Source: Candidatus Nitrososphaera gargensis Ga9.2
Lineage (GTDB): Archaea > Thermoproteota > Nitrososphaeria > Nitrososphaerales > Nitrososphaeraceae
Assembly (NCBI RefSeq): GCF_000303155.1
Contig: NC_018719.1
Location: 2,232,001 to 2,296,000, forward strand
DNA: 64,000 bases
Reading direction: 5' to 3'
Shown here: positions 1-64,000 of the stretch, piece after piece
How positions within the stretch are numbered: position 1 is the stretch's first letter
Layout of the letters: each line of letters starts with the position of its first letter
Translations under genes and position numbers: made by a program
Notes under the pieces: generated by a model
Seen by the model: only the letters and a program-made list of their open reading frames with translations
What the model was told of the DNA's origin: nothing
The model's database searches: none

Positions 1-9
1 GAGTAGCGA

Positions 10-513
10 ATGGGTAAACCCGGAATAATCGCTTTTCCCGTACTCCTCGTGCTGGGTGCAATCACGGGCTACCTGACGTACACATATTTCACCGCTGCAA
101 TCCCGCAGGCAGGGATCGTGGAATCGCCGTACCGTAAAGAGCTGTCGGCATCTGCAACAGACGAAGGCACCGGCCAAGCCGCTGGCGACCAGGTCGACAA
201 AACCAAGTTCTCAAACGTGGTGACTATCAGGATCCTTCAAGGAGCAGCTGCGCAGGGAAGCCCGGACTATGATCCGGACGCGGCAGTAGTGCCGTCTGAC
301 GCCCTGATAACATGGGTGAACGAGGACACCACCCTCCACACGGCAACAAGCGGCAAAGACATGAGCGACCCTGACAAGGGCAAGCTGTTTGATACCTCGT
401 ACCTGCAGCCAGGCGGCGAGTACAGCATACCGGCAGCAGACATTGGCAGTGGCGAACACGTATACTTTTGCGAGCTCCACCCATACATGGTGAGCACAGT
501 AACCGTACAATAA
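10..513 (+). CDS. Membrane-anchored blue copper (plastocyanin-like) protein
   Basis: A 167-residue protein with one N-terminal hydrophobic segment (about residues 5-29) that can act as an uncleaved signal anchor, a Ser/Ala/Asp-rich linker, and one cupredoxin domain from about residue 68 to the end. The expected type 1 copper ligands are all visible: His110 in TLHTATSG, then Cys154, His157 and Met160 in YFCELHPYM. The domain should lie outside the membrane and carry single electrons. Ammonia-oxidising archaea use many small blue copper proteins instead of cytochromes c, so a respiratory electron-carrier role is an inference from the family. Its redox partner cannot be told from the neighbours. 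Confidence 0.88.
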   Translation: MGKPGIIAFPVLLVLGAITGYLTYTYFTAAIPQAGIVESPYRKELSASATDEGTGQAAGDQVDKTKFSNVVTIRILQGAAAQGSPDYDPDAAVVPSDALITWVNEDTTLHTATSGKDMSDPDKGKLFDTSYLQPGGEYSIPAADIGSGEHVYFCELHPYMVSTVTVQ

Positions 514-749
514 TAGTAACAATAGTAAAGCAATAGCCGCCGCGATCTCTTTAATTTTAGTTTTATCTAGTTTTGGACAAAGCGTGAATCAAGATAAGAC
601 AGACATATTCTTCAAGAAAACCGATCTGCAAAAGTCAAGGCGCGCTAGGGCGTTGAGCAGCAAAAGTCGCCAGAAGTCTCAAGGGCAAGAAAAAGGTCGA
701 GCAAAGCAAAGGATTTAGAAAAAGCGCTAGGGCAGCGGCAACAACAGCA

Positions 750-1034
750 TCATTGCTTGTTGTTGTCGTCTGAAACAGGCTTGTCGCCAATGTTAAAGAG
801 CGACTTGTAAATTTCAACGAGCGCTTCGTGATACCTTGCGCCTACGTCGTCGCCCACCCTCCGGCATTCTTCGGCCGTGCTCTTTTGCTGCGCGATCCTC
901 TCGGCAAGGCGCTGCCTAAAGCCGGCAAATGCTGCAGCCAGTGACGTCTCTGCCCTGTCTTTTGTCCTCCTGTCCAGCTCTTCGGTGTCCTGGAGGTCTG
1001 CCATGAATTTGTCTAGATCTTTCTTGGTAATCAA
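750..1034 (-). CDS. Small charged alpha-helical protein of unknown function
   Basis: A 94-residue protein, rich in Lys, Arg, Glu and Ala, predicted by eye to be almost fully helical (a long amphipathic stretch from about residue 4 to 75, possibly coiled coil). It has no signal peptide, cysteines or recognised motif. Its ATG overlaps the stop of the winged-helix gene at 1031-1297 by four bases (ATGA), so the two are probably co-transcribed and translationally coupled. The coupling suggests a partner or effector of that regulator, but no function is recognised. Confidence 0.6.
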   Translation of the reverse strand: MITKKDLDKFMADLQDTEELDRRTKDRAETSLAAAFAGFRQRLAERIAQQKSTAEECRRVGDDVGARYHEALVEIYKSLFNIGDKPVSDDNNKQ

Positions 1035-1297
1035 GTGGGAGCTTCTCTTCCAACCAATTGGTTCATTGTATTGCAGGTTTCAAGCATCTTGATGCCTTTG
1101 TCAGTCGTCCTGTAGGTGTTCCTTTCCGGAATGTGCTCAAGCAGCCCGCTGTCCATCAGCAGTTTAAGGTATTCCCTGAGCTGCGTAAATGAAAGATATG
1201 CCTTGTACATGATCTTTGTCTTGGCGACGCCGTCGATCTCCCTTGCCGTGACCAGAATTTGACAAACGATCTCTGTCCTGCTTCTGTATTTGCCCAA
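1031..1297 (-). CDS. Small winged-helix transcriptional regulator
   Basis: An 88-residue single-domain protein that matches the small archaeal winged-helix type: a helical start (SRTEIVCQILVTAREI), a KTKIMYKAYLSFTQLREYL recognition region, and a wing ending in ERNTYRTTDKGIKML. The phrase TDKGIKML is the usual final beta-strand/helix of these stand-alone regulators. It likely binds DNA as a dimer. It is the first gene of a two-gene minus-strand unit with 750-1034, coupled by an ATGA overlap. A TATA-like element (TATAAAAG, about 1323-1330 read on the plus strand) lies near the start but its orientation is not decisive. The target genes are unknown. Confidence 0.75.
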   Translation of the reverse strand: MGKYRSRTEIVCQILVTAREIDGVAKTKIMYKAYLSFTQLREYLKLLMDSGLLEHIPERNTYRTTDKGIKMLETCNTMNQLVGREAPT

Positions 1298-1510
1298 GAC
1301 TGGGAGCTAGAACAGTCCTCTAGTATAAAAGAACTTGAAGAAGATTGTTATAGAACTTTTCTATACTCCAAGCCAAAGAACTCGTTCTTACAAGACCAGA
1401 TAGACAGCCACTCATAGCAAGATTTCTAGGTCCGAATTAAATAACACAGTAACTACTATAGCGATGAAGCTAGCCAGAAGGCGAGGAGTCTGTTGTAGAC
1501 GACGAGTCTG

Positions 1511-1692
1511 GCATACTTATAGTTATAAAGCAAGCGCAGGTTTGAGCAGGGCGGTACCAGGTTGAGCGTTAATACGTTCAGCAGGCCTGAGTAGGCGCTA
1601 CATCATTTCAAATCAAACCACTATGACGTTATGATGTGATACTTGACATCAAGATGCCCAAGATGAACGAGTTCCAGCTGTACCGGAAATAA
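1511..1692 (+). pseudogene. Decayed response-regulator receiver domain (fragment)
   Basis: Pieces of a receiver domain can be read across several frames. From 1511 one frame gives GILIVI (first beta strand), from 1544 another gives EQGG-RLSVNTFSRPE-ALHHFKSNHYDVM with an internal stop, and from 1639 a third gives ILDIKMPKMNEFQLYRK, ending at a stop at 1690. The last piece is the phosphorylation loop (DIxMPxMNxF) typical of single-domain archaeal response regulators. At least two frameshifts and one stop separate the pieces, so no working protein can be made. The remaining downstream part is too eroded to place. Confidence 0.6.
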
Positions 1693-2228
1693 GGAAGAAG
1701 AACAGAAGTGACGGGTCTGCTTCATGACTGTGTTTAAAATTTACGTACTTTGGGTGCGTGTTTCCGTACTACGACTCAAAATGTTTCAAAGCTCGCATCG
1801 ATGAAGGATCTGAACAGGACAGTGAAGTTACAACTGGAAGAGAGACAGAGAAACAGAGTATGTTCTTTTTAATGTACGAGCTGTATCATAAATGAATCTT
1901 GTCGTGCGGTGCAACTGTTCAGAGTGCAAATCACATACGCTGACAGATTGCATCAGCAGGAAATGCAGCTGCTGTGATCTGGAAGACACATTTATAATAC
2001 TAAGCAAGCAAGAAATGCCCAATATTCTGCTGGCATAATAATGATAATTCAATTCTATTTTATCCGACCGGCGCAGTAGTAGCTCTGCTGCTGATGGATG
2101 AAAATGTTATTACCATTTTAAATGATGCACGTCATGATGATGCATAAGGAAATCAAAAACAGCAGCGAGGAAAGAAGAAAAGTACCAGGCTGCTCGATAA
2201 GGCGCGCGCTGAAACAGAGACCAAGCCG
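1693..2228. other. Non-coding stretch without recognisable gene
   Basis: About 535 bp between the decayed receiver fragment and the next broken response regulator. I see only short open frames without family resemblance, including a minus-strand one at 1828-2052 whose composition does not look coding. It may hold further erosion products of the upstream receiver gene. No tRNA, repeat array or clear promoter is visible. Confidence 0.4.
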
Positions 2229-2677
2229 GTGATCCTGATAGCGATACCTCTTCCTGCATCCTTAATCTGCTGGCCGGCACTTTTTCAACTAAACAACTTT
2301 ACCATTTACACGGCTACTTCTGCCGAGGAATGCTTGGCGCTCTATAGCGACCTCAAGGATAACGTGGACATGATATTGATGGATGACGCGATTGCTGGCA
2401 ATAGTAGAGTAGAAGTAATAATCAATATCATGAGGATAAAGCTTGATCAAAGAATCATGGTAGTGGTAGAGAAGGATATTGTGAAAGCCGTGGCGATGAG
2501 GGTAGGTGCAGGCGTCGTAGTAATGAAACCTATATCGCCTACATAATCTTGCATCATGTCAACGACATGCTATTGCAGACCGAGTCGTTTCTGGATAGGA
2601 AGAGGGCAAAGTTTCAGCGGCGTCGCCAGCCTGGCCACCAAAACCGGCAAGCGACTGACAAAGACAGAGAATCATGA
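2229..2677 (+). pseudogene. Frameshifted response regulator upstream of a histidine kinase
   Basis: The longest open piece (GTG at 2229 to a stop at 2546) reads as most of a receiver domain: NNFTIYTATSAEECLALY, then VDMILMDDAI (phosphoacceptor region) and VVVMKPISP (conserved Lys). The first 20 or so codons read better in another frame (SDTSSCILNLLAGTFST), and after 2546 the last helix continues in yet another frame (LHHVNDMLLQTESFLDRKRA) to a TGA at 2675-2677. That TGA overlaps the ATG of the kinase at 2674, which is the expected coupling if the gene was once intact. So at least two indels have broken a regulator that was probably the partner of the kinase. Sequencing error is the main alternative. 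Confidence 0.62.
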
Positions 2678-3960
2678 AACGGTCAAATTTTCTAGTATTA
2701 TTTTTCATCGCGTATTATATAGTCGTGCAGCCTTGCAATCGCAACCTATCATTGGAATCCTCAAATGATAAGATTGCCAGAGTGATAACTGGGATTGAAG
2801 TTATTCAAGACCCTCATGATATACAGCGGCTATACACCAGTCTTGTCCAGTCTGCCAGAGAAGAGATTCTGTTATTACTTCCGACCACTAGCGCGTTCCT
2901 GAGAGAGCAAAAGATAGGGATAGTCCAATCGCTTCAGAATGCGGCCACGCGCGGGGTCAGCGTCAAAGTCCTTACGCCAACCAACGAAAAAATCCCGCCC
3001 ACAATGGAAGCCATGTTTCACAATAAGGACGGCAATATCGAAGTCAGGACCATAAGACACAAGTCAGCAATCAGAGGTTCTCACGAGGCCCGGACAAAGA
3101 TACTAGTCATTGATAGAAAAGAGTACCTGGTGGTAGAACTAAAGGACGATTCAAAGGAAACGTTTGTAGATGCTGTACGGTTGGCGATCTACTCAACCAC
3201 GCAATCCACTGCCAACTCTTACATCACCCTGTTTGAAAGTCTATGGGAACAGTCGGAACTTTATGAGCAGCTGGAAGCGCATGACAAGATGCAGAGGGAA
3301 TTTATCAACATAGCAGCGCACGAGCTTAGGACTCCGATACAGCCCATCATTGGTATGATAGACCTGCTGCAGGCGGGGTTCGAAAAGGGGAGCAAAGAAT
3401 CTAAGATTACAAAAGAGCAGCTCGAGCTCATTGCTCGCAATGCAATAAGGTTGGAACGTCTGGCCACGTCCATTCTTGAAGTCGCGAGGATTGAAAGCAA
3501 CTCGTTTAGTCTAAACAAGGAGAGATTTGACATAAATGAGAAGATAAGAAATGTCATTAGAGATATCAAGGGCCTATCAAGTTTCGGCAAGAAATTGAAA
3601 ATCCGGTTTGAAGCCGGCGAACCCCTCTTTGTCGAGGCAGACAAGACTAGGATATTTGAAGTGGTGTCTAACCTGATAGGAAATGCAATAAAGTTCACTG
3701 ATGAAGGCACGGTTACTGTAAAAGCCGAAAAGCAGGGCGGAGATGTTCAGGTGCAGGTAAGAGATACGGGCTCTGGAATTGACCCGGAAATTATGCCAAA
3801 GCTATTTACAAAATTTGCCACAAAATCCAAGCAGGGCACGGGGCTTGGGCTTTACATATCCAAGAAGATCATTGAAGCCCATGGCGGCAGGATTTGGGCG
3901 CAGAACAACGAGGATGGAAGGGGCGCAACCTTTTCGTTTACTCTGCCACTACTACTATAG
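2674..3960 (+). CDS. Sensor histidine kinase with N-terminal PLD/TrmB-like domain
   Basis: A 428-residue kinase. Residues 1-20 are hydrophobic and could be a membrane segment, or the true start is later. Residues about 35-195 form a domain resembling the phospholipase-D-like ligand domain often found in TrmB proteins and thaumarchaeal kinases (QSAREEILLLLPTTSAFL, VSVKVLTPTNE). The dimerisation H-box is AAHELRTPIQP with His216; the ATPase part follows with N-box VSNLIGNAIKF, G1 DTGSGID and G2 GTGLGLYISKKII near the C-terminus. It should autophosphorylate on His216 and pass phosphate to a receiver. Its ATG overlaps the stop of the broken receiver gene upstream, so it may now be an orphan. The signal sensed is unknown. 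Confidence 0.88.
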   Translation: MKRSNFLVLFFIAYYIVVQPCNRNLSLESSNDKIARVITGIEVIQDPHDIQRLYTSLVQSAREEILLLLPTTSAFLREQKIGIVQSLQNAATRGVSVKVLTPTNEKIPPTMEAMFHNKDGNIEVRTIRHKSAIRGSHEARTKILVIDRKEYLVVELKDDSKETFVDAVRLAIYSTTQSTANSYITLFESLWEQSELYEQLEAHDKMQREFINIAAHELRTPIQPIIGMIDLLQAGFEKGSKESKITKEQLELIARNAIRLERLATSILEVARIESNSFSLNKERFDINEKIRNVIRDIKGLSSFGKKLKIRFEAGEPLFVEADKTRIFEVVSNLIGNAIKFTDEGTVTVKAEKQGGDVQVQVRDTGSGIDPEIMPKLFTKFATKSKQGTGLGLYISKKIIEAHGGRIWAQNNEDGRGATFSFTLPLLL

Positions 3961-3990
3961 CCGGATTCAGTTTCTGGCCTGAAAAAGCTT

Positions 3991-4995
3991 TTGCCCGTTT
4001 GCACAGACTATTTTGTTCCGGGCAGCAAGTTTTGGAATGATAATATAGGCCAAATAGTACACGAGATACTATTGCGAAAAAATATCAGAGGTTTGCTGCC
4101 CCTTTTTGCCATCGTTGGCGGGTTTCTAGTAGTTGGCGCGATCCTTATCAGCTCGGGTATTCTTCCTGAAGAAAGGGCGAGGGAATTTCGTCCTCTCACC
4201 TATGTCTCGATGCCGTCTGACATGAAGGTGATACAAGAACCAACCCTTGATGAAAATGTGTTCATTTACGCAATCAACGATGTTGCGCAGCGCGGTATTG
4301 ACATTGCACAAAGAGATGCAAGAGTAAGGCAGATACTTGATGAGACAACAGATAGAAAGGCTGCCGTGACGATTGCTGCCGTCCAGCCCACGGTCATGGA
4401 GGACAGGCAAAGCGGAGAGCTTCTTTACAGCTCGATAGGTCAAGTAATAATTACAGCCAATTGGCAGGTGGTTGACGGGGCGCCCTATTCGGAGCCAAAG
4501 AACTTTGCCGAGATTGCAAACAAGAAACTAGAGTCGCGTCAACAGATCTGGCATGTCCTTGTTGACGTGGACGATGGTCAGGTTACGCAGGTTGTCCAGC
4601 AAGCGGACCGCGTCATTTCTGACGTGGTAAAGCCAAACCTTGTACGCGCGGACGTGAACATGTTTGTGCCAAATGCAATTATGGTAGATGCCAGCTCTAC
4701 GGTCAGGTGGCCCAACTCTTCAAACCTGCCGCACAACGTAGTGGGCATATTCAACAAGACAGCCGCACCAGATGCCCAAGGCAGTACTGGCCTGATCCCC
4801 GATAATAACAATTCAACAAGTAGTAGTACTAATGATGCACAATCGCCGTCTGTAATAGCAATAGATAGCGGGTTTATCCAGCCAGGTAGATCATGGCAGT
4901 ACCGCTTTGACGAAGCAGGAGTCTTTAACTATCTATGCACGATCCACGCAGAGGAAGGCATGAGGGGGACGCTGATAATAGCGCCTTCTTCATAA
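3991..4995 (+). CDS. Membrane protein with C-terminal cupredoxin domain
   Basis: A 334-residue protein starting at a TTG codon; no closer ATG precedes the membrane segment. One transmembrane helix lies at about residues 34-56. The middle part (about 65-215) is an extracytoplasmic domain I do not recognise. The C-terminal part is a cupredoxin: His248 in LPHNVVG and Cys316, His319 and Met324 in YLCTIHAEEGM. A Ser/Asn/Thr-rich insertion (about residues 270-285) interrupts the copper domain between strands. It probably serves as an anchored electron carrier or copper-binding protein. It is 30 bp downstream of the histidine kinase and in the same direction but with no clear functional link. Confidence 0.78.
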   Translation: MPVCTDYFVPGSKFWNDNIGQIVHEILLRKNIRGLLPLFAIVGGFLVVGAILISSGILPEERAREFRPLTYVSMPSDMKVIQEPTLDENVFIYAINDVAQRGIDIAQRDARVRQILDETTDRKAAVTIAAVQPTVMEDRQSGELLYSSIGQVIITANWQVVDGAPYSEPKNFAEIANKKLESRQQIWHVLVDVDDGQVTQVVQQADRVISDVVKPNLVRADVNMFVPNAIMVDASSTVRWPNSSNLPHNVVGIFNKTAAPDAQGSTGLIPDNNNSTSSSTNDAQSPSVIAIDSGFIQPGRSWQYRFDEAGVFNYLCTIHAEEGMRGTLIIAPSS

Positions 4996-5081
4996 TCATT
5001 CGTATCATCCACATCCGCTGGCTAATGGAAAGGTAGCAGTAGAGCTGCTGGATCAAGCAGCAGGCCCGCAAGTCTTCTTCT

Positions 5082-5508
5082 CTAACGTTCGCATCTTTGT
5101 ATCATTTCTATTAGTTGCCTTACATGAAACGGTTTTTGAAGAAAGCCGTTTATCTCAAGCGATGGAAATACTTTTCAAATTCAATCTGATCGATTTCAAA
5201 GGCTGTCATGAATATTATTGGAACATCAGGCACGATGGCCCGGGTTCTTCTTGCAAGTTCAAAGCCGCTGTGCCTTGGCATTCACACATCGGTGATAAGC
5301 ATCTTTACTTTTTTCTGCACCTCAATTCAATGTCTTCAAGAGCTTCTAGAGGATTTGTGAATGAATGAACGGCATAACCTTCGCGCTCGATAGAAATGGC
5401 AACAGAAACGATATCAGGCTCATCATATACAATGTGAATAATGCCTTTGCCGGGATCAATTTTAATCTGAGAATCCCTATCTATCACATGGCTGACATAC
5501 ACTATCAA
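5082..5508 (-). pseudogene. Broken response-regulator receiver gene
   Basis: Read on the minus strand, the first piece gives IIHIVYDEPDIVSVAISIE and REGYAVHSFTNPLEALEDIE (strand 1, acidic pocket and helix 1-2 of a receiver). A frameshift near 5315 is followed by KKVKMLITDV, a TGA, then MPRHSGFELARRTRAIVPDV and PIIFMTAFEIDQIEFEKYF, a second frameshift, and FPSLEINGFLQKPFHVRQL, ending at a TAG at 5082-5084. The order of the pieces matches a complete receiver domain, with the phosphoacceptor loop ITDV(stop)MP and the conserved Lys in QKPF. Three lesions make it a pseudogene. It is a paralogue of the intact regulators at 8522 and 16880. Confidence 0.75.
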
Positions 5509-5623
5509 ACACTAGCATTATTTAAGAAAGCAGGCAATTCCATTCATGTTATCTTAATGCCACAATTAACTGGAAGATTGCACCAGTTTTGCTTAATAAT
5601 ATGCTCATTTTCTCTTCATCTGA

Positions 5624-5833
5624 TTAGGCAAAATAAACGATGAAGGTCATCATCAATTATCTAATTACTGCGCACAGACGTTTGTCATTTTGTATAAGTG
5701 GCTTAATGAAGGTGGAGAGGAGAAAGGCGATAAGGCTTTGCAGATAGTCAAAGATGCTCTGCAAAACAATTTGGAGGCAAACGTTACCTACTACCAAGAG
5801 CTTGCCAAAGAATCAGAAATGAATGGACAGTAA
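5624..5833 (+). pseudogene. Start-less coding remnant, helical small protein
   Basis: An open frame of 69 codons reads as a plausible protein end: FVILYKWLNEGGEEKGDKAL, then QIVKDALQNNLEANVTYYQE and LAKESEMNGQ, ending at TAA 5831-5833. There is an in-frame TGA just upstream at 5621 and no ATG, GTG or TTG that would give a sensible start, so it looks like the 3' part of a gene that lost its beginning. A tiny frame of 23 codons (5823-5894) overlaps its end. I do not recognise the family. Confidence 0.35.
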
Positions 5834-6141
5834 CAACTCGCTTCGAGATATAAGGCTGCTTGCAAAGCTGTACAGGGGACTGTTAGAAAAATAATATAAT
5901 AGTAATAGAGATTATATGCAACAACTCCATATCCTAGACAAAATTGCACGCGACTGAATAGCTGCTCTTACCCTATTGCTCAATAGAACTTGGCGAGGGA
6001 TTGAGTGCGAGGCTTTAATTGGTCAGCTAACGGAAAGAATAGCTGCTGTGGATGAAACCACTATTGATCAGGCATCATCTCATAGTACATTCGGCGAATG
6101 TACCAGTGTGTTTTTTGTTGTCTTCTCACTAATCGTCTTGC

Positions 6142-6819
6142 ATGACTTCTTCTTTTAACATAACCAGAGATCGCCTAAAGCTGGCAGCGGTAGCTATTGC
6201 AGTAGCTTCTACCGCGATACTGCTGACGATCTATGGCAGCACGACAGTTTTTGCAAGCCACAGTTTTGAAGCTGGCGTGAGCGGGGATAATATCCCTGAC
6301 AACACTCACATTAGGCTAGATGGACTGACGCTGCCACCTGCTGGCGTCCTCCCAGTGTATGATGCAAGTCCAAACTTTATTTCTGGACATTTCTTGCTGA
6401 GAGCGCCATGCGATCCTGAAACCCATGTTCCATATGTGACGGTAATAGCAGGACACATTGACGAAAGTGAGCATGGGACCTATGTGGACAAAGTCCCACT
6501 GTATTACATCGCACATGCATCGACCGCAGGAAGCTGTGTGTTTCATGCTCACATACCTGACCCATTGAATGGTGGCGCAGCACGGGTGACAGACATCGTG
6601 CTGATCAACCTCTCAGGGCAGAATGTTACATTCAACGCTGGAGATGTTGTCGATGTCAACGTGCAGCGTGTGCTTGGCAGCATTTCAGACGCGCCTTATG
6701 ACGAAATGAAACTGCCTGGAAGCCTGGAGCACGGCAATCCAGTATTTGACCTAAATGACGACAATCCAAACAACGATGGACTGGGATTCGTCCACGAAAT
6801 GGAAGAGGAGGATGAATAA
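6142..6819 (+). CDS. Exported protein of unknown function
   Basis: A 225-residue protein with a clear Sec-type signal peptide: positive N-terminus (NITRDRLK), hydrophobic core at about residues 14-38 and a likely cleavage after VFASH. The mature part is rich in beta-forming residues and His (GHFLLRAPCDPETHVPYVTV, FHAHIPDPLNGG) and ends in an acidic tail. Two cysteines (in RAPCDPE and AGSCVFH) may form a disulfide. The stop overlaps the ATG of the next gene (6812), so the two exported proteins are translated as a pair. No known family was recognised; an outer-surface or copper/metal role would be a guess. Confidence 0.7.
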   Translation: MTSSFNITRDRLKLAAVAIAVASTAILLTIYGSTTVFASHSFEAGVSGDNIPDNTHIRLDGLTLPPAGVLPVYDASPNFISGHFLLRAPCDPETHVPYVTVIAGHIDESEHGTYVDKVPLYYIAHASTAGSCVFHAHIPDPLNGGAARVTDIVLINLSGQNVTFNAGDVVDVNVQRVLGSISDAPYDEMKLPGSLEHGNPVFDLNDDNPNNDGLGFVHEMEEEDE

Positions 6820-7594
6820 AGGAATGAAAGCGACGCTCTTTGGTTCGATAACAATGGCAGCAGCTATAGCAATGCTTCTAGCGGTACCGGCTGCATACAA
6901 TGCAATTGCTTTTCCGCACGCACACATGACTATCGATCCAGAACAGGAAAATGCCAATCCAATCTCGGTAGTCATTGGGCATTCAGACGAGCCCGCATAC
7001 GGAGTGCGCACGGCAATTCATAATGGAAAACACAATGTAGAAGTGCTTTTGGAGGATGCGGCAACAGCACTTCCACTTTCCGGGGCGACTCTCAAGGTTG
7101 ACAAATACTACTTTGCCAACATAGATTCGTTCAACAGAGCAAGTTCACCAAGCAACGCTGATAGGGTCGAAGAAAACGCCACACTGTCAGAAGTATTTGG
7201 AGAGCCCGGCCATTACGTGAATAGGCAGATAGTAAGAGAGGGCATTTACGGCTACAGAGTCTATGGTACAATTGATTATTTTGGAGTAGCTGAGGTTCCA
7301 ATAGACAGCACGGTATTTTGCAGTAGCGCAGAGGGAGACACGTCAAAGTTCAATAGCGAAGGATGGGGTGGAGGGTTCGGCTGCCCTGAAAACATCAACG
7401 ATATCCGGTTCCCGCTAAGACCTGTTCAGAGCTCATCGTCATCATCCAGCGTGAATCCAACGGCGTTAGAAGAAGATGGCCGAGGCCAACAGCAACAGTA
7501 CCAATTGCTTGCGATGGGCCTGCCGGTAGCGGGGCTTGCGGCATTCCTAGGAATAAGACAGTGGAAACACAAGAAAAATGACGAGAAAGAATAA
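6812..7594 (+). CDS. Exported, C-terminally anchored protein of unknown function
   Basis: I start this gene at the ATG at 6812 because it lies 5-8 bp after a strong purine-rich ribosome site (GGAAGAGGAGG) and overlaps the previous stop; an earlier in-frame ATG at 6755 would lie deep inside that gene. The 260-residue product has a signal peptide (ATLFGSITMAAAIAMLLAVP), an extracytoplasmic domain with beta-rich segments (VEVLLEDAATALPLSGATLK looks like a carboxypeptidase-regulatory or Ig-type fold), a Ser-rich linker (about residue 205-212) and a C-terminal membrane helix followed by RQWKHKKNDEKE. It therefore probably stays tethered to the membrane beside its upstream partner. Function unknown. 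Confidence 0.7.
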   Translation: MNKGMKATLFGSITMAAAIAMLLAVPAAYNAIAFPHAHMTIDPEQENANPISVVIGHSDEPAYGVRTAIHNGKHNVEVLLEDAATALPLSGATLKVDKYYFANIDSFNRASSPSNADRVEENATLSEVFGEPGHYVNRQIVREGIYGYRVYGTIDYFGVAEVPIDSTVFCSSAEGDTSKFNSEGWGGGFGCPENINDIRFPLRPVQSSSSSSSVNPTALEEDGRGQQQQYQLLAMGLPVAGLAAFLGIRQWKHKKNDEKE

Positions 7595-7633
7595 CCTTCC
7601 CCCTCTCTTCCTCATTCCTTCTTTTTTTATTTG
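7595..7633 (+). terminator. Pyrimidine/T-tract terminator
   Basis: A pyrimidine-only run with a seven-T tract (about 7622-7628) directly follows the stop of the exported-protein pair. Archaeal RNA polymerase terminates at such T-tracts without needing a hairpin, so this is the likely end of the 6142-7594 transcript. Confidence 0.45.
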
Positions 7634-7892
7634 CAAAAGTTACTTCTTTTATCTGGCAACAACAACATCATCATAAAATGATGGTGGTGGTGCCGCTGCT
7701 GCATCAACGCACGATATATTTGACAATAATTCCTCTGCGCTTCAACAGTAAAAGAGAGTACACACCCGCGTTTGAAGTAGAACTCCAAAATCCAGTTCTG
7801 TCGAGCAGTAGAACCATAGCCTGATGTTTTACAGGCTGCAGGTCGCAGGTGATAATGCTGAATGTGGAGCGGCGGCAAAAAAGCCATATAGT

Positions 7893-8165
7893 CTAAGTTG
7901 TGACTCTTATTTTTTGATACTGACGGTTTATCATGTCCAAGATAACTTCTGCGCCGCCCTGACCTAGCAGGTCTGCAAAGGCTTGTTCCAATTGCTTTAT
8001 CGGCACTATGGGTTCGCCAGGCTTTATGCGTATATTGTAATTTTTCTCAAGGTAGTGATACAAATTCCTCTTATTGGACTCACCTAAAACGCCAAGAGCT
8101 GAGTCCACGATGCTTGCCATATCAATTTTGTCACGTGTTGCTATTTTCATTTGTATTTCATCCAT
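7893..8165 (-). CDS. Small conserved protein, NitrOD5-like output domain
   Basis: A 90-residue soluble protein. The core LGESNKRNLYHYLEKNYNI, followed by PIKQLEQAFADLLGQGGAEV and a final ILDMINRQY, resembles the small helical output domain described from thaumarchaeal signalling proteins (NitrOD5 type), which occurs alone or fused to receivers. This similarity is from memory of the family pattern and was not searched. It is a single gene facing away from the response regulator at 8522. A link to two-component signalling is plausible given how many receiver genes surround it. Confidence 0.6.
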   Translation of the reverse strand: MDEIQMKIATRDKIDMASIVDSALGVLGESNKRNLYHYLEKNYNIRIKPGEPIVPIKQLEQAFADLLGQGGAEVILDMINRQYQKIRVTT

Positions 8166-8521
8166 GCTATTTGTTGCTGTTAGAAAGATGATTCTAGAGC
8201 AAGAAACTAAAGAGTAATTCTAAAGGTAACTACAAAACGTAGCTCAGTAGGCATTAATTGATTATGATTAAAACTCCACAATTGCCTAACAAAAGGCTGC
8301 TGCTACTGCGGGAACATAACACACATGTTATCATTATTTATTCGAGCGCATCAAGTCATCACCCTTATTGCCTAACAGCTAGCTATATCTAAATCCCATT
8401 CCGTTGCACAGCAGTCGGTTGCTAGAAGAATGCACGCTGCTGCATTTAGGTTGCTATAGAACATTATTAGGTAACTGTTTATTAATAGGATGATCGTGTG
8501 ATGCTTAGTATCTGACCATGA
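8166..8521. other. Intergenic region between divergent genes
   Basis: About 355 A/T-rich bp separate the minus-strand small protein from the plus-strand response regulator, so promoters for both should lie here. No further gene, repeat or structured RNA could be supported. Confidence 0.4.
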
Positions 8522-8908
8522 ATGGAGAAACAGCATAAGCTTCTGGTTGTTGACGATGAGCCTGATATACTCTACATCACAGTTCGCACTTTGCAGAAAT
8601 ATTTTCTCGTTGACCCTTTTACCAGTCCGATAAAGGCACTTGCTCATTTTGAAAAACATGCAAATGAGTACACGCTTGTTCTGAGCGATATTAGAATGCC
8701 CGGCATGTCTGGAATGGAATTTCTAAATGTTGTAAAGCTGATACGACCGGATATTCCAATCTTGGTAATGACTGCATATTCTGCTTCTGATGATGAAATT
8801 GTCGGAGCAATACCTTGGATCGCAAAAGAGGAAATTGTACACAAGCCTTTTAGAGCTTTGGAAATATGTGGCGCTGTGAAAAAGATACTCAAGATAACAT
8901 CATCTTGA
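8522..8908 (+). CDS. Single-domain response regulator (receiver)
   Basis: A 128-residue stand-alone receiver domain. The acidic pocket is Asp11-Asp12 in LLVVDDEPDIL, the phosphoacceptor is Asp56 in LVLSDIRMPGMSGMEFL, the conserved Thr lies in ILVMTAYSAS and the Lys in EEIVHKPF. There is no DNA-binding or enzymatic output domain, so it should act by protein-protein contact, as is common for archaeal regulators. It stands alone; the nearest kinase is at 2674. Paralogous but broken copies lie at 1511, 2229 and 5082. Confidence 0.9.
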   Translation: MEKQHKLLVVDDEPDILYITVRTLQKYFLVDPFTSPIKALAHFEKHANEYTLVLSDIRMPGMSGMEFLNVVKLIRPDIPILVMTAYSASDDEIVGAIPWIAKEEIVHKPFRALEICGAVKKILKITSS

Positions 8909-9115
8909 TCTAGCAAACCCTTTACAGTCGGCGACTCCCGTACATCCATCTTTTGCATAAAATCGCCGCTTGATGCATCTCATGATGTGAAATTCACGAC
9001 ATATTATAAGAGTGCAAGGATTCAACTGGCTAACGGAAAGGATAGCTGCTGGATAAGGATGAATCAGTGATAGAATCGATAAACGTAATAGGTGACTGCC
9101 TGAGATCAAAAACAA

Positions 9116-9967
9116 GTGGGTAAGCATCACAGGCTAATGCGTAGATTAAGGCGGCAAAAGGAGGCCGCCGAAGCTGACAAAACTCAATCAACAGAATCTA
9201 AACTCACAAGTCGTAGTTTCAAATTCCAAAAAAGGCAGACGGTTTACTTCATGATTAGCATTGCCGGGATAATGCTATTTTCGCTCGTTATTCTGGTTGT
9301 CACTGGCACATTTGATGATTTCGATTTAGGAAACGCGATTTCGCAGATATTCAGACAGCTAATAAATCCTGAGATGACAGGCAATGTTCTTAGATATTGG
9401 ACTCTTGCAGCTGCTGCAATCATCGCATCTGTAATTTCAGCAGCATTTCTTTTTGAAATCAACATCACAAGCTCTACATTTGTACACATTCAGCACGAGT
9501 GGTACTGGAAATACTTTCTGCGCCATCTCATTATCAAGGATAAACATGGATGGCATTTCATGATCGGCTATTTTGTCTCAATTCTCATATTTCATCCAGT
9601 TATAGCTGAACAGGTTTGGGAAGTACAATCTAGACTTCAAGAGATTAATCTTTACCAAGCTTACATCATAACAATTCCTGTCGTGTCCACTATACTGGTT
9701 GTCGCGCGGGTACTTTCAAAATTGGATTTAGCCATAATTGATACGAATATTGGTGTTCTAATTGTCCTCATCTATGTCTCTGAGATAATCTTTTTGACCG
9801 TTACTCTTTCCTTCGTGCCCTTTGAGCAATTGTATGGATTTGTAAGCTATCCTAACGAAGCTCAAAACCAGTTCATAATCTACGATTCAGAAGTATTTGC
9901 TGCATCATTGTGTATGCTAGCAGATTGGCTCATAATTCGGGTAGGGATGAATAAGGACTCATTCTGA
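9116..9967 (+). CDS. Multi-spanning membrane protein of unknown function
   Basis: A 283-residue protein starting at GTG. The N-terminal 40 residues are basic and cytoplasmic-like (HHRLMRRLRRQKEAAEADK). About six hydrophobic segments follow: around residues 43-62, 93-113, 144-162, 181-199, 205-230 and 262-276. The loop FVHIQHEWYWKYFLRHLI between segments 2 and 3 is rich in aromatic and His residues. I recognise no transporter or enzyme family. A doubtful minus-strand gene overlaps its 3' end. Confidence 0.65.
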   Translation: MGKHHRLMRRLRRQKEAAEADKTQSTESKLTSRSFKFQKRQTVYFMISIAGIMLFSLVILVVTGTFDDFDLGNAISQIFRQLINPEMTGNVLRYWTLAAAAIIASVISAAFLFEINITSSTFVHIQHEWYWKYFLRHLIIKDKHGWHFMIGYFVSILIFHPVIAEQVWEVQSRLQEINLYQAYIITIPVVSTILVVARVLSKLDLAIIDTNIGVLIVLIYVSEIIFLTVTLSFVPFEQLYGFVSYPNEAQNQFIIYDSEVFAASLCMLADWLIIRVGMNKDSF

Positions 9968-10182
9968 CCGATTCGCTTTTCTAACTTGAACAGGTATACC
10001 CATCCGAAGATACCTCCAATAAAGAGCCAAATGACCATCAAATTTTCGACGTTATTATTAGTTCTAAAGTAGTCTATCGGATTAGTGTAAGGTATGTAAT
10101 TGGAATAGCTAGGGATAACAATGGCACACTGAGACAAATCCAAAATGCTATTGGCAGTCTGGTTTTGGTCAGCCAAGATCAC
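9880..10182 (-). CDS. Doubtful small membrane protein or gene remnant
   Basis: From a GTG at 10182 a frame of about 100 codons gives VILADQNQTANSILDLSQ and a strong hydrophobic helix ENLMVIWLFIGGIFGWVYLF followed by KLEKRIG. The helix with basic flank looks protein-like, but the last 28 or so codons lie antisense to the end of the 9116-9967 gene. It may be a short protein whose natural stop was lost, or chance. The frame is open further upstream to 10260 with cysteine-rich sequence that does not look coding. Confidence 0.3.
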   Translation of the reverse strand: MILADQNQTANSILDLSQCAIVIPSYSNYIPYTNPIDYFRTNNNVENLMVIWLFIGGIFGWVYLFKLEKRIGQNESLFIPTRIMSQSASIHNDAANTSES

Positions 10183-10263
10183 CTTATCGCCCGCGCCGTA
10201 ACAGAATCGCCCTCGCTGCAACGGGCATGGAAATCGCCCGAGTACGCAACAGAACTCCAAATC

Positions 10264-10276
10264 CTAATACTTATAT
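10264..10276 (+). promoter_or_regulatory. TATA box of sufC
   Basis: The A/T block ACTTATATTAAG lies about 30-40 bp before the ATG at 10306, the position expected for an archaeal TATA box giving a short or absent 5' leader. Confidence 0.5.
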
Positions 10277-10305
10277 TAAGTTCATAAAACACCGTTATAC
10301 TGTAT

Positions 10306-11073
10306 ATGACGTTTCTAGAGGTAAAGGATCTGCATGTGAGCATCGACGGCAAAGAGATCCTCTCTGGCCTCAACCTCAAGGTAGAAAAGGGCGAGGTCCA
10401 CGCGATCATGGGGCCAAACGGCTCTGGCAAGAGTACACTTGCCAATGCCATATTGGGGCACCCAAAGTATAACGTTGAATCAGGCGACATCCTCGTAAAG
10501 GGCGAGAGCATTCTTGACCTGCCGACAGACCAGCGCGCAAGGAAGGGGATCTTTCTCGGATTCCAGTACCCGACAGAGATTTCCGGCGTCGGCTACAGCC
10601 ACTTTTTGAGGAACGCTTACAATACCCTGAACAAAGAGGACAAGACCCGCGAAGTCTTTCTCACAGTGCGCGAGTTCCACGAGTACGTTAAAAAGAACCT
10701 CGACGCGGTTGGCCTTGACAAGTCTTTCCTCGGCCGCTACCTCAACGAGGGATTCTCCGGCGGAGAGAAAAAGCGCTCCGAGGTAATGCAGATGCTGGTT
10801 CTCAAGCCCAACATTGCCATACTCGACGAGCCGGACTCGGGGCTTGACATCGATGCAGTAAAGGCGGTTGCAGAGGCGATAAACAAACTGATAGAGACAG
10901 GAGCCGGCGTGATCGTGATCACACACTACGCAAGGATCTTGCGCTACCTCACAAAGCTCGACCACGTCCATGTAGTGGCAAAGGGCAAGGTTATCAAGTC
11001 TGGCGGCAAAGAGCTCTCAGAAGAGCTAGAAGCAAAGGGCTACGGCTGGCTTGGAATAGAGGACGACAAGTAA
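10306..11073 (+). CDS. sufC: Fe-S cluster assembly ATPase SufC
   Basis: A 255-residue ABC-type ATPase of the usual SufC length. Walker A is GPNGSGKST (residues 36-44), the signature is FSGGEKKRSEV, and Walker B with the D-loop is IAILDEPDSGLDIDAV; the H-loop is ITHYARIL. SufC-specific features are the FSGGEKKR signature, the phrase DEPDSGLD and the C-terminal KSGGKEL. It powers the SufBCD scaffold that builds iron-sulfur clusters in the cytoplasm. No sufB or sufD lies next to it in this window, so the partners must be elsewhere. The gene has its own TATA box and appears to be transcribed alone. Its GC-rich third positions match the neighbouring housekeeping genes. Confidence 0.95.
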   Translation: MTFLEVKDLHVSIDGKEILSGLNLKVEKGEVHAIMGPNGSGKSTLANAILGHPKYNVESGDILVKGESILDLPTDQRARKGIFLGFQYPTEISGVGYSHFLRNAYNTLNKEDKTREVFLTVREFHEYVKKNLDAVGLDKSFLGRYLNEGFSGGEKKRSEVMQMLVLKPNIAILDEPDSGLDIDAVKAVAEAINKLIETGAGVIVITHYARILRYLTKLDHVHVVAKGKVIKSGGKELSEELEAKGYGWLGIEDDK

Positions 11074-11158
11074 CTAGCCCTGCCATTTTTCATTCCTATT
11101 GTAATCTTGCATTACACCCAATCACTTATGTCACTACCAATTCCCAAAATGGGCATAT

Positions 11159-11410
11159 ATGTCATTATCCAATTCAGTTCAAAAACTGATGATGGCAGAA
11201 ATGGTTAAAGCGGCTGTAAAGGACGCCAAGGTAAACATGCCAGCTCCGCCCCTGAGAGGCAACGCAAAGCTGGACGACGCGTTTGAGCACAGAAAGAGAA
11301 ACCTGAGAAAAGACATACCAGTTGTCTGCTACACCCACAAGATACAGTTCAGCAACCGGCGCGACTTTCGCCTTCACATAAAGTACCAGCACAGCACAGA
11401 AAAGATCTAG
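11159..11410 (+). CDS. Small protein with C2H2-like zinc-finger tail
   Basis: An 83-residue protein. The N-terminal half is helical (VQKLMMAEMVKAAVKDAKV); the C-terminal half reads VVCYTHKIQFSNRRDFRLHI followed by KYQH, which has the Phe, spacing and final His pair of a C2H2 zinc finger, but with only one Cys plus a nearby His (CYTH). It may bind zinc with Cys-His-His-His or be a degenerate finger. A TATA-like CACTTATG about 33 bp upstream suggests a leaderless transcript. Probably a nucleic-acid-binding protein; no partner is evident. Confidence 0.6.
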   Translation: MSLSNSVQKLMMAEMVKAAVKDAKVNMPAPPLRGNAKLDDAFEHRKRNLRKDIPVVCYTHKIQFSNRRDFRLHIKYQHSTEKI

Positions 11411-11518
11411 GGCGCGCACGTCGTTGCGAGGAATGAATGAATATATGCGGCATGTGTGGAGGCAGTCGCCCCAAAGTCTAGTTTTAATTAGGGTACAGGC
11501 AAACTTGCAGCCACAGAG

Positions 11519-12229
11519 ATGTCTTCTGAAACATCATCACCACCGGCTCCCGAGAAGCAGGCGGCAGTAACAATATTTCTCAACTTTTCGTTCTTCAAGG
11601 TCGATCCAAAGTGGCGCTGGCTGAACGAGATTGGCAAGGAGGAAGCGGCCAAAGAGTTTGCAAGTCTGGTCGATGTGGCAAACACCAAGATGAAGGTGCG
11701 CACCTACTCTACTCTCGGCCTTCGAGAAGACGCCGACATCATGTTCTGGATGATTTCAGACACGGTCGAAAAGACGCAGGTCATGGCTTCCAAGATCTAT
11801 TCTACCGTGCTTGGCAAGTACCTTACGCAGTCGTACGTCTTTTTGTCGGCAATGAGGCCGTCTGTCTATTCGTCAAAGGTGATTCCCAGTTTTATGACAG
11901 ACGCGCAGCCATTGAAATATTGCATAGTCTACCCATTTGTAAAATCAAGGGAATGGTACCTACTGCCGTTTGAGGAGCGCAAGAAGATGATGGACGAGCA
12001 CATTGCCGTGGGGCGCAAATTCCCGCAGGTCCGGCTCAACACTACGTCTTCGTTCGGGCTTGACGATCAGGATTTCATGCTTGCATTTGAAACCGAGGAT
12101 CTAATGGCATTTCAGGAATTGATAATGCAGCTGCGCGAGACCAAGGTCAGCAAGTACGTAGTCAGGGACACTCCCATGATTGTCTGCGTTCACAGGGAAA
12201 TTGAGGAAATAATAAAAAGCCTTGGATAA
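11519..12229 (+). CDS. Chlorite-dismutase-family heme protein (HemQ-like)
   Basis: A 236-residue member of the Cld/HemQ/EfeB-type dimeric alpha/beta barrel family. The hallmark C-terminal block is present: YPFVKSREWYLLPFEERKKM, then MDEHIAVGRKF with the proximal heme ligand His161, then FGLDDQDFMLAFETED. The N-terminal barrel repeat carries REDADIMFWMISDT. The family includes chlorite dismutases and coproheme decarboxylases (ChdC/HemQ) as well as archaeal proteins of unsettled role. The sequence alone does not tell which reaction it does. A siroheme decarboxylase lies 2.3 kb downstream, so a role in heme metabolism or heme-based detoxification fits the context. Confidence 0.85.
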   Translation: MSSETSSPPAPEKQAAVTIFLNFSFFKVDPKWRWLNEIGKEEAAKEFASLVDVANTKMKVRTYSTLGLREDADIMFWMISDTVEKTQVMASKIYSTVLGKYLTQSYVFLSAMRPSVYSSKVIPSFMTDAQPLKYCIVYPFVKSREWYLLPFEERKKMMDEHIAVGRKFPQVRLNTTSSFGLDDQDFMLAFETEDLMAFQELIMQLRETKVSKYVVRDTPMIVCVHREIEEIIKSLG

Positions 12230-12401
12230 AGCGGTCAAATGAAGCTGTCGCGACAGTTGTTGTTGTTTCATGCATCTGCACAGTCTAATTGATTATTCAG
12301 ATAGGCTCTGCAATTGCACCATTTTTTATGCCCGAGATGAGTCACAATGCACCAAAACCGAAAGATAATTAGTAGGCGCAGGCCGCTAAAAGAGCCAGAT
12401 A

Positions 12402-12956
12402 ATGCAGGCTCTCAAAGAGTGGGCCGTCGTCTGCAGGGCTCTTGAAGAAGGCCGGCAGGTCGTGCTTTTGCGCAAGGGCGGCATACTGGAATACCGGCAG
12501 GGCTTTGAAGTAAAGCATGACAAGTTCTTGCTTTTTCCGACGTTTGAGCACCAATCAAAGGATCATTTGCAGCCAGACTATGCAGCTAAACTTGACGAAA
12601 TTTTAAAAGAGCAGCCTGCGGCAGGCAGCAACAGGATAACCGCATATGCGCAGGTAGTGGAGGTCAAGGAGGTAAGCAACCGCACTGCGTTGCACTCGCT
12701 TGCAAAATACCATGTGTGGAACGAAAGCTATGTTAATGCGAGGATGGATTACAACCCCAAGAAGCCTATGAGCGTGATATTGCTGCGCGTTTTCAAGCTC
12801 GACCAGCCCATCATGGTCGACAGCAGACCCGAATGGGCCGGCTGTAAGTCGTGGATACCGCTTGACATGGACGCAAGCGGAAGACCGGTGCTGGATGATT
12901 TGCAATTTGAAAAGTTAGCGTCTGAAGTAAAAGGAGTGCTGTCAATAGCGGCATGA
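12402..12956 (+). CDS. DUF1802 family protein
   Basis: A 184-residue protein with the pattern of DUF1802: ALKEWAVVCRALEEGRQVVL, LRKGGILE near residue 25, FLLFPTFEHQSKDHL, and a C-terminal WIPLDMD. The function of this family is not known. Its stop overlaps the ATG of the aldo/keto reductase by four bases (ATGA), and that gene in turn overlaps the hemerythrin gene, so all three form one tightly coupled operon. Confidence 0.8.
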   Translation: MQALKEWAVVCRALEEGRQVVLLRKGGILEYRQGFEVKHDKFLLFPTFEHQSKDHLQPDYAAKLDEILKEQPAAGSNRITAYAQVVEVKEVSNRTALHSLAKYHVWNESYVNARMDYNPKKPMSVILLRVFKLDQPIMVDSRPEWAGCKSWIPLDMDASGRPVLDDLQFEKLASEVKGVLSIAA

Positions 12957-13951
12957 AATACAGGACACTTGGTAAGAGCGGCATAAAGGTAAGCGAGATC
13001 GGCTTTGGCGCGTGGACGATCGGCCTTGACTGGTGGGGCAAAAAGATCGACGACGACGAAGCGATAAGGATGTTAAAACGCGCCTACGACCTTGGAATCA
13101 ACTTTTACGAGACTGCCGATATGTACGGCAAGGGCAAGAGCGAGAGGCTTATGGCGCAGGCGTTCAAGGACATGCGCAATGAAGTGATCTACTCCACAAA
13201 GTGGGGCTATGACATGTACGGTGCAGAGCAGATCGGCCATAGCGAGCTTCCGCAAAAGCATGATCCGGAATTTCTGCAGTTTGCACTTGGAAAGAGCCTT
13301 GAAAGGCTGCAGACAGACTATGTCGACGTTTACAGTTTGCACAACCCCAAGATGGCGGCCATCAGGAACGACGCGTTGTTTGCGGCGCTTGACGATCTGG
13401 TCGCAAAGGGCACGATCAAGAGCCACGGCGCCGCGCTTGGGCCGGCGATAGGGTGGAAGGACGAGGGCCTCGAGGCGATCAAGAACAGAAACATTACATG
13501 TTTGCAGACCGTCTACAACATACTGGAGCAGGATCCGGGGCGCGACTTTATGAGGGAAGCCGATCGCCACGATGTGGGGATAATAGTCAGGGTTCCGGAC
13601 GCATCAGGACTCTTGACAGGCAAGGTCACCGCGGACACGAAATTTGACAAGAATGACCACCGCAGCTTCAGAAAGCAAGAGTTCATCGTGGAGGCTATGC
13701 AAAAGATAGAGAACATGAAGCCGATCGCCAAGGAAAAGGGATGGAGCATCACCGAGCTTGCGATCAAGTTCATACTCTCGCAAAAGAAGATTTCAGTCGT
13801 GCTGCCGACGATGATCAGCATCGAAGAGATAGAAATGTTTGCGTCGATCTCTGACGGCAAGTACCTCAGCGCCTCAGAGGCAGCAAGCGTCGAGCAGATG
13901 TACGAAAAGAACTTTTATGTCCAGCCTATTGCTTCTTCCAACAACAAATGA
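12953..13951 (+). CDS. Aldo/keto reductase
   Basis: A 332-residue NAD(P)H-dependent oxidoreductase of the aldo/keto reductase TIM-barrel family. It opens with YRTLGKSGIKVSEIGFGAWT; the catalytic region NFYETADMYGKGKSE holds Tyr58, with Lys83 in YSTKWG and His130 in VYSLHNP. The usual catalytic Asp five residues before the Tyr is a Glu here (Glu53), which is unusual. The C-terminal cofactor part has IKFILSQKKISVVLPTMISI. The substrate cannot be told. The gene is the middle member of an overlapping three-gene operon with DUF1802 and a hemerythrin-like protein. Confidence 0.88.
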   Translation: MKYRTLGKSGIKVSEIGFGAWTIGLDWWGKKIDDDEAIRMLKRAYDLGINFYETADMYGKGKSERLMAQAFKDMRNEVIYSTKWGYDMYGAEQIGHSELPQKHDPEFLQFALGKSLERLQTDYVDVYSLHNPKMAAIRNDALFAALDDLVAKGTIKSHGAALGPAIGWKDEGLEAIKNRNITCLQTVYNILEQDPGRDFMREADRHDVGIIVRVPDASGLLTGKVTADTKFDKNDHRSFRKQEFIVEAMQKIENMKPIAKEKGWSITELAIKFILSQKKISVVLPTMISIEEIEMFASISDGKYLSASEAASVEQMYEKNFYVQPIASSNNK

Positions 13952-14496
13952 GCGCAACCGACGACCTGCTGCAAGATCATGTCACCATCAGGCGGCTGCA
14001 AGCAGTCATTGAAAGGTGCTACACGCTCCTGTATGATAATAAGGATGTGCCTTTCGGCGACCTGGTAAAGATTGCGGACATTATGGAGCAGTTCGTCGAC
14101 CAGTTCCACCACGGCAAGGAGGAGAACGGCTATTTCCCTGAAACTGAAGGCAAGGACCACTATTATTCCGAGGAGATCCGCAAGTTCCTAGTCGAGCACG
14201 AGCTTGGAAGAAGGATCGCAAAAAGGGCCAGGATACACCTTGAAGAGTTCTTGCAGGGCAAGGATGCAAGAGAGCCCCTTGCGCGCTACCTCAAAGCATA
14301 CTCTGTGTTCATCCTTGACCACACTTCAAAGGAAGATCGGTTCTTTACAGACGTCAAGGAAAGGCGATCGCTGTCCGAGAGTGAAGAAAAAGAGCTGAAA
14401 AGAGAGTTTGAGCACATGAAGCACGAGTGCGTACGCAGAAGCGGCAACTTGGTCGAAGTCTTGGCGCAGCTGGAAAGCGCCGAGTGGGCGCGCTAG
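13948..14496 (+). CDS. Hemerythrin-like HHE domain protein
   Basis: A 182-residue four-helix protein of the hemerythrin HHE cation-binding family. Candidate di-iron ligands occur in order: His11 (LQDHVTIRR), His54/His55 and Glu58/Glu59 (FHHGKEENGYF), His84 (VEHELGRR), and His125 with Glu129 (LDHTSKEDRFF). Such proteins bind oxygen, NO or iron, or act in repair of nitrosative damage. Its ATG overlaps the stop of the aldo/keto reductase, and it converges on the siroheme decarboxylase gene with a four-base overlap. A stress role in a nitrite/NO-producing organism is an inference. Confidence 0.82.
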   Translation: MSATDDLLQDHVTIRRLQAVIERCYTLLYDNKDVPFGDLVKIADIMEQFVDQFHHGKEENGYFPETEGKDHYYSEEIRKFLVEHELGRRIAKRARIHLEEFLQGKDAREPLARYLKAYSVFILDHTSKEDRFFTDVKERRSLSESEEKELKREFEHMKHECVRRSGNLVEVLAQLESAEWAR

Positions 14497-15491
14497 ACGA
14501 AATATTTCACGCGCTCTTTCTTGAACTCGCGTGAGCTGAATAGTATCTTGTAGTCATTAATGCCGATCGTCTTTGACATCTCGACTGCCATCTTTTCAGC
14601 TGCTTCAAGCGACCGGGCATGGACCATGCTGAACAGGTTGAACCGCCAGTCAGGATAGACCGGCCTCCTGTAGCAGTGGCTCACCTGTGGGAATGCCGCC
14701 AGCTTGAAGCCGACCTCGTCGATCTTGTCCTCCGGCACGTTCCACACCACCATCCCGTTTGCGACAAAGCCGGCGTCGCGGTGGCGCAATATGGCGGCAA
14801 AACGCCTCATGATGCCAGTACTCTCGTATTCCTTGGCCTTGGCGAACAGCTCGCCTGTCGTTATCCCCAGATTGTCTGCAGCCTCTTTGAAGGGCTCTTG
14901 CACTACTGCCAAGTCTTTTTGCAGTTCGCGGATGAACTCTTTGTCGCGCTCGGTCAGCTGCACCTTTTCTGGGTTCATCTCTTTTACCTCATCGGTTGGC
15001 TTGGGCTTCTCGGCGTCGTCGTTCACCATGTCGAGCCTGACTCCGATCTTGTAGAGCTTTAGCGTAGGAAGGACGCGGTACTTTATCACGCCGTCAAGCG
15101 CAGCCATCCTATCCAGATCCTTTTTCATGTCAGAGCCGGGAGGGACTGCAAGCGTGAACCACATGTTGTACTCGTGGTTGCGCTCATAGTTGTGGCTGAC
15201 ACCAGGGTGCTCGTTTACCCTGTCGGCTACTTGATCGAGCTTGTCCGGCCTTACGGCAAAGGCGACCAGCGCGCTCTTGTATCCGAGCCTGCGCGTGTCA
15301 AAAATTGCGTTTATCTGGCGTATGAGGCCCATCTCTTTAAGAGCCTTTATACGGCGCATGACGTCCTGCTCAGAAATGCTGTACCTGTTTGCAATCTCTA
15401 GATACGGCCTGTCAACAAGCGGAAAGACCCACTGGATCTCATTTAACAGCTTTTTATCAATCTCGTCAAGTTGCTGTTGGTTTGCTTGCAT
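14493..15491 (-). CDS. ahbAB: Fused siroheme decarboxylase (AhbA-AhbB)
   Basis: A 332-residue protein of two tandem AsnC/Lrp-like halves. Each half has an N-terminal winged-helix region (LDEIDKKLLNEIQWVFPL; LTERDKEFIRELQKDLAV) and a C-terminal ferredoxin-like region with the active-site block of siroheme decarboxylases: VSHNYERNHEYNMWFTL in the first and VSHCYRRPVYPDWRFNLFSM in the second. The SHCYRRPxYPDW motif is the hallmark of AhbB/NirL. The enzyme removes two carboxyl groups from siroheme to give didecarboxysiroheme on the archaeal/alternative heme route. AhbA and AhbB are often separate; here they are one chain. It might also be named an Lrp/AsnC regulator by simple domain search, but the motifs favour the enzyme. 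Confidence 0.85.
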   Translation of the reverse strand: MQANQQQLDEIDKKLLNEIQWVFPLVDRPYLEIANRYSISEQDVMRRIKALKEMGLIRQINAIFDTRRLGYKSALVAFAVRPDKLDQVADRVNEHPGVSHNYERNHEYNMWFTLAVPPGSDMKKDLDRMAALDGVIKYRVLPTLKLYKIGVRLDMVNDDAEKPKPTDEVKEMNPEKVQLTERDKEFIRELQKDLAVVQEPFKEAADNLGITTGELFAKAKEYESTGIMRRFAAILRHRDAGFVANGMVVWNVPEDKIDEVGFKLAAFPQVSHCYRRPVYPDWRFNLFSMVHARSLEAAEKMAVEMSKTIGINDYKILFSSREFKKERVKYFV

Positions 15492-15599
15492 CGGGCGGGG
15501 TAAAAGTGGTTGCTAATCCATTAAAAACTTATGCATCCCAAAATTGGCGGTTGTTGCAATTTATTAGGTACCTCAAGGATTCACTACCTAAAGCCATCA

Positions 15600-15860
15600 A
15601 TCGATGAGGACTGCGAAAAGGCAAATGAGTAGAGAGATAACCTGATAACAAGCCAAGTAGTCTGATGATGTGGCGGGCAAGAGGTCGCCAATGACAAGGC
15701 AGAAAGCCCATGGGCAATAGTCAAGCTCAAGCCGTGATAGCGGCGAAGGACCGTGATGTGCTCCATGGTTCAAAAGGCTGCGCAAGTGAAGTTATGAGCG
15801 GGAACGTGAGACTGACGCTAATCCCGTGAGCAGATGAGCAGAAGTCGAGTGTCAAACGAC
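15600..15860 (+). ncRNA. Possible structured non-coding RNA
   Basis: About 260 bp without a protein frame contain several short stem candidates: GGCG/CGCC around 15672-15693, GCCCATGGGC near 15707, GCCG-loop-CGGC near 15729-15742 and CGGGA/TCCCG around 15799-15827. The stretch is more GC-rich than the flanks and lies between the promoter side of the siroheme decarboxylase and a tiny membrane-protein frame. I could not match it to RNase P, SRP or 5S RNA. Strand is unproven. Confidence 0.25.
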
Positions 15861-15896
15861 AACAATAGAGCCAAAACCTACCTCTGCGTATATCAG

Positions 15897-16007
15897 ATGT
15901 TGGCGATTACGGCAGGCGACGTGTCGTGGCTGGCCTTGGTGATAGCGCTGTCTGTAGGTGTAACCTTTGCAATACTCTACCTTCTTAGGTCATGGCTTGG
16001 CAGGTGA
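15897..16007 (+). CDS. Tiny single-helix membrane protein
   Basis: A 36-codon frame from ATG to TGA encodes MLAITAGDVSWLALVIALSV followed by GVTFAILYLLRSWLGR: one transmembrane helix with a basic C-terminal end obeying the positive-inside pattern. It is too short for routine gene finding. No ribosome site is obvious. It could be a small subunit of a membrane complex (the size recalls KdpF), but no partner lies nearby. Confidence 0.4.
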   Translation: MLAITAGDVSWLALVIALSVGVTFAILYLLRSWLGR

Positions 16008-16241
16008 CGACCCCTCTCCCTCCCCTAAAGGTGCTTGTCTGGTTATAAGGTGGGGATTGTTTGTTGTAACAGCCTGTAGGGCTATGCCAATGTTTTTGGC
16101 CCTGCTCCCCCGAAGCACGCTCTACAGGCGCTTCCCCTTTTACAATGACTCAGGTAACAAAGGTAAGCATGATTTAATTGTCGATTCTGCGAACAATATA
16201 GTCGGAGGCGAAAAAACAGAGTGGTGGTAGATAGAGCGCGA

Positions 16242-16433
16242 ATGGCAGTGACAAAATGGATGCCATACAGCTCGGTCGGCGCTGCGATATCGTTCGTGGT
16301 AGGGTTCGTATTCAGCCTGCCGCCGGCGCAGGTGATCGTGTCCGCCGCAATGACTGCGACTCTGATCTTTAGCGGGCTTTTCTTCCAATCGTATGGAAGG
16401 GACAAAGAAGAGCAGGCAAAGGCCCAGCCCTGA
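16242..16433 (+). CDS. Small two-helix membrane protein
   Basis: A 63-residue protein when started at the ATG at 16242 (a GTG at 16221 would add seven residues). It has two hydrophobic segments separated by a short LPPAQ turn (VGAAISFVVGFVFSLPPAQV and IVSAAMTATLIFSGLFFQ) and a charged tail GRDKEEQAKAQP. No family is recognised. A T-rich stretch after the stop (about 16434-16455) may end the transcript. Confidence 0.55.
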   Translation: MAVTKWMPYSSVGAAISFVVGFVFSLPPAQVIVSAAMTATLIFSGLFFQSYGRDKEEQAKAQP

Positions 16434-16522
16434 TTTTTCCTTTTATATTTTTGGCCCTTGAGTAACAAGGTTACTGTTAATTTTTAAGCCGGAAGCGTGG
16501 AATAATGGTAAACTAGAAGTAT

Positions 16523-16765
16523 ATGAGGTTATTTGGTTGGAAGCCGAAAGGCAAGATGTACAGCCTGAAGTGCAACCAGTGCGGCAGCGGCTTTTTGTCA
16601 AGCTACAACCTCGAAGCGCCCATCTGTGGTAAGTGCCTGCAAAAGGCCAAGTCGCTGGATTCCACTATAGAACATGACAAGCACTGCTCCAAGTGCGGCT
16701 CTTCAGGCGTGATATACGGCAAAGAATACTGCTACTCTTGCTACTTTAATTTCGGCAAGAAATAA
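16523..16765 (+). CDS. Small double zinc-ribbon protein
   Basis: An 80-residue protein with four CxxC pairs: LKCNQCGS, PICGKCLQ, KHCSKCGS and EYCYSCYF. These make two zinc ribbons joined by a short helical linker. Such proteins often bind nucleic acid or protein partners in archaea. It stands 115 bp before a response regulator and has no clear operon partner. Confidence 0.7.
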   Translation: MRLFGWKPKGKMYSLKCNQCGSGFLSSYNLEAPICGKCLQKAKSLDSTIEHDKHCSKCGSSGVIYGKEYCYSCYFNFGKK

Positions 16766-16842
16766 TATAAAGAAAGAAGCCCTGCAAAAAGTGCATAGGA
16801 TGCTAAGGATCGCAAGGCCGGCAATTACTGATTGCGGAGATT

Positions 16843-16853
16843 TTTATATATAA
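16843..16853 (+). promoter_or_regulatory. TATA box of response regulator 16880
   Basis: TTTATATATAA is a near-perfect archaeal TATA box centred about 32 bp before the ATG at 16880, which implies a leaderless transcript. Confidence 0.65.
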
Positions 16854-16879
16854 GTACACTTTACTAGGACAGTAGAAAG

Positions 16880-17290
16880 ATGCTCTCTCCTGCTACCAAG
16901 CGCATAATGGTGGTGGACGATGAGCACGACATTGTCGCAATAATTCAAAACATATTGAAAAGGTATGGATACAACAATGTCGACTCTTTTACGAACCCGA
17001 TCGAGGCTCTCCATGAATTTGAAGGCGCGAATGGCTCGTCTTATGACAACAACAGGTACGACCTCTTGATTCTGGATATCCGCATGCCCGTCATATCGGG
17101 ATACGAGTTTGCAAAAAAGGCCAAGTCGATCGATCCCAAGATCAAGGTGATCCTGATGACTGCTTTTGAAATAGATGACGACAAGAGCCGCCAGGACCTT
17201 CCAGTGATGAAATACGACGAGCTTGTCAAAAAGCCGTTTGCTCTAAACTCCATTTGCAAGGCCGTGGAAAGGCAACTTGCCAGCCAGTGA
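16880..17290 (+). CDS. Single-domain response regulator (receiver)
   Basis: A 136-residue receiver. The acidic pair is Asp13-Asp14 in IMVVDDEHDIV, the phosphoacceptor is Asp66 in LLILDIRMPVISGYEF, the Thr is in VILMTAFEI and the Lys in ELVKKPFALNSI. An insertion of about ten residues (EGANGSSYDNNRYD) precedes strand 3. No output domain is attached. It has a strong TATA box and is followed by a palindrome and then a MEDS-domain gene and a pseudo-receiver, all in the same direction, which suggests a signalling cluster. Confidence 0.9.
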   Translation: MLSPATKRIMVVDDEHDIVAIIQNILKRYGYNNVDSFTNPIEALHEFEGANGSSYDNNRYDLLILDIRMPVISGYEFAKKAKSIDPKIKVILMTAFEIDDDKSRQDLPVMKYDELVKKPFALNSICKAVERQLASQ

Positions 17291-17299
17291 GTCACGCAC

Positions 17300-17317
17300 A
17301 CATACATATATGTATGT
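17300..17317. promoter_or_regulatory. Perfect 18-bp palindrome, candidate operator
   Basis: ACATACATATATGTATGT is a perfect palindrome that lies 9 bp after the response regulator and 77 bp before the MEDS gene. It sits inside a 28-nt run of alternating purine and pyrimidine (17294-17321). It could be a dimeric-protein binding site for the 17394 promoter or a transcript-end structure. Confidence 0.4.
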
Positions 17318-17393
17318 ACAAAAAGTGGAGGAAAGTTATTTAATATCGGATGTGAAACGTAATCCTGTCACGTGAAATGACGGAGAAAGGCGC

Positions 17394-17933
17394 ATGAGTT
17401 CGGCCGACCAGATCTTGCAGCAGCTGGATTGCGCCTATGGCAAGCACAATGTACTAATCTTTGGGACACTAGATATCCTCAGGGAGTTTTATTCACGCTT
17501 TGCAAAGCGTGCGCTTGAGGACAACGATGTCGTGGTGCTGCTGTCTTACTACGAGCCTGTAAAGAACGTCTATGCGTTTTTGGAAAACGCTGGCATCGAC
17601 GTGGCAAGGTACAAAAAAGCCCACAACCTCTTTGTGGAAGATTCTGTCGAACAGTTCTTTGGCACAAGCTCGGACTTTTACAAGTTTTTGAAGATCCTTG
17701 ATGAGGGGGCGATCCATCAGGGAAAGAAAGGAGTCTGCGTGCTGGCAAGCGCTGACGCGTTCCATCTTCACAGGGAAGTCAAGGACCTGAGGGAATATGA
17801 GAACAATCTTTCGCTGTCCAAGAATTTGAAAAACACTTCGATAATATGCATGTACCACGCCGAGAGTTTTGCTGCGCTCTCAAAAGAAGATCAGGATTTT
17901 GTAATCAACAAGCACGACAAGGTAGTTAAGTAG
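17394..17933 (+). CDS. MEDS-domain (DcmR-like) sensory protein
   Basis: A 179-residue protein with the MEDS sensory-domain pattern known from DcmR-like regulators: HNVLIFGTLDILREFYSRFA at the start, VVVLLSYYEPVKNVYAFLEN, then a core with LASADAFHLHREVKDL and a final ICMYHAESFAALSKEDQDFV. The fold is RecA/KaiC-like but lacks ATP-binding motifs. No DNA-binding domain is attached, so it would act through partners, probably the receivers on either side. A broken relative lies at 21013-21620 on the other strand. Confidence 0.72.
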   Translation: MSSADQILQQLDCAYGKHNVLIFGTLDILREFYSRFAKRALEDNDVVVLLSYYEPVKNVYAFLENAGIDVARYKKAHNLFVEDSVEQFFGTSSDFYKFLKILDEGAIHQGKKGVCVLASADAFHLHREVKDLREYENNLSLSKNLKNTSIICMYHAESFAALSKEDQDFVINKHDKVVK

Positions 17934-17987
17934 CGTTTAGGATTTCACTACAAAAAAGCTAGTTCCGAGTTATTACAGATACTGGAT

Positions 17988-18380
17988 ATGATTATTTTAT
18001 ATCATATGCCTTTGGATTGGAAGCCGCTTGTGCTTCTGGGCGAGAGCGACAAGAAGATGGATGCTGCCCTTACGGGCATGCTGAAACGGCAAGGAGTAGC
18101 CGTTGTTGCAGCAAACACTCCTAAGGAACTCTTGAATTTGCTTGACAAATACAAGGAGGCAATCGACCTTGTCTGCATCAATGGCAGGCTTGCGTCCGAA
18201 AGGGGTGGGCTTTTGATTTCAAGGGCAAGAACCATTGGCAGGAACGTCAGGGTCATTGTTGTAGCGGATAGAGATGACGATCGAGTCAATATCCTGAGAT
18301 ACGGCGCAGACGAATTTATACAAAAGCCGCTCTCACCCGATGTTGTGGCGGCCAAGATCATGGCGCTGATAGCAAAATAG
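17988..18380 (+). CDS. Pseudo-receiver domain protein lacking the phosphoacceptor Asp
   Basis: A 130-residue receiver-fold protein (an ATG at 18006 would shorten it by six residues). The beta-1 acidic pair is reduced to Glu19-Ser20 in LVLLGESDKK and the phosphoacceptor position is Asn65 in LVCINGRLASERGG. The rest of the fold is well kept, including VIVVADRDDDRVNILRYGAD and the conserved Lys in EFIQKPLSPD. It probably works without phosphorylation or in a fixed state. It follows the MEDS gene by 54 bp and may share its transcript. Confidence 0.78.
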   Translation: MIILYHMPLDWKPLVLLGESDKKMDAALTGMLKRQGVAVVAANTPKELLNLLDKYKEAIDLVCINGRLASERGGLLISRARTIGRNVRVIVVADRDDDRVNILRYGADEFIQKPLSPDVVAAKIMALIAK

Positions 18381-18413
18381 GAACCAAGTAGTCTGTCGTC
18401 GGGCGATCCTGAG

Positions 18414-18428
18414 AAAAAGATAAATATC
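18414..18428 (+). promoter_or_regulatory. TATA region of the thermosome gene
   Basis: AAAAAGATAAATATC lies about 45-55 bp before the ATG at 18470. With transcription starting some 25 bp downstream, the transcript would carry a short leader with the AGGTGA ribosome site at 18456-18461. Confidence 0.5.
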
Positions 18429-18469
18429 CACTTACACACATATTGTTACTAACATAGGTGAAACAAACT

Positions 18470-20113
18470 ATGTCTGCTCAAGTTCCTATAGTCGTTTTAA
18501 AAGAAGGGACAACTGAAACAAAAGGCAACCAAGCACAGAGAAACAACATCACTGCAGCAAAGGCAGTCGCTGAGATAGTCCGCACATCGCTGGGACCCCG
18601 GGGAATGGACAAGATGCTTGTAGACACCCTTGGTGATGTGACCATCACCAACGATGGTGCTACAATTCTAAAAGAAATCGATGTTCAGCATCCTGCTGCC
18701 AAGATGATGGTAGAGATAAGCAAGGCAACAGACAATGAAGTTGGAGATGGCACGACCTCTACCGTGGTGCTTGCAGGGTCTCTGCTTGAAAAAGCTGAGG
18801 AGCTGATCACAAAGAACGTGCACCCGACGGTGGTCGTAGAAGGGTTCAAGAAGGCATCGGAGAAGGCGATCGAGACGCTCAAAGAGATCGCCATCAAGGT
18901 GGACCCAACAGATAAGGCATTCCTCAGAAAAATTGCACGAACATCAATGGCGTCCAAGGTGGTCTCTGCAAACTCGCAAGAGCTGGCCGACATTGTAGTC
19001 GACTCGGTGTTGGCAGTCGCAGAGAAGTCAGGAGACCAATACAGGGTAGACATCGACAATATCAAGGTAGAAAAGAAGGCAGGTGGAAGCATACGCGATA
19101 CCAAATTTATTCATGGCATCGTCTTGGACAAAGAAGTCGTGCACGGAGGCATGCCAAAGAGGATTGAGAACGCCAAGATAGCTGTAATTAACAGTGCCCT
19201 TGAAATTGAAAAGACCGAGTTTGACGCCAAGATAAACATCAACTCGCCTGACCAGATGCAGAAATTCATTGACGAAGAGAACCGCATGCTGAAATCGATG
19301 GTCGATAAAGTGATAGCGGCAGGTGCCAATGTCCTGCTGTGCCAGAAGGGAATTGATGACATTGCGCAACACTATCTGGCAAAGGCAGGCATTCTTGCAG
19401 TACGTAGGATAAAGGAAAGCGACATGTACAAGCTGTCAAGGGCTACAGGGGCACGCATTGTCAACAACCTTGATGAGCTGTCCGCAGCAGATCTGGGCTT
19501 TGCCAGAGTAGTTGAAGAGCGCAAGGTAGAGACCGACAAGTGGGTCTTTGTTGAAGAGTGCAAAAACCCAAAGTCTGTAAGCATCCTTGTGCGTGGAGGC
19601 TCTCAGAGAGTGGTTGATGAGGCAGAGCGCTCGGTGCACGATGCAATCATGGCTGTCAAAGATGTTGTAGAATACCCATACGTGCTGGTAGGAGGCGGAG
19701 CCCCAGAAGCTCTGGCATCGCTGAAGCTGAGGGAGTGGGCCAGCAGCCTGTCTGGAAGGGCGCAACTGGCGGCCGAGAAATTTGCAGACGGCATCGAGAC
19801 CATCCCACTGGTGCTGGCAGAGAACGCCGGCATGGATCCGCTTGATACGCAAGTGCAGCTCCGGTCCAAGAGCACGGCAACTGGAAAGGCGCGCTTTGGT
19901 ATCGATGTCTTTAATGGCAAGGTAGCGGATTTAGCAGCAAAGGACATCTATGAGCCACTTGCAGTCAAGGAGCAGGTCATAAATGCTGCAACAGAAGCAG
20001 CATGCATGATACTGCGGATAGACGAGGTGATAGCCGCTTCAAAGCCAAAGGACATGCCCAAGCCCGGCAGCCATGGTGGTAGTGGTGGCGGCATGGGCGA
20101 TATGGACATGTAA
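18470..20113 (+). CDS. thsA: Thermosome subunit (group II chaperonin)
   Basis: A 547-residue chaperonin subunit of normal length. I chose the ATG at 18470 over an in-frame GTG at 18458 because AGGTGA at the correct spacing precedes it. Group II hallmarks are [54 protein letters not shown] with the catalytic Asp, the [13 protein letters not shown] region and VGGGAPE in the second equatorial part. The C-terminus ends in the usual Gly/Met-rich tail [12 protein letters not shown]. It forms a double-ring ATP-driven folding chamber in the cytoplasm. Other subunits may be encoded elsewhere. The subunit letter is a choice, not shown by the sequence. Confidence 0.95.
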
Positions 20114-20182
20114 TAAGGAAAATGTCCAACAACAATCCCTTTTTATTTTGACAGGTGATTTGCTATAGCTGAACAGCGACAG

Positions 20183-20833
20183 TTGGATTCCGGGGTAATT
20201 CTGGACATTCTGGGAAACGATACTCGCCGGAGGATATTGCAGCTGCTTTCTGAAGAGCCGATGTATTTCAACCAGCTGGCGAAAGAGATAGGCGTAGGGC
20301 AGCAGGCAATACTGCGACACCTTGTAGCATTAGAGCAGGGAGGGATCATCGAGACGTACTCTAAGAAAAGCGACCTTGGCGCGCCGGACAGGAAGTACTA
20401 CAAGCTCAACAGCTCGTTCATGCTGAGGATATCGCTTTCAGAAGACGACTTCACGATAGAGAATCAGGCTATTTCAGAAACCCGGCAGAAAAGGTACGAA
20501 TCAACGCCCAAATCCGCAGGCGAAGCTCTGTCGCACCTGCAAACAAGCTTGCTGGACGTGGAGAAAGAGATATCTAGCATTGAAGACCGCCTGCGCGACC
20601 TTTACGCGCTCAGGCAGCAGATACTGCACAGGCTGCACCAGGTGGGCAGGGACAACTTTGACAGTTCTGAAAGAAGGGTGCTTTACAGGATAATTGAAGA
20701 ATCGCCCAAGTCAGTGGCTGAACTTTCAGACTTGGTCGATGAAAAAGAGTCCAGCCTCCGGGCCATGCTTGCCAGCATTGCAAACAAGATAGATGAAAAG
20801 AGCGCGCGGCTGCTGTTCGAGGACTTGGACTAG
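20183..20833 (+). CDS. ArsR-type winged-helix regulator with coiled-coil tail
   Basis: A 216-residue regulator. The N-terminal winged helix reads ILDILGNDTRRRILQLLSEE, then MYFNQLAKEIGVGQQAIL and HLVALEQGGIIETYSKKSD with wing KYYKLNSSF. A long helical part follows (SHLQTSLLDVEKEISSIEDR), likely for dimerisation, and a second small helical domain at the C-terminus (RVLYRIIEESPKSVAELSDL). The start is uncertain: no ATG is in frame after an upstream TGA, so TTG at 20183 is used. The gene lies 70 bp after the thermosome, a common neighbour for heat- or redox-related regulators, but its targets are unknown. Confidence 0.75.
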   Translation: MDSGVILDILGNDTRRRILQLLSEEPMYFNQLAKEIGVGQQAILRHLVALEQGGIIETYSKKSDLGAPDRKYYKLNSSFMLRISLSEDDFTIENQAISETRQKRYESTPKSAGEALSHLQTSLLDVEKEISSIEDRLRDLYALRQQILHRLHQVGRDNFDSSERRVLYRIIEESPKSVAELSDLVDEKESSLRAMLASIANKIDEKSARLLFEDLD

Positions 20834-20850
20834 CTGCGCACTCAAGTCAT

Positions 20851-20952
20851 CGTGACATCTCTATTCGCTTTTGTAGTATCTCGTCAAAATATTGGTTCAA
20901 GAATTGTGACATACAACGACGACCAGTTGCAGCCAAGATCATGTTTTGACAT
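20851..20952 (-). pseudogene. 3' remnant of an RHH-protein paralogue
   Basis: This 100-bp stretch closely matches the 3' end of the gene at 22520-23083 (compare 22548-22655). On the minus strand it gives KHDLGCNWSSLYVTILEPIF and, after a stop, a DEILQKRIE-like end, against KHDLGYNWSLYHKTLLELIF and NEILQKRID in the intact copy. The rest of the paralogue is missing. It abuts a second broken gene, so the region is a site of gene loss. Confidence 0.6.
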
Positions 20953-21012
20953 GATTCAAAGATCATTTTTTGAATTATCAGGCACTACTGTTGCTTTATT
21001 TTTGCCTGTTTG

Positions 21013-21620
21013 CTAAGCAGGAGCTAGATTCTCACTCTCGCAGATATTATCTCTTATTATATACAATTTGCGTGAATGGGCACCACATGGATGTGCTATT
21101 TGATCAGAATTCAAATCCCTAATGTCGCCTGCAGGATAGCAGCAAAATAGCTTGACGTTGCTCATGATTTTCTTTCCAATCCATCCCTCCTATGATATCA
21201 ACCTGTCTATCTTTTGTATGAGGCGGAACGCCCCCAAATCGCCTATGATTACTACTCTGCCCTTGCCATTCCTTCTTGCATACAGGGCAAATTGCTCGAT
21301 TAGGTCAACAATGTCTTCTTCCTTGTTAGAATAGACATCCAATGCATCAATTATCAGGAGCTGCGTCTTTCGGCTATATTCTGGTACATCTATTCCACAG
21401 TTTTCCAACCAGAATAATTTGTATTCTCTACTGCTTCATAGAACGGCCACAATATTACAATTTCGTTTCTTCCAAGAAATTCTCTTGTGCATTAAGTGTA
21501 TATCTCTCTGAACGAAAGAAGATCCTTGTATATTACAATGCAGTGCGATTGGGCATCAGCTGCAAGTATTTCCTCTATGACCTTTGATAAATTGCTGTTC
21601 ACTTTTGCGTCATCATTCAT
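21013..21620 (-). pseudogene. Broken MEDS-domain gene
   Basis: From the ATG at 21618-21620 the minus strand reads VNSNLSKVIEEILAADAQSH, CIVIYKDLLSFREIYT, an in-frame TAA (21492-21494), then CTREFLGRNEIVILWPFYEA. A frameshift near 21400 leads to LENCGIDVPEYSRKTQLLII, ALDVYSNKEEDIVDLIEQFA and VVIIGDLGAFRLIQKIDRL, a TAG, and a tail VKLFCCYPAGDIRDLNSDQI ending at TAG 21013-21015. The segments follow the MEDS order and match the intact gene at 17394 in layout. Three lesions indicate a pseudogene. Confidence 0.7.
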
Positions 21621-22103
21621 TTCCAGCCTGTCTCCTCTTTGGTTGGCTTGACCACGTTTATCCACCTAAAAGCATTGTTTGTAACTTCTTGCAGCATATC
21701 GCAAAGATCTGCAATTGATGGAGATGACTTTAATATACGTCAATACGCTGACCTCTGAAAAACGCATCAGAATTTCTTTTGACTAATCATAAGAAGGTTT
21801 GAGCAACTAATATTACAAATTTCTGTAAAGAAAAGCTACTATGCAAGAAATGACAACATGTGAATCTTATGGAGACCAAATCTGCGATTGTGGTTTCTGC
21901 TGCGCTGATGGCTAATCTCACGAAGGATCTGCAACTTTGGACACGATATTTTGATGCCAAGCTCGGCCTGATTTTATAATTCCAGTCGATTGCTATTGAT
22001 TGCACTATATACTCGCCAGTTAATATATATTGAAAACAATTTTTGAAGTAGTAGTAGAACAACTCAAGTGAATTGATCATGACGTCAACATGTCTGGTGG
22101 CTG
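21621..22103. other. Intergenic stretch with one doubtful small frame
   Basis: About 480 A/T-rich bp. A 36-codon plus-strand frame (21869-21979) gives ETKSAIVVSAALMANLTKDL and ends WTRYFDAKLGLIL, which looks protein-like but has no start signal or recognised family. A minus-strand frame over the same bases (21787-22080) does not look coding. Nothing else is seen. Confidence 0.3.
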
Positions 22104-22496
22104 GTGACGGCGGTGGATAGGCGTGACGTAACCACTCCGCAGACTACAAAAGCTCCCTTGAAACTAATACCCATAATTATGCAGCATATAGGAGCAGACC
22201 AGAAATGTACTTTTGTTGCCATAGCAGATGTTGAATTGAAAAGAGAATGTATTGCAGAGTTCAAAAAGTGGTTTTCCGAGGTCAACAGCAAAATCCTTTC
22301 GCACTACAAAGGTTTTCTCGGAAGAGTCCTGATAGAATCGCCTGACGGCAGGCACAGAATAATCATCATGGCTGCAGACAAAGAATCGTTTCTGGCGATG
22401 CGTGCAAGCCGGCAACACAGAGAGCTACACGCAAAAGCGCTTACATTCATGACAAAGCCTCCGTCACTTTCGTTCTACAGCATAGCCGCATGGTAG
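22104..22496 (+). CDS. ABM-fold (dimeric alpha/beta barrel) protein
   Basis: A 130-residue protein starting at GTG. The core FVAIADVELKRECIAEFKKW, then SHYKGFLGRVLIESPDGRHR and IIIMAADKESFLAMRASRQH has the beta-alpha-beta-beta layout of the antibiotic-biosynthesis-monooxygenase superfamily. Such proteins may bind heme, flavin-like substrates or act as small oxygenases. The first 25 residues look disordered, so a later start is possible. It stands alone between a decayed region and a convergent RHH gene. Confidence 0.6.
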   Translation: MTAVDRRDVTTPQTTKAPLKLIPIIMQHIGADQKCTFVAIADVELKRECIAEFKKWFSEVNSKILSHYKGFLGRVLIESPDGRHRIIIMAADKESFLAMRASRQHRELHAKALTFMTKPPSLSFYSIAAW

Positions 22497-22519
22497 TAGT
22501 AGCAGCAGGCTCGACTCTA

Positions 22520-23083
22520 CTATTCATCAAACATCAAAGTCATTGTTGTCGGTGTTATTGTTATATCGATGCGCTTTTGCAGTATCTCGTTGAATATTAG
22601 CTCAAGCAGGGTCTTGTGGTACAGCGACCAGTTGTAGCCAAGATCGTGCTTTATGACGTATGTGTGCCTGCCGTTTGCCAGCCTGCTGTGGCTGAACTCG
22701 ATCGAGGATGTCTTGATGCGCATCTCAAACCAGGACAGGAACGACTGGAGGTCCATTCTGGTCTTCATGAACAAGGCGATATCGTGCACCGCATTCTTGC
22801 CGACCTTGCAGGCTATCTCCACGATTTCTTTTTCGTCCATGTGCTCAAACAATGCTGAAACCAGCGGCCTTGCAATAGGTATCATGCCTACCTTTGGCTC
22901 GTACATGTCCCACTCAGCATATCTCCTGAGGATCTGGTTCACCATTGTGTTCAGGCTGACCTCGCGCTTTTCAGATTCAGACCGGAGCACGTCCATGATG
23001 CCCTCCTCTATCCTAAATGTCATTGTCACTGTAGAATGCTTGGTAGTATCGCCGGACATATCAGATCGGGTGTTGTTTGGCAC
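22520..23083 (-). CDS. Ribbon-helix-helix domain protein, thaumarchaeal type
   Basis: A 187-residue protein (an ATG at 23059 would remove eight residues). The N-terminal part TVTMTFRIEEGIMDVLRSES, then KREVSLNTMVNQILRRYAEW is a ribbon-helix-helix DNA-binding domain. The larger C-terminal domain (about residues 65-187) has IVEIACKVGKNAVHDIALFM and ends in VIKHDLGYNWSLYHKTLLEL, a domain I know only as a recurrent unknown in this group. It likely is a transcriptional regulator. A 100-bp remnant of a paralogue lies at 20851-20952. Confidence 0.7.
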   Translation of the reverse strand: MPNNTRSDMSGDTTKHSTVTMTFRIEEGIMDVLRSESEKREVSLNTMVNQILRRYAEWDMYEPKVGMIPIARPLVSALFEHMDEKEIVEIACKVGKNAVHDIALFMKTRMDLQSFLSWFEMRIKTSSIEFSHSRLANGRHTYVIKHDLGYNWSLYHKTLLELIFNEILQKRIDITITPTTMTLMFDE

Positions 23084-23253
23084 GTAGGCTCATCCACTAT
23101 TTTCGTTTGCAATTATAAGAATGATCCGACAAGCGAAGGAAATTGTGTTTGCAAGCGATTGCAACCGGTACCTAACCGATAAGAACCCTGGCCTGCATCA
23201 AGATCGTGTTCTTGGCTTCAACCTGTAGAGGGATTTGCACACGGTATGATACG

Positions 23254-23388
23254 ATGGGCGGTGGAAAGGAATCTGCGTACAAGAGAGGATACAAGAGGTG
23301 CGCAGTCTGTGAGCTTTATATCCGGGAACCTGGCGTCAGGTGCCCGTGCTGCGGTCTTCCGCTCAGGACTCGAAGGAGGTCTTGGTGA
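23254..23388 (+). CDS. Small zinc-ribbon protein
   Basis: A 44-residue protein when started at the ATG at 23254; an in-frame ATG at 23206 would add 16 residues with no protein-like character. It has CAVCELYI and RCPCCGLPLRTRRR, two CxxC pairs forming a single zinc ribbon with a very basic end. This is a common small archaeal type that may bind RNA or DNA. It lies upstream of the multicopper oxidase. Confidence 0.6.
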   Translation: MGGGKESAYKRGYKRCAVCELYIREPGVRCPCCGLPLRTRRRSW

Positions 23389-23508
23389 ACGAACACACAT
23401 TGCATTGCAATCTGATCGCACCGCGGCGAAGCTGTCGGTACCCGGTGCACCTGCATCATTTGCAACATAAACGTCCTCCATAAAAGGACAGGCCTGCGAC
23501 AAACCCGC

Positions 23509-24918
23509 ATGGGATGGAGATATTATGGGAAAAAGAGCAAGAAGCTGGTCATATCCGCGGCGCTGGCGTCCGCGCTTGTTATGGCAGGAATCGCCGCTGC
23601 ACTGGTATCAATAGCTGGCGCAATCACCGCCGCCGGAAATGGCGACGATGATCACATGCACGCAGCCGCACGCGAAGAAAAGACGACAATACATTACACT
23701 CTGATAGCGCAAGAGACTACACTAGAGATTGCGCCGGATGTCCGCGTCCCTGCGTGGACATACAATGGGACGATCCCCGGCCCCACCCTCAGGGCCACTG
23801 AAGGAGACAGGGTAGTCCTGCACTTTATCAATGAAACGCCGCTTCCGCACACCATCCACCTGCACGGCGACCACGACGAGCAGGATGACGGTGTTTTTCA
23901 AGAAGTGCAGCCAAACGGAACGTACACCTATGACTTTGTTGCAGGGCCCGCCGGCGCGCTCATGTACCACTGCCATGTGATGCCTGTTTCGCAGCACATA
24001 AGAATGGGGCTGTACGGCGCATTCATTGTCGACCCAGAGACCCCGCTGCCGCCAGCAAGGGAGTACGTCATTGTAACCGGCGAATACGACACTGAAAACC
24101 AGATGACAGATCAGCCGGAATACATACTGTTCAATGGCTATGCTGACCAGTACTGGAACAACCCGCTCCCGGCAAGGACGAACGAGACGGTGAGGATATA
24201 CTACGTCAACCTTGGAGGCTCGCCGGCGTTTGGGTTCCACATACACGGCACGATATTTGACACGTACCCCTCTGGAATCTTGGAGAACCAACCACTGAAG
24301 GTGCAGACATGGGAGGTTGGCGCGGGCAACGCTGCCATATTTGAGGCAAGGTGGCCGTGGGAAGGCAGGTACCTCTTCCACCTGCACGGCATGCCTGAAG
24401 AGAAGGGGACGATGGCCTACTTTGATGTGACGGATGCAGGCGTGGACGCGGTGGACGGCGTGGACGTCGCCAGATCAAAATCTATCGACATGGTGCCGTG
24501 GCAGAACAAGCTGATAAAGGATCTGCAAAAGGCAGACGCCGGCGGCAAGGTCTCGTTCAGCCCAGCCGCTGGCGGCAATGAAAGAGTAGGCCACCACGGG
24601 CTGCCAGCCGCAGAAGACGCAGGCAGTGAATCGACAGAAACCACAGAGATACTCATCTCGCAGGACTCAGGAGTAAGGTCTTCTGGCAACACGTTCACTC
24701 CGGAAACAGTCTTAGCGCGTACAGGCGACACCATCACATGGACAAACAACGATTCCATCCCCCATACTGTGGATTCCACGGACGGAACCTTTAGCTCGGG
24801 CTATATCATGAAAGGCCAGAGTTTCAAGTACACGTTCACAGAGGCCGGGACGTACGAATACTACTGCACGTTGCATCCATGGATGGAGGGCACCGTTCAG
24901 GTCGAGGAAAAGAAGTAA
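23509..24918 (+). CDS. NirK-like two-domain multicopper oxidase fused to plastocyanin domain
   Basis: A 469-residue exported enzyme. An N-terminal hydrophobic stretch (about residues 13-40) serves as signal or anchor. Two multicopper-oxidase cupredoxin domains follow: domain 1 has PHTIHLHGDHDEQDD (His114, His117, His119) and MYHCHVMPVSQHIRMG (Cys155, His163, Met166, a type 1 copper set); domain 2 has FGFHIHG and FHLHG for the shared copper centre. After a linker rich in Ser/Glu a third cupredoxin of plastocyanin type carries His419, Cys453, His456 and Met459 (YYCTLHPWM). The layout fits NirK-like oxidases of ammonia-oxidising archaea, with a tethered electron-donor domain. The reaction (nitrite reduction or other) is not proved by sequence. 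Confidence 0.85.
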   Translation: MGWRYYGKKSKKLVISAALASALVMAGIAAALVSIAGAITAAGNGDDDHMHAAAREEKTTIHYTLIAQETTLEIAPDVRVPAWTYNGTIPGPTLRATEGDRVVLHFINETPLPHTIHLHGDHDEQDDGVFQEVQPNGTYTYDFVAGPAGALMYHCHVMPVSQHIRMGLYGAFIVDPETPLPPAREYVIVTGEYDTENQMTDQPEYILFNGYADQYWNNPLPARTNETVRIYYVNLGGSPAFGFHIHGTIFDTYPSGILENQPLKVQTWEVGAGNAAIFEARWPWEGRYLFHLHGMPEEKGTMAYFDVTDAGVDAVDGVDVARSKSIDMVPWQNKLIKDLQKADAGGKVSFSPAAGGNERVGHHGLPAAEDAGSESTETTEILISQDSGVRSSGNTFTPETVLARTGDTITWTNNDSIPHTVDSTDGTFSSGYIMKGQSFKYTFTEAGTYEYYCTLHPWMEGTVQVEEKK

Positions 24919-24970
24919 TGAGGCTACTAAGTACTCCTCCAAAAATATTTTTCTTTTTGAGCAGCATTAA

Positions 24971-25339
24971 GTGATCCGGTTGACGATCCTCACAAAGCGG
25001 GTGTACGACCTGCCTTCAAAAGATGACGGGTACAGGATCCTAGTGGACAGGCTCTGGCCTAGAGGCATCAGCAAAAGTGACGCAGAAGTAGACATGTGGC
25101 TCAAAGATGTTGCCCCAAGCGATAGTCTGAGGCGCTGGTTCAACCACCGGCCTGAAAGATGGGGCGAGTTCAAATCAAGATATTTTCAAGAATTTGCAAA
25201 GCATGATAAAAAAGACCTCCTACAACAGATACGCACCAAAGAAGCGGAGGTCGGCGTTGTGACCCTTTTGTATGGTGCTAAAGACCAGCTGTACAACAAT
25301 GCTGTGGCTCTGAAAGAGTATCTGGAAAGAACTGCGTGA
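24971..25339 (+). CDS. DUF488 family protein
   Basis: A 122-residue protein starting at GTG. It shows the DUF488 pattern: [20 protein letters not shown] followed by [37 protein letters not shown], and [19 protein letters not shown]. The function of the family is not established. It is a single gene 52 bp after the multicopper oxidase, separated by a T-rich stretch that may be a terminator (24943-24958). Confidence 0.88.
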
Positions 25340-25400
25340 CTACTACTACCTACCTACTCTACTACTATTGCGCCGGTTCGTGTATGATTCGCTTTGGAGG

Positions 25401-25940
25401 TCAGTGCGCATGAGGTGGTGGTGCGCTTCCCTTTGCCAAAGCTTCGTTGAACGTTCCTGAAGCCTTTTCATGGAACTCTAGATTCGACTGGTCTACCTTA
25501 ATTGCTTGGGGAGGACATACAGAGACGCATGCCATGCACCATATGCAGTCGTGCTCCCTTATAGGATCAGACTTGTCGGTGTAGTCCTTGCGCTCTTCCT
25601 TGACAGTGCTGCCCGTTCCCGCACTAGTGGCGTTCTGCATCTGTATTGCCGGCACGTCCTGCTCGGTCCTATACCACTGGAACACCTGCACGGGGCAGGC
25701 TTCGATGCACGCGCCGTCAGCTATGCACGAGTCCCAGTCGACTGCCACCATCGTGCCGTGCACTCCAAGCGGCATGTACTCCTCACCCCGGGCCTTGTAC
25801 GCTGCCTGTACCTCTTCGTTGGTAGAGGTCTCTGCGTCGGACCTCCCCGGGCCCCATACAAAATGAAAATGCTCGCCATCTGCATGCTGGTGCTTGCCAA
25901 TTACTTCATGCTTTCTCGGAAACTCGGGATCGATCGGCAT
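25401..25940 (-). CDS. Zinc-type ferredoxin with two Fe-S cluster motifs
   Basis: A 179-residue ferredoxin. The ATG at 25940 gives PIDPEFPRKHEVIGKHQHAD, which matches the start of zinc-containing archaeal ferredoxins, so I prefer it over the ATG at 25958. The N-terminal part carries His residues for the structural zinc (KHQHADGEHFHF). Cluster motifs are CIADGACIEACPVQVF (first) and CIWCMACVSVCPPQAI (second). The DGACIEACP motif with Asp or Gly in place of one Cys often means a 3Fe-4S cluster in such proteins. It carries low-potential electrons in the cytoplasm, for example for 2-oxoacid oxidoreductases. An insertion of about 30 residues lies between the motifs. Confidence 0.9.
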   Translation of the reverse strand: MPIDPEFPRKHEVIGKHQHADGEHFHFVWGPGRSDAETSTNEEVQAAYKARGEEYMPLGVHGTMVAVDWDSCIADGACIEACPVQVFQWYRTEQDVPAIQMQNATSAGTGSTVKEERKDYTDKSDPIREHDCIWCMACVSVCPPQAIKVDQSNLEFHEKASGTFNEALAKGSAPPPHAH

Positions 25941-26057
25941 AGAGAGAGATCTGTACAACAGGGTCTATAATGGTTGTAGTGTACATAGCAATCAACTGCG
26001 CTCATTGTTGCATAAAGGCTCCCCAGACAGGGCGGTAAAAATAGAGAGATGGAGAAG

Positions 26058-26339
26058 CTAATCCTCAGGCAGAGGATCGTTCCTGCTTACCCTGTATGCA
26101 AACACATCATTGAAGCGCATGCCAAGGATCACGTTGCGGCCCACGGCGATTATCTTTTCCTTTGGAACTACGAACCTATAGTCAAAGTGGCCGTCAACGA
26201 TTATCCGGGTACCTGTCTCCTTTATCACGTGCCCCACGTGCTCTTCATCTTGAGTCCTGACCCCTTTGTTAAAAAGCGAAGTCGGGTACTTACCTTCGTA
26301 CGTTGCTAGATCAATTCTTGTAGTATCTGGAATTGCCAT
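26058..26339 (-). CDS. Small PRC-barrel-like protein
   Basis: A 93-residue protein with a beta-rich core: FNKGVRTQDEEHVGHVIKET, then GTRIIVDGHFDYRFVVPKEK and IIAVGRNVILGM. The spacing of Gly and His-Val-Gly recalls PRC-barrel or DUF2171-type small barrels, but the match is loose. It has no signal peptide. It is an isolated gene with a 470-bp non-coding region on its upstream side. Confidence 0.55.
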   Translation of the reverse strand: MAIPDTTRIDLATYEGKYPTSLFNKGVRTQDEEHVGHVIKETGTRIIVDGHFDYRFVVPKEKIIAVGRNVILGMRFNDVFAYRVSRNDPLPED

Positions 26340-26500
26340 CGATACTATAGATTGATGAGTTTGAAGATTAATTGTGCTGGGCAGGAGTTCATATTGCGCA
26401 CAGGCTGGCAGAATAATCGCCCCGGCGGGTGTCCACTCTAATCAGTTTATGATTAATCAAAAACAGTTTTGACAAGGGCTAATGACCTATGGGGGTCAAC

Positions 26501-26602
26501 TGTTTGACGACAGCCAGACCGGCGGGACCAGCTCCTCATATAGGTGTGGCTGTCAAGGCGAGATACTTCACACAAACTTGGCGTTTCCAAGGAGCTGGTT
26601 CC
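26501..26602. other. Interleaved inverted repeats (possible pseudoknot RNA or element remnant)
   Basis: Two exact complementary pairs interlock: GACAGCCA (26509-26516) with TGGCTGTC (26547-26554), and ACCAGCTCCT (26527-26536) with AGGAGCTGGT (26590-26599). The order open-A, open-B, close-A, close-B is that of a pseudoknot. It lies in the non-coding region 26340-26815, where no protein gene is seen. It might be a structured RNA, a regulatory leader or the end of a lost mobile element. Confidence 0.3.
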
Positions 26603-26815
26603 TTCCTTTATCATTTAGTTCAAGGCACAACAGAGTAATTTGAACGCTAGCCGTGACAGGCTGTGTCCAGCTTCAAAAACTGAAGGCGACTTTTATTATT
26701 ATTGTGCGACAGCTCGTGCTACTACAACTCGTCATCCGTCTAGTTTTTGGCTGTGTTTTGGCGTTCTGAAATGTAGTTTTACGTATATTACAGTCCTAAA
26801 CTAAGGCAACAAGAA

Positions 26816-28034
26816 ATGTCAGCAGATAATAATAACAATAATAGTAAGAAGAACGTCAGGTTCGTGACGCTGGCAGGCATACTTGCTTTTGGGCTCTTGG
26901 CTTCCGGTTTGATTGGAAGCCAGATGCTAAACTTGGCAGTAGCGCAGACCGGCAGCAGCAACGGTGGATAGGAAAGAACCGTAACCAGCATAGATGACAT
27001 TGACTGCGATAAGGTAAAGTCGGTAGTCCATTACGTGGATGATAATACAGTCGTGGCAGAGCCGACAAGTAGCACAAACACCAGTGAGCTGATTTCAGCA
27101 CCATTTGGAACGTTGACGGTTTCCACCTCTGGCACGGCTATAACCAAAGTGCGGCCAGACAAGTTCTCAGTAACTGTGGGAGTTGAAACGAACGGCACGA
27201 TTGCCGGGGAAGCGGCGTCAAATAATGCAGACTTGATCGCAGCAGTCATTGCCGCGCTAAGGAACCTTGGCACAGCAGAAGACGAGATCAGCACAAGGCA
27301 GTACAATGTCTATCCGGTGTATTCACGCAGCGATCCTGTAAACGCATGTATGGTGCTGCCGGGCAACCCAGTTCCGCCGGAGTGCTATGTAAGCGGCGAA
27401 ATGGTCAGCTACAAGGCAGTCAACACAGTCACTGTTATTACGCTTGACGCAGATGGCGACGTGGATGCCGGAGAAGTAATTTGATACAGCAATTGAAGCT
27501 TGAGCAAACAACGTCAACGGAGTGTACTTCTTCATCTCTGCTGAAAGGCAGGAAGAAATACGCGACAGCCTGATTGTCGACGCAATCGCCAATGCAAGAC
27601 ACAGAGCAGAGGTCACAGCCGAAGCGGTAGGAATGAGCATCTATAGAATCCAGTCTATCAACCTCAACTACGTCTACTTCCCGGTGTTCAGCCGAGGCAT
27701 CGCTGCTGCAGAGCCGGTGGCAACTCCAATCCTGCCGGGCGAACAGCAGGTATCATCCATGACCGTCAACATCGTCTTTTACATGAGCGGCGCAGCAGTA
27801 TCATCAGGAGGCAGCGAGGATGATGGCGGCGGCTCATTTGGCTTGACAGAGCCAGCGATGGAGTTCCTCCTATCGAAACTGCCCGAGCTTGGCATCCAGA
27901 TCAAGGACAAGCTTAATGTACACATGGATCAGGTAGTTCACATCAGCGAAAACGAATACCATGTGGAGTTTAGCGTGCGGGACGTCAACGGCCAGATGCA
28001 CGATGCACACATCGAGGTAGTGGATGGAATGTAG
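26816..28034 (+). pseudogene. SIMPL-domain (DUF541) exported protein gene with three lesions
   Basis: The gene starts at ATG 26816 with an Asn-rich N-terminus and a signal peptide (FVTLAGILAFGLLASGLIGS). In-frame TAG at 26969-26971 follows, then the same frame continues through FGTLTVSTSGTAITKVRPDK, the usual opening of the SIMPL domain, to 27484. An extra T near 27480 shifts the frame; the next frame reads DTAIEA, a TGA where Gly is expected, then ANNVNGVYFFISAERQEEIR and NARHRAEVTAEAVGMSIYRI, ending at 28034. A C-terminal domain (about 27840-28034, ISENEYHVEFSVRDVNGQ) is added. Two stops and one frameshift show inactivation or base-call errors. SIMPL proteins are exported and of uncertain role. 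Confidence 0.78.
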
Positions 28035-28115
28035 CCGTGGCAATACTGGATGGGGAGTCCATCCTCTAACTCTTTTTTGGCATATGCAAAAATATAGGAA
28101 AGATCCGCGGAGTTA

Positions 28116-28835
28116 GTGATGACCAAGTTTCCAACTTATGGCATGGCAGGGATTGGCATTGCAGCTGCCATCGGGTTTGTCTTTGCGCTTTCATTTGTCA
28201 GCAACAACAATGCTGCTGTTGAAACTGGCGGCAGAGAAGAAGATGCCGGCTTGCTAAGTTCAGAGCCGTCATCGCTTCTCGTGCAGCACAAGTCTGGAGG
28301 AGACCAAGGCATGGCGGCAGAGAGAACACAAGCAGAAGATGATGGAATGCCACCATCTGCTGAGGGCGACAATGCCAGCATGATGATGCAACAGCAAAAG
28401 GCAACAACATCGCCGGCACTACTAACGCTGGCATCAATCACAGCATCAGACGGGATCACCGGGGAGGCGATTGGCGACGTCGTGCCAGAGATGCAGTTTG
28501 AAATGCACAGGCCGGTGTTCATCAAGTCCAGCTTCGTCAATGCCAACGACGCTCCATTGCCAAGCCACCTTATAACAATGGGCATAGGCAGCAAGAACGA
28601 TAGCTCGGCAACTTTTGAAGAGCAGGACCAGTTGTTGTACCAGCAGGCTGCCACGTTCCACGGCGACATTGGCGCAAACGGCAGCGTTGAACTGGAGCTC
28701 TACTGGAACCCCGCAAGCCCCGGCGAGTATGCCCTGTTGCTGTTCTCGGTAGCTCCCGAAGATCTGGCTTCTTCCGGCGAGCCGATAAGACCAGTTGAAT
28801 CAATACCGATTAGAGTAGTCCAAAATACCTCGTGA
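28116..28835 (+). CDS. Exported or membrane-anchored protein of unknown function
   Basis: A 239-residue protein (second ATG at 28119 is equally possible). A hydrophobic segment at about residues 9-29 is a signal or anchor. A disordered stretch rich in Glu, Gly, Gln and Met follows (about 35-95). The folded part from about residue 100 (LLTLASITASDGITGEAIGD, PSHLITMGIGSKND, GSVELELYWNPASPGEYALL) looks like an all-beta Ig-type domain. No family is recognised. It follows the SIMPL pseudogene by 80 bp. Confidence 0.68.
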   Translation: MMTKFPTYGMAGIGIAAAIGFVFALSFVSNNNAAVETGGREEDAGLLSSEPSSLLVQHKSGGDQGMAAERTQAEDDGMPPSAEGDNASMMMQQQKATTSPALLTLASITASDGITGEAIGDVVPEMQFEMHRPVFIKSSFVNANDAPLPSHLITMGIGSKNDSSATFEEQDQLLYQQAATFHGDIGANGSVELELYWNPASPGEYALLLFSVAPEDLASSGEPIRPVESIPIRVVQNTS

Positions 28836-28847
28836 GGCAGATTGATC

Positions 28848-29333
28848 TTATTCTCTATGCTCATCCTTGCCGCCGGCTCGTAATCTTCTTGATTCTTCGC
28901 GTGTCTGAGCTATGAGTTCTGTAGTTGCGGTAAGAAGAAAATCTAGTTCGCTGTCAGAGTAGGAAGATAAGAGCTTGTGCATCCTTTTGTGGAGAGGCAC
29001 AAAGATCGTTTCAATTTTCCTTTCCAGTTTCTTGTTCCTGACAGGCTCGACGATAGTCCGGCGCCTATCCTTTGGATCGTCTGTTCTTTTTACATAGCCG
29101 GCTTGTTCCAAGCGGTCGATAATTCCTGTTACTGCGCCAGTGGTCAGGCCAGTCAGCTCAGCAAGCCTGCCAGCAGGCATAGCTCCAAAGCGGTGGACAA
29201 GACCCAGGCATTTATGGTCAGTAATGTGAAGGCCGAGTACATCTGCTACGCCCTGATGGAACATTACTGTTTCAGCGGACATTTCGCCAAGCTTCTCAAT
29301 TATAGCTTGGATAGTCTGCTCTCGCTCTTTCAT
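28848..29333 (-). CDS. MarR-family transcriptional regulator
   Basis: A 161-residue regulator with the MarR winged helix: CLGLVHRFGAMPAGRLAELT, GLTTGAVTGIIDRLEQAGYV as recognition helix, and KRTDDPKDRRRTIVEPV as the wing. Long N- and C-terminal helices make the dimer. It is divergent from the membrane-protein gene at 29400, and a perfect inverted repeat lies at that gene's transcription start (29381-29399). It most likely represses its neighbour and perhaps itself; such regulators respond to small aromatic compounds or oxidants. Confidence 0.9.
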   Translation of the reverse strand: MKEREQTIQAIIEKLGEMSAETVMFHQGVADVLGLHITDHKCLGLVHRFGAMPAGRLAELTGLTTGAVTGIIDRLEQAGYVKRTDDPKDRRRTIVEPVRNKKLERKIETIFVPLHKRMHKLLSSYSDSELDFLLTATTELIAQTREESRRLRAGGKDEHRE

Positions 29334-29357
29334 AACTAGTAATCAAGATAGAGAAAC

Positions 29358-29370
29358 AGATAAATATATT
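29358..29370 (+). promoter_or_regulatory. TATA box of membrane protein 29400
   Basis: AGATAAATATATT is an archaeal TATA box about 30-40 bp before the ATG at 29400. It predicts a start of transcription inside the inverted repeat just downstream. Confidence 0.55.
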
Positions 29371-29380
29371 AGTTTATAAT

Positions 29381-29399
29381 TATCTTAGTGGCTAAGATA
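29381..29399. promoter_or_regulatory. Palindromic operator, probable MarR site
   Basis: TATCTTAG-TGG-CTAAGATA has perfect 8-bp arms around a 3-bp spacer, directly before ATG 29400 and after the TATA box. A dimeric MarR protein bound here would block transcription. A half-site TATCTTG (plus-strand CAAGATA, 29344-29350) lies at the MarR start and may allow autoregulation. Confidence 0.65.
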
Positions 29400-29996
29400 A
29401 TGAGCCAACGAGTTAAACCCAGCAGGAGAAACTTCAGATGCATGTTATCAGTTGGGCTGGCTGCTGCAACACTTGCGCTGGTCTTGACTTATGTTCTAGG
29501 TGCTCAAGTGTTGCTGCAGACGCCCTATGCGGAGCCAGCCCACAATCTGTTCATGTCACTTGTGCAAGGAATAGTCGGGGGCCACTCGTCGATGGCACAG
29601 CTGCACGGCGGCTCAGCGCCGGATTCACAGTCACAAGCAATGCCAGAGTCAGAGTCGCAGATGCAGGAAATGAACCGAGGGATTTTAGGAAATAACATGC
29701 TAGGCAGCCCAGCGGGAATGGCGGCAGCGGGGCTTGCGGCAGTGACGCTCATAGGCATCATTCCACTTGCAGCAGCTGCCTTTGTCATATCGTGGAAGCA
29801 GAGGTCATTCGTAGTGGCGGGGTTGCTGGCAGCAAGCGGTATTATCCTTATGATACTGCCTCTAGCGAACATGAACTTTGCCATTCCGGGTCCAATTATT
29901 GGAGTCGTCGTTGGGCTTGCGATTCTTGGGCTTGGAGTGGCAAAGGGCATTACATCGGCCAGGACGGCAGTGGCAACAACTACTACCACTAGATAA
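29400..29996 (+). CDS. Four-helix membrane protein under MarR-type control
   Basis: A 198-residue membrane protein. I use the ATG at 29400; a GTG at 29388 lies inside the operator palindrome. It has a first hydrophobic segment (LSVGLAAATLALVLTYVLGA), an extracytoplasmic loop rich in Ser, Gln and Met (SQSQAMPESESQMQEM), and three more helices (AAAGLAAVTLIGIIPLAAAA; SFVVAGLLAASGIILMILPL; IIGVVVGLAILGLGVAKGIT). The Met/His-containing loop could bind copper, but this is a guess. It is divergent from and probably controlled by the MarR protein. Confidence 0.65.
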   Translation: MSQRVKPSRRNFRCMLSVGLAAATLALVLTYVLGAQVLLQTPYAEPAHNLFMSLVQGIVGGHSSMAQLHGGSAPDSQSQAMPESESQMQEMNRGILGNNMLGSPAGMAAAGLAAVTLIGIIPLAAAAFVISWKQRSFVVAGLLAASGIILMILPLANMNFAIPGPIIGVVVGLAILGLGVAKGITSARTAVATTTTTR

Positions 29997-30080
29997 TAAC
30001 CCCTTCCTTTTCTTAACAAAATTAAGAAGTTGTAGAAACTATTCTCATCTTATTTAAGTAAAGTTATCTATTATTGATAT

Positions 30081-30563
30081 ATGACAAGTGCTTCCTCAAT
30101 GGGAAATGGGGCACAGGCACGAAGGGCAATGATGAGCAAAGAGCAGGTCGCCCAAACTCTCAAGGATATAGCCAGAAGAATCAGAGAAGAGTCAGTTAGG
30201 ATGAAGGAGACTGTAAGGTTCATGCGCGAAAGCGGTGCCATAGAAGAATTAACAGATGCGGTCAAGGAGGCGACGATAGCAGCACGTGACGCATCAAAGG
30301 AGATTAACCAAACGGCAAGAGAGTTGAAAGAACGCGGCATTATTAGGGATACTGCTACCGCTGTCGACGAGACTACAAGGACTGCAAAGGACACAGTACA
30401 GACTGTGAGTGAAATATCTGAAGAGGCAAGACAGGCGGCTCCTGAAACAGCAGCCGGAGTTGCAAAGGCAGCTGAAACGGTGAAGGAAGACACTCGAGTT
30501 GCAGCAGAAAAGGCCAGAGAGAAATTGACAAAAGGCGAAGGAGAGGCCACTACTACTGCTTGA
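30081..30563 (+). CDS. Coiled-coil protein of unknown function
   Basis: A 160-residue, almost fully helical protein: TLKDIARRIREESVRMKETV, ELTDAVKEATIAARDASKEI, TARELKERGIIRDTATAVDE and repeated Ala/Thr/Glu/Lys heptads to the end. It lacks signal peptide and membrane helix. The pattern resembles the signalling coiled coil of methyl-accepting proteins or LEA-type stress proteins, without their defining motifs. A TATA-like CTTATTTAAG lies at 30049-30058. Confidence 0.65.
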   Translation: MTSASSMGNGAQARRAMMSKEQVAQTLKDIARRIREESVRMKETVRFMRESGAIEELTDAVKEATIAARDASKEINQTARELKERGIIRDTATAVDETTRTAKDTVQTVSEISEEARQAAPETAAGVAKAAETVKEDTRVAAEKAREKLTKGEGEATTTA

Positions 30564-30644
30564 TGATAATAATGGAAAAAGAGAACTGCATAAAAAGAAG
30601 ATGATGGCTAGATCATATCGTGGATAAGGTGCAAATAGAAAGGT

Positions 30645-30854
30645 ATGCCCCATGACAGCAGCAACAGACTGCACAACAACAATAATAGTAGCGCTGACCT
30701 TGCTGCTCTTACGGCAGCGGCAGGGATACTGGGATTTATTACTGCTGGGATGTTATGGTATCACCTTTTTTCCTCTGACGATTCAAGAAGAAGAAAGAAG
30801 CTATTCAAGAAAATGAAGTACTACCGGAGCAGTCTCTTAAGAGAGATGACGTAA
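30645..30854 (+). CDS. Small single-helix membrane protein
   Basis: A 69-residue protein with an Asn/Ser-rich N-terminus, one membrane helix (LAALTAAAGILGFITAGMLW) and a very basic tail (SRRRKKLFKKMKYYRSSLL). The positive-inside pattern supports a real protein. No family is recognised; it follows the coiled-coil gene by 80 bp and may share its transcript. Confidence 0.5.
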   Translation: MPHDSSNRLHNNNNSSADLAALTAAAGILGFITAGMLWYHLFSSDDSRRRKKLFKKMKYYRSSLLREMT

Positions 30855-31021
30855 AACACGGCAATTAGCAAATAGCATTTTGACACAGTTCTTTGTATAC
30901 AGGTACATCTGTGTATCCATCTGGAACAAAATCTATTCTAGACAGAGCATGTACACATTTTGTTTTTTTTTACAATTGTAAGATACACCCTTTATCTATC
31001 AAGAACTGCACAACTTTAGTA

Positions 31022-31805
31022 ATGCAAAAAGGCTCGCATCATTCTGACGCACATGTGGGACATTCGCAAGGCGGAGGATATGATATCGGCCTGTGGACAG
31101 ACCCTGCAAACCTGCAGTCTAGTAAGTCATCCGAATTAAGCATGATCGTAACTGAGCAGCAGACAGGCGGCAGAGTCGGACAGTTCGAAATTATCCACGA
31201 CAAGCTGATGCACCTAGTTGTGGTGAGCGATGACCTTTCCTATTTTGCACACGTACATCCAAAGTTCAATGATAGGGAGAAGGTGTTTGCCATTACTCAT
31301 ACTTTTCCTGCAGCTGGAAGATACAGGATGTGGGTTGATGTTAAGCCGAAAGGCGCGGGGCAGTTGATAAAAAAGTTTGACCTCAATGTTGACGGCAAGC
31401 CAGCTCGTCAGCCTATTCCTATTGTGGCAGACAGGAATTTTGCCAAGGACATTGTAGCGGCAGGCGGACAGAAACATTATCGGGTCCAGCTAAAGGTTCC
31501 TGAAAGGATCAATGCAGGCAAGGATACCGAAATCATGTTCGAGCTTTCAGACTCGCAGGGCAGACCAATTACTGATCTTGAGCCTCTCATGGCAGCAGGC
31601 GGGCATTGTGTGATCATCAGTTCTGATGCAGAGGTTTCTCCATGTCCATCCTATCGAGGAGGTGGATGCAGGATGGCGCGGCGGGCCAAAAGTGGTTTTT
31701 AGGACCAACTTTCCATCGCAGGGTCTGTATAAAACATGGGGACAGTTTCAGCACAGAGGAAACATCATTACTGTTGACTTTGTACTGCAGGTAAAAAATG
31801 ATTGA
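31022..31805 (+). pseudogene. Frameshifted HVHP-motif protein
   Basis: From ATG 31022 the frame encodes a His-rich start (GSHHSDAHVGHSQGGG), then SELSMIVTEQQTGGRVGQFE, LMHLVVVSDDLSYFAHVHPK and a beta-rich middle part to about residue 200 (PLMAAGGHCVIISSDAE). Near 31629 the frame shifts: the true continuation is RFLHVHPIEEVDAGWRGGPK and VVFRTNFPSQGLYKTWGQFQ to a TGA at 31803-31805, while the open frame runs into nonsense and stops at 31702. The two FxHVHP motifs mark a repeated Ig-like fold seen in putative metal- or copper-binding proteins. No signal peptide is visible. One lesion only, so a base-call error is possible. Confidence 0.7.
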
Positions 31806-31815
31806 AATCAGGATA

Positions 31816-31838
31816 AGCGCGGGGAGTGGGATTCGAAC
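31816..31838. repeat. attL: 23-bp copy of the tRNA-Ser 3' end
   Basis: These 23 bp (AGCGCGGGGAGTGGGATTCG plus AAC) are identical to 50551-50573, which is the 3' end of the tRNA-Ser gene (T-arm and acceptor strand, minus orientation). Similarity ends abruptly on both sides, and the rest of a tRNA is absent here. This is the far attachment site left by integration into the tRNA gene. Confidence 0.88.
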
Positions 31839-31987
31839 ATTCATTCGGTAGTTCGGTGTTCACAAGCGTAATACAGTGTGCTTAGCTTTAAAACTTTTGG
31901 TTATGCTGCCGTTACGACATCCAAGAATAAAAACCATGTTATTGGACAGCTTTCCTGAATGATTCTTGAAGTAGCATCGCGTACGCA

Positions 31988-32641
31988 CTATTCCTTTATC
32001 TTTTTGAGTTCCCTGTAAAGCAAGGTTCCCAGGTCAGAAACTTCGGTATAGCTAAGTCGTTGTTCATATTCGTATCTTGGACATAGACAAGTGTAACATT
32101 CGCCGCGAGGCTGGCCAAATTCGTGCATTATCTCTTGGTGTCCGCACTTGCAAATGTCCGTTGGCTCATTGGCAATACTTGGATGTTCTCTTTCGGGATA
32201 CGGTTCTTTCAGACTCATCTTTGCTCTTATCTCTTTGACCCTTTTTTGACGAACCACATTGGTGTCAAATCCTTTGAAGGAAGAATAGATAAACAAAGCT
32301 GCATAATAAAAGCCGAATAGAAATTTAGCATCTGCAAGCCTGGCATAGTGTGTTGCAGCATCGATTGTCAACTGAACAGACTGGAGGCGGTCGTCCAAGG
32401 CCGCTTGCTCTACTATGTAATCTATGGTTTCGCTAGCTTTTTTATTACTATCTTTCAGCAAGAGTTTGCTATAATCTTTGAAATTGAAGCGCAAAAGCGA
32501 GTCTCCCGACTTTAGTCGCTTCTTGTGAGCTGAACAAACGTAGGCAACAGTTGTAAAGTCATCCAACTCTTTGAATATGCCAACTTTCCTTGCTATCGTC
32601 CCTTTATTCTTGCAGCCGTCTATGATGCATGCTTTTGTCAT
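31988..32641 (-). CDS. Two-zinc-motif protein of unknown function
   Basis: A 217-residue protein. The N-terminal part has ACIIDGCKNKG and VCSAHKKR, giving a CxxxxC/CxxH metal site. The middle is helical (TIDYIVEQAALDDRLQSVQL, FGFYYAALFIYSSFKG). The C-terminal part carries a second cluster: CKCGHQEIMHEFGQPRGECY followed by TCLCPRYE, similar to short treble-clef fingers. It is the first gene inside the left end of the element. Probably DNA- or RNA-binding; function unknown. Confidence 0.6.
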   Translation of the reverse strand: MTKACIIDGCKNKGTIARKVGIFKELDDFTTVAYVCSAHKKRLKSGDSLLRFNFKDYSKLLLKDSNKKASETIDYIVEQAALDDRLQSVQLTIDAATHYARLADAKFLFGFYYAALFIYSSFKGFDTNVVRQKRVKEIRAKMSLKEPYPEREHPSIANEPTDICKCGHQEIMHEFGQPRGECYTCLCPRYEYEQRLSYTEVSDLGTLLYRELKKIKE

Positions 32642-32983
32642 AAGCCGTAGGACCGAATGCTAAGCAAAGAAGGCTGATAAGCAAGCTCTTTTAGCAAACT
32701 CGATGATGCTGAATGATACCTTTCAGGATATTCCCGAGCTTTTCGCAAATAACCTGAGGCCAAAGCCATTACGTCGAGTTCGTTCATGCAAAAGGCTTTC
32801 AAATAACAATCATAACAAAAATAACATACTACTTGAAGTATCTTCTTCCTCTTGGAAACGGGCTTTCGTCTTTGGCATCGAATATTCTCCGGCTGTTTGA
32901 ATTTGCTAATCTTCTATCATGTTTTCATAATTACAGGTGATGACGGACGCTACATGAAGTTTGATTATAGTGCCACAAATGAA
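32642..32983. other. Intergenic region within the mobile element
   Basis: About 340 bp. A 65-codon plus-strand frame (32703-32900) is Asn- and Ser-rich and shows no family pattern or ribosome site, so I do not call it. The promoter of the minus-strand zinc-motif gene should lie near 32650-32690. Nothing else is supported. Confidence 0.35.
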
Positions 32984-33718
32984 TTAGAATTTGCGCTTCT
33001 TACTTCTTGGCTTTAATCGCCTTACTTTTGTTAGGAACTGAGCACGAGCCATTTCAATGTACCATCCAAATTTTTGACCTAGGGGAAGGTTTTCCCAACT
33101 TGTTATGATTCTTCCTGCATAGGCCACCGCTTCATTCTTGCCATGAAAGGAAAACATTCTCCTCTTTACTCTAATGCTTTCGGTCTCCTTATAGCGTCCA
33201 TAGAATCTTTTAGGATTATAAAAAATTGTGAGCATGACTGGAACATAGTCCCTCAAAAACAGCTTCAGTTGTGCATAGTCAGATGGCTGCTCAAATAAAG
33301 GGGTGTTGGTAATCAATACAGAATCGTCTTTCATAAACTGGGAGCACTTGCTGATAACCTCTGCCTTCTTAAGATGATTTAGGTAAAAGATCATATTACA
33401 ACATATCACTATATCCGCGGGATAGAGGGTAGAGTCAACATACATAACGTCTTGGTTAAGGAAAAGATCTACATTCTGCATTGCTTCTTCCCTTACTGTT
33501 TGAGATAAATCAATTCCAATAGTACGGTTCTTTATTCCACTATTATCTAACATATTTTTCAGTTGCTTTGTAGCCACCGCAGTGGAGCACCCTATGTCCA
33601 CAATGACAATATCTCTTTTGTTTGAGGCTCGCAGATATTCAAGAACATGATCAACTACTCCTATCTCCTCATATCTCTCTGGATAGGTTAAGGTGGGCTT
33701 CCAATTCTTATCGAACAA
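32984..33718 (-). CDS. Class I SAM-dependent methyltransferase
   Basis: A 244-residue methyltransferase. Motif I is IVIVDIGCSTAVATKQL, motif II region is NRTIGIDLSQTVREEA, and motif IV is ADIVICCNMIFYLNHL, which lacks the NPPY of DNA amino-methyltransferases, so it more likely acts on a small molecule, lipid or protein. The C-terminal tail is very basic (VRRLKPRSKKRKF). It lies alone on the minus strand near the left end of the element and is A/T-rich. The substrate is unknown. Confidence 0.72.
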   Translation of the reverse strand: MFDKNWKPTLTYPERYEEIGVVDHVLEYLRASNKRDIVIVDIGCSTAVATKQLKNMLDNSGIKNRTIGIDLSQTVREEAMQNVDLFLNQDVMYVDSTLYPADIVICCNMIFYLNHLKKAEVISKCSQFMKDDSVLITNTPLFEQPSDYAQLKLFLRDYVPVMLTIFYNPKRFYGRYKETESIRVKRRMFSFHGKNEAVAYAGRIITSWENLPLGQKFGWYIEMARAQFLTKVRRLKPRSKKRKF

Positions 33719-33799
33719 TCGACTTGGTTACTCACAAATTACACGAACGAACTATAAAAGATAGTCCCAGCTATCGGTGGGATGCCATAGTTTTTCCTT

Positions 33800-34003
33800 C
33801 TATTCTTTTTTGTTAGCTAGGTAGCTTACCGTTAACATGACAGCTGCCAAACCGGATGCAAGCCCAAGAATGGTCACCAGCATGTTCCATTGGATCAAGG
33901 CCATGAATACTCCTTGTACGTTTGGGTTAAGCACTGCTAGAGTTCCCACCAGCAATCCCACCACTATGATAGCAAGCGCTGCGAGCTGATGCTTTAGGCC
34001 CAT
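33800..34003 (-). CDS. Small two-helix membrane protein
   Basis: A 67-residue protein with two hydrophobic helices (LAALAIIVVGLLVGTLAVLN and MLVTILGLASGLAAVMLTVS) and a basic end ANKKE. Small membrane proteins of this shape are common in mobile elements, where some act as toxins or holin-like effectors; there is no direct evidence here. It is divergent from the AbiEi-like gene with 167 bp between them. Confidence 0.6.
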   Translation of the reverse strand: MGLKHQLAALAIIVVGLLVGTLAVLNPNVQGVFMALIQWNMLVTILGLASGLAAVMLTVSYLANKKE

Positions 34004-34066
34004 GTTCTATTATAACAATGAGGCAAGTTTTACTACAGCGCGAAATGTTCCGCCGAAAATGTCGAA

Positions 34067-34132
34067 GCCTTATAAAGGCCTAATTCTATTAGGTCCTAGA
34101 GAGTGCCCATAAAAACATATACTATGAGTATA
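34067..34132. promoter_or_regulatory. Two palindromes upstream of the AbiEi-like gene
   Basis: GCCTT-ATA-AAGGC (34067-34079) and TATACT-ATG-AGTATA (34118-34132) are perfect inverted repeats in the region shared by the divergent genes. The second lies about 40 bp before the antitoxin start. Antitoxins of the AbiEi class bind inverted repeats in their own promoter, so these are candidate autoregulation sites. Confidence 0.45.
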
Positions 34133-34170
34133 GCTTTTTAAGGTAGGTCTCCCATATACTGGCTGTAGAA

Positions 34171-35058
34171 ATGGCTCTGTTAGAAATCCTAAGTTCTGGA
34201 GCAAGGAAGCTCATTCTAGAGGAACTAGCTAAAGATGATACTAGGCCTGTATCAGCATATGCTTTGGCTAAAGTATCTGGATATACGCAGAGGACCATTT
34301 CCGAAGAATGCAAACGGTTGGCTCGAGCAGATATTCTAAAGCCTGTAAAAATAGGCGAAGGACAGAATGGGTATGTTTACAATGATAATCCCATTGCACA
34401 AGGACTAAGATCATTAATACTCGATAATCTTCAGCGAATGGAAAGCAATAGTGTTGTAGAAAAGATAGCAAAAAACCTTAGGATGACGGATTATTACATA
34501 TCACTGCCACTAGGACTTAAGGTATCTTATGATGTATTTTATGTTCCCAATTACCTGCTGGTAATTGTAGATAAGAACAATACCAAAGCCGTTGACTTTC
34601 TGGAAAACATCGCTAAGGAAACTAAAGAAGGAAAGGTAATTGTCAAGAAAGAGTCGTTGTGGGGTAGAGAATACAAGTTTGATGCAAACACAGGTGCTTC
34701 AATTGCTTCTATAGAACAAGCAATGGCTGACGGGCTTGAATACTATCAAACAGTTAAAGACACAGAAGTAATCAGAGTATTGCTAGCCAGAACCTCTTCT
34801 ATAGACATAAAGAAACTGAATAAATTGTCAGATATTAGAGGCGCTTCAAGAGCTTATAGAGCTCTAAGTCTAAAAGATAGGTTCTTGAAAGATTATTCAT
34901 CTAAGGAGTTTCAAAAACGTGCTATTCGGAATGATATAGATGGATTCTTTTCAAGTGATTTAAAGGCCCAGATCCTACCTACACTTTTTCCTAATGAGAC
35001 ATACCGGCCAGAACAAATTCAGATGTTAAATAATGCCTTACCAAACTTTCAAAAGTAA
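34171..35058 (+). CDS. AbiEi-like antitoxin / winged-helix regulator
   Basis: A 295-residue protein. The N-terminal winged helix reads LLEILSSGARKLILEELAKD, then VSAYALAKVSGYTQRTISEE and LARADILKPVKIGEGQNGYV. The middle part (about 95-190) fits the all-beta/alpha antitoxin domain of the AbiEi type only loosely, for example YYISLPLGLKVSYDVFYVPN and LLVIVDKNNTKAVDFLENIA. The main support is context: the gene directly precedes, by six bases, a nucleotidyltransferase of the AbiEii type. It should neutralise or repress that partner. It could also be a plain regulator. Confidence 0.6.
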   Translation: MALLEILSSGARKLILEELAKDDTRPVSAYALAKVSGYTQRTISEECKRLARADILKPVKIGEGQNGYVYNDNPIAQGLRSLILDNLQRMESNSVVEKIAKNLRMTDYYISLPLGLKVSYDVFYVPNYLLVIVDKNNTKAVDFLENIAKETKEGKVIVKKESLWGREYKFDANTGASIASIEQAMADGLEYYQTVKDTEVIRVLLARTSSIDIKKLNKLSDIRGASRAYRALSLKDRFLKDYSSKEFQKRAIRNDIDGFFSSDLKAQILPTLFPNETYRPEQIQMLNNALPNFQK

Positions 35059-35064
35059 CCCAAG

Positions 35065-36129
35065 TTGAGCAAGATTCAGATCTTTCGATTCCTCTTTCAA
35101 GCAGATCCGAAAATCATGAATATTCAAAGCTACAAGCAGATAGCAGAGAAAAAAGGTTGGAGGGCACATCTTACAGGGCCACTTGTTTCAATGGTTGAGA
35201 GGGATATACTTACATTTGATACCTTTTCGATTCTTGCAACCATGGCTAACGATGAACTTTCATTTGGTGGGGGAACACTTCTGAATTGGATACAGCTGTG
35301 TGATTCTCCTCGTTTTTCATTTGATGTAGATACACAATTACAATTTCCTGCCAGAACAAAACAAGAAGTAATGACCAAGATCATTGAACCTATTAACGAC
35401 AGTCTCCGGAAAAGTGGCAAGGTTACGCCCATAGAGATCAATGGAAAAAAGTTTGAGGTAGGCCTCATTTACTTTGATAGGGAAAAGGATCACTTTCCTA
35501 ACATGCTCTCTCTGAAACGGAGCGTACATGCACTTACCATAGGAAGGGATGCCCACGAATATCTTAGAAAGGAAATGAACGGATTGACCGATAAAGAAGT
35601 AATGAAGCTCAAGAGCATGTATGGAGGCAAATTTGGCAAGATAGAAGACGTAAGGATCGAGATAGGTTTTTCAGAAAGCGGCGATCCCAAATTCCCATCT
35701 AAAGCAACCGTTGTAGAACCGCTAGTAAATCCGGAGGCAGGACTGACTCCTGTTGAAGCCAAAGTCACAGTAATAGAACACACTATCGCAAGCAAGATTT
35801 TCAGATTAGGGAAACGATATACCGATGCTGAATTGGAATTTGCTATACCGGAATTTATCAAAGCTATCAGCGATCTGAGATATTGGGAGAGTGCTAACCT
35901 TGATGAAATACTAGAATATATCAGACAAATCTCTGCTAGCGAAAACTATAGCGTTATGGAAATACTTGATAGTTCTGATAACATGTTGGATTGGCTCAAA
36001 TCAGAAAGAAAAGCGAAGGATCAGTTTGAAAGAGGGGCTCAAACATCGATGCTTGCAACTAAGATTGGCTACTTAGAGCTCATCAATAATTCATCTGAAC
36101 TGGTTCAAAAGATCAGGCAAAAAGTGTAA
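35065..36129 (+). CDS. AbiEii-like nucleotidyltransferase toxin
   Basis: A 354-residue protein starting at TTG (an ATG at 35116 is the alternative). The nucleotidyltransferase motif is ELSFGGGTLLNWIQLCDSPR followed by FSFDVD, matching the GG(S/T)-x9-10-DxD/E pattern with RFSxDiD of AbiEii/DUF1814 proteins. Later blocks are VEAKVTVIEHTIASKIFRLG and KRYTDAELEFAI, the helical region that follows in the family. AbiEii toxins transfer nucleotides to tRNA or other targets and stop growth on infection. The gene pairs with the upstream AbiEi-like gene. Its base composition is A/T-rich, as in the surrounding cargo. Confidence 0.72.
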   Translation: MSKIQIFRFLFQADPKIMNIQSYKQIAEKKGWRAHLTGPLVSMVERDILTFDTFSILATMANDELSFGGGTLLNWIQLCDSPRFSFDVDTQLQFPARTKQEVMTKIIEPINDSLRKSGKVTPIEINGKKFEVGLIYFDREKDHFPNMLSLKRSVHALTIGRDAHEYLRKEMNGLTDKEVMKLKSMYGGKFGKIEDVRIEIGFSESGDPKFPSKATVVEPLVNPEAGLTPVEAKVTVIEHTIASKIFRLGKRYTDAELEFAIPEFIKAISDLRYWESANLDEILEYIRQISASENYSVMEILDSSDNMLDWLKSERKAKDQFERGAQTSMLATKIGYLELINNSSELVQKIRQKV

Positions 36130-36336
36130 GACTGACTACACAAACCATCCGCTCTTCCAAAGTTGACCAGGCACTCCAGACATTGACGAGTTACTTTTTG
36201 CAAAGCATACAGGATCATCCTGCTACTGCAAAGTCTAGGGGCAAATCTCGCTACTAGAGTTTCCGGCTAGAATATGACAATAACTAGCGACTAATAACGA
36301 GTGAATATTAATAGGACTTTCCACAGATCTTGATCC

Positions 36337-37674
36337 TTGACTTCTTCGTATCGCAAGAGTATGTATGGTTCGACTTCTATCATTGCCAAGTTTGTTTCCG
36401 ATTACATCATTGGCAGACGTTCAGAGTATGGCGGAGCTATCCTGAAAGTTTGTTATATCAATGTACAGGGAATACCAAGACCACTTATGGCAAAATTAGA
36501 ACTATCTTACAAGGATGATGCTGCCCACGAAAGAAATGAATCTACTAATGACTATGGGGATTTTGTCATGTGTTCTTACAAGCTCAATATGGATTCTGTA
36601 CTATCAATGCTCAGTTCAATCGCTTCTGAGAATAGTTTTGACCCTCCTGATAAGCGGCCAAAGCTGTCGTTTACTCAAAATGCAGATTGTTACCTTCTAA
36701 ATAGCAAATCACAGTATGCATGGGGATATCACCAGTGGCCGTGTCTGTATGCTACTTTCAAGATCCCCGAATTTCAAATTAACGCAAGCTATCAGGTACT
36801 GGCAAAAAGAGGGCTTCCACTCTATCCTGATATGTATGTGGGAATCACTGAATTTCTTGACCTTTCCTCTAGCATTGGTCATCATTCAAACATGTACCAG
36901 ATGATCGTAGTGGTGCCAGACTTTAAGGCTAGAATTGACAGGCTTGTAATCTCTGGCAAGAAGGTATCTTTAACAGTGGAATCAAAATCTGCACCGCTTG
37001 AAAATCTGGTGGCAAAGATCTATCTAGCTAAGGGACGGCAATCTTACCAGTCTGAAGATCTGTCACTTTCATCGTCAGTTGTTAGCACAGAAGTTGACTT
37101 TGAACCTGACATAGTTACTGCTTGTATATTGGATAATAGGGATGACGTACTGGATCTTAGGGAGCATCACCTCGATTGGACGCAGTATAATGAGGATGTA
37201 ATTGTTGAAATGCCTTCTAACCAAATCATTGAATTAATACAACGAGGCGAGAATGAGAAGATCGAGTTCAAGCAAACAGCGGGTGAGGATTTCCTAGAGC
37301 CAGTAGTCTCATTTGCAAATGCTGAAGGCGGAATGATTCTTTTAGGTGTCGATAATTACGGCAAGATTGTTGGATATAATGAAGATGTGGACAAACTTAG
37401 AGACAAGCTGGCAAGCAGAATTCGAAGCAACATACAGCCTAGCAATATCAAATTCAGTGTTCAACGAGTTGAATTAGAGGGTCAAACGCTAGATGATAAG
37501 AAACAGGTAGTCATAGCGATTACAATCTACAGCGGTCAGAGCAAGCCCTACTATCTAAGAGACAAAGGAATATTGATAAGGCATGGGGCATCGGATAGAG
37601 CAATTACACCGGCTGAACTTGACGAGATCTACGCAAGAAGAGGCAACAACAATAACAGAAGCCCATGGCTGTAG
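36337..37674 (+). CDS. Protein with C-terminal Schlafen-type AlbA_2 domain
   Basis: A 445-residue protein starting at TTG, with ATG at 36361 as alternative; a TATA-like GAATATTAATAG lies at 36303-36314. The first 290 residues are unknown and beta-rich (KVCYINVQGIPRPLMAKLEL, YAWGYHQWPCLYATFKIPEF, LVISGKKVSLTVESKSAPLE). The C-terminal 150 residues are an AlbA_2 (divergent AAA-4/Schlafen core) domain: IQRGENEKIEFKQTA, FLEPVVSFANAEGGMILLGV, YYLRDKGILIRHGASDRAIT. The EFKQT and NAEGGxILLGV blocks are the hallmark. AlbA_2 domains are linked to nucleic-acid binding or RNA cleavage in defence. It is followed by a HEPN-like gene, so the pair may act together. Confidence 0.72.
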   Translation: MTSSYRKSMYGSTSIIAKFVSDYIIGRRSEYGGAILKVCYINVQGIPRPLMAKLELSYKDDAAHERNESTNDYGDFVMCSYKLNMDSVLSMLSSIASENSFDPPDKRPKLSFTQNADCYLLNSKSQYAWGYHQWPCLYATFKIPEFQINASYQVLAKRGLPLYPDMYVGITEFLDLSSSIGHHSNMYQMIVVVPDFKARIDRLVISGKKVSLTVESKSAPLENLVAKIYLAKGRQSYQSEDLSLSSSVVSTEVDFEPDIVTACILDNRDDVLDLREHHLDWTQYNEDVIVEMPSNQIIELIQRGENEKIEFKQTAGEDFLEPVVSFANAEGGMILLGVDNYGKIVGYNEDVDKLRDKLASRIRSNIQPSNIKFSVQRVELEGQTLDDKKQVVIAITIYSGQSKPYYLRDKGILIRHGASDRAITPAELDEIYARRGNNNNRSPWL

Positions 37675-37756
37675 TCAAATCACCTCATGAACAGGTATAG
37701 CTTTGGTCTATTTCTGCTAATTGCATTTTTTAGTTGCCACCTTCCGTCTTAATATC

Positions 37757-38881
37757 ATGGAACGGTGGGAGCAATTCTGGCTAAACTCAGAAAAGAACAT
37801 GGAAGTTGCCCATTTGCTCAGAAATCAGCTCGACAAGAACTATGTTGGATTATCCCTTTATCATGCACAACAGGCATTGGAGATGGCTGTCAAAGCTTGC
37901 ATGTTCAAGTTTGAACTTGAGAGGTACTTGCGATTAAAAGAATCAAGTGACAGCAAATCAGAAATTGTCTTTGTCAGAGATAGGTCTCGAGTGGGAGATC
38001 CAGTACACACCCACTTTCCCGTCGCGGAATTAATCTACACATCATTTGGATTCATAGAATCGCAGGCGAAAAAAGTTGCAAAAACGGGCAATTTAGATTT
38101 TGACCAATCACTAAATGATATTGTTGATGCCGCCAAGACAGTGAGGGAGTTTGTAGATTATGTTGATCCAAAGGGATCAAAGGTCGATTCTAAAGAGGCT
38201 CTTCACAGAAAGAAAGAGCTGTGGAAGCTTTCATTGCAAATGGACATCGAGGATCAAAAGATCAAGGACTTCATATCAAAACTGAGAGCTGCAGGCCAAC
38301 CGGGAGGGACCTCTACCAATTTCCAATTGTCAAGCGTACAATTTGTCAAGAATCTGGTTGCGAAGTTAACACTTGTATTAGAGAAAACAGGTAACGAACG
38401 ACATTTGATCTACGCAAAAGGGAGAGCGCAGGATATCTTGAAAAAAGCCGGCCTACCGCCTGATCTTGTTTTTCTTTTCATGCACGACAGAAATTCTGGA
38501 GCATATGATGCGGCAATTGAAGACTTGGTACGAGAACAGGGAATGTGGCCTATTCTAATCAGGCTTTTTTCTCCAGAAGGCGTGATCAAACAAGTTCAGA
38601 AGCTGAGGTATGACACCAAGGTCGCCAATATAAAGGGCGCAAGGATGCTGTTTCCCTTCTTTCGAATTAATTTGATATGGATGGGGTATATCGCTTCAAT
38701 AGCTTATGTTATGTTGTTCATGTTTCCTCACGAAGAATTTGGAAGATACCTTCAACCAATCGATGCAAGAACATCTGAAGACATCTATCTTGAGCGCCGG
38801 GAAAAGGCGAATATCCTTATCGATGAATGTGATAAAGCGTGTCAGACAATAAAGTTAATCTTGAAAACAATGAAGACATGA
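37757..38881 (+). CDS. HEPN-like domain protein with hydrophobic C-terminal segment
   Basis: A 374-residue protein from the ATG at 37757 (an in-frame ATG at 37721 adds 12 residues). The N-terminal part has WLNSEKNMEVAHLLRNQLDK and YVGLSLYHAQQALEMAVKAC, the usual start of HEPN domains, and RVGDPVHTHFPVAELI, which fits the R-x5-H catalytic motif (Arg78, His84 from this start). The middle is helical and unknown. Near the C-terminus NLIWMGYIASIAYVMLFMFP is hydrophobic enough to insert in the membrane. HEPN proteins are often RNases in defence systems. It lies directly before hsdM and after the AlbA_2 gene. Confidence 0.65.
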   Translation: MERWEQFWLNSEKNMEVAHLLRNQLDKNYVGLSLYHAQQALEMAVKACMFKFELERYLRLKESSDSKSEIVFVRDRSRVGDPVHTHFPVAELIYTSFGFIESQAKKVAKTGNLDFDQSLNDIVDAAKTVREFVDYVDPKGSKVDSKEALHRKKELWKLSLQMDIEDQKIKDFISKLRAAGQPGGTSTNFQLSSVQFVKNLVAKLTLVLEKTGNERHLIYAKGRAQDILKKAGLPPDLVFLFMHDRNSGAYDAAIEDLVREQGMWPILIRLFSPEGVIKQVQKLRYDTKVANIKGARMLFPFFRINLIWMGYIASIAYVMLFMFPHEEFGRYLQPIDARTSEDIYLERREKANILIDECDKACQTIKLILKTMKT

Positions 38882-38981
38882 ACTAACTGAATCGTGGTAA
38901 CCTTATATCCACCTATAATCAGTAAGGTCGAATTTTTATAATTGTGCGATAATCGTCTCTATAGTCCTCACGCTGATTGAA

Positions 38982-40520
38982 ATGAAGACAACAAATGGAA
39001 ATAGCGGCGACTTAGGCTTTGAGCAGAAACTCTGGCTTGCTGCTGACAAGCTCAGGAGCAACATGGATGCTGCCGAATACAAGCATGTCGTCCTTGGATT
39101 GATATTTCTAAAGTATATCTCAGACGCCTTTAACGAGGTCTATGAAGAGGTAAAGAAGGACAAGACGTCTGACCCTGAAGACATTGACGAATACTTGGCT
39201 AGGCGAGCGTTCTGGGTTCCAAAGGAAGCTAGATGGGATTACCTGCAAAAGAATGCCAAGAAACCAGAAATCGGCAAGCTGATTGATGAAGCGATGGACC
39301 TTATCGAAAGGGACAACAGGTCACTCAAAGGCGTCCTTCTAAAGAATTACTCAAGGCCTGGGCTGAACAAGCAGAGGCTGGGCGAGCTTATAGACCTCAT
39401 TGGCACGATAGGCCTTGGCGATAAAGAGAATAGAAGCAAGGATGTCCTTGGCAGAGTCTATGAATACTTTCTTGGCCAATTCGCAGACGCAGAAGGCAAG
39501 AAGGGCGGCCAGTTCTATACACCAAGAAGCATAGTCAAACTTTTGGTGGAGATGCTGGAGCCATTCAAGGGAAGGATTTTCGACCCATGCTGCGGCTCTG
39601 GAGGAATGTTTGTGCAAAGCGAGAAGTTCATTGAAGCACATGGCGGCAGGATAGGCGACATTTCTATCTACGGTCAGGAAAGTAACCAGACTACATGGCG
39701 GCTGTGCAAGATGAACCTGGCAATAAGGGGAATTGATGCAACCAAAATAGAGTGGGGCGATTCTTTCCGCGACGACCAGTTCAAGGATCTACGAGCAGAC
39801 TTTATCTTGGCAAACCCTCCTTTCAATGACAGCGACTGGGGAGGAGAGCACCTGCAGGAAGATGCAAGGTGGAAGTTTGGCGTGCCTCCGAAAAATAATG
39901 CGAACTTTGCATGGGTGCAGCATTTCATACATCACCTTTCTCCGGCAGGTGTTGCTGGCTTTGTTCTGGCCAACGGTTCGATGTCTTCAAATACCTCTGG
40001 CGAGGGAGAAATCCGCAAGAACATCATAGAAGCTGACCTAGTTGACTGCATGGTTGCTCTGCCGTCGCAATTGTTCTACAACACAATGATTCCTGCTTGT
40101 CTTTGGTTTCTGTCGCGCAATAAAGGGAACCACAAATTCAGAGCCAGAAATGGACAGATACTTTTCATTGACGCCCGCATGATGGGCGTGATGATCGACA
40201 GGAGGCACAGGGAGCTGACCGACGAGGATATCAAGAAGATTTCAGACACTTATCACGCATGGAGGGGTGAGCTGAAGGACAAAAAGTATGAAGACATTCC
40301 CGGCTTTTGCAAGTCCGCCACTCTTGAAGAAGTAAGAAAGCAACAGTGGATTTTGACTCCTGGCAGGTATGTGGGCGCGGAAGAAGAGGAGGAAGACGAT
40401 GAAGAGTTTGAAGAAAAGATGAACCGGCTGACGTCTGAGCTGGCAAAGCAGATGGAAGAAGGCAGGAGGCTTGACGAGGAGATAAAGAAGAATCTGGCAA
40501 GCATAGGGTATAGAATATGA
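38982..40520 (+). CDS. hsdM: Type I restriction-modification methyltransferase subunit HsdM
   Basis: A 512-residue adenine methyltransferase subunit of normal length. The N-terminal HsdM domain has [20 protein letters not shown]. The catalytic domain has [17 protein letters not shown], motif [16 protein letters not shown] and the amino-methyltransferase motif [13 protein letters not shown]. The C-terminal tail is acidic ([14 protein letters not shown]) and coiled coil, for contact with HsdS. It transfers a methyl group from SAM to adenine at the site chosen by HsdS. Its stop overlaps the HsdS start by four bases. Confidence 0.95.
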
Positions 40521-41827
40521 TGAAGGAAAAGACAAAAACGAAATTCAAAGAAACAGAGATAGGAAAGATTCCCGAAGAATGGGAAGTTGCAAGTGTAAGT
40601 GATCTAGCAGACATATACATCGGGGGTACTCCAAAAACGGAAGTTGGAGAGTATTGGAATGGAGAAATAAAATGGGCATCTGCAAAGGATGTTTCAAATT
40701 GTAGATCAAGATATATTTGCAATACTGAAAGAACGATTACAAATACAGGCATCGAAAATAGTAATGCAAAGATATTTCCTAAAGATACTTTGGTGATAAC
40801 ATCAAGAGGAACAGTTGGAAAACTAGCCTTATTGGGTGAACCAATGTCATTCAATCAAACTTGTTATGGTCTAGTCGCAAAGAAACAAACTATTCCTTTA
40901 TTTTTGTATTACAAACTCAAGGATTCCGTTGATAAAATACAATCAGCGTCATATGGTACCATTTTTGATACAATTACAACAAAAACATTCAATGAATTGA
41001 AATTGGGGATTCCGCCGCTTCATGAGCAGCACTCTATTGTTAGAATTCTATCCGATCTTGACTCCAAAATCGAGCTGAACCAGCAGATGAACAAAACCCT
41101 TGAAGAAATGGGCAGAGCGATCTTCAAGCACTGGTTCATCGACTTTGAATTTCCAAACGAGGAAGGCAAGCCGTATAAATCGTCTGGAGGGGAAATGATC
41201 AACTCCGATATAGGAACCATACCTAAAGGATGGAGGATATCATCAATAGGTCATGAAATTGAAGTTGGCGGAGGAAGCACTCCAAGTACGTCTGAATCCT
41301 CATACTGGGATGGAGGGGACATAAATTGGGCAACACCCAAGGATATGTCCTCGCTGACATCACCAATTTTAGTAGATACGCAAAGGAAGATAACCACTAA
41401 AGGGTTAGACGCTATTGGCTCACGAAAATATCCACGCGGAACCTTGCTCATGTCATCTCGTGCACCCATAGGCTATCTCGCAATTTCAGATATCGCCACT
41501 GCCGTGAATCAAGGAATCATTGCAATGGTTTGTACCCAGTCACTTTCAAGTTATTTCATGCTCAATTGGTGCAAATTCAATATGGAGAAGATTGAGAATA
41601 GAGCGAATGGAACTACTTTTAGAGAGATAAGTAAATCCAATTTTCGTACAATGGGAATCCTTGTTCCTCCAAAATCCCTTCTAAGTCGTTTCGATGGATA
41701 TGCGAGAATGATTTATTCACACATGTCCACGAACATTCGTCATTCTTATACACTCCAGAATATACGGGATTCGCTACTCCCAAAACTAATGTCTGGAAAA
41801 ATCCGAGTCCCTGTGGAGGCTCAATGA
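40517..41827 (+). CDS. hsdS: Type I restriction-modification specificity subunit HsdS
   Basis: A 436-residue specificity subunit with two target recognition domains. The first begins [20 protein letters not shown] and [20 protein letters not shown]; the second [40 protein letters not shown]. Each is followed by a conserved helix ([40 protein letters not shown]). The two halves read a split DNA target. The gene is clearly more A/T-rich than hsdM and hsdR, as is usual for a specificity gene exchanged by recombination. It starts in an ATGA overlap with hsdM. Confidence 0.93.
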
Positions 41828-41828
41828 A

Positions 41829-44800
41829 ATGCCAAAAGCGATAAGCGAAGCAGACGTTGAGGAAAACGTCTTGGCCATTTTAGAAAGTATGGGCTACAAA
41901 ATTATCAGAGGCGACAATGAAGATTGTCTTCCCGGTGGCTCGTCAGCACTAAGGGCTGATTACAAGGATGTTGTCCTTGTCGATAGGCTCACTGACTCCC
42001 TAAGGAAAATCAACCCATCGGCTCCAATTGATGCATTAGACCAAGCAATCAAGCAAGTCCTAAGAAGCGAAAGCCAAAAGCTGATAGCAAACAATGAGAG
42101 TTTTCACAAAATGCTAGTCGATGGAATAGATATTCCAGTGCAGACACTAGAGGGAGAAACCTACAAAAAGATATGGCTCTTTGATTTTGAGGATCCAGAG
42201 AACAACGAGTTTTTGGCAGTCAACCAGTTCACAGTCGTCGAAAACAATATCGAGCGTAGACCGGATGTCATACTCTTTGTCAACGGAATACCGTTGCTGG
42301 TTATTGAACTAAAGAACTTGGCTGACGAAAATGCCACTATATGGACAGCCTACGATCAACTTCAGACATACAAGGAACAACTTCCTTCGCTATTCAAGTA
42401 TAATGAAATTCTAGTCATAAGCGACGGTATTGAAGCAAGGGCTGGAACTTTAACATCTGAACGCGAAAGATTCGCTCAATGGAAGACCATTGACGGCGGA
42501 GCGCCAAGAAAAGGATTGACTGAAATCGAAGTCCTTATCAGAGGCATGTGCAACAAGCAAAGGTTCCTAGACATAGTTAGAAACTTTATCGTCTTTGAAA
42601 AAGACAAGAGCGTTAGCAAAAAGCTGGCGGCATACCATCAGTACTGGGCTGTAAACAAGGCCTTAGAATCTACGATCAAGGCTAGGAAAGGGAATAAAAA
42701 AGCAGGCATTGTCTGGCATACCCAAGGCTCTGGAAAGTCGCTAACCATGGTCTTTTATACTGGCAAGCTGGTAAGGGAGCTTGACAATCCTACGGTTGTT
42801 GTTCTAACAGACAGAAATGACCTAGATGATCAGCTTTTTGGCACTTTTAGCAGATGCCAGGACATCATACGACAGGAGCCGCAGCAGGCCAACTCAAGAA
42901 AAGAGTTGCAAGACTTGCTCAAGGTTTCATCGGGCGGCATTGTCTTTACCACCATACAGAAATTCTTGCCAGAGGAAGACAACAGAGAGAAGTATCCCGT
43001 ATTGTCAGAAAGAGATAACATTGTTGTTATTGCCGACGAAGCACACAGAAGCCAGTATGGCTTTGCTGCAAAAATACTGAACAAGGATGACAAGACTCTG
43101 ATAACTTATGGCTATGCAAAATACCTCAGGGACGCCTTGCCCAATGCTTCGTTCATAGGCTTTACAGGAACACCTATAGAAAAGGCAGACAGATCGACTC
43201 CGGCTGTCTTTGGCAAGTATGTTGACACTTATGATATAGAACAGGCTGTAAATGATGGAGCCACTGTAAGAATATACTATGAAAGCAGACTTGCCAAACT
43301 AGAGCTCAAGCCTGAGGAAAGGCCGAAGATAGACAGCGAGTTTGAAGAAGTGACAGAAGGCGAAGAAGTCGAAGGCAAGGAAAAACTGAAGAGCAAATGG
43401 GCAAGGGTCGAAAAGGTAGCAGGCGCACCAATGAGGATAAAGAGGATTGCAAAGGACATTGTCGACCACTTTGAAAAGAGGACATCTGTGCTTGAAGGAA
43501 AAGGCATGATAGTCTGCATGTCTAGAAGAATTTGTGTTGAACTTTACAACGAGATAGTAGAGCTTCGGCCCGAATGGAAGAATAGCGATGATGAAAAGGG
43601 AGCAATCAAAGTGGTCATGACTGGCTCTGCTTCAGACCCAAAGGAATGGCAAGAGCACATTAGAAACAAAATCCGTCGAAAGAGGATTGGAGATAACTTC
43701 AAGGACCCAAAACATGAGCTGAGGCTAATCATTGTAAGGGACATGTTTCTGACCGGCTACGACGCGCCGTCGCTTCATACAATGTATCTTGACAAACCAA
43801 TGAAAGGCCATACATTGATGCAGGCCATAGCAAGGGTTAACCGCGTCTATCCGGGAAAAGAGGGTGGACTAATTGTTGATTACATGGGGGTTGGAGCAGA
43901 ATTAAAGAAAGCATTGATGGACTATACTGCCAGTGGTGGCAAGGGCAAGCCGGCCTTTGACCAAGAAAAGGCGGTAATGATGATGGTTGAAAAATACGAA
44001 GTTGTAAAAGACATGTTCCACGGCTTTAACTACAGAAAGTTCTTTGAGCTCAAACCAAGTGAAAGGATTTCCTTTATTCCTCAGGCAATGGAGCATATCC
44101 TCAAAGAGCCTGGCAAAAAGGAAAGATACGCCAGAGAAGTTACAGCGCTTCTAAAGGCATTCTCACTGGCAGTTCCACATGACAGGGCAATGAAGATAAA
44201 AGAAGAAGTAGGGTTGTTCCAGGCTATAAAATCCGCAATTGCAAAGACAACTGAAACCGGAAAGGAAAGCCAGGAGGAAAAATTTGACAGCGCAATAAAG
44301 CAGATTCTTTCAAAGGCTGTGATATCGGATAGAATCATAGATATTTTTGAAGCAGCAGGCATACAAAAGCCAGAGCTATCTATCCTGTCAGATGGTTTTC
44401 TTGCTGAAGTAAAAGATATGCCACAAAAGAACTTGGCTTTTGAAGCTCTCAAAAAGCTGCTTAATGACGAAATCAGGTTCATGTCCAAGAGAAACCTTGT
44501 GCAGGCAAAATCGTTCATGGAAATGCTGGACAAGACCATAAAGAAATACACCAACAGAAACGTTGAGGCAGCGCAGGTAATTGAAGAGTTGATCGAGTTG
44601 GCAAAGAAAGTCAGAGCAGAAAAGAACAGAGCCAAGGAGCAGAACATGAGCGAAGACGAGCTGGCATTCTATGATGCGCTCGAAGTAAACGATAGTGCAG
44701 TAAAGATTCTTGGGGATGAAACATTGAGAAAGATTGCTGTAGAGTTGACGCAGATGATACGCAACAGCGTAACAATTGACTGGACGCAGAGGGAGAGCGT

Positions 44801-44933
44801 GCAGGCTGCTATACGTCTGAACGTCAAAAAGATTTTGAGGAAATACGGCTATCCGCCGGACAAGGAAAAGAAGGCTACAGAAACAGTGTTGCGTCAGGCT
44901 GAATTAGTCGCCAAAAACTGGGTATCAGGCTGA
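41829..44933 (+). CDS. hsdR: Type I restriction endonuclease subunit HsdR
   Basis: A 1034-residue motor and nuclease subunit. The PD-(D/E)xK nuclease is in [20 protein letters not shown] with Asp146, Glu160 and Lys162. The SF2 translocase has Walker A HTQGSGKS (297-304), [19 protein letters not shown] (403-406), [14 protein letters not shown], and later motifs [20 protein letters not shown] and [16 protein letters not shown]. The C-terminal helical part contacts HsdM. It cuts unmethylated DNA after ATP-driven translocation. It starts one base after the HsdS stop, completing an hsdMSR operon. All active-site residues are present. Confidence 0.95.
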
Positions 44934-44989
44934 TCGGTGCATTGAGCCAAATTATATAAAAAACTGTTCACTGTCACAGCCTTAATTCT

Positions 44990-45271
44990 TCAGTCGCGTT
45001 CCTTTCGAATTCTTTTACAGAATAGCTTTGAATGTTCATGCATTAGCTCGTCTGGGATAATTGATCTAACTATGTAGACGCTATCGCAAATAGTTTGTTT
45101 ATAGAACTTGCGAATCTCTCCAGCTCTTTTCAGCGACGAGGAGTCGCCTTTTCTCTCAAAATACCTCCTCGCATAATCTAGAAGTTCTAGTCGCATCATG
45201 AGTTCAATGAATACGCGACTTGGGCGACCTAGGTCTTCAGGATCGTCGAATCTAATATTTGCCATCTTCAT
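44990..45271 (-). CDS. Small helical protein of unknown function
   Basis: A 93-residue protein with a charged helical middle (VFIELMMRLELLDYARRYFE) and a basic end (LFCKRIRKERD). No motif is recognised. Its start overlaps the stop of the HTH gene upstream (TAATG), so it is the last gene of the minus-strand module that runs from the integrase side. Role unknown; perhaps a partner of the HTH protein. Confidence 0.5.
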   Translation of the reverse strand: MKMANIRFDDPEDLGRPSRVFIELMMRLELLDYARRYFERKGDSSSLKRAGEIRKFYKQTICDSVYIVRSIIPDELMHEHSKLFCKRIRKERD

Positions 45272-46005
45272 TATTTGATTATCCTTTCCTTTCTCAGAAC
45301 AGTCATGAACGAGTTCCAGCCCTCCGATGACACTTTAAGCAATTCCTGTAAATTCAGAACGCGGTAATCGAGCTTGTTTTCTTCGCAATACTTGTTGATG
45401 TGTTCTGCCACTTCGTTACGAATCTTGTTAGCGTTGTCGTAAATTCGTTCATCAGCCTTTAGCAGCCTGCTTTCTATGTCTGTAAGCTGGCGCTCTATCA
45501 TCAATTTTGTCTGGACATCACTTTCTTTTGAAAGATACTCTTCAAGCCTGGCACGCTGCATTTCAAGCCTCACATAGAATCTGTCATACGCCTCTGCAGT
45601 GCTGTACCCAGGCCGGGCCAGCTCTCGATAGATTGCTTTTAGGTCAGCATAGATTGTGTTCTTGTCAACCTTCATTGCTTCGGCTATCCTTATGCCGGGC
45701 ATCCCCTTCTCAAAATGAAGCCTAGCTACCTCCTTTCGACGCTTTTCCCTTTCTGCCCTTGTATAGGGCGAAAACTTACTAGGTTTTACTATGTTGGTCC
45801 CTTGGATCTTATCGGCGGCTTTTCTTTGCTCTTCGATAAAATCGCTTGTGATATCAAAGGCAGTACCTTTAGACTCCATTAGACATTGAAAGCAGTCAAC
45901 ATAAGAATTCCAATGGCCATGCTTCTCACAGATCGTCAAGTTGCAGGCTGGACCTCCCTTGGATATTGCTCTAAAGGTGTTGCCCCACTGTCTTGGGGGA
46001 TACAT
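45271..46005 (-). CDS. HTH protein with zinc motif, element module
   Basis: A 244-residue protein. The N-terminal part has CNLTICEKHGHWNSYVDCFQ and a final Cys, a possible zinc site. A helix-turn-helix follows: REKRRKEVARLHFEKGMPGI with RIAEAMKVDKNTIYADLKAI, like the homeodomain-type HTH of resolvases and terminase small subunits. The C-terminal half is coiled coil (RLEMQRARLEEYLSKESDVQ). Its start lies 70 bp inside the end of the ATPase gene. It likely binds element DNA, for replication, partition or transcription. Confidence 0.6.
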   Translation of the reverse strand: MYPPRQWGNTFRAISKGGPACNLTICEKHGHWNSYVDCFQCLMESKGTAFDITSDFIEEQRKAADKIQGTNIVKPSKFSPYTRAEREKRRKEVARLHFEKGMPGIRIAEAMKVDKNTIYADLKAIYRELARPGYSTAEAYDRFYVRLEMQRARLEEYLSKESDVQTKLMIERQLTDIESRLLKADERIYDNANKIRNEVAEHINKYCEENKLDYRVLNLQELLKVSSEGWNSFMTVLRKERIIK

Positions 46006-47519
46006 TTTCTATCAGAAGATATATTCCCTGACACAGTGGGGTAGACTAGCATTTTGCGCTTATCTTCTGGGTCAGGCGACTGCTCTATTAGACCTGCCCC
46101 TTCCAGTTGCATAATAACAGATTCTTCAAGCTTTGCTGCAAGCGTCTTGTGGAATACGGTATAGTACTTTGACCTTATTTCCTTCCGACTTAGCCCTACC
46201 TGTGGATTTAGCAGAGGTTGAATCACTTCCCTGTAAATCTTGAAGATATAGGGCGATAGGCCAAGCTCGTTTGATTGCTCTATTTCTTTGTAGAGTTCAA
46301 AGCCAGCGTCAATGTCTGCCTGATTTGCAATTATGGCCACCGGCTTGTCTGCATGGCCGTTGAGCACCTTCTCCCTTTTGAAGCAATTAAGGAGCGCATG
46401 GGCCTTGATGAAGCTGAATATCCTAGGAAAGTCGCGCTGGTGCCGCGGAAGAAGGTAAGCATGTTCCTTCATGAACCTCTCATACACATCCTTTCCATCG
46501 TTTGGAACCAGAACCTCCCTTATACCCCACTGTCTGATTGCCTTTATCCGGTCAACAAGCCAGCTGCGGCGCGGATCATGTTGTATGCGCTTGCGATACT
46601 CCTCTGGGTTGCTCTTTTTAAGCGATACCAGCTCTAGCGATTCTCTGAGCTTTTCTTGATCTGTTGATGGGCTCAACAGTATCATGCGGGTCTTTTCCTG
46701 CTCGTCTGGATCTGTTCTGGTAGTGCAAAAGAATACAGACGGAAAGCCTCTGATAATGACATTTTTTGTCCGGAGGCCTTGCCTTTGGTTCTTGTCAGTT
46801 ATTTTGTAGTAAAGCTCTTTCATGTCCTTGCTTAGAAGTGGCCGCAGCTTTTCCAGCAGTTGAAAGTGCGGCTGGTCGAGGAAGATCAGGTTCTTGTGCT
46901 CTAGGTCCCTGAATAGCACCTTTTTCTCATTATCCCATTTGCCGTCATGATAGAACGCTGTAGGGCTTGCGGAGGCCAGAATCTCCACCTCTTCTTTGGG
47001 AAAATAGCTTGCTACTTCTATTGGAATGTATGATTTGCCTGCCGAGGATTCGGACTGAAAGCCAAGATTGAGCTGGTCTTCGTTTGATTGCGCAAGCAGC
47101 ATGCCGCAGAATGTAATCAATTTGGCCGCTTCATCCTTCTTTATTGATGTCGACAAGATTGCTGAAACTTCTTGGAATGTAACCTCCCTCGTAAGATCAT
47201 CTGTCAGAACTATTGGCTGTTCTTTTGATTCTTGAGCTGTTGTTGTCTTCTCTACCTTACCCTTTGGCTTAAGTCTTTGCAGATGGTACTCCTTGACCAT
47301 TGCAATTGACCATTTGTTGACATTTTCAGTAGATACATAGTCAATGTTGTACTTTTGGCAATATTCATAGACCGCATTTTCAATTGATTCTTTGCTAACA
47401 CGCTGCGGTAGTAGGATTGGATACTTGCTTTCTCCATTGATCAATAGCCTGTCGTCATTATAGGATAGGTATTGGAGATAGGCTTCAAAGTTGGCTTGTG
47501 CATCACTAGATTGAGTCAT
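45936..47519 (-). CDS. AAA-type ATPase with C-terminal winged helix, element replication candidate
   Basis: A 527-residue protein. The N-terminal 150 residues are helical and unknown. The ATPase core has Walker A SESSAGKS (156-163), Walker B NLIFLDQ (210-216, with Gln after the Asp instead of Glu), a sensor-like VFFCTTRTD and a candidate arginine finger in EQEKTRMILLSP. The C-terminus has a winged helix (LSRKEIRSKYYTVFHKTLAA, QLEGAGLIEQSPDPEDKRKM). This layout resembles MCM/SF3-like helicases or Cdc6-like initiators of archaeal elements. A replication or partition role is an inference. It overlaps the start of the upstream zinc-ribbon stop by four bases. Confidence 0.6.
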   Translation of the reverse strand: MTQSSDAQANFEAYLQYLSYNDDRLLINGESKYPILLPQRVSKESIENAVYEYCQKYNIDYVSTENVNKWSIAMVKEYHLQRLKPKGKVEKTTTAQESKEQPIVLTDDLTREVTFQEVSAILSTSIKKDEAAKLITFCGMLLAQSNEDQLNLGFQSESSAGKSYIPIEVASYFPKEEVEILASASPTAFYHDGKWDNEKKVLFRDLEHKNLIFLDQPHFQLLEKLRPLLSKDMKELYYKITDKNQRQGLRTKNVIIRGFPSVFFCTTRTDPDEQEKTRMILLSPSTDQEKLRESLELVSLKKSNPEEYRKRIQHDPRRSWLVDRIKAIRQWGIREVLVPNDGKDVYERFMKEHAYLLPRHQRDFPRIFSFIKAHALLNCFKREKVLNGHADKPVAIIANQADIDAGFELYKEIEQSNELGLSPYIFKIYREVIQPLLNPQVGLSRKEIRSKYYTVFHKTLAAKLEESVIMQLEGAGLIEQSPDPEDKRKMLVYPTVSGNISSDRKCIPQDSGATPLEQYPREVQPAT

Positions 47520-47683
47520 TTGCCTTCCATTCCCACTGAAAGTGAACTATGACAGCAGCACTTGCAAATGAATCGTCTTGCAAGTACATCTGAAACGTAA
47601 AAGCCCGTACATTCAGAGCAGGATGATGTCAGGCATTTGTGAATTATCTCTGTCTGGAATTGGCTCCTTTCCATACTACTCAT
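47516..47683 (-). CDS. Small zinc-ribbon protein, element module
   Basis: A 55-residue protein from the ATG at 47683, whose ATGAGTAG overlaps the stop of the small antitoxin-like gene. It has HKCLTSSCSECTGFYVSD and RRFICKCCCH, enough Cys for one zinc ribbon. Its stop overlaps the ATPase start (ATGA). The string of overlaps from 47813 to 45936 shows one operon. Function unknown; small zinc proteins are frequent in archaeal elements. Confidence 0.5.
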   Translation of the reverse strand: MSSMERSQFQTEIIHKCLTSSCSECTGFYVSDVLARRFICKCCCHSSLSVGMEGK

Positions 47684-47813
47684 CAGCGTCTCGCCCCTCA
47701 GCATTCGAGATGAGTTTAGAAATTACAGAATCAAACGAGTCTTCCAATGTTCCAAGCCTAACCAGCTTGCGGTAGGTCTCCTCTGTGACCTTGATTGATT
47801 TTACGGCGGTCAT
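47676..47813 (-). CDS. Small antitoxin-like (RHH/VapB-type) protein
   Basis: A 45-codon frame too short for routine gene finding. It reads TAVKSIKVTEETYRKLVRLG and TLEDSFDSVISKLISNAEGR. The pattern (IKVTEETYRKL...SFDSVISKLI) is that of short archaeal antitoxin-like ribbon-helix-helix proteins. It starts the minus-strand operon of the element; its end overlaps the zinc-ribbon start. No toxin gene stands beside it, so it may be a transcriptional regulator of the operon. Confidence 0.55.
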   Translation of the reverse strand: MTAVKSIKVTEETYRKLVRLGTLEDSFDSVISKLISNAEGRDADE

Positions 47814-47961
47814 GGTAGACAGAGGGTAGAGACTAGAATATGAGAACTAATTCTTCCTTTACGGAGGGGATATTACGCCAATCACGGCTGCACATGTTCT
47901 GCAATTGTCGTAATTGCGGCTAGCATCGCCAAAAACCTAATCTAGAATAACTTTTTTCAAA

Positions 47962-48954
47962 CTATGCCAAGGTGTCTGGAAAGTTGGCTATTCCCTTGCG
48001 CTCCTTAAATGCCAGCAATCTTTTCTCAATTTCCGCTCGCTTGGATTCGAACCTTTCTTTAGCGTTCCGCCCCAAATAACCTTGTATATTTTGCTCAAAT
48101 AACTGTCTTGCTTCCTTGGGAACCTTCATCGCAGCTTCCGCTTCACACTTTCGCTTACCGACCGTATCTATCCACTCCTGAATGAAGCGCTTGATTTTGC
48201 CATTTTTGTTGGGTTTGCTCATATCCTTGCCTGACCCTGATAGGAGGTTATCAATCCAAGTTAAATTGTGTCTGTCAATAAAGTCCTTGTTAAGGCAAAA
48301 CCGCTTTATCTGATTCCTATGCATGCTAATATTTATTCGATTACCGTTTATGTCAAGAAGACCATCTAATTGATGTATATTTTCAATAAGCGTGTCAGAG
48401 ATATGCTTGCCATAGGGGTCGAAATCGCCAGCATAAAGAATTATTGGAGTTAATCCCCTAGATTCTGCCCACATGCATCGCTTGATCAAATCATATCGCT
48501 GGTTTATGTCGGACCAGCCTTTGCCGTTAGCGACCGGGATATGATACTCTTTGCAAATAGGCATGAACAAGTTCTTAAGGTCAAGCTTCTCTACTAGGAG
48601 CTGGAGATAATATTTCTCTCCTTCCCACCAATCAGGACTATACCAATTGTGTGCGTTATTCCAGACATTTCTTACCATCTCAACAAAATAATCCTCAACA
48701 GTTACCTGTTCAGGCTCTTCTACCCCTTCAAATATTCGCTCATTATATTCGGCAGTGAAATCTACGGGGAGTTTACCATTTTTTCTACACTCAGTTATGA
48801 ATTTCTCAGCATCATCAAAATCTCCCTTTGTTATCACACCCTCATTTTCAAGTATGTAACACCACGACCTAGCACCTACCCGATTCTCTAATGTTGGGCT
48901 TATCCTTATGACTGTGTCCAGAATCATCCTTTTCCATTCCTTGCTACGTTTCAT
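47962..48954 (-). CDS. Toprim-domain protein (TopoVI-A-like), element module
   Basis: A 330-residue protein. The N-terminal half is unknown (LDTVIRISPTLENRVGARSW, then WWEGEKYYLQLLVEKLD). The Toprim core is LLVEKLDLKNLFMPICKEYH with Glu122, and LTPIILYAGDFDPYGKHISD with Asp177 and Asp179, closest in pattern to the TopoVI A subunit/Spo11 Toprim. The winged-helix domain with the catalytic Tyr of Spo11 is not evident. The C-terminus is coiled coil. It probably binds metal and acts as a nuclease or topoisomerase-like enzyme for the element. Confidence 0.62.
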   Translation of the reverse strand: MKRSKEWKRMILDTVIRISPTLENRVGARSWCYILENEGVITKGDFDDAEKFITECRKNGKLPVDFTAEYNERIFEGVEEPEQVTVEDYFVEMVRNVWNNAHNWYSPDWWEGEKYYLQLLVEKLDLKNLFMPICKEYHIPVANGKGWSDINQRYDLIKRCMWAESRGLTPIILYAGDFDPYGKHISDTLIENIHQLDGLLDINGNRINISMHRNQIKRFCLNKDFIDRHNLTWIDNLLSGSGKDMSKPNKNGKIKRFIQEWIDTVGKRKCEAEAAMKVPKEARQLFEQNIQGYLGRNAKERFESKRAEIEKRLLAFKERKGIANFPDTLA

Positions 48955-49063
48955 CCAACTGTACTTCCCATTCAGGCAGGTTTTGCCTTTGTTCCTTCAT
49001 TTCTAGAAGGAGTATATAATGAATGAAGCACCAGAAGGGGAGGGGGTATAGAAAGTGGACAGA

Positions 49064-50428
49064 TTATCCACTTTCCCTAGGCTGTTCCTTGATGAGGCCC
49101 TCCCTGTATAACTGGCGGTATAGCGCTTGCAGCTGGTCTTGGACTACTTTTAGGCGTTCTTCCTTTGCTTGTTCTTGGTCAAGCGTGTCCTTGTATGCAT
49201 CGTAGGTCAGCACCATCTTGCACTTGAAACAGAACCTCTCGTCGGGCTTGTTTGGCTCGTTGCAGTTTGGACATGCCTTTGACTTTAGTATCTCTATCTG
49301 CTTTTGCGAGTGCTTGATTATCCCGTATGCTTCAAGGAGCGAGTTTGACGATTCGGTCCCAAAATAATGCAGGTATACCTGCGGCATCTTGCTTGACATC
49401 GTCCAGCCAGCGTGGTCTCGCAGCGTGGTTTCTTTCAGGATCTGCGACTTTTGCGTCAGCGCCGAGTGCCTGAATATGTAGAGGTTCCATGGCTTGGCAA
49501 TCATACTCTTGATGTGCTCTTTGTCAGTTGCTGGCACTGAAGGTTCTTCTAACAACCTTGGAAAGTATTTTGTCCTGTAGTGTTTGGCAAAGTGCCACCA
49601 TAGCCCATCTCTGGTGATTGGCCTGCCATAGTTCGAGTCTCCAAGTGACAAAAAGAGCGCAGCTTCAGGATTGTTTCGGAGTGGATGTTCCTGCAGCCAT
49701 TCCTTGATGTAGGGGATGGACGATATTAGTGGCAGCGTCCTTGGCCTCGTCTTGCCTGAAACCAGAATCTCCGCATACTGGATCCCATCCGGCGACAGCT
49801 TGAACTTGATGTCTTTTATCTTTAGCCGCAGTAGTTCATGGGGCCTGGCAGAGGTGTCATAGGCTATAGCATGGTAGCATCTATCCCTCTTCATTGGACA
49901 GTATTTCAAAAAGACAGCATGCTCTTCGTTTGTCCAAATGTCTGAGGGCTTGTAGGGTGACTTTTCCTTCCGTGGAAGCCTCTTGACCCCTCTCATACAT
50001 GGCGGGGTTATCCTCTGCCTGTGGTCTGGCTCGTCAGGGTTGTACAGCCACCGGAAGAACTTGTTCAGGAGCATCTGGCGGTTGTTGTATGTGCCAATCC
50101 ACTTGTGGGTTGGGTCCTCAGACTCGGGCTTGCGAAGCTTGTTCAGATAAGCCAAGATATCATCTTTTGTCATGTCCTTGAAGGACTTGGCATGTTCATG
50201 GAACGCAGAGAGCTGGAAGATTATCTTGATCTTCCATTCCTTGGTCGAGTCTTTGATGTTTATCTCGTTCTGCTCGGCTGTGATAAAATCGGCCAGTATC
50301 TGGGCGTTTTCGCTGTTGGTGTTTGCAAGTTTCAGAAAGAGACTTCTGCAGTAGCGTTCAAGGTTAGCCGTCAAAAGCACTATGGTCTTTTCGAGCTGGG
50401 AGGGCGGCAGCTGTTCGGTTAAAGCCAT
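49064..50428 (-). CDS. int: Tyrosine recombinase (integrase) of the element
   Basis: A 454-residue integrase. I use the ATG at 50428 because AGGAGG lies eight bases before it; an earlier ATG at 50485 lacks such a site. The N-terminal SAM-like domain (IKIIFQLSAFHEHAKSFKDM, NNRQMLLNKFFRWLYNPDEP) binds arm sites. Catalytic residues are Arg in DTSARPHELLRLKIKDIK, Lys in SGKTRPRTLPL, the Arg-His pair in LYIFRHSALTQ, His/Trp in LRDHAGWTM and the nucleophile Tyr in PQVYLHYFGTE. A zinc ribbon (CPNCNEPNKPDERFCFKCK) and coiled coil end the protein, as in other archaeal integrases. It lies next to the tRNA-Ser target and is intact, so the element may still excise. Confidence 0.9.
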   Translation of the reverse strand: MALTEQLPPSQLEKTIVLLTANLERYCRSLFLKLANTNSENAQILADFITAEQNEINIKDSTKEWKIKIIFQLSAFHEHAKSFKDMTKDDILAYLNKLRKPESEDPTHKWIGTYNNRQMLLNKFFRWLYNPDEPDHRQRITPPCMRGVKRLPRKEKSPYKPSDIWTNEEHAVFLKYCPMKRDRCYHAIAYDTSARPHELLRLKIKDIKFKLSPDGIQYAEILVSGKTRPRTLPLISSIPYIKEWLQEHPLRNNPEAALFLSLGDSNYGRPITRDGLWWHFAKHYRTKYFPRLLEEPSVPATDKEHIKSMIAKPWNLYIFRHSALTQKSQILKETTLRDHAGWTMSSKMPQVYLHYFGTESSNSLLEAYGIIKHSQKQIEILKSKACPNCNEPNKPDERFCFKCKMVLTYDAYKDTLDQEQAKEERLKVVQDQLQALYRQLYREGLIKEQPRESG

Positions 50429-50550
50429 AGTCGGTTCCTCCTTTTGTCGTTGTCTGTCGTTTGCTTGGCTCCGGGTGGCCTGCATTCTTGTTCAGAAGGT
50501 GAATACCCACAGGCGCTAAAGAGAACTATTTTGGATGACTCCAAAAGTAG

Positions 50551-50573
50551 AGCGCGGGGAGTGGGATTCGAAC
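50551..50573. repeat. attR: 23-bp repeat within tRNA-Ser 3' end
   Basis: Identical to 31816-31838. It covers the acceptor 3' strand, discriminator and part of the T-arm of the tRNA-Ser gene. The integration left the tRNA gene whole at this end. Confidence 0.88.
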
Positions 50574-50636
50574 CCACGTGTCCTTTCGGACATGGGATTA
50601 GCAATCCCACGCCCTGCCAGGCTAGGCGACCCCCGC
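50553..50636 (-). tRNA. tRNA-Ser (anticodon GCU)
   Basis: On the minus strand the sequence folds as a class II tRNA of 84 nt. The acceptor is GCGGGGG with TCCCCGC (one G-U pair) and discriminator G, as expected for archaeal tRNA-Ser. The anticodon stem-loop is TGGGA-TTGCTAA-TCCCA with anticodon GCU; the long variable arm is TGTCC-GAAA-GGACA; the T-loop has GGTTCGAATCC. No CCA is encoded and there is no intron. It is the integration target of the element. Confidence 0.95.
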
Positions 50637-50970
50637 AGCCCGCTAATCTCATTTAAGCTGTGCCAATTTATACTATCCGCAGCGTCATTGGCGTGACAGC
50701 AGGTTGTCACGGTTCCTTTCGGCTCTGTAAAGCCTCTTTCCACCAGTAGTGGCAGTTCTTCACGCTGGAATATGTCTAGATTCTTCCTAATTCTAGAACG
50801 CATCTGCCTCTCATAGTCCATAGAAACTTGAAGATTACCCACTAACCAGTCAATCTCGTCAACAGGGCCGGCCGAATTTCAGAGTGGAAGGTGGTTGATT
50901 GCATTGTCGATGGATTCTTCATTTTCTGCTTAAAGCTTTTGTGGAGTGAGATACTAGATACGTCATAGGC
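50637..50970. other. Intergenic stretch after the tRNA gene
   Basis: About 330 bp that must hold the promoter of the minus-strand tRNA-Ser. Frames over it (for example 50516-50842, minus) run through the tRNA gene and are not coding. I see no further feature. Confidence 0.4.
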
Positions 50971-51126
50971 ATGAGTCGAGAAAAACGCTTCAAGAACACG
51001 TTTGCCCCATGGGTAGAGAACAAGTGGCTAACCGTTGAAATGCTGATAGGGATGGTGAAGATAGGCTTTCCATGGGAGAAAATGCCACATGACGCTCAAA
51101 TAGCTATACTGGAAGCAATGCGCTAG
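50971..51126 (+). CDS. Small protein of unknown function
   Basis: A 51-codon frame encoding SREKRFKNTFAPWVENKWLT and VEMLIGMVKIGFPWEKMPHD plus a helical end. The even use of Trp, Pro and charged residues looks protein-like. Its TATA-like upstream sequence is weak. It is below the usual length cutoff and stands apart from known genes. Confidence 0.4.
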   Translation: MSREKRFKNTFAPWVENKWLTVEMLIGMVKIGFPWEKMPHDAQIAILEAMR

Positions 51127-51155
51127 AGAAGGTTGCAGAACTCGCTCAAATAGCC

Positions 51156-51533
51156 TTATTGGTACATAGGATTCCCACTCAGACCCAGCTCTCTTTTCCT
51201 TCGCTCAAGAAGTTCATGAGGATCATAACGTAGCCATTTCTCAATATCAGGGTCAACTTTTAGCCCATGGCGTTTTCTTTCCTCAATCAGCATATACAAA
51301 TTAAGTTGTGCATCCACCTCCTTGTTCCAGAGTTTTTCCTGTAAGAATTCTACCATCTCCTTGCTCCCAATCATCTCATAGAACGCCAGCTTTTCTCTTG
51401 TGTTCAACTTTGCTATATCACGCTCTAGTTCATTTGTGAGTCGAATCATTTCTTCGCACAATTCCAGCTTGTAAGCAGCTCTTATAGCGGCTTCCGGGTT
51501 TGGAGAATGGGCAATTATTTTTTCAAAGTCCAT
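51156..51533 (-). CDS. Helical protein of unknown function
   Basis: A 125-residue, mostly helical protein (AAYKLELCEEMIRLTNELER, LAFYEMIGSKEMVEFLQEKL, YMLIEERKRHGLKVDPDIEK). No motif is recognised. It follows the zinc-ribbon gene at 51543 by nine bases, so they are probably one operon. The pair looks like mobile-element cargo but lies outside the repeats that bound the element. Confidence 0.55.
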   Translation of the reverse strand: MDFEKIIAHSPNPEAAIRAAYKLELCEEMIRLTNELERDIAKLNTREKLAFYEMIGSKEMVEFLQEKLWNKEVDAQLNLYMLIEERKRHGLKVDPDIEKWLRYDPHELLERRKRELGLSGNPMYQ

Positions 51534-51542
51534 ATTCCAAGT

Positions 51543-51926
51543 CTACTTCTCTTTCGACTTCCTGATTCGCTCAGCCAATTTCATTATTATCTTGTCAATT
51601 TGCTCATTCGTCAATGGTTGTTGGCTTTCTACTGGATGTTCCGGTTTTGACAGTTCTGACTGAGCGTCAGGAGCAACTTCATTCGATACTTGGGGCAATT
51701 TCGGACTAGTAGGAACCTGCGGTGGGTTGTTCTTCAATTCATCATCCTTTTTCTCCTGCTGAACTTGATTAGAATGTAGGACTTGAACTTGTGGCCTGGG
51801 ACCTTCTGAAGCTAGAATGGAGTTGACCCGGTTCTTCCGTTTACAACATGGACAGGTGGCCCTAGCCTTGTTTCCCTTACATGGCCATTGATAAGAACAG
51901 AACTTACAAGTTGTTTGGACTGCCAT
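51543..51926 (-). CDS. Zinc-ribbon protein with disordered Pro/Gln linker
   Basis: A 127-residue protein. The N-terminal zinc ribbon is TCKFCSYQWPC with TCPCCKRKNRV. A long Pro/Gln/Ser-rich linker (about residues 45-105) leads to a short C-terminal helix (EQIDKIIMKLAERIRKSKEK). The design suggests a DNA- or protein-binding adaptor. It is co-directional with 51156-51533. Confidence 0.55.
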   Translation of the reverse strand: MAVQTTCKFCSYQWPCKGNKARATCPCCKRKNRVNSILASEGPRPQVQVLHSNQVQQEKKDDELKNNPPQVPTSPKLPQVSNEVAPDAQSELSKPEHPVESQQPLTNEQIDKIIMKLAERIRKSKEK

Positions 51927-52314
51927 TACCTACAGTTGTATTATGTCTGGCTGCAAATAAAAGGCTCATCTTTACGGCTTTTGGTGTAGAGTATCTTTTG
52001 ACTAGGAGTAAGGACTATTAGTCATGACTCCTTACTACTTGACTCTTAATGTTGTACGATCGAGGGAGAGGAGAAATTCCAAGGGCGATAATGAATCCCA
52101 AATAATATACTTAGCTGCATTTAGCTGCAGTCCAGCTGCACAGAAAAGGGTAGCATTTGAGACCATATTGATTGAGGAGGGAGAGGGAGAAGAAGAGTAG
52201 TAACTCTAGTATCAGTCATCGCCGCGTCATCCTAGCAGACATTTAATAGTATATAAAAGAACTAATTATTTTCTGAACTGAAACGCATACATGCGCATAT
52301 ACATGCGCGCGCCC
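51927..52314. other. Intergenic region with alternating purine-pyrimidine tract
   Basis: About 390 bp, mostly without pattern. Its right end holds a 30-nt unbroken run of alternating purine and pyrimidine (52283-52312: ACGCATACATGCGCATATAC and on), just after the stop of the minus-strand gene at 52315. Such runs can adopt Z-DNA and contain nested small palindromes. A TATA-like AGTATATAAAAG (52247-52258) also lies here. Confidence 0.45.
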
Positions 52315-53085
52315 TTACTTTAGCGAGATCCTGACAAGGACCTTGCCGTCGGTGTCTAGGCCGACGTGATGTATTTCGATCCTGTCCTTGAACGTGTGGC
52401 TTACCTTCTCAAGCACCGACCAGGTGAGCCTGTCGCTCTCGCCTGCCTTTACCTTGTAATACCCATTGGCATCATCCTGTATGATGCAGTCCGCTTCAAG
52501 GGCCATGAGGTAGCCCTGAAGCATCGCGATTGCCTCGGGCCGGGGCTTGGCGGCGGTTGCCAGTGAAAGCTTGTGTTGCTGCCTGTCGATGCCATTGAGC
52601 TCGCCGTCGTTATTATTATTGTGGCGGACCGATGCCATGGTGGTGGTGGTGGCGGCTGCTGTCATGGTCTGATCCTTCTTGCCCCCTCCTACAAGGTTGG
52701 GCGCTGCCATAGGGAGCTCGCTATCGCTCATGGTGGCGACCAGCTCTGACAGCGTCTTTGCGACCTGTCCCTCCGAAGTGGGCGAGGTTATCACGAATAC
52801 ATGCATATCGGCCGTGCCGAACAAAAAGATGTCGTGCCTTGCAAAGCGCGTCACAGTGAACTTGTGTGGGCCGGAGATGTCCTCTAGCTGGCGTATGAGC
52901 GAGAACATCAGGGACAGCTGGACGTCAAGCGTGTCATGCCTCTCTATCGGCAGGGAAAAGCTGGCTTTGCCCCTCCGAAAGGAAAGCAGCTTAGCATTGT
53001 TGTCCAGCACGCCGGCAAATATCAAAAAGGCAGAGATGTCCGCGTCGATCTTGTCCAATAACCTCTCTATAGAGTTGCCGGACAC
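52315..53085 (-). CDS. Two-domain protein of unknown function near the pilus genes
   Basis: A 256-residue protein. The N-terminal domain (about 1-125) has ADISAFLIFAGVLDNNAKLL, VQLSLMFSLIRQLEDISGPH and DIFLFGTADMHVFVITSPTS, which looks like a roadblock/profilin-type fold. A low-complexity linker rich in Thr, Ala and Asn follows (about 140-165). The C-terminal domain (175-256) has IAMLQGYLMALEADCIIQDD and ends IEIHHVGLDTDGKVLVRISL. It lies 21 bp after the TrmB gene in the same direction. A signalling or scaffold role is a guess. Confidence 0.6.
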   Translation of the reverse strand: MSGNSIERLLDKIDADISAFLIFAGVLDNNAKLLSFRRGKASFSLPIERHDTLDVQLSLMFSLIRQLEDISGPHKFTVTRFARHDIFLFGTADMHVFVITSPTSEGQVAKTLSELVATMSDSELPMAAPNLVGGGKKDQTMTAAATTTTMASVRHNNNNDGELNGIDRQQHKLSLATAAKPRPEAIAMLQGYLMALEADCIIQDDANGYYKVKAGESDRLTWSVLEKVSHTFKDRIEIHHVGLDTDGKVLVRISLK

Positions 53086-53106
53086 ATGGCCAGCTACCCC
53101 AGTCGC

Positions 53107-53928
53107 TTATATAAGGTTATCAAAGATGAACGTAAAGACCGAGATCATAGAGAGGTTGTTGGTGTAAAAGCCGCACAGCTCTGACTTTTTGAACGAGTTG
53201 CTTTCAAGCAGCAGTATGATGTCCTTGTTGTCGACGAGGACAAAGTTCACCGGGACAACCTTGGCGGTCGTCTTTAGCGAAATCGGAGCCTTCTCGCCAT
53301 CTTCTGTGCTGATGTAGTCGTTTGCATTCTTGCATGGCGTCCTGAGCTTGACCCGGACTCCCTTGCTGGTCAGCTGGATCAGCTGATCCGTTATTTCGGC
53401 ATGGTACATATTGACAAGGTTCCTGTCTGTCACAAGAACAGTGACCTCTTCCTTGGCTTCGGCAAGCATCCTCTTTATCTTGGCGTTGATCGAGTTTTCG
53501 CCCATCACTATCTGGTAGCTTTCTTTCTTGTCCGATTCGGGGATAACTGTGTTGCTCAGTATGGCCTCGACCATTTCCTGGTAGTCCTTCTTTTTCTCCG
53601 CTATCGACTGCAGGGCGTTCTGCTTTGTCTGCACAAGGCAGTCTATGACTTCGTTGATCGGCAAGGCATAGTATTTCTGCGGCCTGTCAAAGGTCGAAAA
53701 GACGACTCCCTTTGCAAGGAGCGTTGAAATATAGTTATAAGTTTCAGTGCGCTGGATCCCTGTATGGCGGGAAACATCGCTTGCTGTCGAGTTTCCATGG
53801 GTCATAAGGAATAAAAGTATCCTCGCTTCATTCAGTGTAAGGTCCAGCTTTTGCAGCTCAGCCGTCAGGCTATTTTCTATGTCCAAACCAGGGTTCGTTA
53901 CTTTGAATTCGTCCATTTTTGCAGCCAT
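53107..53928 (-). CDS. TrmB-family transcriptional regulator
   Basis: A 273-residue regulator. The N-terminal TrmB winged helix reads LQKLDLTLNEARILLFLMTH, NSTASDVSRHTGIQRTETYN and TLLAKGVVFSTFDRPQKYYA. A coiled coil follows (VQTKQNALQSIAEKKKDYQE) and then a PLD-like ligand domain (INAKIKRMLAEAKEEVTVLV, GVRVKLRTPCKNANDYISTE, PVNFVLVDNKDIILLLESNS). TrmB proteins sense sugars or other small ligands. It heads a short minus-strand unit with 52315 and may control the nearby surface-structure genes; this is not shown. Confidence 0.85.
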   Translation of the reverse strand: MAAKMDEFKVTNPGLDIENSLTAELQKLDLTLNEARILLFLMTHGNSTASDVSRHTGIQRTETYNYISTLLAKGVVFSTFDRPQKYYALPINEVIDCLVQTKQNALQSIAEKKKDYQEMVEAILSNTVIPESDKKESYQIVMGENSINAKIKRMLAEAKEEVTVLVTDRNLVNMYHAEITDQLIQLTSKGVRVKLRTPCKNANDYISTEDGEKAPISLKTTAKVVPVNFVLVDNKDIILLLESNSFKKSELCGFYTNNLSMISVFTFIFDNLI

Positions 53929-54140
53929 TCTAGATCAGGGAGCTAGAACATTCTATTGGCAGTATATAAAGTAGCTTGTGTATGTAGAAACAATGACATA
54001 TAGTTTTGTTGAAAAGTATAGCACCTGTTATAATTCTTATAACACATTATCAAAATTTTACATCTTAGGCACTTGTCATTCCCCCAGGACGGAACAGTTG
54101 CCATGATGCGGCATAATCTGTTGCCAGTATTGGGCAAAAA

Positions 54141-55895
54141 CTAGAGCGATAGGTTTTGGTAGATCTCTATGAACTCCTTTACTATATCGGCCGGCGTATC
54201 TATAGTTCTGGCATTGCGTATTGCCTTTTTGATGGCGCTACCCCCCATTCCTATGGCCGCAAGGTTAATGCCATACTTGCCGAGCTCTTTTACAGAAGCC
54301 GTAAACTCGGCTTCTATTCCAAGATAGCCCGATGGTATTCCGTCTGAGACTAAGATGAGGTAGTTCCTGTCTTTGCTATGTTCCCCGATCAGTGCACGAC
54401 ATGATCTAATGGCATCAGGAATGTGTGAAAGCCCATTCTGGGCCAAGCCACCTATTCTTGCCTTCACCTGGCTGTCGTAAGGCTCAGTAAAATCCTTGAT
54501 ACAATAAAACTCGTCTGAAAATGCAAACATTGCCCACGGATTGGAGGAACCCATCACCTGATTTGCCGTTTCTCCAAGGCATATCGACACTGCCTTGAGC
54601 TGTCTGCTTGAGCCGCTTAGGCTCAGGCTGGAATCTATCAGTATGGTCCATGACTCGTTCTTGAGCAGGTTCTCATCCTTGATGAATATGTCATTTCTTC
54701 TTGTTTCACTCGCAACAGCCTGAATGGCAACCTGCAGGTCAATACTTCCGCTCTCTTCAAATGCATTCTCGTCAAGAGCATTCTTTATCAGGCTCACACG
54801 TTCGATTACCCTTCTGATCTGCGGTCCCAGCTCATTATACAGGCTGTAATAGCTGACATAGTCGCTTGTTGGAAAGCCAACAGTGCTGAAATTTAGGTTC
54901 TTTGTGGCACGCGATAGCCGGGACAGCGTTTTTTCATTTCGCTTTTCCTCTCTTAACAGCTCAAAAAATATCTCCTGCCATACTGTATCGTCGCCGGCGT
55001 GATTATTATTACTACTGCCGTTCATGGCACGTCGCTTGATTACAGTAAACTCTTTTTCTGTTATAATTTTGCTTTCAAATATTGATATTGATTCCAGGTT
55101 GCCAACAGCCAGAACATTTGAGTATGGAAGGTATACGCTATGCCACTTGCCCGGGATTTTGTCGATGATCGCATAGAGCGTGTCTGCCAGCTTGGCGATA
55201 TGATCCCACCCCGATTCGGCTCTGCTGATCTCTACAGTGTTATTGTTGCTTGATATGCGATCTCTTATGATATCAACTAGCCTTGATGGGTCAAATGCAA
55301 AGGCGTTCAGTTTTGAAATAAAGTTCTTTGCCGTCTTTACGATGGCAGTAGGAGCATAGGCTGCTGAAATGTTCAAGAGGAAGGAGGCAAGAGTAGCCTG
55401 TGTCAGGATGCCAAAGTTCTTCGGATGCCGGGGTAGCAGCGCAGACACAAGCAGGTCTGCATGCCGCATTGTATCAGCGTAAAAGTCCTCGCCCTCGACC
55501 TGCCGGATCCTCTGTCTTGCCAGCATGTCAAGGATTACATTTACTATATAGCCGGCCCTGATTTTGTCCTCCTTTGAAGCAAGCCATTCACCCAAGTAAT
55601 CACGGTACAGCCAGTAAAAGACCGACTTGCCGCTCAGCAGGCAAGTTGATGCCACGGCTAGCCTGATTGCCGCCGCCTGACCAAATTCGCTGTCCTTGAA
55701 GAGAAATGGGCCGTAAGAAATGGTGCCTTTTGCAGCACGTATTTGGGGTATCCTTACCGTGCAGTCCAAAATGCCTTTGCCTATCTTCAGCGAAGGTCTC
55801 AGACCCTTGGCAGGGTAGGCAAATCTGGCGCTAAACGACTGGTCCACCTGAAGGTCGGCAAACTTGCCATATAGCGTGGAATAAAACGAATTCAT
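54141..55895 (-). CDS. VWA-domain protein, partner of MoxR ATPase
   Basis: A 584-residue protein. The N-terminal 400 residues are helical and unknown. The C-terminal von Willebrand A domain has the MIDAS motif WTILIDSSLSLSGSS, a downstream Thr region (YCIKDFTEPYDSQVKARIGG) and LILVSDGIPSGYLGIE. This is the layout of MoxR-associated VWA proteins (CoxE/ViaA/YehP type), which bind metal-dependent partners and act in complex assembly. It is coupled to the MoxR gene, sharing one base at the junction. The target complex may be the neighbouring pilus-like machinery, but no direct link is seen. Confidence 0.8.
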   Translation of the reverse strand: MNSFYSTLYGKFADLQVDQSFSARFAYPAKGLRPSLKIGKGILDCTVRIPQIRAAKGTISYGPFLFKDSEFGQAAAIRLAVASTCLLSGKSVFYWLYRDYLGEWLASKEDKIRAGYIVNVILDMLARQRIRQVEGEDFYADTMRHADLLVSALLPRHPKNFGILTQATLASFLLNISAAYAPTAIVKTAKNFISKLNAFAFDPSRLVDIIRDRISSNNNTVEISRAESGWDHIAKLADTLYAIIDKIPGKWHSVYLPYSNVLAVGNLESISIFESKIITEKEFTVIKRRAMNGSSNNNHAGDDTVWQEIFFELLREEKRNEKTLSRLSRATKNLNFSTVGFPTSDYVSYYSLYNELGPQIRRVIERVSLIKNALDENAFEESGSIDLQVAIQAVASETRRNDIFIKDENLLKNESWTILIDSSLSLSGSSRQLKAVSICLGETANQVMGSSNPWAMFAFSDEFYCIKDFTEPYDSQVKARIGGLAQNGLSHIPDAIRSCRALIGEHSKDRNYLILVSDGIPSGYLGIEAEFTASVKELGKYGINLAAIGMGGSAIKKAIRNARTIDTPADIVKEFIEIYQNLSL

Positions 55896-56962
55896 CAGTC
55901 GTCAAGCGTCTCTGCACTCTGGATGCTAGGTCTGAGGAGCTGGTGGCCGCCGGCTAGCTTGATTATCCTCCTGACCGATTCTTGTGTGGCAATGTCGTCG
56001 CTCGTCGTAGAGACAATGGTCTCTTCTGCGGCTGTGTGGATATCAAGACCATCTGCCACCAGCTTGGCCCAGTTGATAAGGTCACCAACTGAGGGTCCGT
56101 ATGGAAGGTCGCCTTTCTTGTAGTTGGCACGCAGCTGTGCCGCTGCCTTTACCATCTGCATAGCTATTTCTCTGGTCACTCCACCCCTTTCCTGAATAAG
56201 ATCTATTTCGCTTTCATTGACTTTTGATCCAGTGCTCAGGTAGTCAAAGTTGATCCACACGCTCATCCGTCTGCGGAACGCTGCGTTGAGCGGCTTTGTG
56301 CCAGCGAATTCAACGGAGAACGGGTTCATGCTGATAATCACATAGCTGAGAGGGTGCCTAGGGATGATCTCGTTATCCTTTTCATTGAGCACAATGTGGC
56401 CTCTGGTATCAAGGAGCGGGTTGAGCCTAGTGGCGACGTCCTGCTTCATCATGTTGGCCTCGTCCAGATAGAGTATGCCGCCGTGTCTGCACCACGATAC
56501 TATCTGGCCGTCAACCCAGTTTTCTTTTCCAAGCCCGATGTACCTGCCAAAGAGGTCAAAAGATGTGGTCTGGAGACCACAGTTTATTTCCCAGAGCGGG
56601 AGGCCGGCTATCTCTGCCACGGCATAAACGATATGGGTCTTGCCCGTTCCGCTAGGACCAATGAGCGCACACTGCTTGAAGTAGTATAGGGCGCGCATTA
56701 TGCGCTCAACGTAGCGCTGACCGTGATCGATGTATTCTGGGGTATGCTTTGGGATAAGCTCCGACATGCTGTCGGGAAAGACATAGTTTGAAGTGAGATC
56801 ATACTTCTCGACATCGTATTTCTTTTTGAGAGGGGACTCGTAGGACTTTAGCCGGGATATCTGGAGCGTGATCTTGGACTGCTGGTTGAACGTCCTGAGC
56901 CGGGTAGTCACCTTGTTGTTACCGACACCGTCTGCATGGGCATCCTTCCCTAAATAGTCCAT
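55895..56962 (-). CDS. MoxR-family AAA+ ATPase
   Basis: A 355-residue AAA+ protein. Walker A is GPSGTGKT (102-109), Walker B GGILYLDEANMM (Asp167, Glu168), sensor 1 SYVIISMNPFSVEFAGT, and the second region of homology has ALNAAFRRRMSVWINFDYL. This fits the MoxR/CbbQ/GvpN group, which with a VWA partner acts as a chaperone for cofactor insertion or complex assembly. It is the first gene of a two-gene unit with the VWA gene. The first 60 residues are an extra region of unknown role. Confidence 0.88.
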   Translation of the reverse strand: MDYLGKDAHADGVGNNKVTTRLRTFNQQSKITLQISRLKSYESPLKKKYDVEKYDLTSNYVFPDSMSELIPKHTPEYIDHGQRYVERIMRALYYFKQCALIGPSGTGKTHIVYAVAEIAGLPLWEINCGLQTTSFDLFGRYIGLGKENWVDGQIVSWCRHGGILYLDEANMMKQDVATRLNPLLDTRGHIVLNEKDNEIIPRHPLSYVIISMNPFSVEFAGTKPLNAAFRRRMSVWINFDYLSTGSKVNESEIDLIQERGGVTREIAMQMVKAAAQLRANYKKGDLPYGPSVGDLINWAKLVADGLDIHTAAEETIVSTTSDDIATQESVRRIIKLAGGHQLLRPSIQSAETLDD

Positions 56963-57065
56963 AACTTGAGGCTATCTGCCACCTCAAAAATAAAAATCGC
57001 TTCGTGTGTAGCTGCAAGTTACATGCATAGCGCTTTTTCACACTAGGTGATCACTCTAGGATGTC

Positions 57066-57713
57066 TTGTCGTCGATACCGCCATCAGGCCCACAAGTAGA
57101 AGTGACACTTTACAGCATATTTGCTTCCAGAAAGCGCAACCCGGTTGAAGAAGAGAGGCAGGCGCAGGTGGCAGCAATAACAACAACCATGATACCAAGC
57201 AATTTTCAGGTTTATGCCAAGATTGACGAAGAGTCAAGGAAGGATAACCGCCTTACAGTTTCGTTTTTGCTTACACTTAACGATGTCAAGGGCTCTGTCA
57301 CATACGAATTCCGCGGCGTCTGCAACATCATGGGAAGCACGGCAGATTTTGAAGCCATAATGGAGGCTCATAAGGACTCTAGGATCCCCAAGATCCTCGA
57401 TATAATATACCAGAGGCTCTATCCTGTTGTCTTTATGCTTGCAGGCATGACGACATCATCCTACCCGCAGTCCATAGCTCTTCTCACAGAAATGGTTTCA
57501 AGCGAGCCAATACAGGTGCATCAGGAGGCAGAGGCGCTTCCAAAGCCAGAAGAAAAACCTAAGGCGCCTGAAAAGCCGGCGGCTGAGGGAGTCAAGCCAG
57601 TGCCTACAGCTGCCGAAGTTGAAGCACCCAAGCCGGCAATGGCTAAGGTTAAAAAGCCACTGCAGCAGCCTTCTACCGGCGACGATGCAGCCAAGGCTGC
57701 TTTCGCCAAGTGA
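57066..57713 (+). CDS. Unknown protein with SecB-like core and Pro/Lys/Ala tail
   Basis: A 215-residue protein starting at TTG; the ATG at 57061 is out of frame. The core (about 8-135) is alpha+beta: VEVTLYSIFASRKRNPVEEE, LTVSFLLTLNDVKGSVTYEF, ILDIIYQRLYPVVFMLAGMT, with a layout that recalls SecB-like chaperone domains. The tail is Pro/Lys/Glu/Ala-rich and disordered. It is divergent from the MoxR gene. It could be a chaperone for surface proteins, but that rests only on the loose fold likeness and position. Confidence 0.55.
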   Translation: MSSIPPSGPQVEVTLYSIFASRKRNPVEEERQAQVAAITTTMIPSNFQVYAKIDEESRKDNRLTVSFLLTLNDVKGSVTYEFRGVCNIMGSTADFEAIMEAHKDSRIPKILDIIYQRLYPVVFMLAGMTTSSYPQSIALLTEMVSSEPIQVHQEAEALPKPEEKPKAPEKPAAEGVKPVPTAAEVEAPKPAMAKVKKPLQQPSTGDDAAKAAFAK

Positions 57714-57875
57714 TTACTCGCAGTGCGCATGTGCGTGTTTCCAGTCAAGAATGGCATATGGGTTATCTTTGCTAGTAATGCTAGCAGACCATAGAGCGGA
57801 ATTCCATTCTGAATCAAAATATCAAATGTTCTGAGCTTGGCAGCTCTTATCCCTTCCTGCCATATCAGAAAGGGT

Positions 57876-58082
57876 ATGTTCAAGGTCATTGTCCTGATAG
57901 TAGGCGGGATTTTCTTGATGACATTTGGCATCTATTTACTTACAAATATGGACCTGTCAAAATTTGCCTTGCCTTTCTTTCAGCTGTCAGATATCAACTG
58001 GAAAGCCATCGGGTTTGTCACGATTGTCGGAGGCATTGCCATATTTGGTTCAGCTGCTGTAGCCAGCAAATTGAACAGATAA
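57876..58082 (+). CDS. Small two-helix membrane protein
   Basis: A 68-residue protein from the ATG at 57876, which follows the purine-rich AGAAAGG by four bases; a TTG at 57837 would add 13 residues. Two hydrophobic helices are seen (FKVIVLIVGGIFLMTFGIYL and WKAIGFVTIVGGIAIFGSAA). No family is recognised. It is followed by the palindrome cluster at 58126-58203. Confidence 0.55.
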   Translation: MFKVIVLIVGGIFLMTFGIYLLTNMDLSKFALPFFQLSDINWKAIGFVTIVGGIAIFGSAAVASKLNR

Positions 58083-58125
58083 AATGATACTACAGAGATA
58101 GAGTATATTCTACCTCCCACGCTTG

Positions 58126-58203
58126 CTTGGAATGGAGTCTCAGGTTGGAATGTACAGTATTCCAAATTATTCCATTTTTGGAATATTCCAAGCGTTAACC
58201 TGA
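58126..58203. promoter_or_regulatory. Cluster of TTGGAAT inverted repeats
   Basis: TTGGAAT occurs at 58128-58134, 58146-58152 and 58179-58185, and its complement ATTCCAA at 58160-58166 and 58186-58192. They make a 7-bp hairpin (58146-58166), a perfect 14-bp palindrome (58179-58192) and a 9-bp outer pair (GCTTGGAAT 58126-58134 with ATTCCAAGC 58186-58194); CAGGTT (58142-58147) also pairs with AACCTG (58198-58203). The site lies between convergent genes. It may be a transcript-end structure, a multi-site operator or a structured RNA. Confidence 0.5.
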
Positions 58204-58354
58204 ATGTTCTGGGCGAAAAATTATCTATCTTACCAGCTTGTTGAGCTGTCGATAGTTGACATTGATTAGTTGTCTTGTATTTTTGCCATTAAAGAACTAA
58301 TTTTGGGGGTTGAGCTTGCGCAACCTTGAAGGCGGCCATAGACTCTAGGGATGG

Positions 58355-59026
58355 CTATTGTATGATATGCGACTTGGCTGCTGGTGGCATGCTTGGAACC
58401 GCAAAGCTGAACGCCATCGTGTACTTTTTCGATCCATCGTCACGCAGTGGTTTGAGCATCACCTTGGTAGGTATATCGTTTACAAAGGAAACGACAAGTG
58501 AAGTGCTGCCTGCCGTGGCGGCCTTTGCCTTGAGCGCACTGCAGACTGAAAGCGCAGTGTTGATCTTGGAAACATTCTCCCGGAGGATGTTGATCGTGTC
58601 AAAGTAGATCTCTGCTAGGCCCCTGTTCTTTTTTCCAATAAAGAGCGACATAGGATCGAGTGGGATCCATTCACCAGAGTCATCGCCCAGCCTCTCCTTG
58701 TCTTTTTCCTTGTCCTTGCCATTGCCAAATAGCAGCTTGGGCTTGCTTTCTTCCTTCTTGGCGAGCGGGGTTCCTTTTGCGCTTTTTGCTGCCGCCGCTG
58801 CCGCAGTGGTGGTGGCAGCCATGGCGCGCTGCATTTCAAGCGCCCACTTTTCTTGCACCTTCTGACTCTTTGCGCTTGTCGGCTTGGTGTCTCTCAATAT
58901 AAAGCCGAGCGTTTCTTCATACTTCTTTATCAGGTCGTTGTACCGGTTCTTCAGGGAGCGCAGATGATTTTCAAGTGCCCCAAAGTTTTCAAACGACAGT
59001 ATCTGGGTGGCTATCGGCGAGGACAT
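58355..59026 (-). CDS. Coiled-coil protein of unknown function in the pilus region
   Basis: A 223-residue protein. The N-terminal helix pair (FGALENHLRSLKNRYNDLIK, YEETLGFILRD) is coiled coil; a low-complexity Thr/Ala/Lys stretch follows (about 70-110); the C-terminal domain has GEWIPLDPMSLFIGKKNRGL, EIYFDTINILRENVSKINTA and SLVVSFVNDIPTKVMLKPLR. It is the second gene of a unit with 59029, two bases apart. The pair is divergent from the pilin gene. Function is unknown; a cytoplasmic accessory role in the pilus-like system is an inference from position. Confidence 0.6.
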   Translation of the reverse strand: MSSPIATQILSFENFGALENHLRSLKNRYNDLIKKYEETLGFILRDTKPTSAKSQKVQEKWALEMQRAMAATTTAAAAAAKSAKGTPLAKKEESKPKLLFGNGKDKEKDKERLGDDSGEWIPLDPMSLFIGKKNRGLAEIYFDTINILRENVSKINTALSVCSALKAKAATAGSTSLVVSFVNDIPTKVMLKPLRDDGSKKYTMAFSFAVPSMPPAAKSHIIQ

Positions 59027-59028
59027 TA

Positions 59029-59538
59029 TTATTCTTCATCATCCTCCTCCTTGGAGTTGCTGGGCGCGCTTGGCATGCTCTTTACCCTCTGGAACTGCTT
59101 GGCCACCTTCTTCATTAGCACTATCTTTTCCGTAACATCGGCCTTCTTTGCCTCGGCGCTCTGGTTGATCTTTGGGATGATCTCTTTGATAACGCTGACC
59201 GCCTGGCTACTGTCTAGATCGCTGAATTTCTTGGTCACGATGTTGCCGTTGGCCTGCATTATTATTATCTCGGCGTTAGCGTTGAGGACCGCGCTCTTTA
59301 TCGCCGGAAAGTCATTCTGAAAGATATTCGGTGACAAAGCCACCGAAAGCTTGAGGGTGCTGAGCAGGACCGAGATTGAAGAGCCGATAGATGCAATGAT
59401 TTCGCCTTCCTTTGAAGTCAGCTCGTAAATCTGCAACGTTTGATCTATCATAGAATCAATGTCGGCCAAAAGTGCAGCGCTCTTGCCCTTTAAATCGCCT
59501 TCTTCTAATATCTCTTCGCGCTGCACAGTTTCTGGCAT
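59029..59538 (-). CDS. Helical protein of unknown function in the pilus region
   Basis: A 169-residue, mostly helical protein: SAALLADIDSMIDQTLQIYE, IIASIGSSISVLLSTLKLSV, then DFPAIKSAVLNANAEIIIMQ and a basic C-terminal helix with an acidic tail (SNSKEEDDEE). It lacks a signal peptide. It starts the minus-strand pair with 58355 and is divergent from the pilin gene at 59677, whose promoter lies in the 138 bp between them. No family is recognised. Confidence 0.6.
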   Translation of the reverse strand: MPETVQREEILEEGDLKGKSAALLADIDSMIDQTLQIYELTSKEGEIIASIGSSISVLLSTLKLSVALSPNIFQNDFPAIKSAVLNANAEIIIMQANGNIVTKKFSDLDSSQAVSVIKEIIPKINQSAEAKKADVTEKIVLMKKVAKQFQRVKSMPSAPSNSKEEDDEE

Positions 59539-59676
59539 ATATGATGTTTAAAAGCACATCTATGAGGCTATGATGGTTTGTATGTAAGGAATCAGTACTA
59601 CATCTCAAGAACAATTTTGTAGCTTGAGAATACACCGTAGTTCTATTATCGAGACCTACCTGTTACCAAAACCAAT

Positions 59677-60216
59677 ATGGAATTCAAATTCCAGAAGCGC
59701 AGGGGTATTGGAAACGTAATTACAACCCTCATCATCCTGATTGCCTCAGTCGTACTGGGCGCAGGCGTGATTTTCTTCGGGGGAAGTATGTTTCAGACCA
59801 ATACACAGTCCGAATCCATAAAGATCTCCAACGTCCACAGTTGGGTCACAAGCACAGGCGACGCGACCACAGCATTTGTTGTACAGAACACAGGTAGCAA
59901 GGCCATAACCATCAACTCCATAAGCCTAAGAGGAGTCTCGGTTCCAACCTCAAATTGGTACCATACTATCAACTCTAACCAGACTACATTGCAGACAGAA
60001 CTGCCAGTTGATCACACAGAAGACAATGTAACCCTTGGCGGCACTGCAACAACTATGACCAGTGGCTCAATCTCACTTGACCAAGGCGAGGCAGCAATTG
60101 TATACCTGAATGAAGCCGGAAACATAGAGGCAATTGATGCTGGTAACACCTACTCGCTACAAGTACAAGCTGGACAGGCAACAGCAGTACAACAAGTACA
60201 AGTGGTCACCGGCTAA
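59677..60216 (+). CDS. Type IV pilin/archaellin-like protein with class III signal peptide
   Basis: A 179-residue surface subunit. The N-terminus KFQKRRGIGNVITTLIILIA is a class III signal peptide: a basic stretch, a Gly for cleavage by the prepilin/preflagellin peptidase (after RRG) and an uninterrupted hydrophobic helix that forms the filament core. The mature globular part is rich in Ser, Thr, Asn and Gln (SWVTSTGDATTAFVVQNTGS), as usual for exposed, often glycosylated pilins. It lies directly upstream of the FlaI- and FlaJ-like genes and is separated from them by a hairpin and T-run, which would let it be made in excess. Confidence 0.85.
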   Translation: MEFKFQKRRGIGNVITTLIILIASVVLGAGVIFFGGSMFQTNTQSESIKISNVHSWVTSTGDATTAFVVQNTGSKAITINSISLRGVSVPTSNWYHTINSNQTTLQTELPVDHTEDNVTLGGTATTMTSGSISLDQGEAAIVYLNEAGNIEAIDAGNTYSLQVQAGQATAVQQVQVVTG

Positions 60217-60244
60217 AAGAGTGGACAACCCACTTTTCTTTTTT
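60217..60244 (+). terminator. Hairpin plus T-run between pilin and ATPase genes
   Basis: Right after the pilin stop, AAGAGTGG pairs with CCACTTTT around the loop ACAAC (one G-U pair), followed by a six-T run at 60239-60244. Partial termination here would give much more pilin than ATPase mRNA. The ATPase ATG is nine bases further on. Confidence 0.55.
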
Positions 60245-60252
60245 GATCCACC

Positions 60253-61920
60253 ATGACCGCACTAAGGTCATTTAAAATAAAACTTTCAAACGAAAACAAA
60301 AAGAAAGAAGACGACGATTTCATTACAGCTTTTAAGGAATCCAGCTTTGAAGAAACCGGGCTCAATGCTCAGCTGGACAAGGTAGCAAAATACATCGATT
60401 CTATTTCTAGGAGCGATGCGTCGCTTGGCAAGGTTCCGGAAGGGTACAAGAACATACAGCGCTACGCGTTGGTTCCGCCTTTCTGCTACGTTTCCATTTT
60501 ACAAAATAGCGAATTTTCTGATATCATCTATAACGTTGACGAGCTTCAACTCAATGAAGAAGAGATCAAGATCTATTATAGCATCAAAGAGCTTCTTGAA
60601 AAGCAGATCGATTCCCCGCGTCTGCTCGATAACCTTGAGGCAAGCTTTACCGCGGAAGTCACAAGGCTCCTGAAAGAGCATTTCATGGGCGGCAAGGCAC
60701 AGCCGGTGATGCTCGAGAAGGTCAAATACTACCTAAAGCGAGACATCCTCGGTTTTGGCCCGATAGACCCGCTCTTCCACGACCCGTTCATAGAGGACAT
60801 TACATGTGGTGGTCCCAACAAGCCGATATACGTCTACCACAGGCGCTACGAAGGCCTGCGTACCAATATCGTCTTCCGTGACTCTGAATTTCTGGATGGC
60901 TTTGTAATGAAGATGGTTCACCGGGCCGGCAAGCACATCAGCGCCGCCCACCCGATAGTTGACGCGTCGCTGCCAGGCAACCACCGTCTTGCGGCGCTCT
61001 ACAAAAAAGAAGTCACCACTATGGGTAGCAGCTTTACCATTAGAAAGTTCCGCGAAGACCCGATCACGATTGTCGATCTGATCAACTCCGATACGCTCGA
61101 TATCGATATTGCGGCCTACATCTGGTTCTTGCTTGATAACAAAAAGTCGCTGATGGTCATCGGTTCCACAGGTGGGGGCAAGACCACCATACTTAACGCC
61201 GTCACCGGCCTGATAAACCCGTCATACAAGATATTTTCGGTAGAGGATACCGCTGAAATCAACATCCCACACGAGAACTGGTTCAGCCTTGTTTCAAGGG
61301 CAAGCTTTGGACTTGAGAGCCAAGGCGAAGTCAGCCTATTCGATCTGCTGAAATCCGGCATGCGTCACCGTCCAGACTACATTCTGGTAGGTGAGATCAG
61401 AGGCGAAGAGGCATATGTGCTGTTTCAGGCTTTGGCGACAGGTCACGGTGGCATGGCCACAATGCACGCTGACGACTCTGCTGCAGCAATAAGGAGGCTC
61501 ATGCAAAAGCCTATGGACATACCGCAGTCATACGTGCCGCTCATGAACTGCATCATCAATATCAAGCGTGTCAAGCTGAAATCAGAACAGATCAGCGGCA
61601 AAGCAGCTACAAGAATGATGGCAAGAAGGGTGACCGAAGTAACAGAAATTCTGCCTTCGTCAACTCCAAAAAGCGTCTTTTCATGGGACCCGCAGTATGA
61701 CGGGTACCTTGACAGCCTAAAGAATAGCTACCAGCTGCCAAAGATAGCAGAAGACACAGGTCTTGATATGCAAGATGTTGCTAACGAGTTAAGCAAAAGA
61801 AAGACAATACTCACGTGGCTTGTTAACCGCGGCACCAGAGACTATAGAAGCATCAGCAAAGTAATAGGAATGTTCAACCAAGAGCCAGAGCGCTTGATGA
61901 AAAAGGTGGAGAGCTCTTGA
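60253..61920 (+). CDS. flaI: FlaI/TadA-family secretion ATPase
   Basis: A 555-residue type II/IV secretion ATPase. The N-terminal domain (about 1-250) has GFGPIDPLFHDPFIEDITCG, the typical FlaI/VirB11 block, and PLGN-like SLPGNHRLAALYK. The motor has Walker A GSTGGGKTT (304-312), an Asp box EDTAEINIPHENW, Walker B ILVGEIRGEEAYVLFQAL and a His box TGHGGMATMHADD. It energises assembly of the pilin upstream. FlaI and archaeal pilus ATPases are hard to tell apart without FlaH; none is in the window, so a pilus rather than an archaellum is possible. Its stop overlaps the FlaJ start. Confidence 0.9.
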   Translation: MTALRSFKIKLSNENKKKEDDDFITAFKESSFEETGLNAQLDKVAKYIDSISRSDASLGKVPEGYKNIQRYALVPPFCYVSILQNSEFSDIIYNVDELQLNEEEIKIYYSIKELLEKQIDSPRLLDNLEASFTAEVTRLLKEHFMGGKAQPVMLEKVKYYLKRDILGFGPIDPLFHDPFIEDITCGGPNKPIYVYHRRYEGLRTNIVFRDSEFLDGFVMKMVHRAGKHISAAHPIVDASLPGNHRLAALYKKEVTTMGSSFTIRKFREDPITIVDLINSDTLDIDIAAYIWFLLDNKKSLMVIGSTGGGKTTILNAVTGLINPSYKIFSVEDTAEINIPHENWFSLVSRASFGLESQGEVSLFDLLKSGMRHRPDYILVGEIRGEEAYVLFQALATGHGGMATMHADDSAAAIRRLMQKPMDIPQSYVPLMNCIINIKRVKLKSEQISGKAATRMMARRVTEVTEILPSSTPKSVFSWDPQYDGYLDSLKNSYQLPKIAEDTGLDMQDVANELSKRKTILTWLVNRGTRDYRSISKVIGMFNQEPERLMKKVESS

Positions 61921-63479
61921 TGTCATCAATATTCAAGTCTTTGCAGCAAAAGGATCAAAAAAACAAGAAGAATGCTAAAAAACCCAAGCCTGACAAGAGG
62001 CTAGGAGAAAGGCTTGACCGCGAGCTCCCCTATGTCATAACTCTCATTACCATAATGGCGGCCAGCGGCATAACCCCGTTTGGCAGCTTCTCAAAGCTTG
62101 CCCGCTACAGGCTGCTGCCATACATCATGAGAGAGGCGAGAAACATTATCGGCCAAGTGCACATCCTTGGCGAGGACCCACTCACTGCCATGGAGAAAAG
62201 GGCCAATGTTTCTGCATCTAGGCAGTATCGCGACTTGCTCATGGGGTATGTTTCAACCGTAAGAAATGGCGGAGACATTGCCAGTTTCTTGCAGAGCAAG
62301 ATGAAGTCTATCTTCGAATATGAAGTCGCAGTTGCAAGGCAGTCGGTAGCCAAGATTGGAGGACTTGTAGACGCCTACATGATCATGCAGGTAATCGGGC
62401 TCAGCTTGTATGTCGTGCTGGTTGCCATGTCGTCTACATCGTCAGGTGGAGGCGCTGCGCTGCCTGTATCATTACCATCGTCTCCCGTATTCTCATATTT
62501 TATAGTCTTTGTAATGTTGCCAGGAATCTCCTTTGCCATACTTTACGTAATGGACAAGGTAGTCTTTACCACATTGGTAGGAGCAAAGGAACTTCTGACA
62601 AAGGGCATCTACTTTTCGCTGGCAGCCATTGTTGCATTTGTTGCACTTACAGCAACAGGAGTCTTGCAGAAGGCAATAGATCCGGCCTATGCCTTGCCGA
62701 TCTTTCTGATAGCCGCATCTGCATGGCCTGCATACAAAGCCATGAAGATGGAAAAGAACATGAAAGGCATGGAAGCAGACCTTCCAAGCTACCTGAGGGA
62801 TGTCGCCGAGTCAAGGAAGGCAGGGCTTTCGCCAGAGAAATGCATTGTCTATGCATCGCAAAGAATGCGGGATTCAGTATTTCAAAGTGTCGTCAAGTCA
62901 TTTGCAAACCAGCTTGAATGGGGAGTTCCACTGCGCAAGATCTACGAAAACTTGGCCAGCTCTGTCAAGTCGTTTTCAGCTCTCATACACTTCAGGATAC
63001 TCATAGAAGCTATAGAGAGCGGTGGAGGCTACACGACATCGCTTGAGATACTTGCTCAATCCAGCGAGTCGTCGTATAACATCGATAAAGAAAAAACCAG
63101 CATGCTCAAGCCCTACTTCTTCATAGCATTCATGGTTACCGCGCTAACATCTATTACGACACTCATGGTAGCCCAGACGTTCAACGAAATAAGCGGCAGC
63201 GTTTTGGCACTGGGCGCTACTCCGGCTACGCCGGCCGTAGAGCCCCAGAATAGCGGCGAACTTAGCTCGACCCAGATGCTTGCAATAGGAATCGCTGCTC
63301 AGTCATGGATGTCAGGGTTCCTCATGGGCAAGATATCAAGCGGCTCTTTCGCAACGGGATTCAAGTATGCAGTAATGTTGCTCCTGATATCGCTTCTCGC
63401 TACTGTGGTGACTCAGGAATTCAACCTGAGCCCATCGGCATTCCTAAGTCCTCCCCAGACAAGTCAAACAGGACAATAA
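61917..63479 (+). CDS. flaJ: FlaJ/TadC-family membrane platform protein
   Basis: A 520-residue membrane protein with two T2SF/GSPII_F-type domains. The first cytoplasmic domain has RELPYVITLITIMAASGITP and QYRDLLMGYVSTVRNGGDIA; the second LPSYLRDVAESRKAGLSPEK. Around seven hydrophobic segments are seen, for example IMQVIGLSLYVVLVAMSSTS, YFIVFVMLPGISFAILYVMD, FFIAFMVTALTSITTLMVAQ and AVMLLLISLLATVVTQEF. It forms the inner-membrane base for filament assembly with the ATPase. It starts in an ATGA overlap with flaI. Confidence 0.9.
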   Translation: MMSSIFKSLQQKDQKNKKNAKKPKPDKRLGERLDRELPYVITLITIMAASGITPFGSFSKLARYRLLPYIMREARNIIGQVHILGEDPLTAMEKRANVSASRQYRDLLMGYVSTVRNGGDIASFLQSKMKSIFEYEVAVARQSVAKIGGLVDAYMIMQVIGLSLYVVLVAMSSTSSGGGAALPVSLPSSPVFSYFIVFVMLPGISFAILYVMDKVVFTTLVGAKELLTKGIYFSLAAIVAFVALTATGVLQKAIDPAYALPIFLIAASAWPAYKAMKMEKNMKGMEADLPSYLRDVAESRKAGLSPEKCIVYASQRMRDSVFQSVVKSFANQLEWGVPLRKIYENLASSVKSFSALIHFRILIEAIESGGGYTTSLEILAQSSESSYNIDKEKTSMLKPYFFIAFMVTALTSITTLMVAQTFNEISGSVLALGATPATPAVEPQNSGELSSTQMLAIGIAAQSWMSGFLMGKISSGSFATGFKYAVMLLLISLLATVVTQEFNLSPSAFLSPPQTSQTGQ

Positions 63480-63712
63480 TGGTCCTCCATGATAAGGAGG
63501 ATGTCATTTTGAAGGAGACTGCCAGCAAGAAGCAAATTCAAGATAAGTTGCTGTCAGCTCTTTCAATGGCAACTGTGTTGCAGCAAAAGCGACTGAGTAG
63601 CAACACTAGAGGAAAGCCACTAATAATATGCAACGGAGCTGCGGATAGTCTTTCCGTAGCCTATTGGGAATATGTGGTTGTATTGTTTGTAAGTATGCTC
63701 TTTATCCCCTGA
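63479..63712 (+). CDS. Small protein after flaJ, unknown function
   Basis: A 77-residue frame whose ATG overlaps the flaJ stop (TAATG), which favours translation. It reads VLHDKEDVILKETASKKQIQ, DKLLSALSMATVLQQKRLSS and ends in a hydrophobic stretch EYVVVLFVSMLFIP. The last 50 bp overlap the end of the convergent winged-helix gene. It may be a small accessory protein of the filament operon, or the end may be mis-framed. No family is recognised. Confidence 0.42.
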   Translation: MVLHDKEDVILKETASKKQIQDKLLSALSMATVLQQKRLSSNTRGKPLIICNGAADSLSVAYWEYVVVLFVSMLFIP

Positions 63713-64000
63713 TCGTGGATCAGAGTCTCGATCAATTTCTTTTGCTCCTCTGCAGGAATGCCTTCAGCAATTTCAAGAGAATCAACAGCCTTAATCTTCC
63801 AGTAGTTGTTTAGCGCGTTTTCAATTGTCGCCTGCGCGTCGTACATCACCTTGCCAAGTGTCGTAAGGAAGTATTTGTTGTCCTTCCTTTTTACCAGGCC
63901 GCACTCTACCAGCTTGAACAGCCTCGAATAATACTGCTTGCGGGTTATCTTCATATTGCTCCGTAGGACGTTGCTTGGGCCATTTGTAAGGGCGACGAGC
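63661..64000 (-). CDS. Winged-helix regulator, cut by the window edge
   Basis: The minus-strand frame stays open through the edge: before the internal ATG at 63954 it reads LVALTNGPSNVLRSN, which with KITRKQYYSRLFKLVECGLV completes a winged helix of the usual archaeal type, so the real start lies beyond 64000. The wing is VKRKDNKYFLTTLGKVMYDA. A C-terminal helical part (ATIENALNNYWKIKAVDSLE, KKLIETLIHDQGIKSIL) follows. Proteins of this layout next to filament genes in archaea can act as regulators of them, but this is only a suggestion here. Confidence 0.72.
   Translation of the reverse strand, partial: LVALTNGPSNVLRSNMKITRKQYYSRLFKLVECGLVKRKDNKYFLTTLGKVMYDAQATIENALNNYWKIKAVDSLEIAEGIPAEEQKKLIETLIHDQGIKSILTNNTTTYSQ

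Follow-up and report, generated by a model that had tools for sequence, protein, structure and literature searches.

Two adjacent genes on the chromosome of Candidatus Nitrososphaera gargensis Ga9.2, a single contig of 2,833,868 bp, raise the question of whether they constitute an undescribed defence system of two parts or came to lie side by side in another way. We analysed them within a stretch of 64,000 nucleotides (NC_018719.1, positions 2,232,001 to 2,296,000), referred to as the window. As an earlier reading made from the sequence alone had described, both genes (gene 1 and gene 2) are neighbouring forward-strand open reading frames, preceded by a toxin-antitoxin-like pair and followed by hsdM (Table 1). 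Both ORFs are intact in the ORF listing of the window, that of gene 2 opening at 37721 (386 aa), although its homologues favour the ATG at 37757 as the start. From the end of gene 1 to this ATG there are 83 bases, and because of this short gap the two genes could be cotranscribed here; gene 2 in turn precedes hsdM by 100 bases. The neighbouring genes were called with a simple longest-ORF script. Those upstream, encoding a winged helix-turn-helix (wHTH) protein and an AbiEii-like nucleotidyltransferase, are a possible type IV toxin-antitoxin pair, the PF08843 match of the latter being barely over the cut-off and the matches of the former under it.

Table 1. Features of the integrated element, its two genes of interest, and neighbouring cargo (window coordinates)
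Feature	Position	Strand	Basis
Integrated mobile element carrying genes 1 and 2, 18.8 kb	31816..50573		Direct repeats, tRNA-Ser, integrase, G+C, sister element
Left attachment repeat AGCGCGGGGAGTGGGATTCGAAC, 23 bp	31816..31838		Two exact copies in the window, none expected by chance
wHTH gene and AbiEii-like nucleotidyltransferase gene, neighbouring cargo	34171..36129	+	Second gene PF08843, E = 5.1e-5; first gene weak HTH matches only
Gene 1, 445 aa: N-terminal region without assignment, Ig-like sandwich, C-terminal AlbA_2	36337..37674	+	ORF, Pfam, alignment, model
Gene 1, predicted Ig/FnIII-like beta-sandwich	36895..37170	+	AlphaFold block, pLDDT mostly 79-85, eight strands
Gene 1, AlbA_2 domain (Schlafen)	37249..37605	+	E305, E310, K312 correspond to catalytic E209, E214, K216 of SLFN11
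Gene 2, PF05168-type HEPN protein with long insertion, 374 aa from ATG	37757..38881	+	Pfam, alignment
Gene 2, RVGDPVH (R-x5-H of the earlier reading), not conserved	37988..38008	+	Alignment, shuffles
Gene 2, hydrophobic segment	38672..38728	+	Among close relatives, over membrane threshold in this protein only
Gene 2, conserved motif FPHEEFGRYLQPID, family form PHxxxGRYPxxI[DE]	38723..38764	+	H, R, Y, I invariant in alignment
Type I restriction-modification genes hsdM, hsdS, hsdR, neighbouring cargo	38982..44933	+	Pfam and PADLOC
Element backbone: HTH-like gene, 527-aa protein, 330-aa protein	45271..48954	-	Sister-element (L123) counterparts, E = 8.2e-51, 0, 1.1e-15
Tyrosine integrase of the element	49064..50485	-	Phage_integrase PF00589, E = 4.1e-7; same gene at same tRNA in G256
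Right attachment repeat, inside 3' end of tRNA-Ser	50551..50573		Exact copy of AGCGCGGGGAGTGGGATTCGAAC
tRNA-Ser (GCT), integration target	50552..50636	-	ARAGORN

Both genes were found to lie within an integrated mobile element bounded by exact direct repeats. When the tRNA was used as the query against the whole genome, just two matches were obtained, at the two repeat sites, and the G+C content is 0.431 within the element compared with 0.491 and 0.478 outside it. A sister element in another genome of the genus (G256; L123:542-14029) occupies the same tRNA-Ser and has the same integrase, the HTH-like gene, the 527-aa protein, and a distant counterpart of the 330-aa gene, with exact copies of the 23-bp repeat at 542 and 14007, 13.5 kb apart. 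The AlbA_2, HEPN, AbiEii-like, and hsd genes, however, are all absent from it. Since the sister element keeps the backbone and not this cargo, genes 1 and 2 belong to the variable part of the element. Two further genomes (G620 and G120; L124 and L125) have the tRNA with a single repeat copy, nearly or fully matching, in the stretch read. The integrase, tRNA target, and direct repeats are those of cryptic integrated elements, and viral, conjugation, and casposon hallmark genes were judged absent by reading of the ORFs. Cryptic integrated elements of thaumarchaea likewise have a tyrosine integrase, a target at the 3' end of a tRNA gene, and direct repeats, commonly carry type I restriction-modification (R-M) genes, and have a median size of 17 kb, close to the 18.8 kb found here (PMC6563490). 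The genes for the 527-aa and 330-aa proteins (45936-48954), retained in the sister element, may form a replication or maintenance module; the 527-aa protein gave weak winged-helix Pfam matches only. The other cargo of the sister element includes two ORFs resembling a large signalling-type ORF found elsewhere in the window.

Gene 1 starts at a TTG codon, as backed by homology: a 50%-identical homologue begins MVSSYRDY, compared with (M)TSSYRKS. The Schlafen-type AlbA_2 domain that had been proposed for it was confirmed with Pfam (PF04326, residues 305-423, E = 2.8e-21), and the same family matched nine of nine aligned homologues. No Pfam family matched the first ~300 residues, and no NCBIfam model matched either gene 1 or gene 2. 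With PADLOC 2.0.0, gene 1 yielded only a weak match to a pAgo model via its AlbA_2 domain (E = 0.0025), and gene 2 matched no system component. Eight further full-length relatives in the class share both the N-terminal region and the AlbA_2 domain, at identities from 50% down to ~21%, and one more homologue was found in a Bathyarchaeota MAG. In a profile search of 300 genomes, the matches extending deep into the N-terminal region were full-length proteins, and the rest spanned AlbA_2 alone. Across the nine aligned full-length proteins, an E-x4-E-x-K motif (E305, E310, and K312 counted from the TTG; E297, E302, and K304 in 437-aa numbering) is invariant. These residues align with those of SLFN11, SLFN14, and rat Slfn chains, the gene 1 profile matching SLFN structures at an E value of about 1e-7, and their equivalents E209, E214, and K216 are needed for tRNA cleavage by SLFN11 (PMC9482658). 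By this analogy, we lean towards gene 1 encoding a metal-dependent RNase; such activity is not assured because the annotation of other AlbA_2 proteins is that of transcription regulators or RecG-like helicases. Gene 1 thus resembles the Schlafen RNases (human SLFN11, SLFN13, and SLFN14) in its AlbA_2 domain with the invariant motif, but differs from SLFN proteins in having one C-terminal copy of the domain, no second lobe, no helicase part, and an N-terminal region of ~300 residues that matches no Pfam family. The gene 1 profile also matches PDB entry 9ylu (CbCash), which contains AlbA_2, at an E value of 3.6e-8.

Structure models were built from alignments of three or four sequences each. The gene 1 model (four sequences) is of low confidence, with a mean pLDDT of 52 overall. 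In it, the N-terminal part is alpha/beta and the middle is poorly predicted, followed by an eight-stranded beta-sandwich at about residues 187-278, a block with pLDDT mostly 79-85. A fold search with the sandwich placed FnIII/Ig domains nearest, but with no PDB match below an E value of 0.001, and a viral fold search with gene 1 gave low TM-scores only. The beta-rich domain of 290 residues claimed for this region was therefore retained in part: one beta-sandwich is predicted, within ~300 residues matching no Pfam family, but the N-terminal part is alpha/beta and the middle lacks a clear prediction.

For gene 2, the HEPN-like beginning recognised earlier was borne out by Pfam, since PF05168 matches residues 24-67 at an E value of 2.3e-5, over the curated cut-off. 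The same family matches the ten gene 2 relatives scanned, the close homologues reaching E values down to 4.7e-11. As an active site, the R-x5-H sequence of the earlier reading was, in contrast, rejected: RVGDPVH sits in an insertion unique to this protein, is absent from all aligned homologues, and is of a kind expected by chance, R-x4-6-H being present in 76.8% of shuffled gene 2 proteins. What the family conserves is QQ-x-LE near the start, W-K-x-S-L in mid-protein, and H-x4-RY near the end. In the catalytic-motif test, R-x5-[D/E/G] was found at GRYPxxI, with an invariant R and an invariant H close by. Short ordinary HEPN proteins, such as those in L096, hold comparable motifs (QQALEKYLK, HDLEEL, and ERYP) inside about 130 residues, and for this reason gene 2 reads like a PF05168 HEPN protein opened by a long insertion of ~150-220 residues. 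This split is likely but not proven, because in two homologues, though not in the window protein, the Pfam match grew to cover most of the profile once the insertion was deleted. The Pfam profile covers only the N-terminal part of gene 2, and the gene 2 model is poor (mean pLDDT 44). Outside the class, a phylum-wide search with the gene 2 profile found almost only short ordinary HEPN proteins, along with a few weak N-terminal matches to longer ones. In one genome (G104), the gene 2 homologue (L041:9368-10366) is interrupted by an in-frame TGA.

Among described HEPN groups, gene 2 is closest in character to HEPN-T (PF05168), in which D replaces the catalytic H in several cases and H stands elsewhere, and which clusters with R-M operons in several cases (Anantharaman et al. 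2013; PMC3710099). Gene 2 shares with it the Pfam match and, like short HEPN proteins, conserves RY(P) close to its end. However, about 150-220 additional residues split its domain, no nucleotidyltransferase partner adjoins it, and the acidic position following RYPxxI varies (D, E, or G), so that it fits the HEPN-T description loosely. We regard a catalytic role for gene 2 as a tentative possibility.

The hydrophobic segment near the end of gene 2, on which the idea of a membrane-linked HEPN partner had rested, does exceed the usual membrane threshold in the window protein, with a Kyte-Doolittle value of 1.78. The equivalent place in seven close homologues, however, has values of 0.21-1.40, and a membrane helix is therefore not a trait of the family; membrane anchoring as a family feature was rejected accordingly. 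A distant relative (L084) reaches 1.76 in this segment.

We then asked how often the two genes occur together. The sample, drawn from a larger group, consisted of 300 genomes of the class and was searched with profiles for full-length proteins. Full-length gene 1 was found in nine genomes and full-length gene 2 in eight, with both present only in the source genome. Neighbourhoods were read at nine further loci for gene 1 and at 14 further loci for gene 2, and in none of them did the other family adjoin; the 50%-identical homologue of gene 1 occurs without gene 2. At the level of Pfam families, AlbA_2 was over the cut-off in 3 of 13 other gene 2 genomes, and HEPN, not of gene 2's family, in 2 of 8 other gene 1 genomes. 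Six scans of viral contigs recovered no relative of either full protein, the one match being a generic AlbA_2 where a phage contig ends; a plasmid search matched only the AlbA_2 part of gene 1 and left gene 2 unmatched. For one scan of genome contigs, the two proteins were joined end to end as the query, a sequence made for searching only. The sole loose echo of the arrangement was seen in genome G020 (L086:8531-12965), where a non-homologous AlbA_2 protein is encoded on the same strand 2.4 kb from a distant gene 2 relative. A transposase and a small gene separate the two, and the AlbA_2 protein differs from gene 1 in its N-terminal part and has E-x4-D-x-K where gene 1 has E-x4-E-x-K. This is a possible second case of a loose AlbA_2/HEPN association. 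An undescribed two-gene defence pair, as suggested by the sequence-only reading, is thus supported by neither the neighbourhoods nor the co-occurrence data, and the two genes most likely came to adjoin by chance as cargo was assorted.

Each family was instead found singly in other mobile elements. In one casposon (G058; L034), inverted repeats at 5438-5478 and 19050-19090 enclose a gene 1 homologue together with cas1 and PolB. A gene 2 homologue (G245; L043) likewise occurs with cas1 and PolB, between inverted repeats at 162-211 and 11081-11130, and another (G135; L079) lies beside cas1 between perfect 44-nt inverted repeats at 7806-7849 and 19100-19143. The last of these we take to be, very probably, the HEPN gene of casposon NitEve-C1, given the HEPN gene beside cas1 within a casposon and the 44-nt inverted repeats. 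NitEve-C1 of N. evergladensis carries an HEPN nuclease (PMC6563490); unlike in the window element, the HEPN gene there is accompanied by no AlbA_2, R-M, or toxin-antitoxin genes. In yet another genome (G131), an integrase related to that of the window (E = 9e-37) lies within 4 kb of the gene 2 homologue. Because homologues of gene 1 or gene 2 sit singly in casposons or near an integrase, each family moves separately among several types of element.

These observations are best explained if genes 1 and 2 are separate cargo of the 18.8-kb element integrated at tRNA-Ser and not a conserved two-gene system, a reading to which we assign a probability of roughly 0.7. We read both as independently shuffled and probably defensive RNase-like cargo. 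The immune flavour previously noted for the locus holds in this respect, with Schlafen-type and HEPN domains beside R-M genes within a mobile element. Gene 1 might then combine sensor and effector in one protein: its N-terminal part, with the Ig-like sandwich, would sense an invader or stress, and the AlbA_2 domain would cut RNA, by analogy with the action of SLFN11 on tRNA. As an HEPN protein, gene 2 would cleave or bind RNA, its long helical insertion serving in regulation or in the binding of a partner. Alongside the toxin-antitoxin-like pair and the type I R-M genes, both would contribute to an assorted defence load against competitors, protecting the host and thereby the element. Bacterial Schlafens are reported to be anti-phage tRNA nucleases in work cited by PMC12839542, where HEPN and Schlafen RNases are also listed as backup effectors beside BREX-like systems. 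In a more specific version, which is doubtful, gene 1 would be an archaeal Schlafen protein that gives immunity on its own, with a novel sensor region made up of the N-terminal domain and the Ig-like sandwich, and gene 2 would be an HEPN effector carrying an insertion; casposons and tRNA-integrated elements of ammonia-oxidising archaea would exchange the two as weapons against one another.

That the AlbA_2 and HEPN proteins are instead two parts of one abortive-infection system, with the HEPN protein membrane-linked, would accord with their adjacency on one strand 83 bases apart, with the ties of both domain types to immune RNA cleavage, with the known fusion of MAE_18760-family HEPN to a Schlafen domain (PMC3710099), and with the different AlbA_2 gene 2.4 kb from a distant HEPN relative in G020; it is nevertheless very unlikely, as no other sampled genome holds both families, a 50%-identical gene 1 homologue stands without gene 2, casposons hold each family singly, and the membrane segment is not conserved. 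A partner for gene 2 might also be sought further upstream, gene 2 being the toxin of an HEPN/nucleotidyltransferase pair with the AbiEii-like gene. PF05168 HEPN proteins are often paired with nucleotidyltransferases, as in the canonical pairs in L096, and the AbiEii-like gene is close by. However, that gene already has a wHTH partner directly upstream of it, gene 1 separates it from gene 2, and relatives of this nucleotidyltransferase are absent from all the gene 2 homologue loci; finding no support in these loci, we rejected the pairing as extremely improbable.

Two other explanations concern one gene each, and both seem unlikely to us. Gene 2 could serve as a backup RNase of the downstream type I R-M system, firing when restriction fails, with gene 1 unrelated to it. 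The start of hsdM 100 bases after gene 2 is in keeping with this idea, as are a distant gene 2 homologue lying directly after hsdM-hsdS on the same strand (G009), others near an Eco57I-type enzyme (G001) and an HmaC/DUF499 locus (G038), and the clustering of PF05168 HEPN genes with R-M operons (PMC3710099). Yet hsd genes were found in none of seven close homologue loci, with ~9 kb read on each side, where the neighbours are cas1/PolB or integrases. Gene 1, for its part, could have a regulatory role in the element, or help to maintain it by binding nucleic acid, and not be an RNase, as RecG-like and transcription-regulator proteins (PHROG 12156 'DNA helicase', 2kyy) also contain AlbA_2 and gene 1 homologues are regularly found in mobile elements, which need such factors. 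This is opposed by the invariance of the E/E/K residues that SLFN11 requires for cleavage and by the absence from gene 1 of the helicase or HTH parts of RecG-like relatives; in addition, the sister element has no gene 1, which indicates that the gene is not needed for element maintenance.

Little is known of immunity in ammonia-oxidising archaea. As separate cargo, genes 1 and 2 represent two recurrent cargo families of thaumarchaeal mobile elements that have no convincing PADLOC match, and both are candidates for testing whether archaeal mobile elements bear Schlafen- and HEPN-type RNases against rivals. The host genome contains a second AlbA_2 gene near 974145, encoding a 424-aa protein with an N-terminal AlbA_2 domain; 1.2 kb before it, the start of a gene reads like a TIR domain (FISYNSADKQIA), the two genes lying at L044:7302-7913 and 9098-10372 and the profile having confirmed the AlbA_2 part only. 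At another locus (L036:4142-10558), a gene 1 homologue lies between a toxin-antitoxin-like pair and a gene for an Mrr-type restriction endonuclease (PF04471, E = 3.2e-29).
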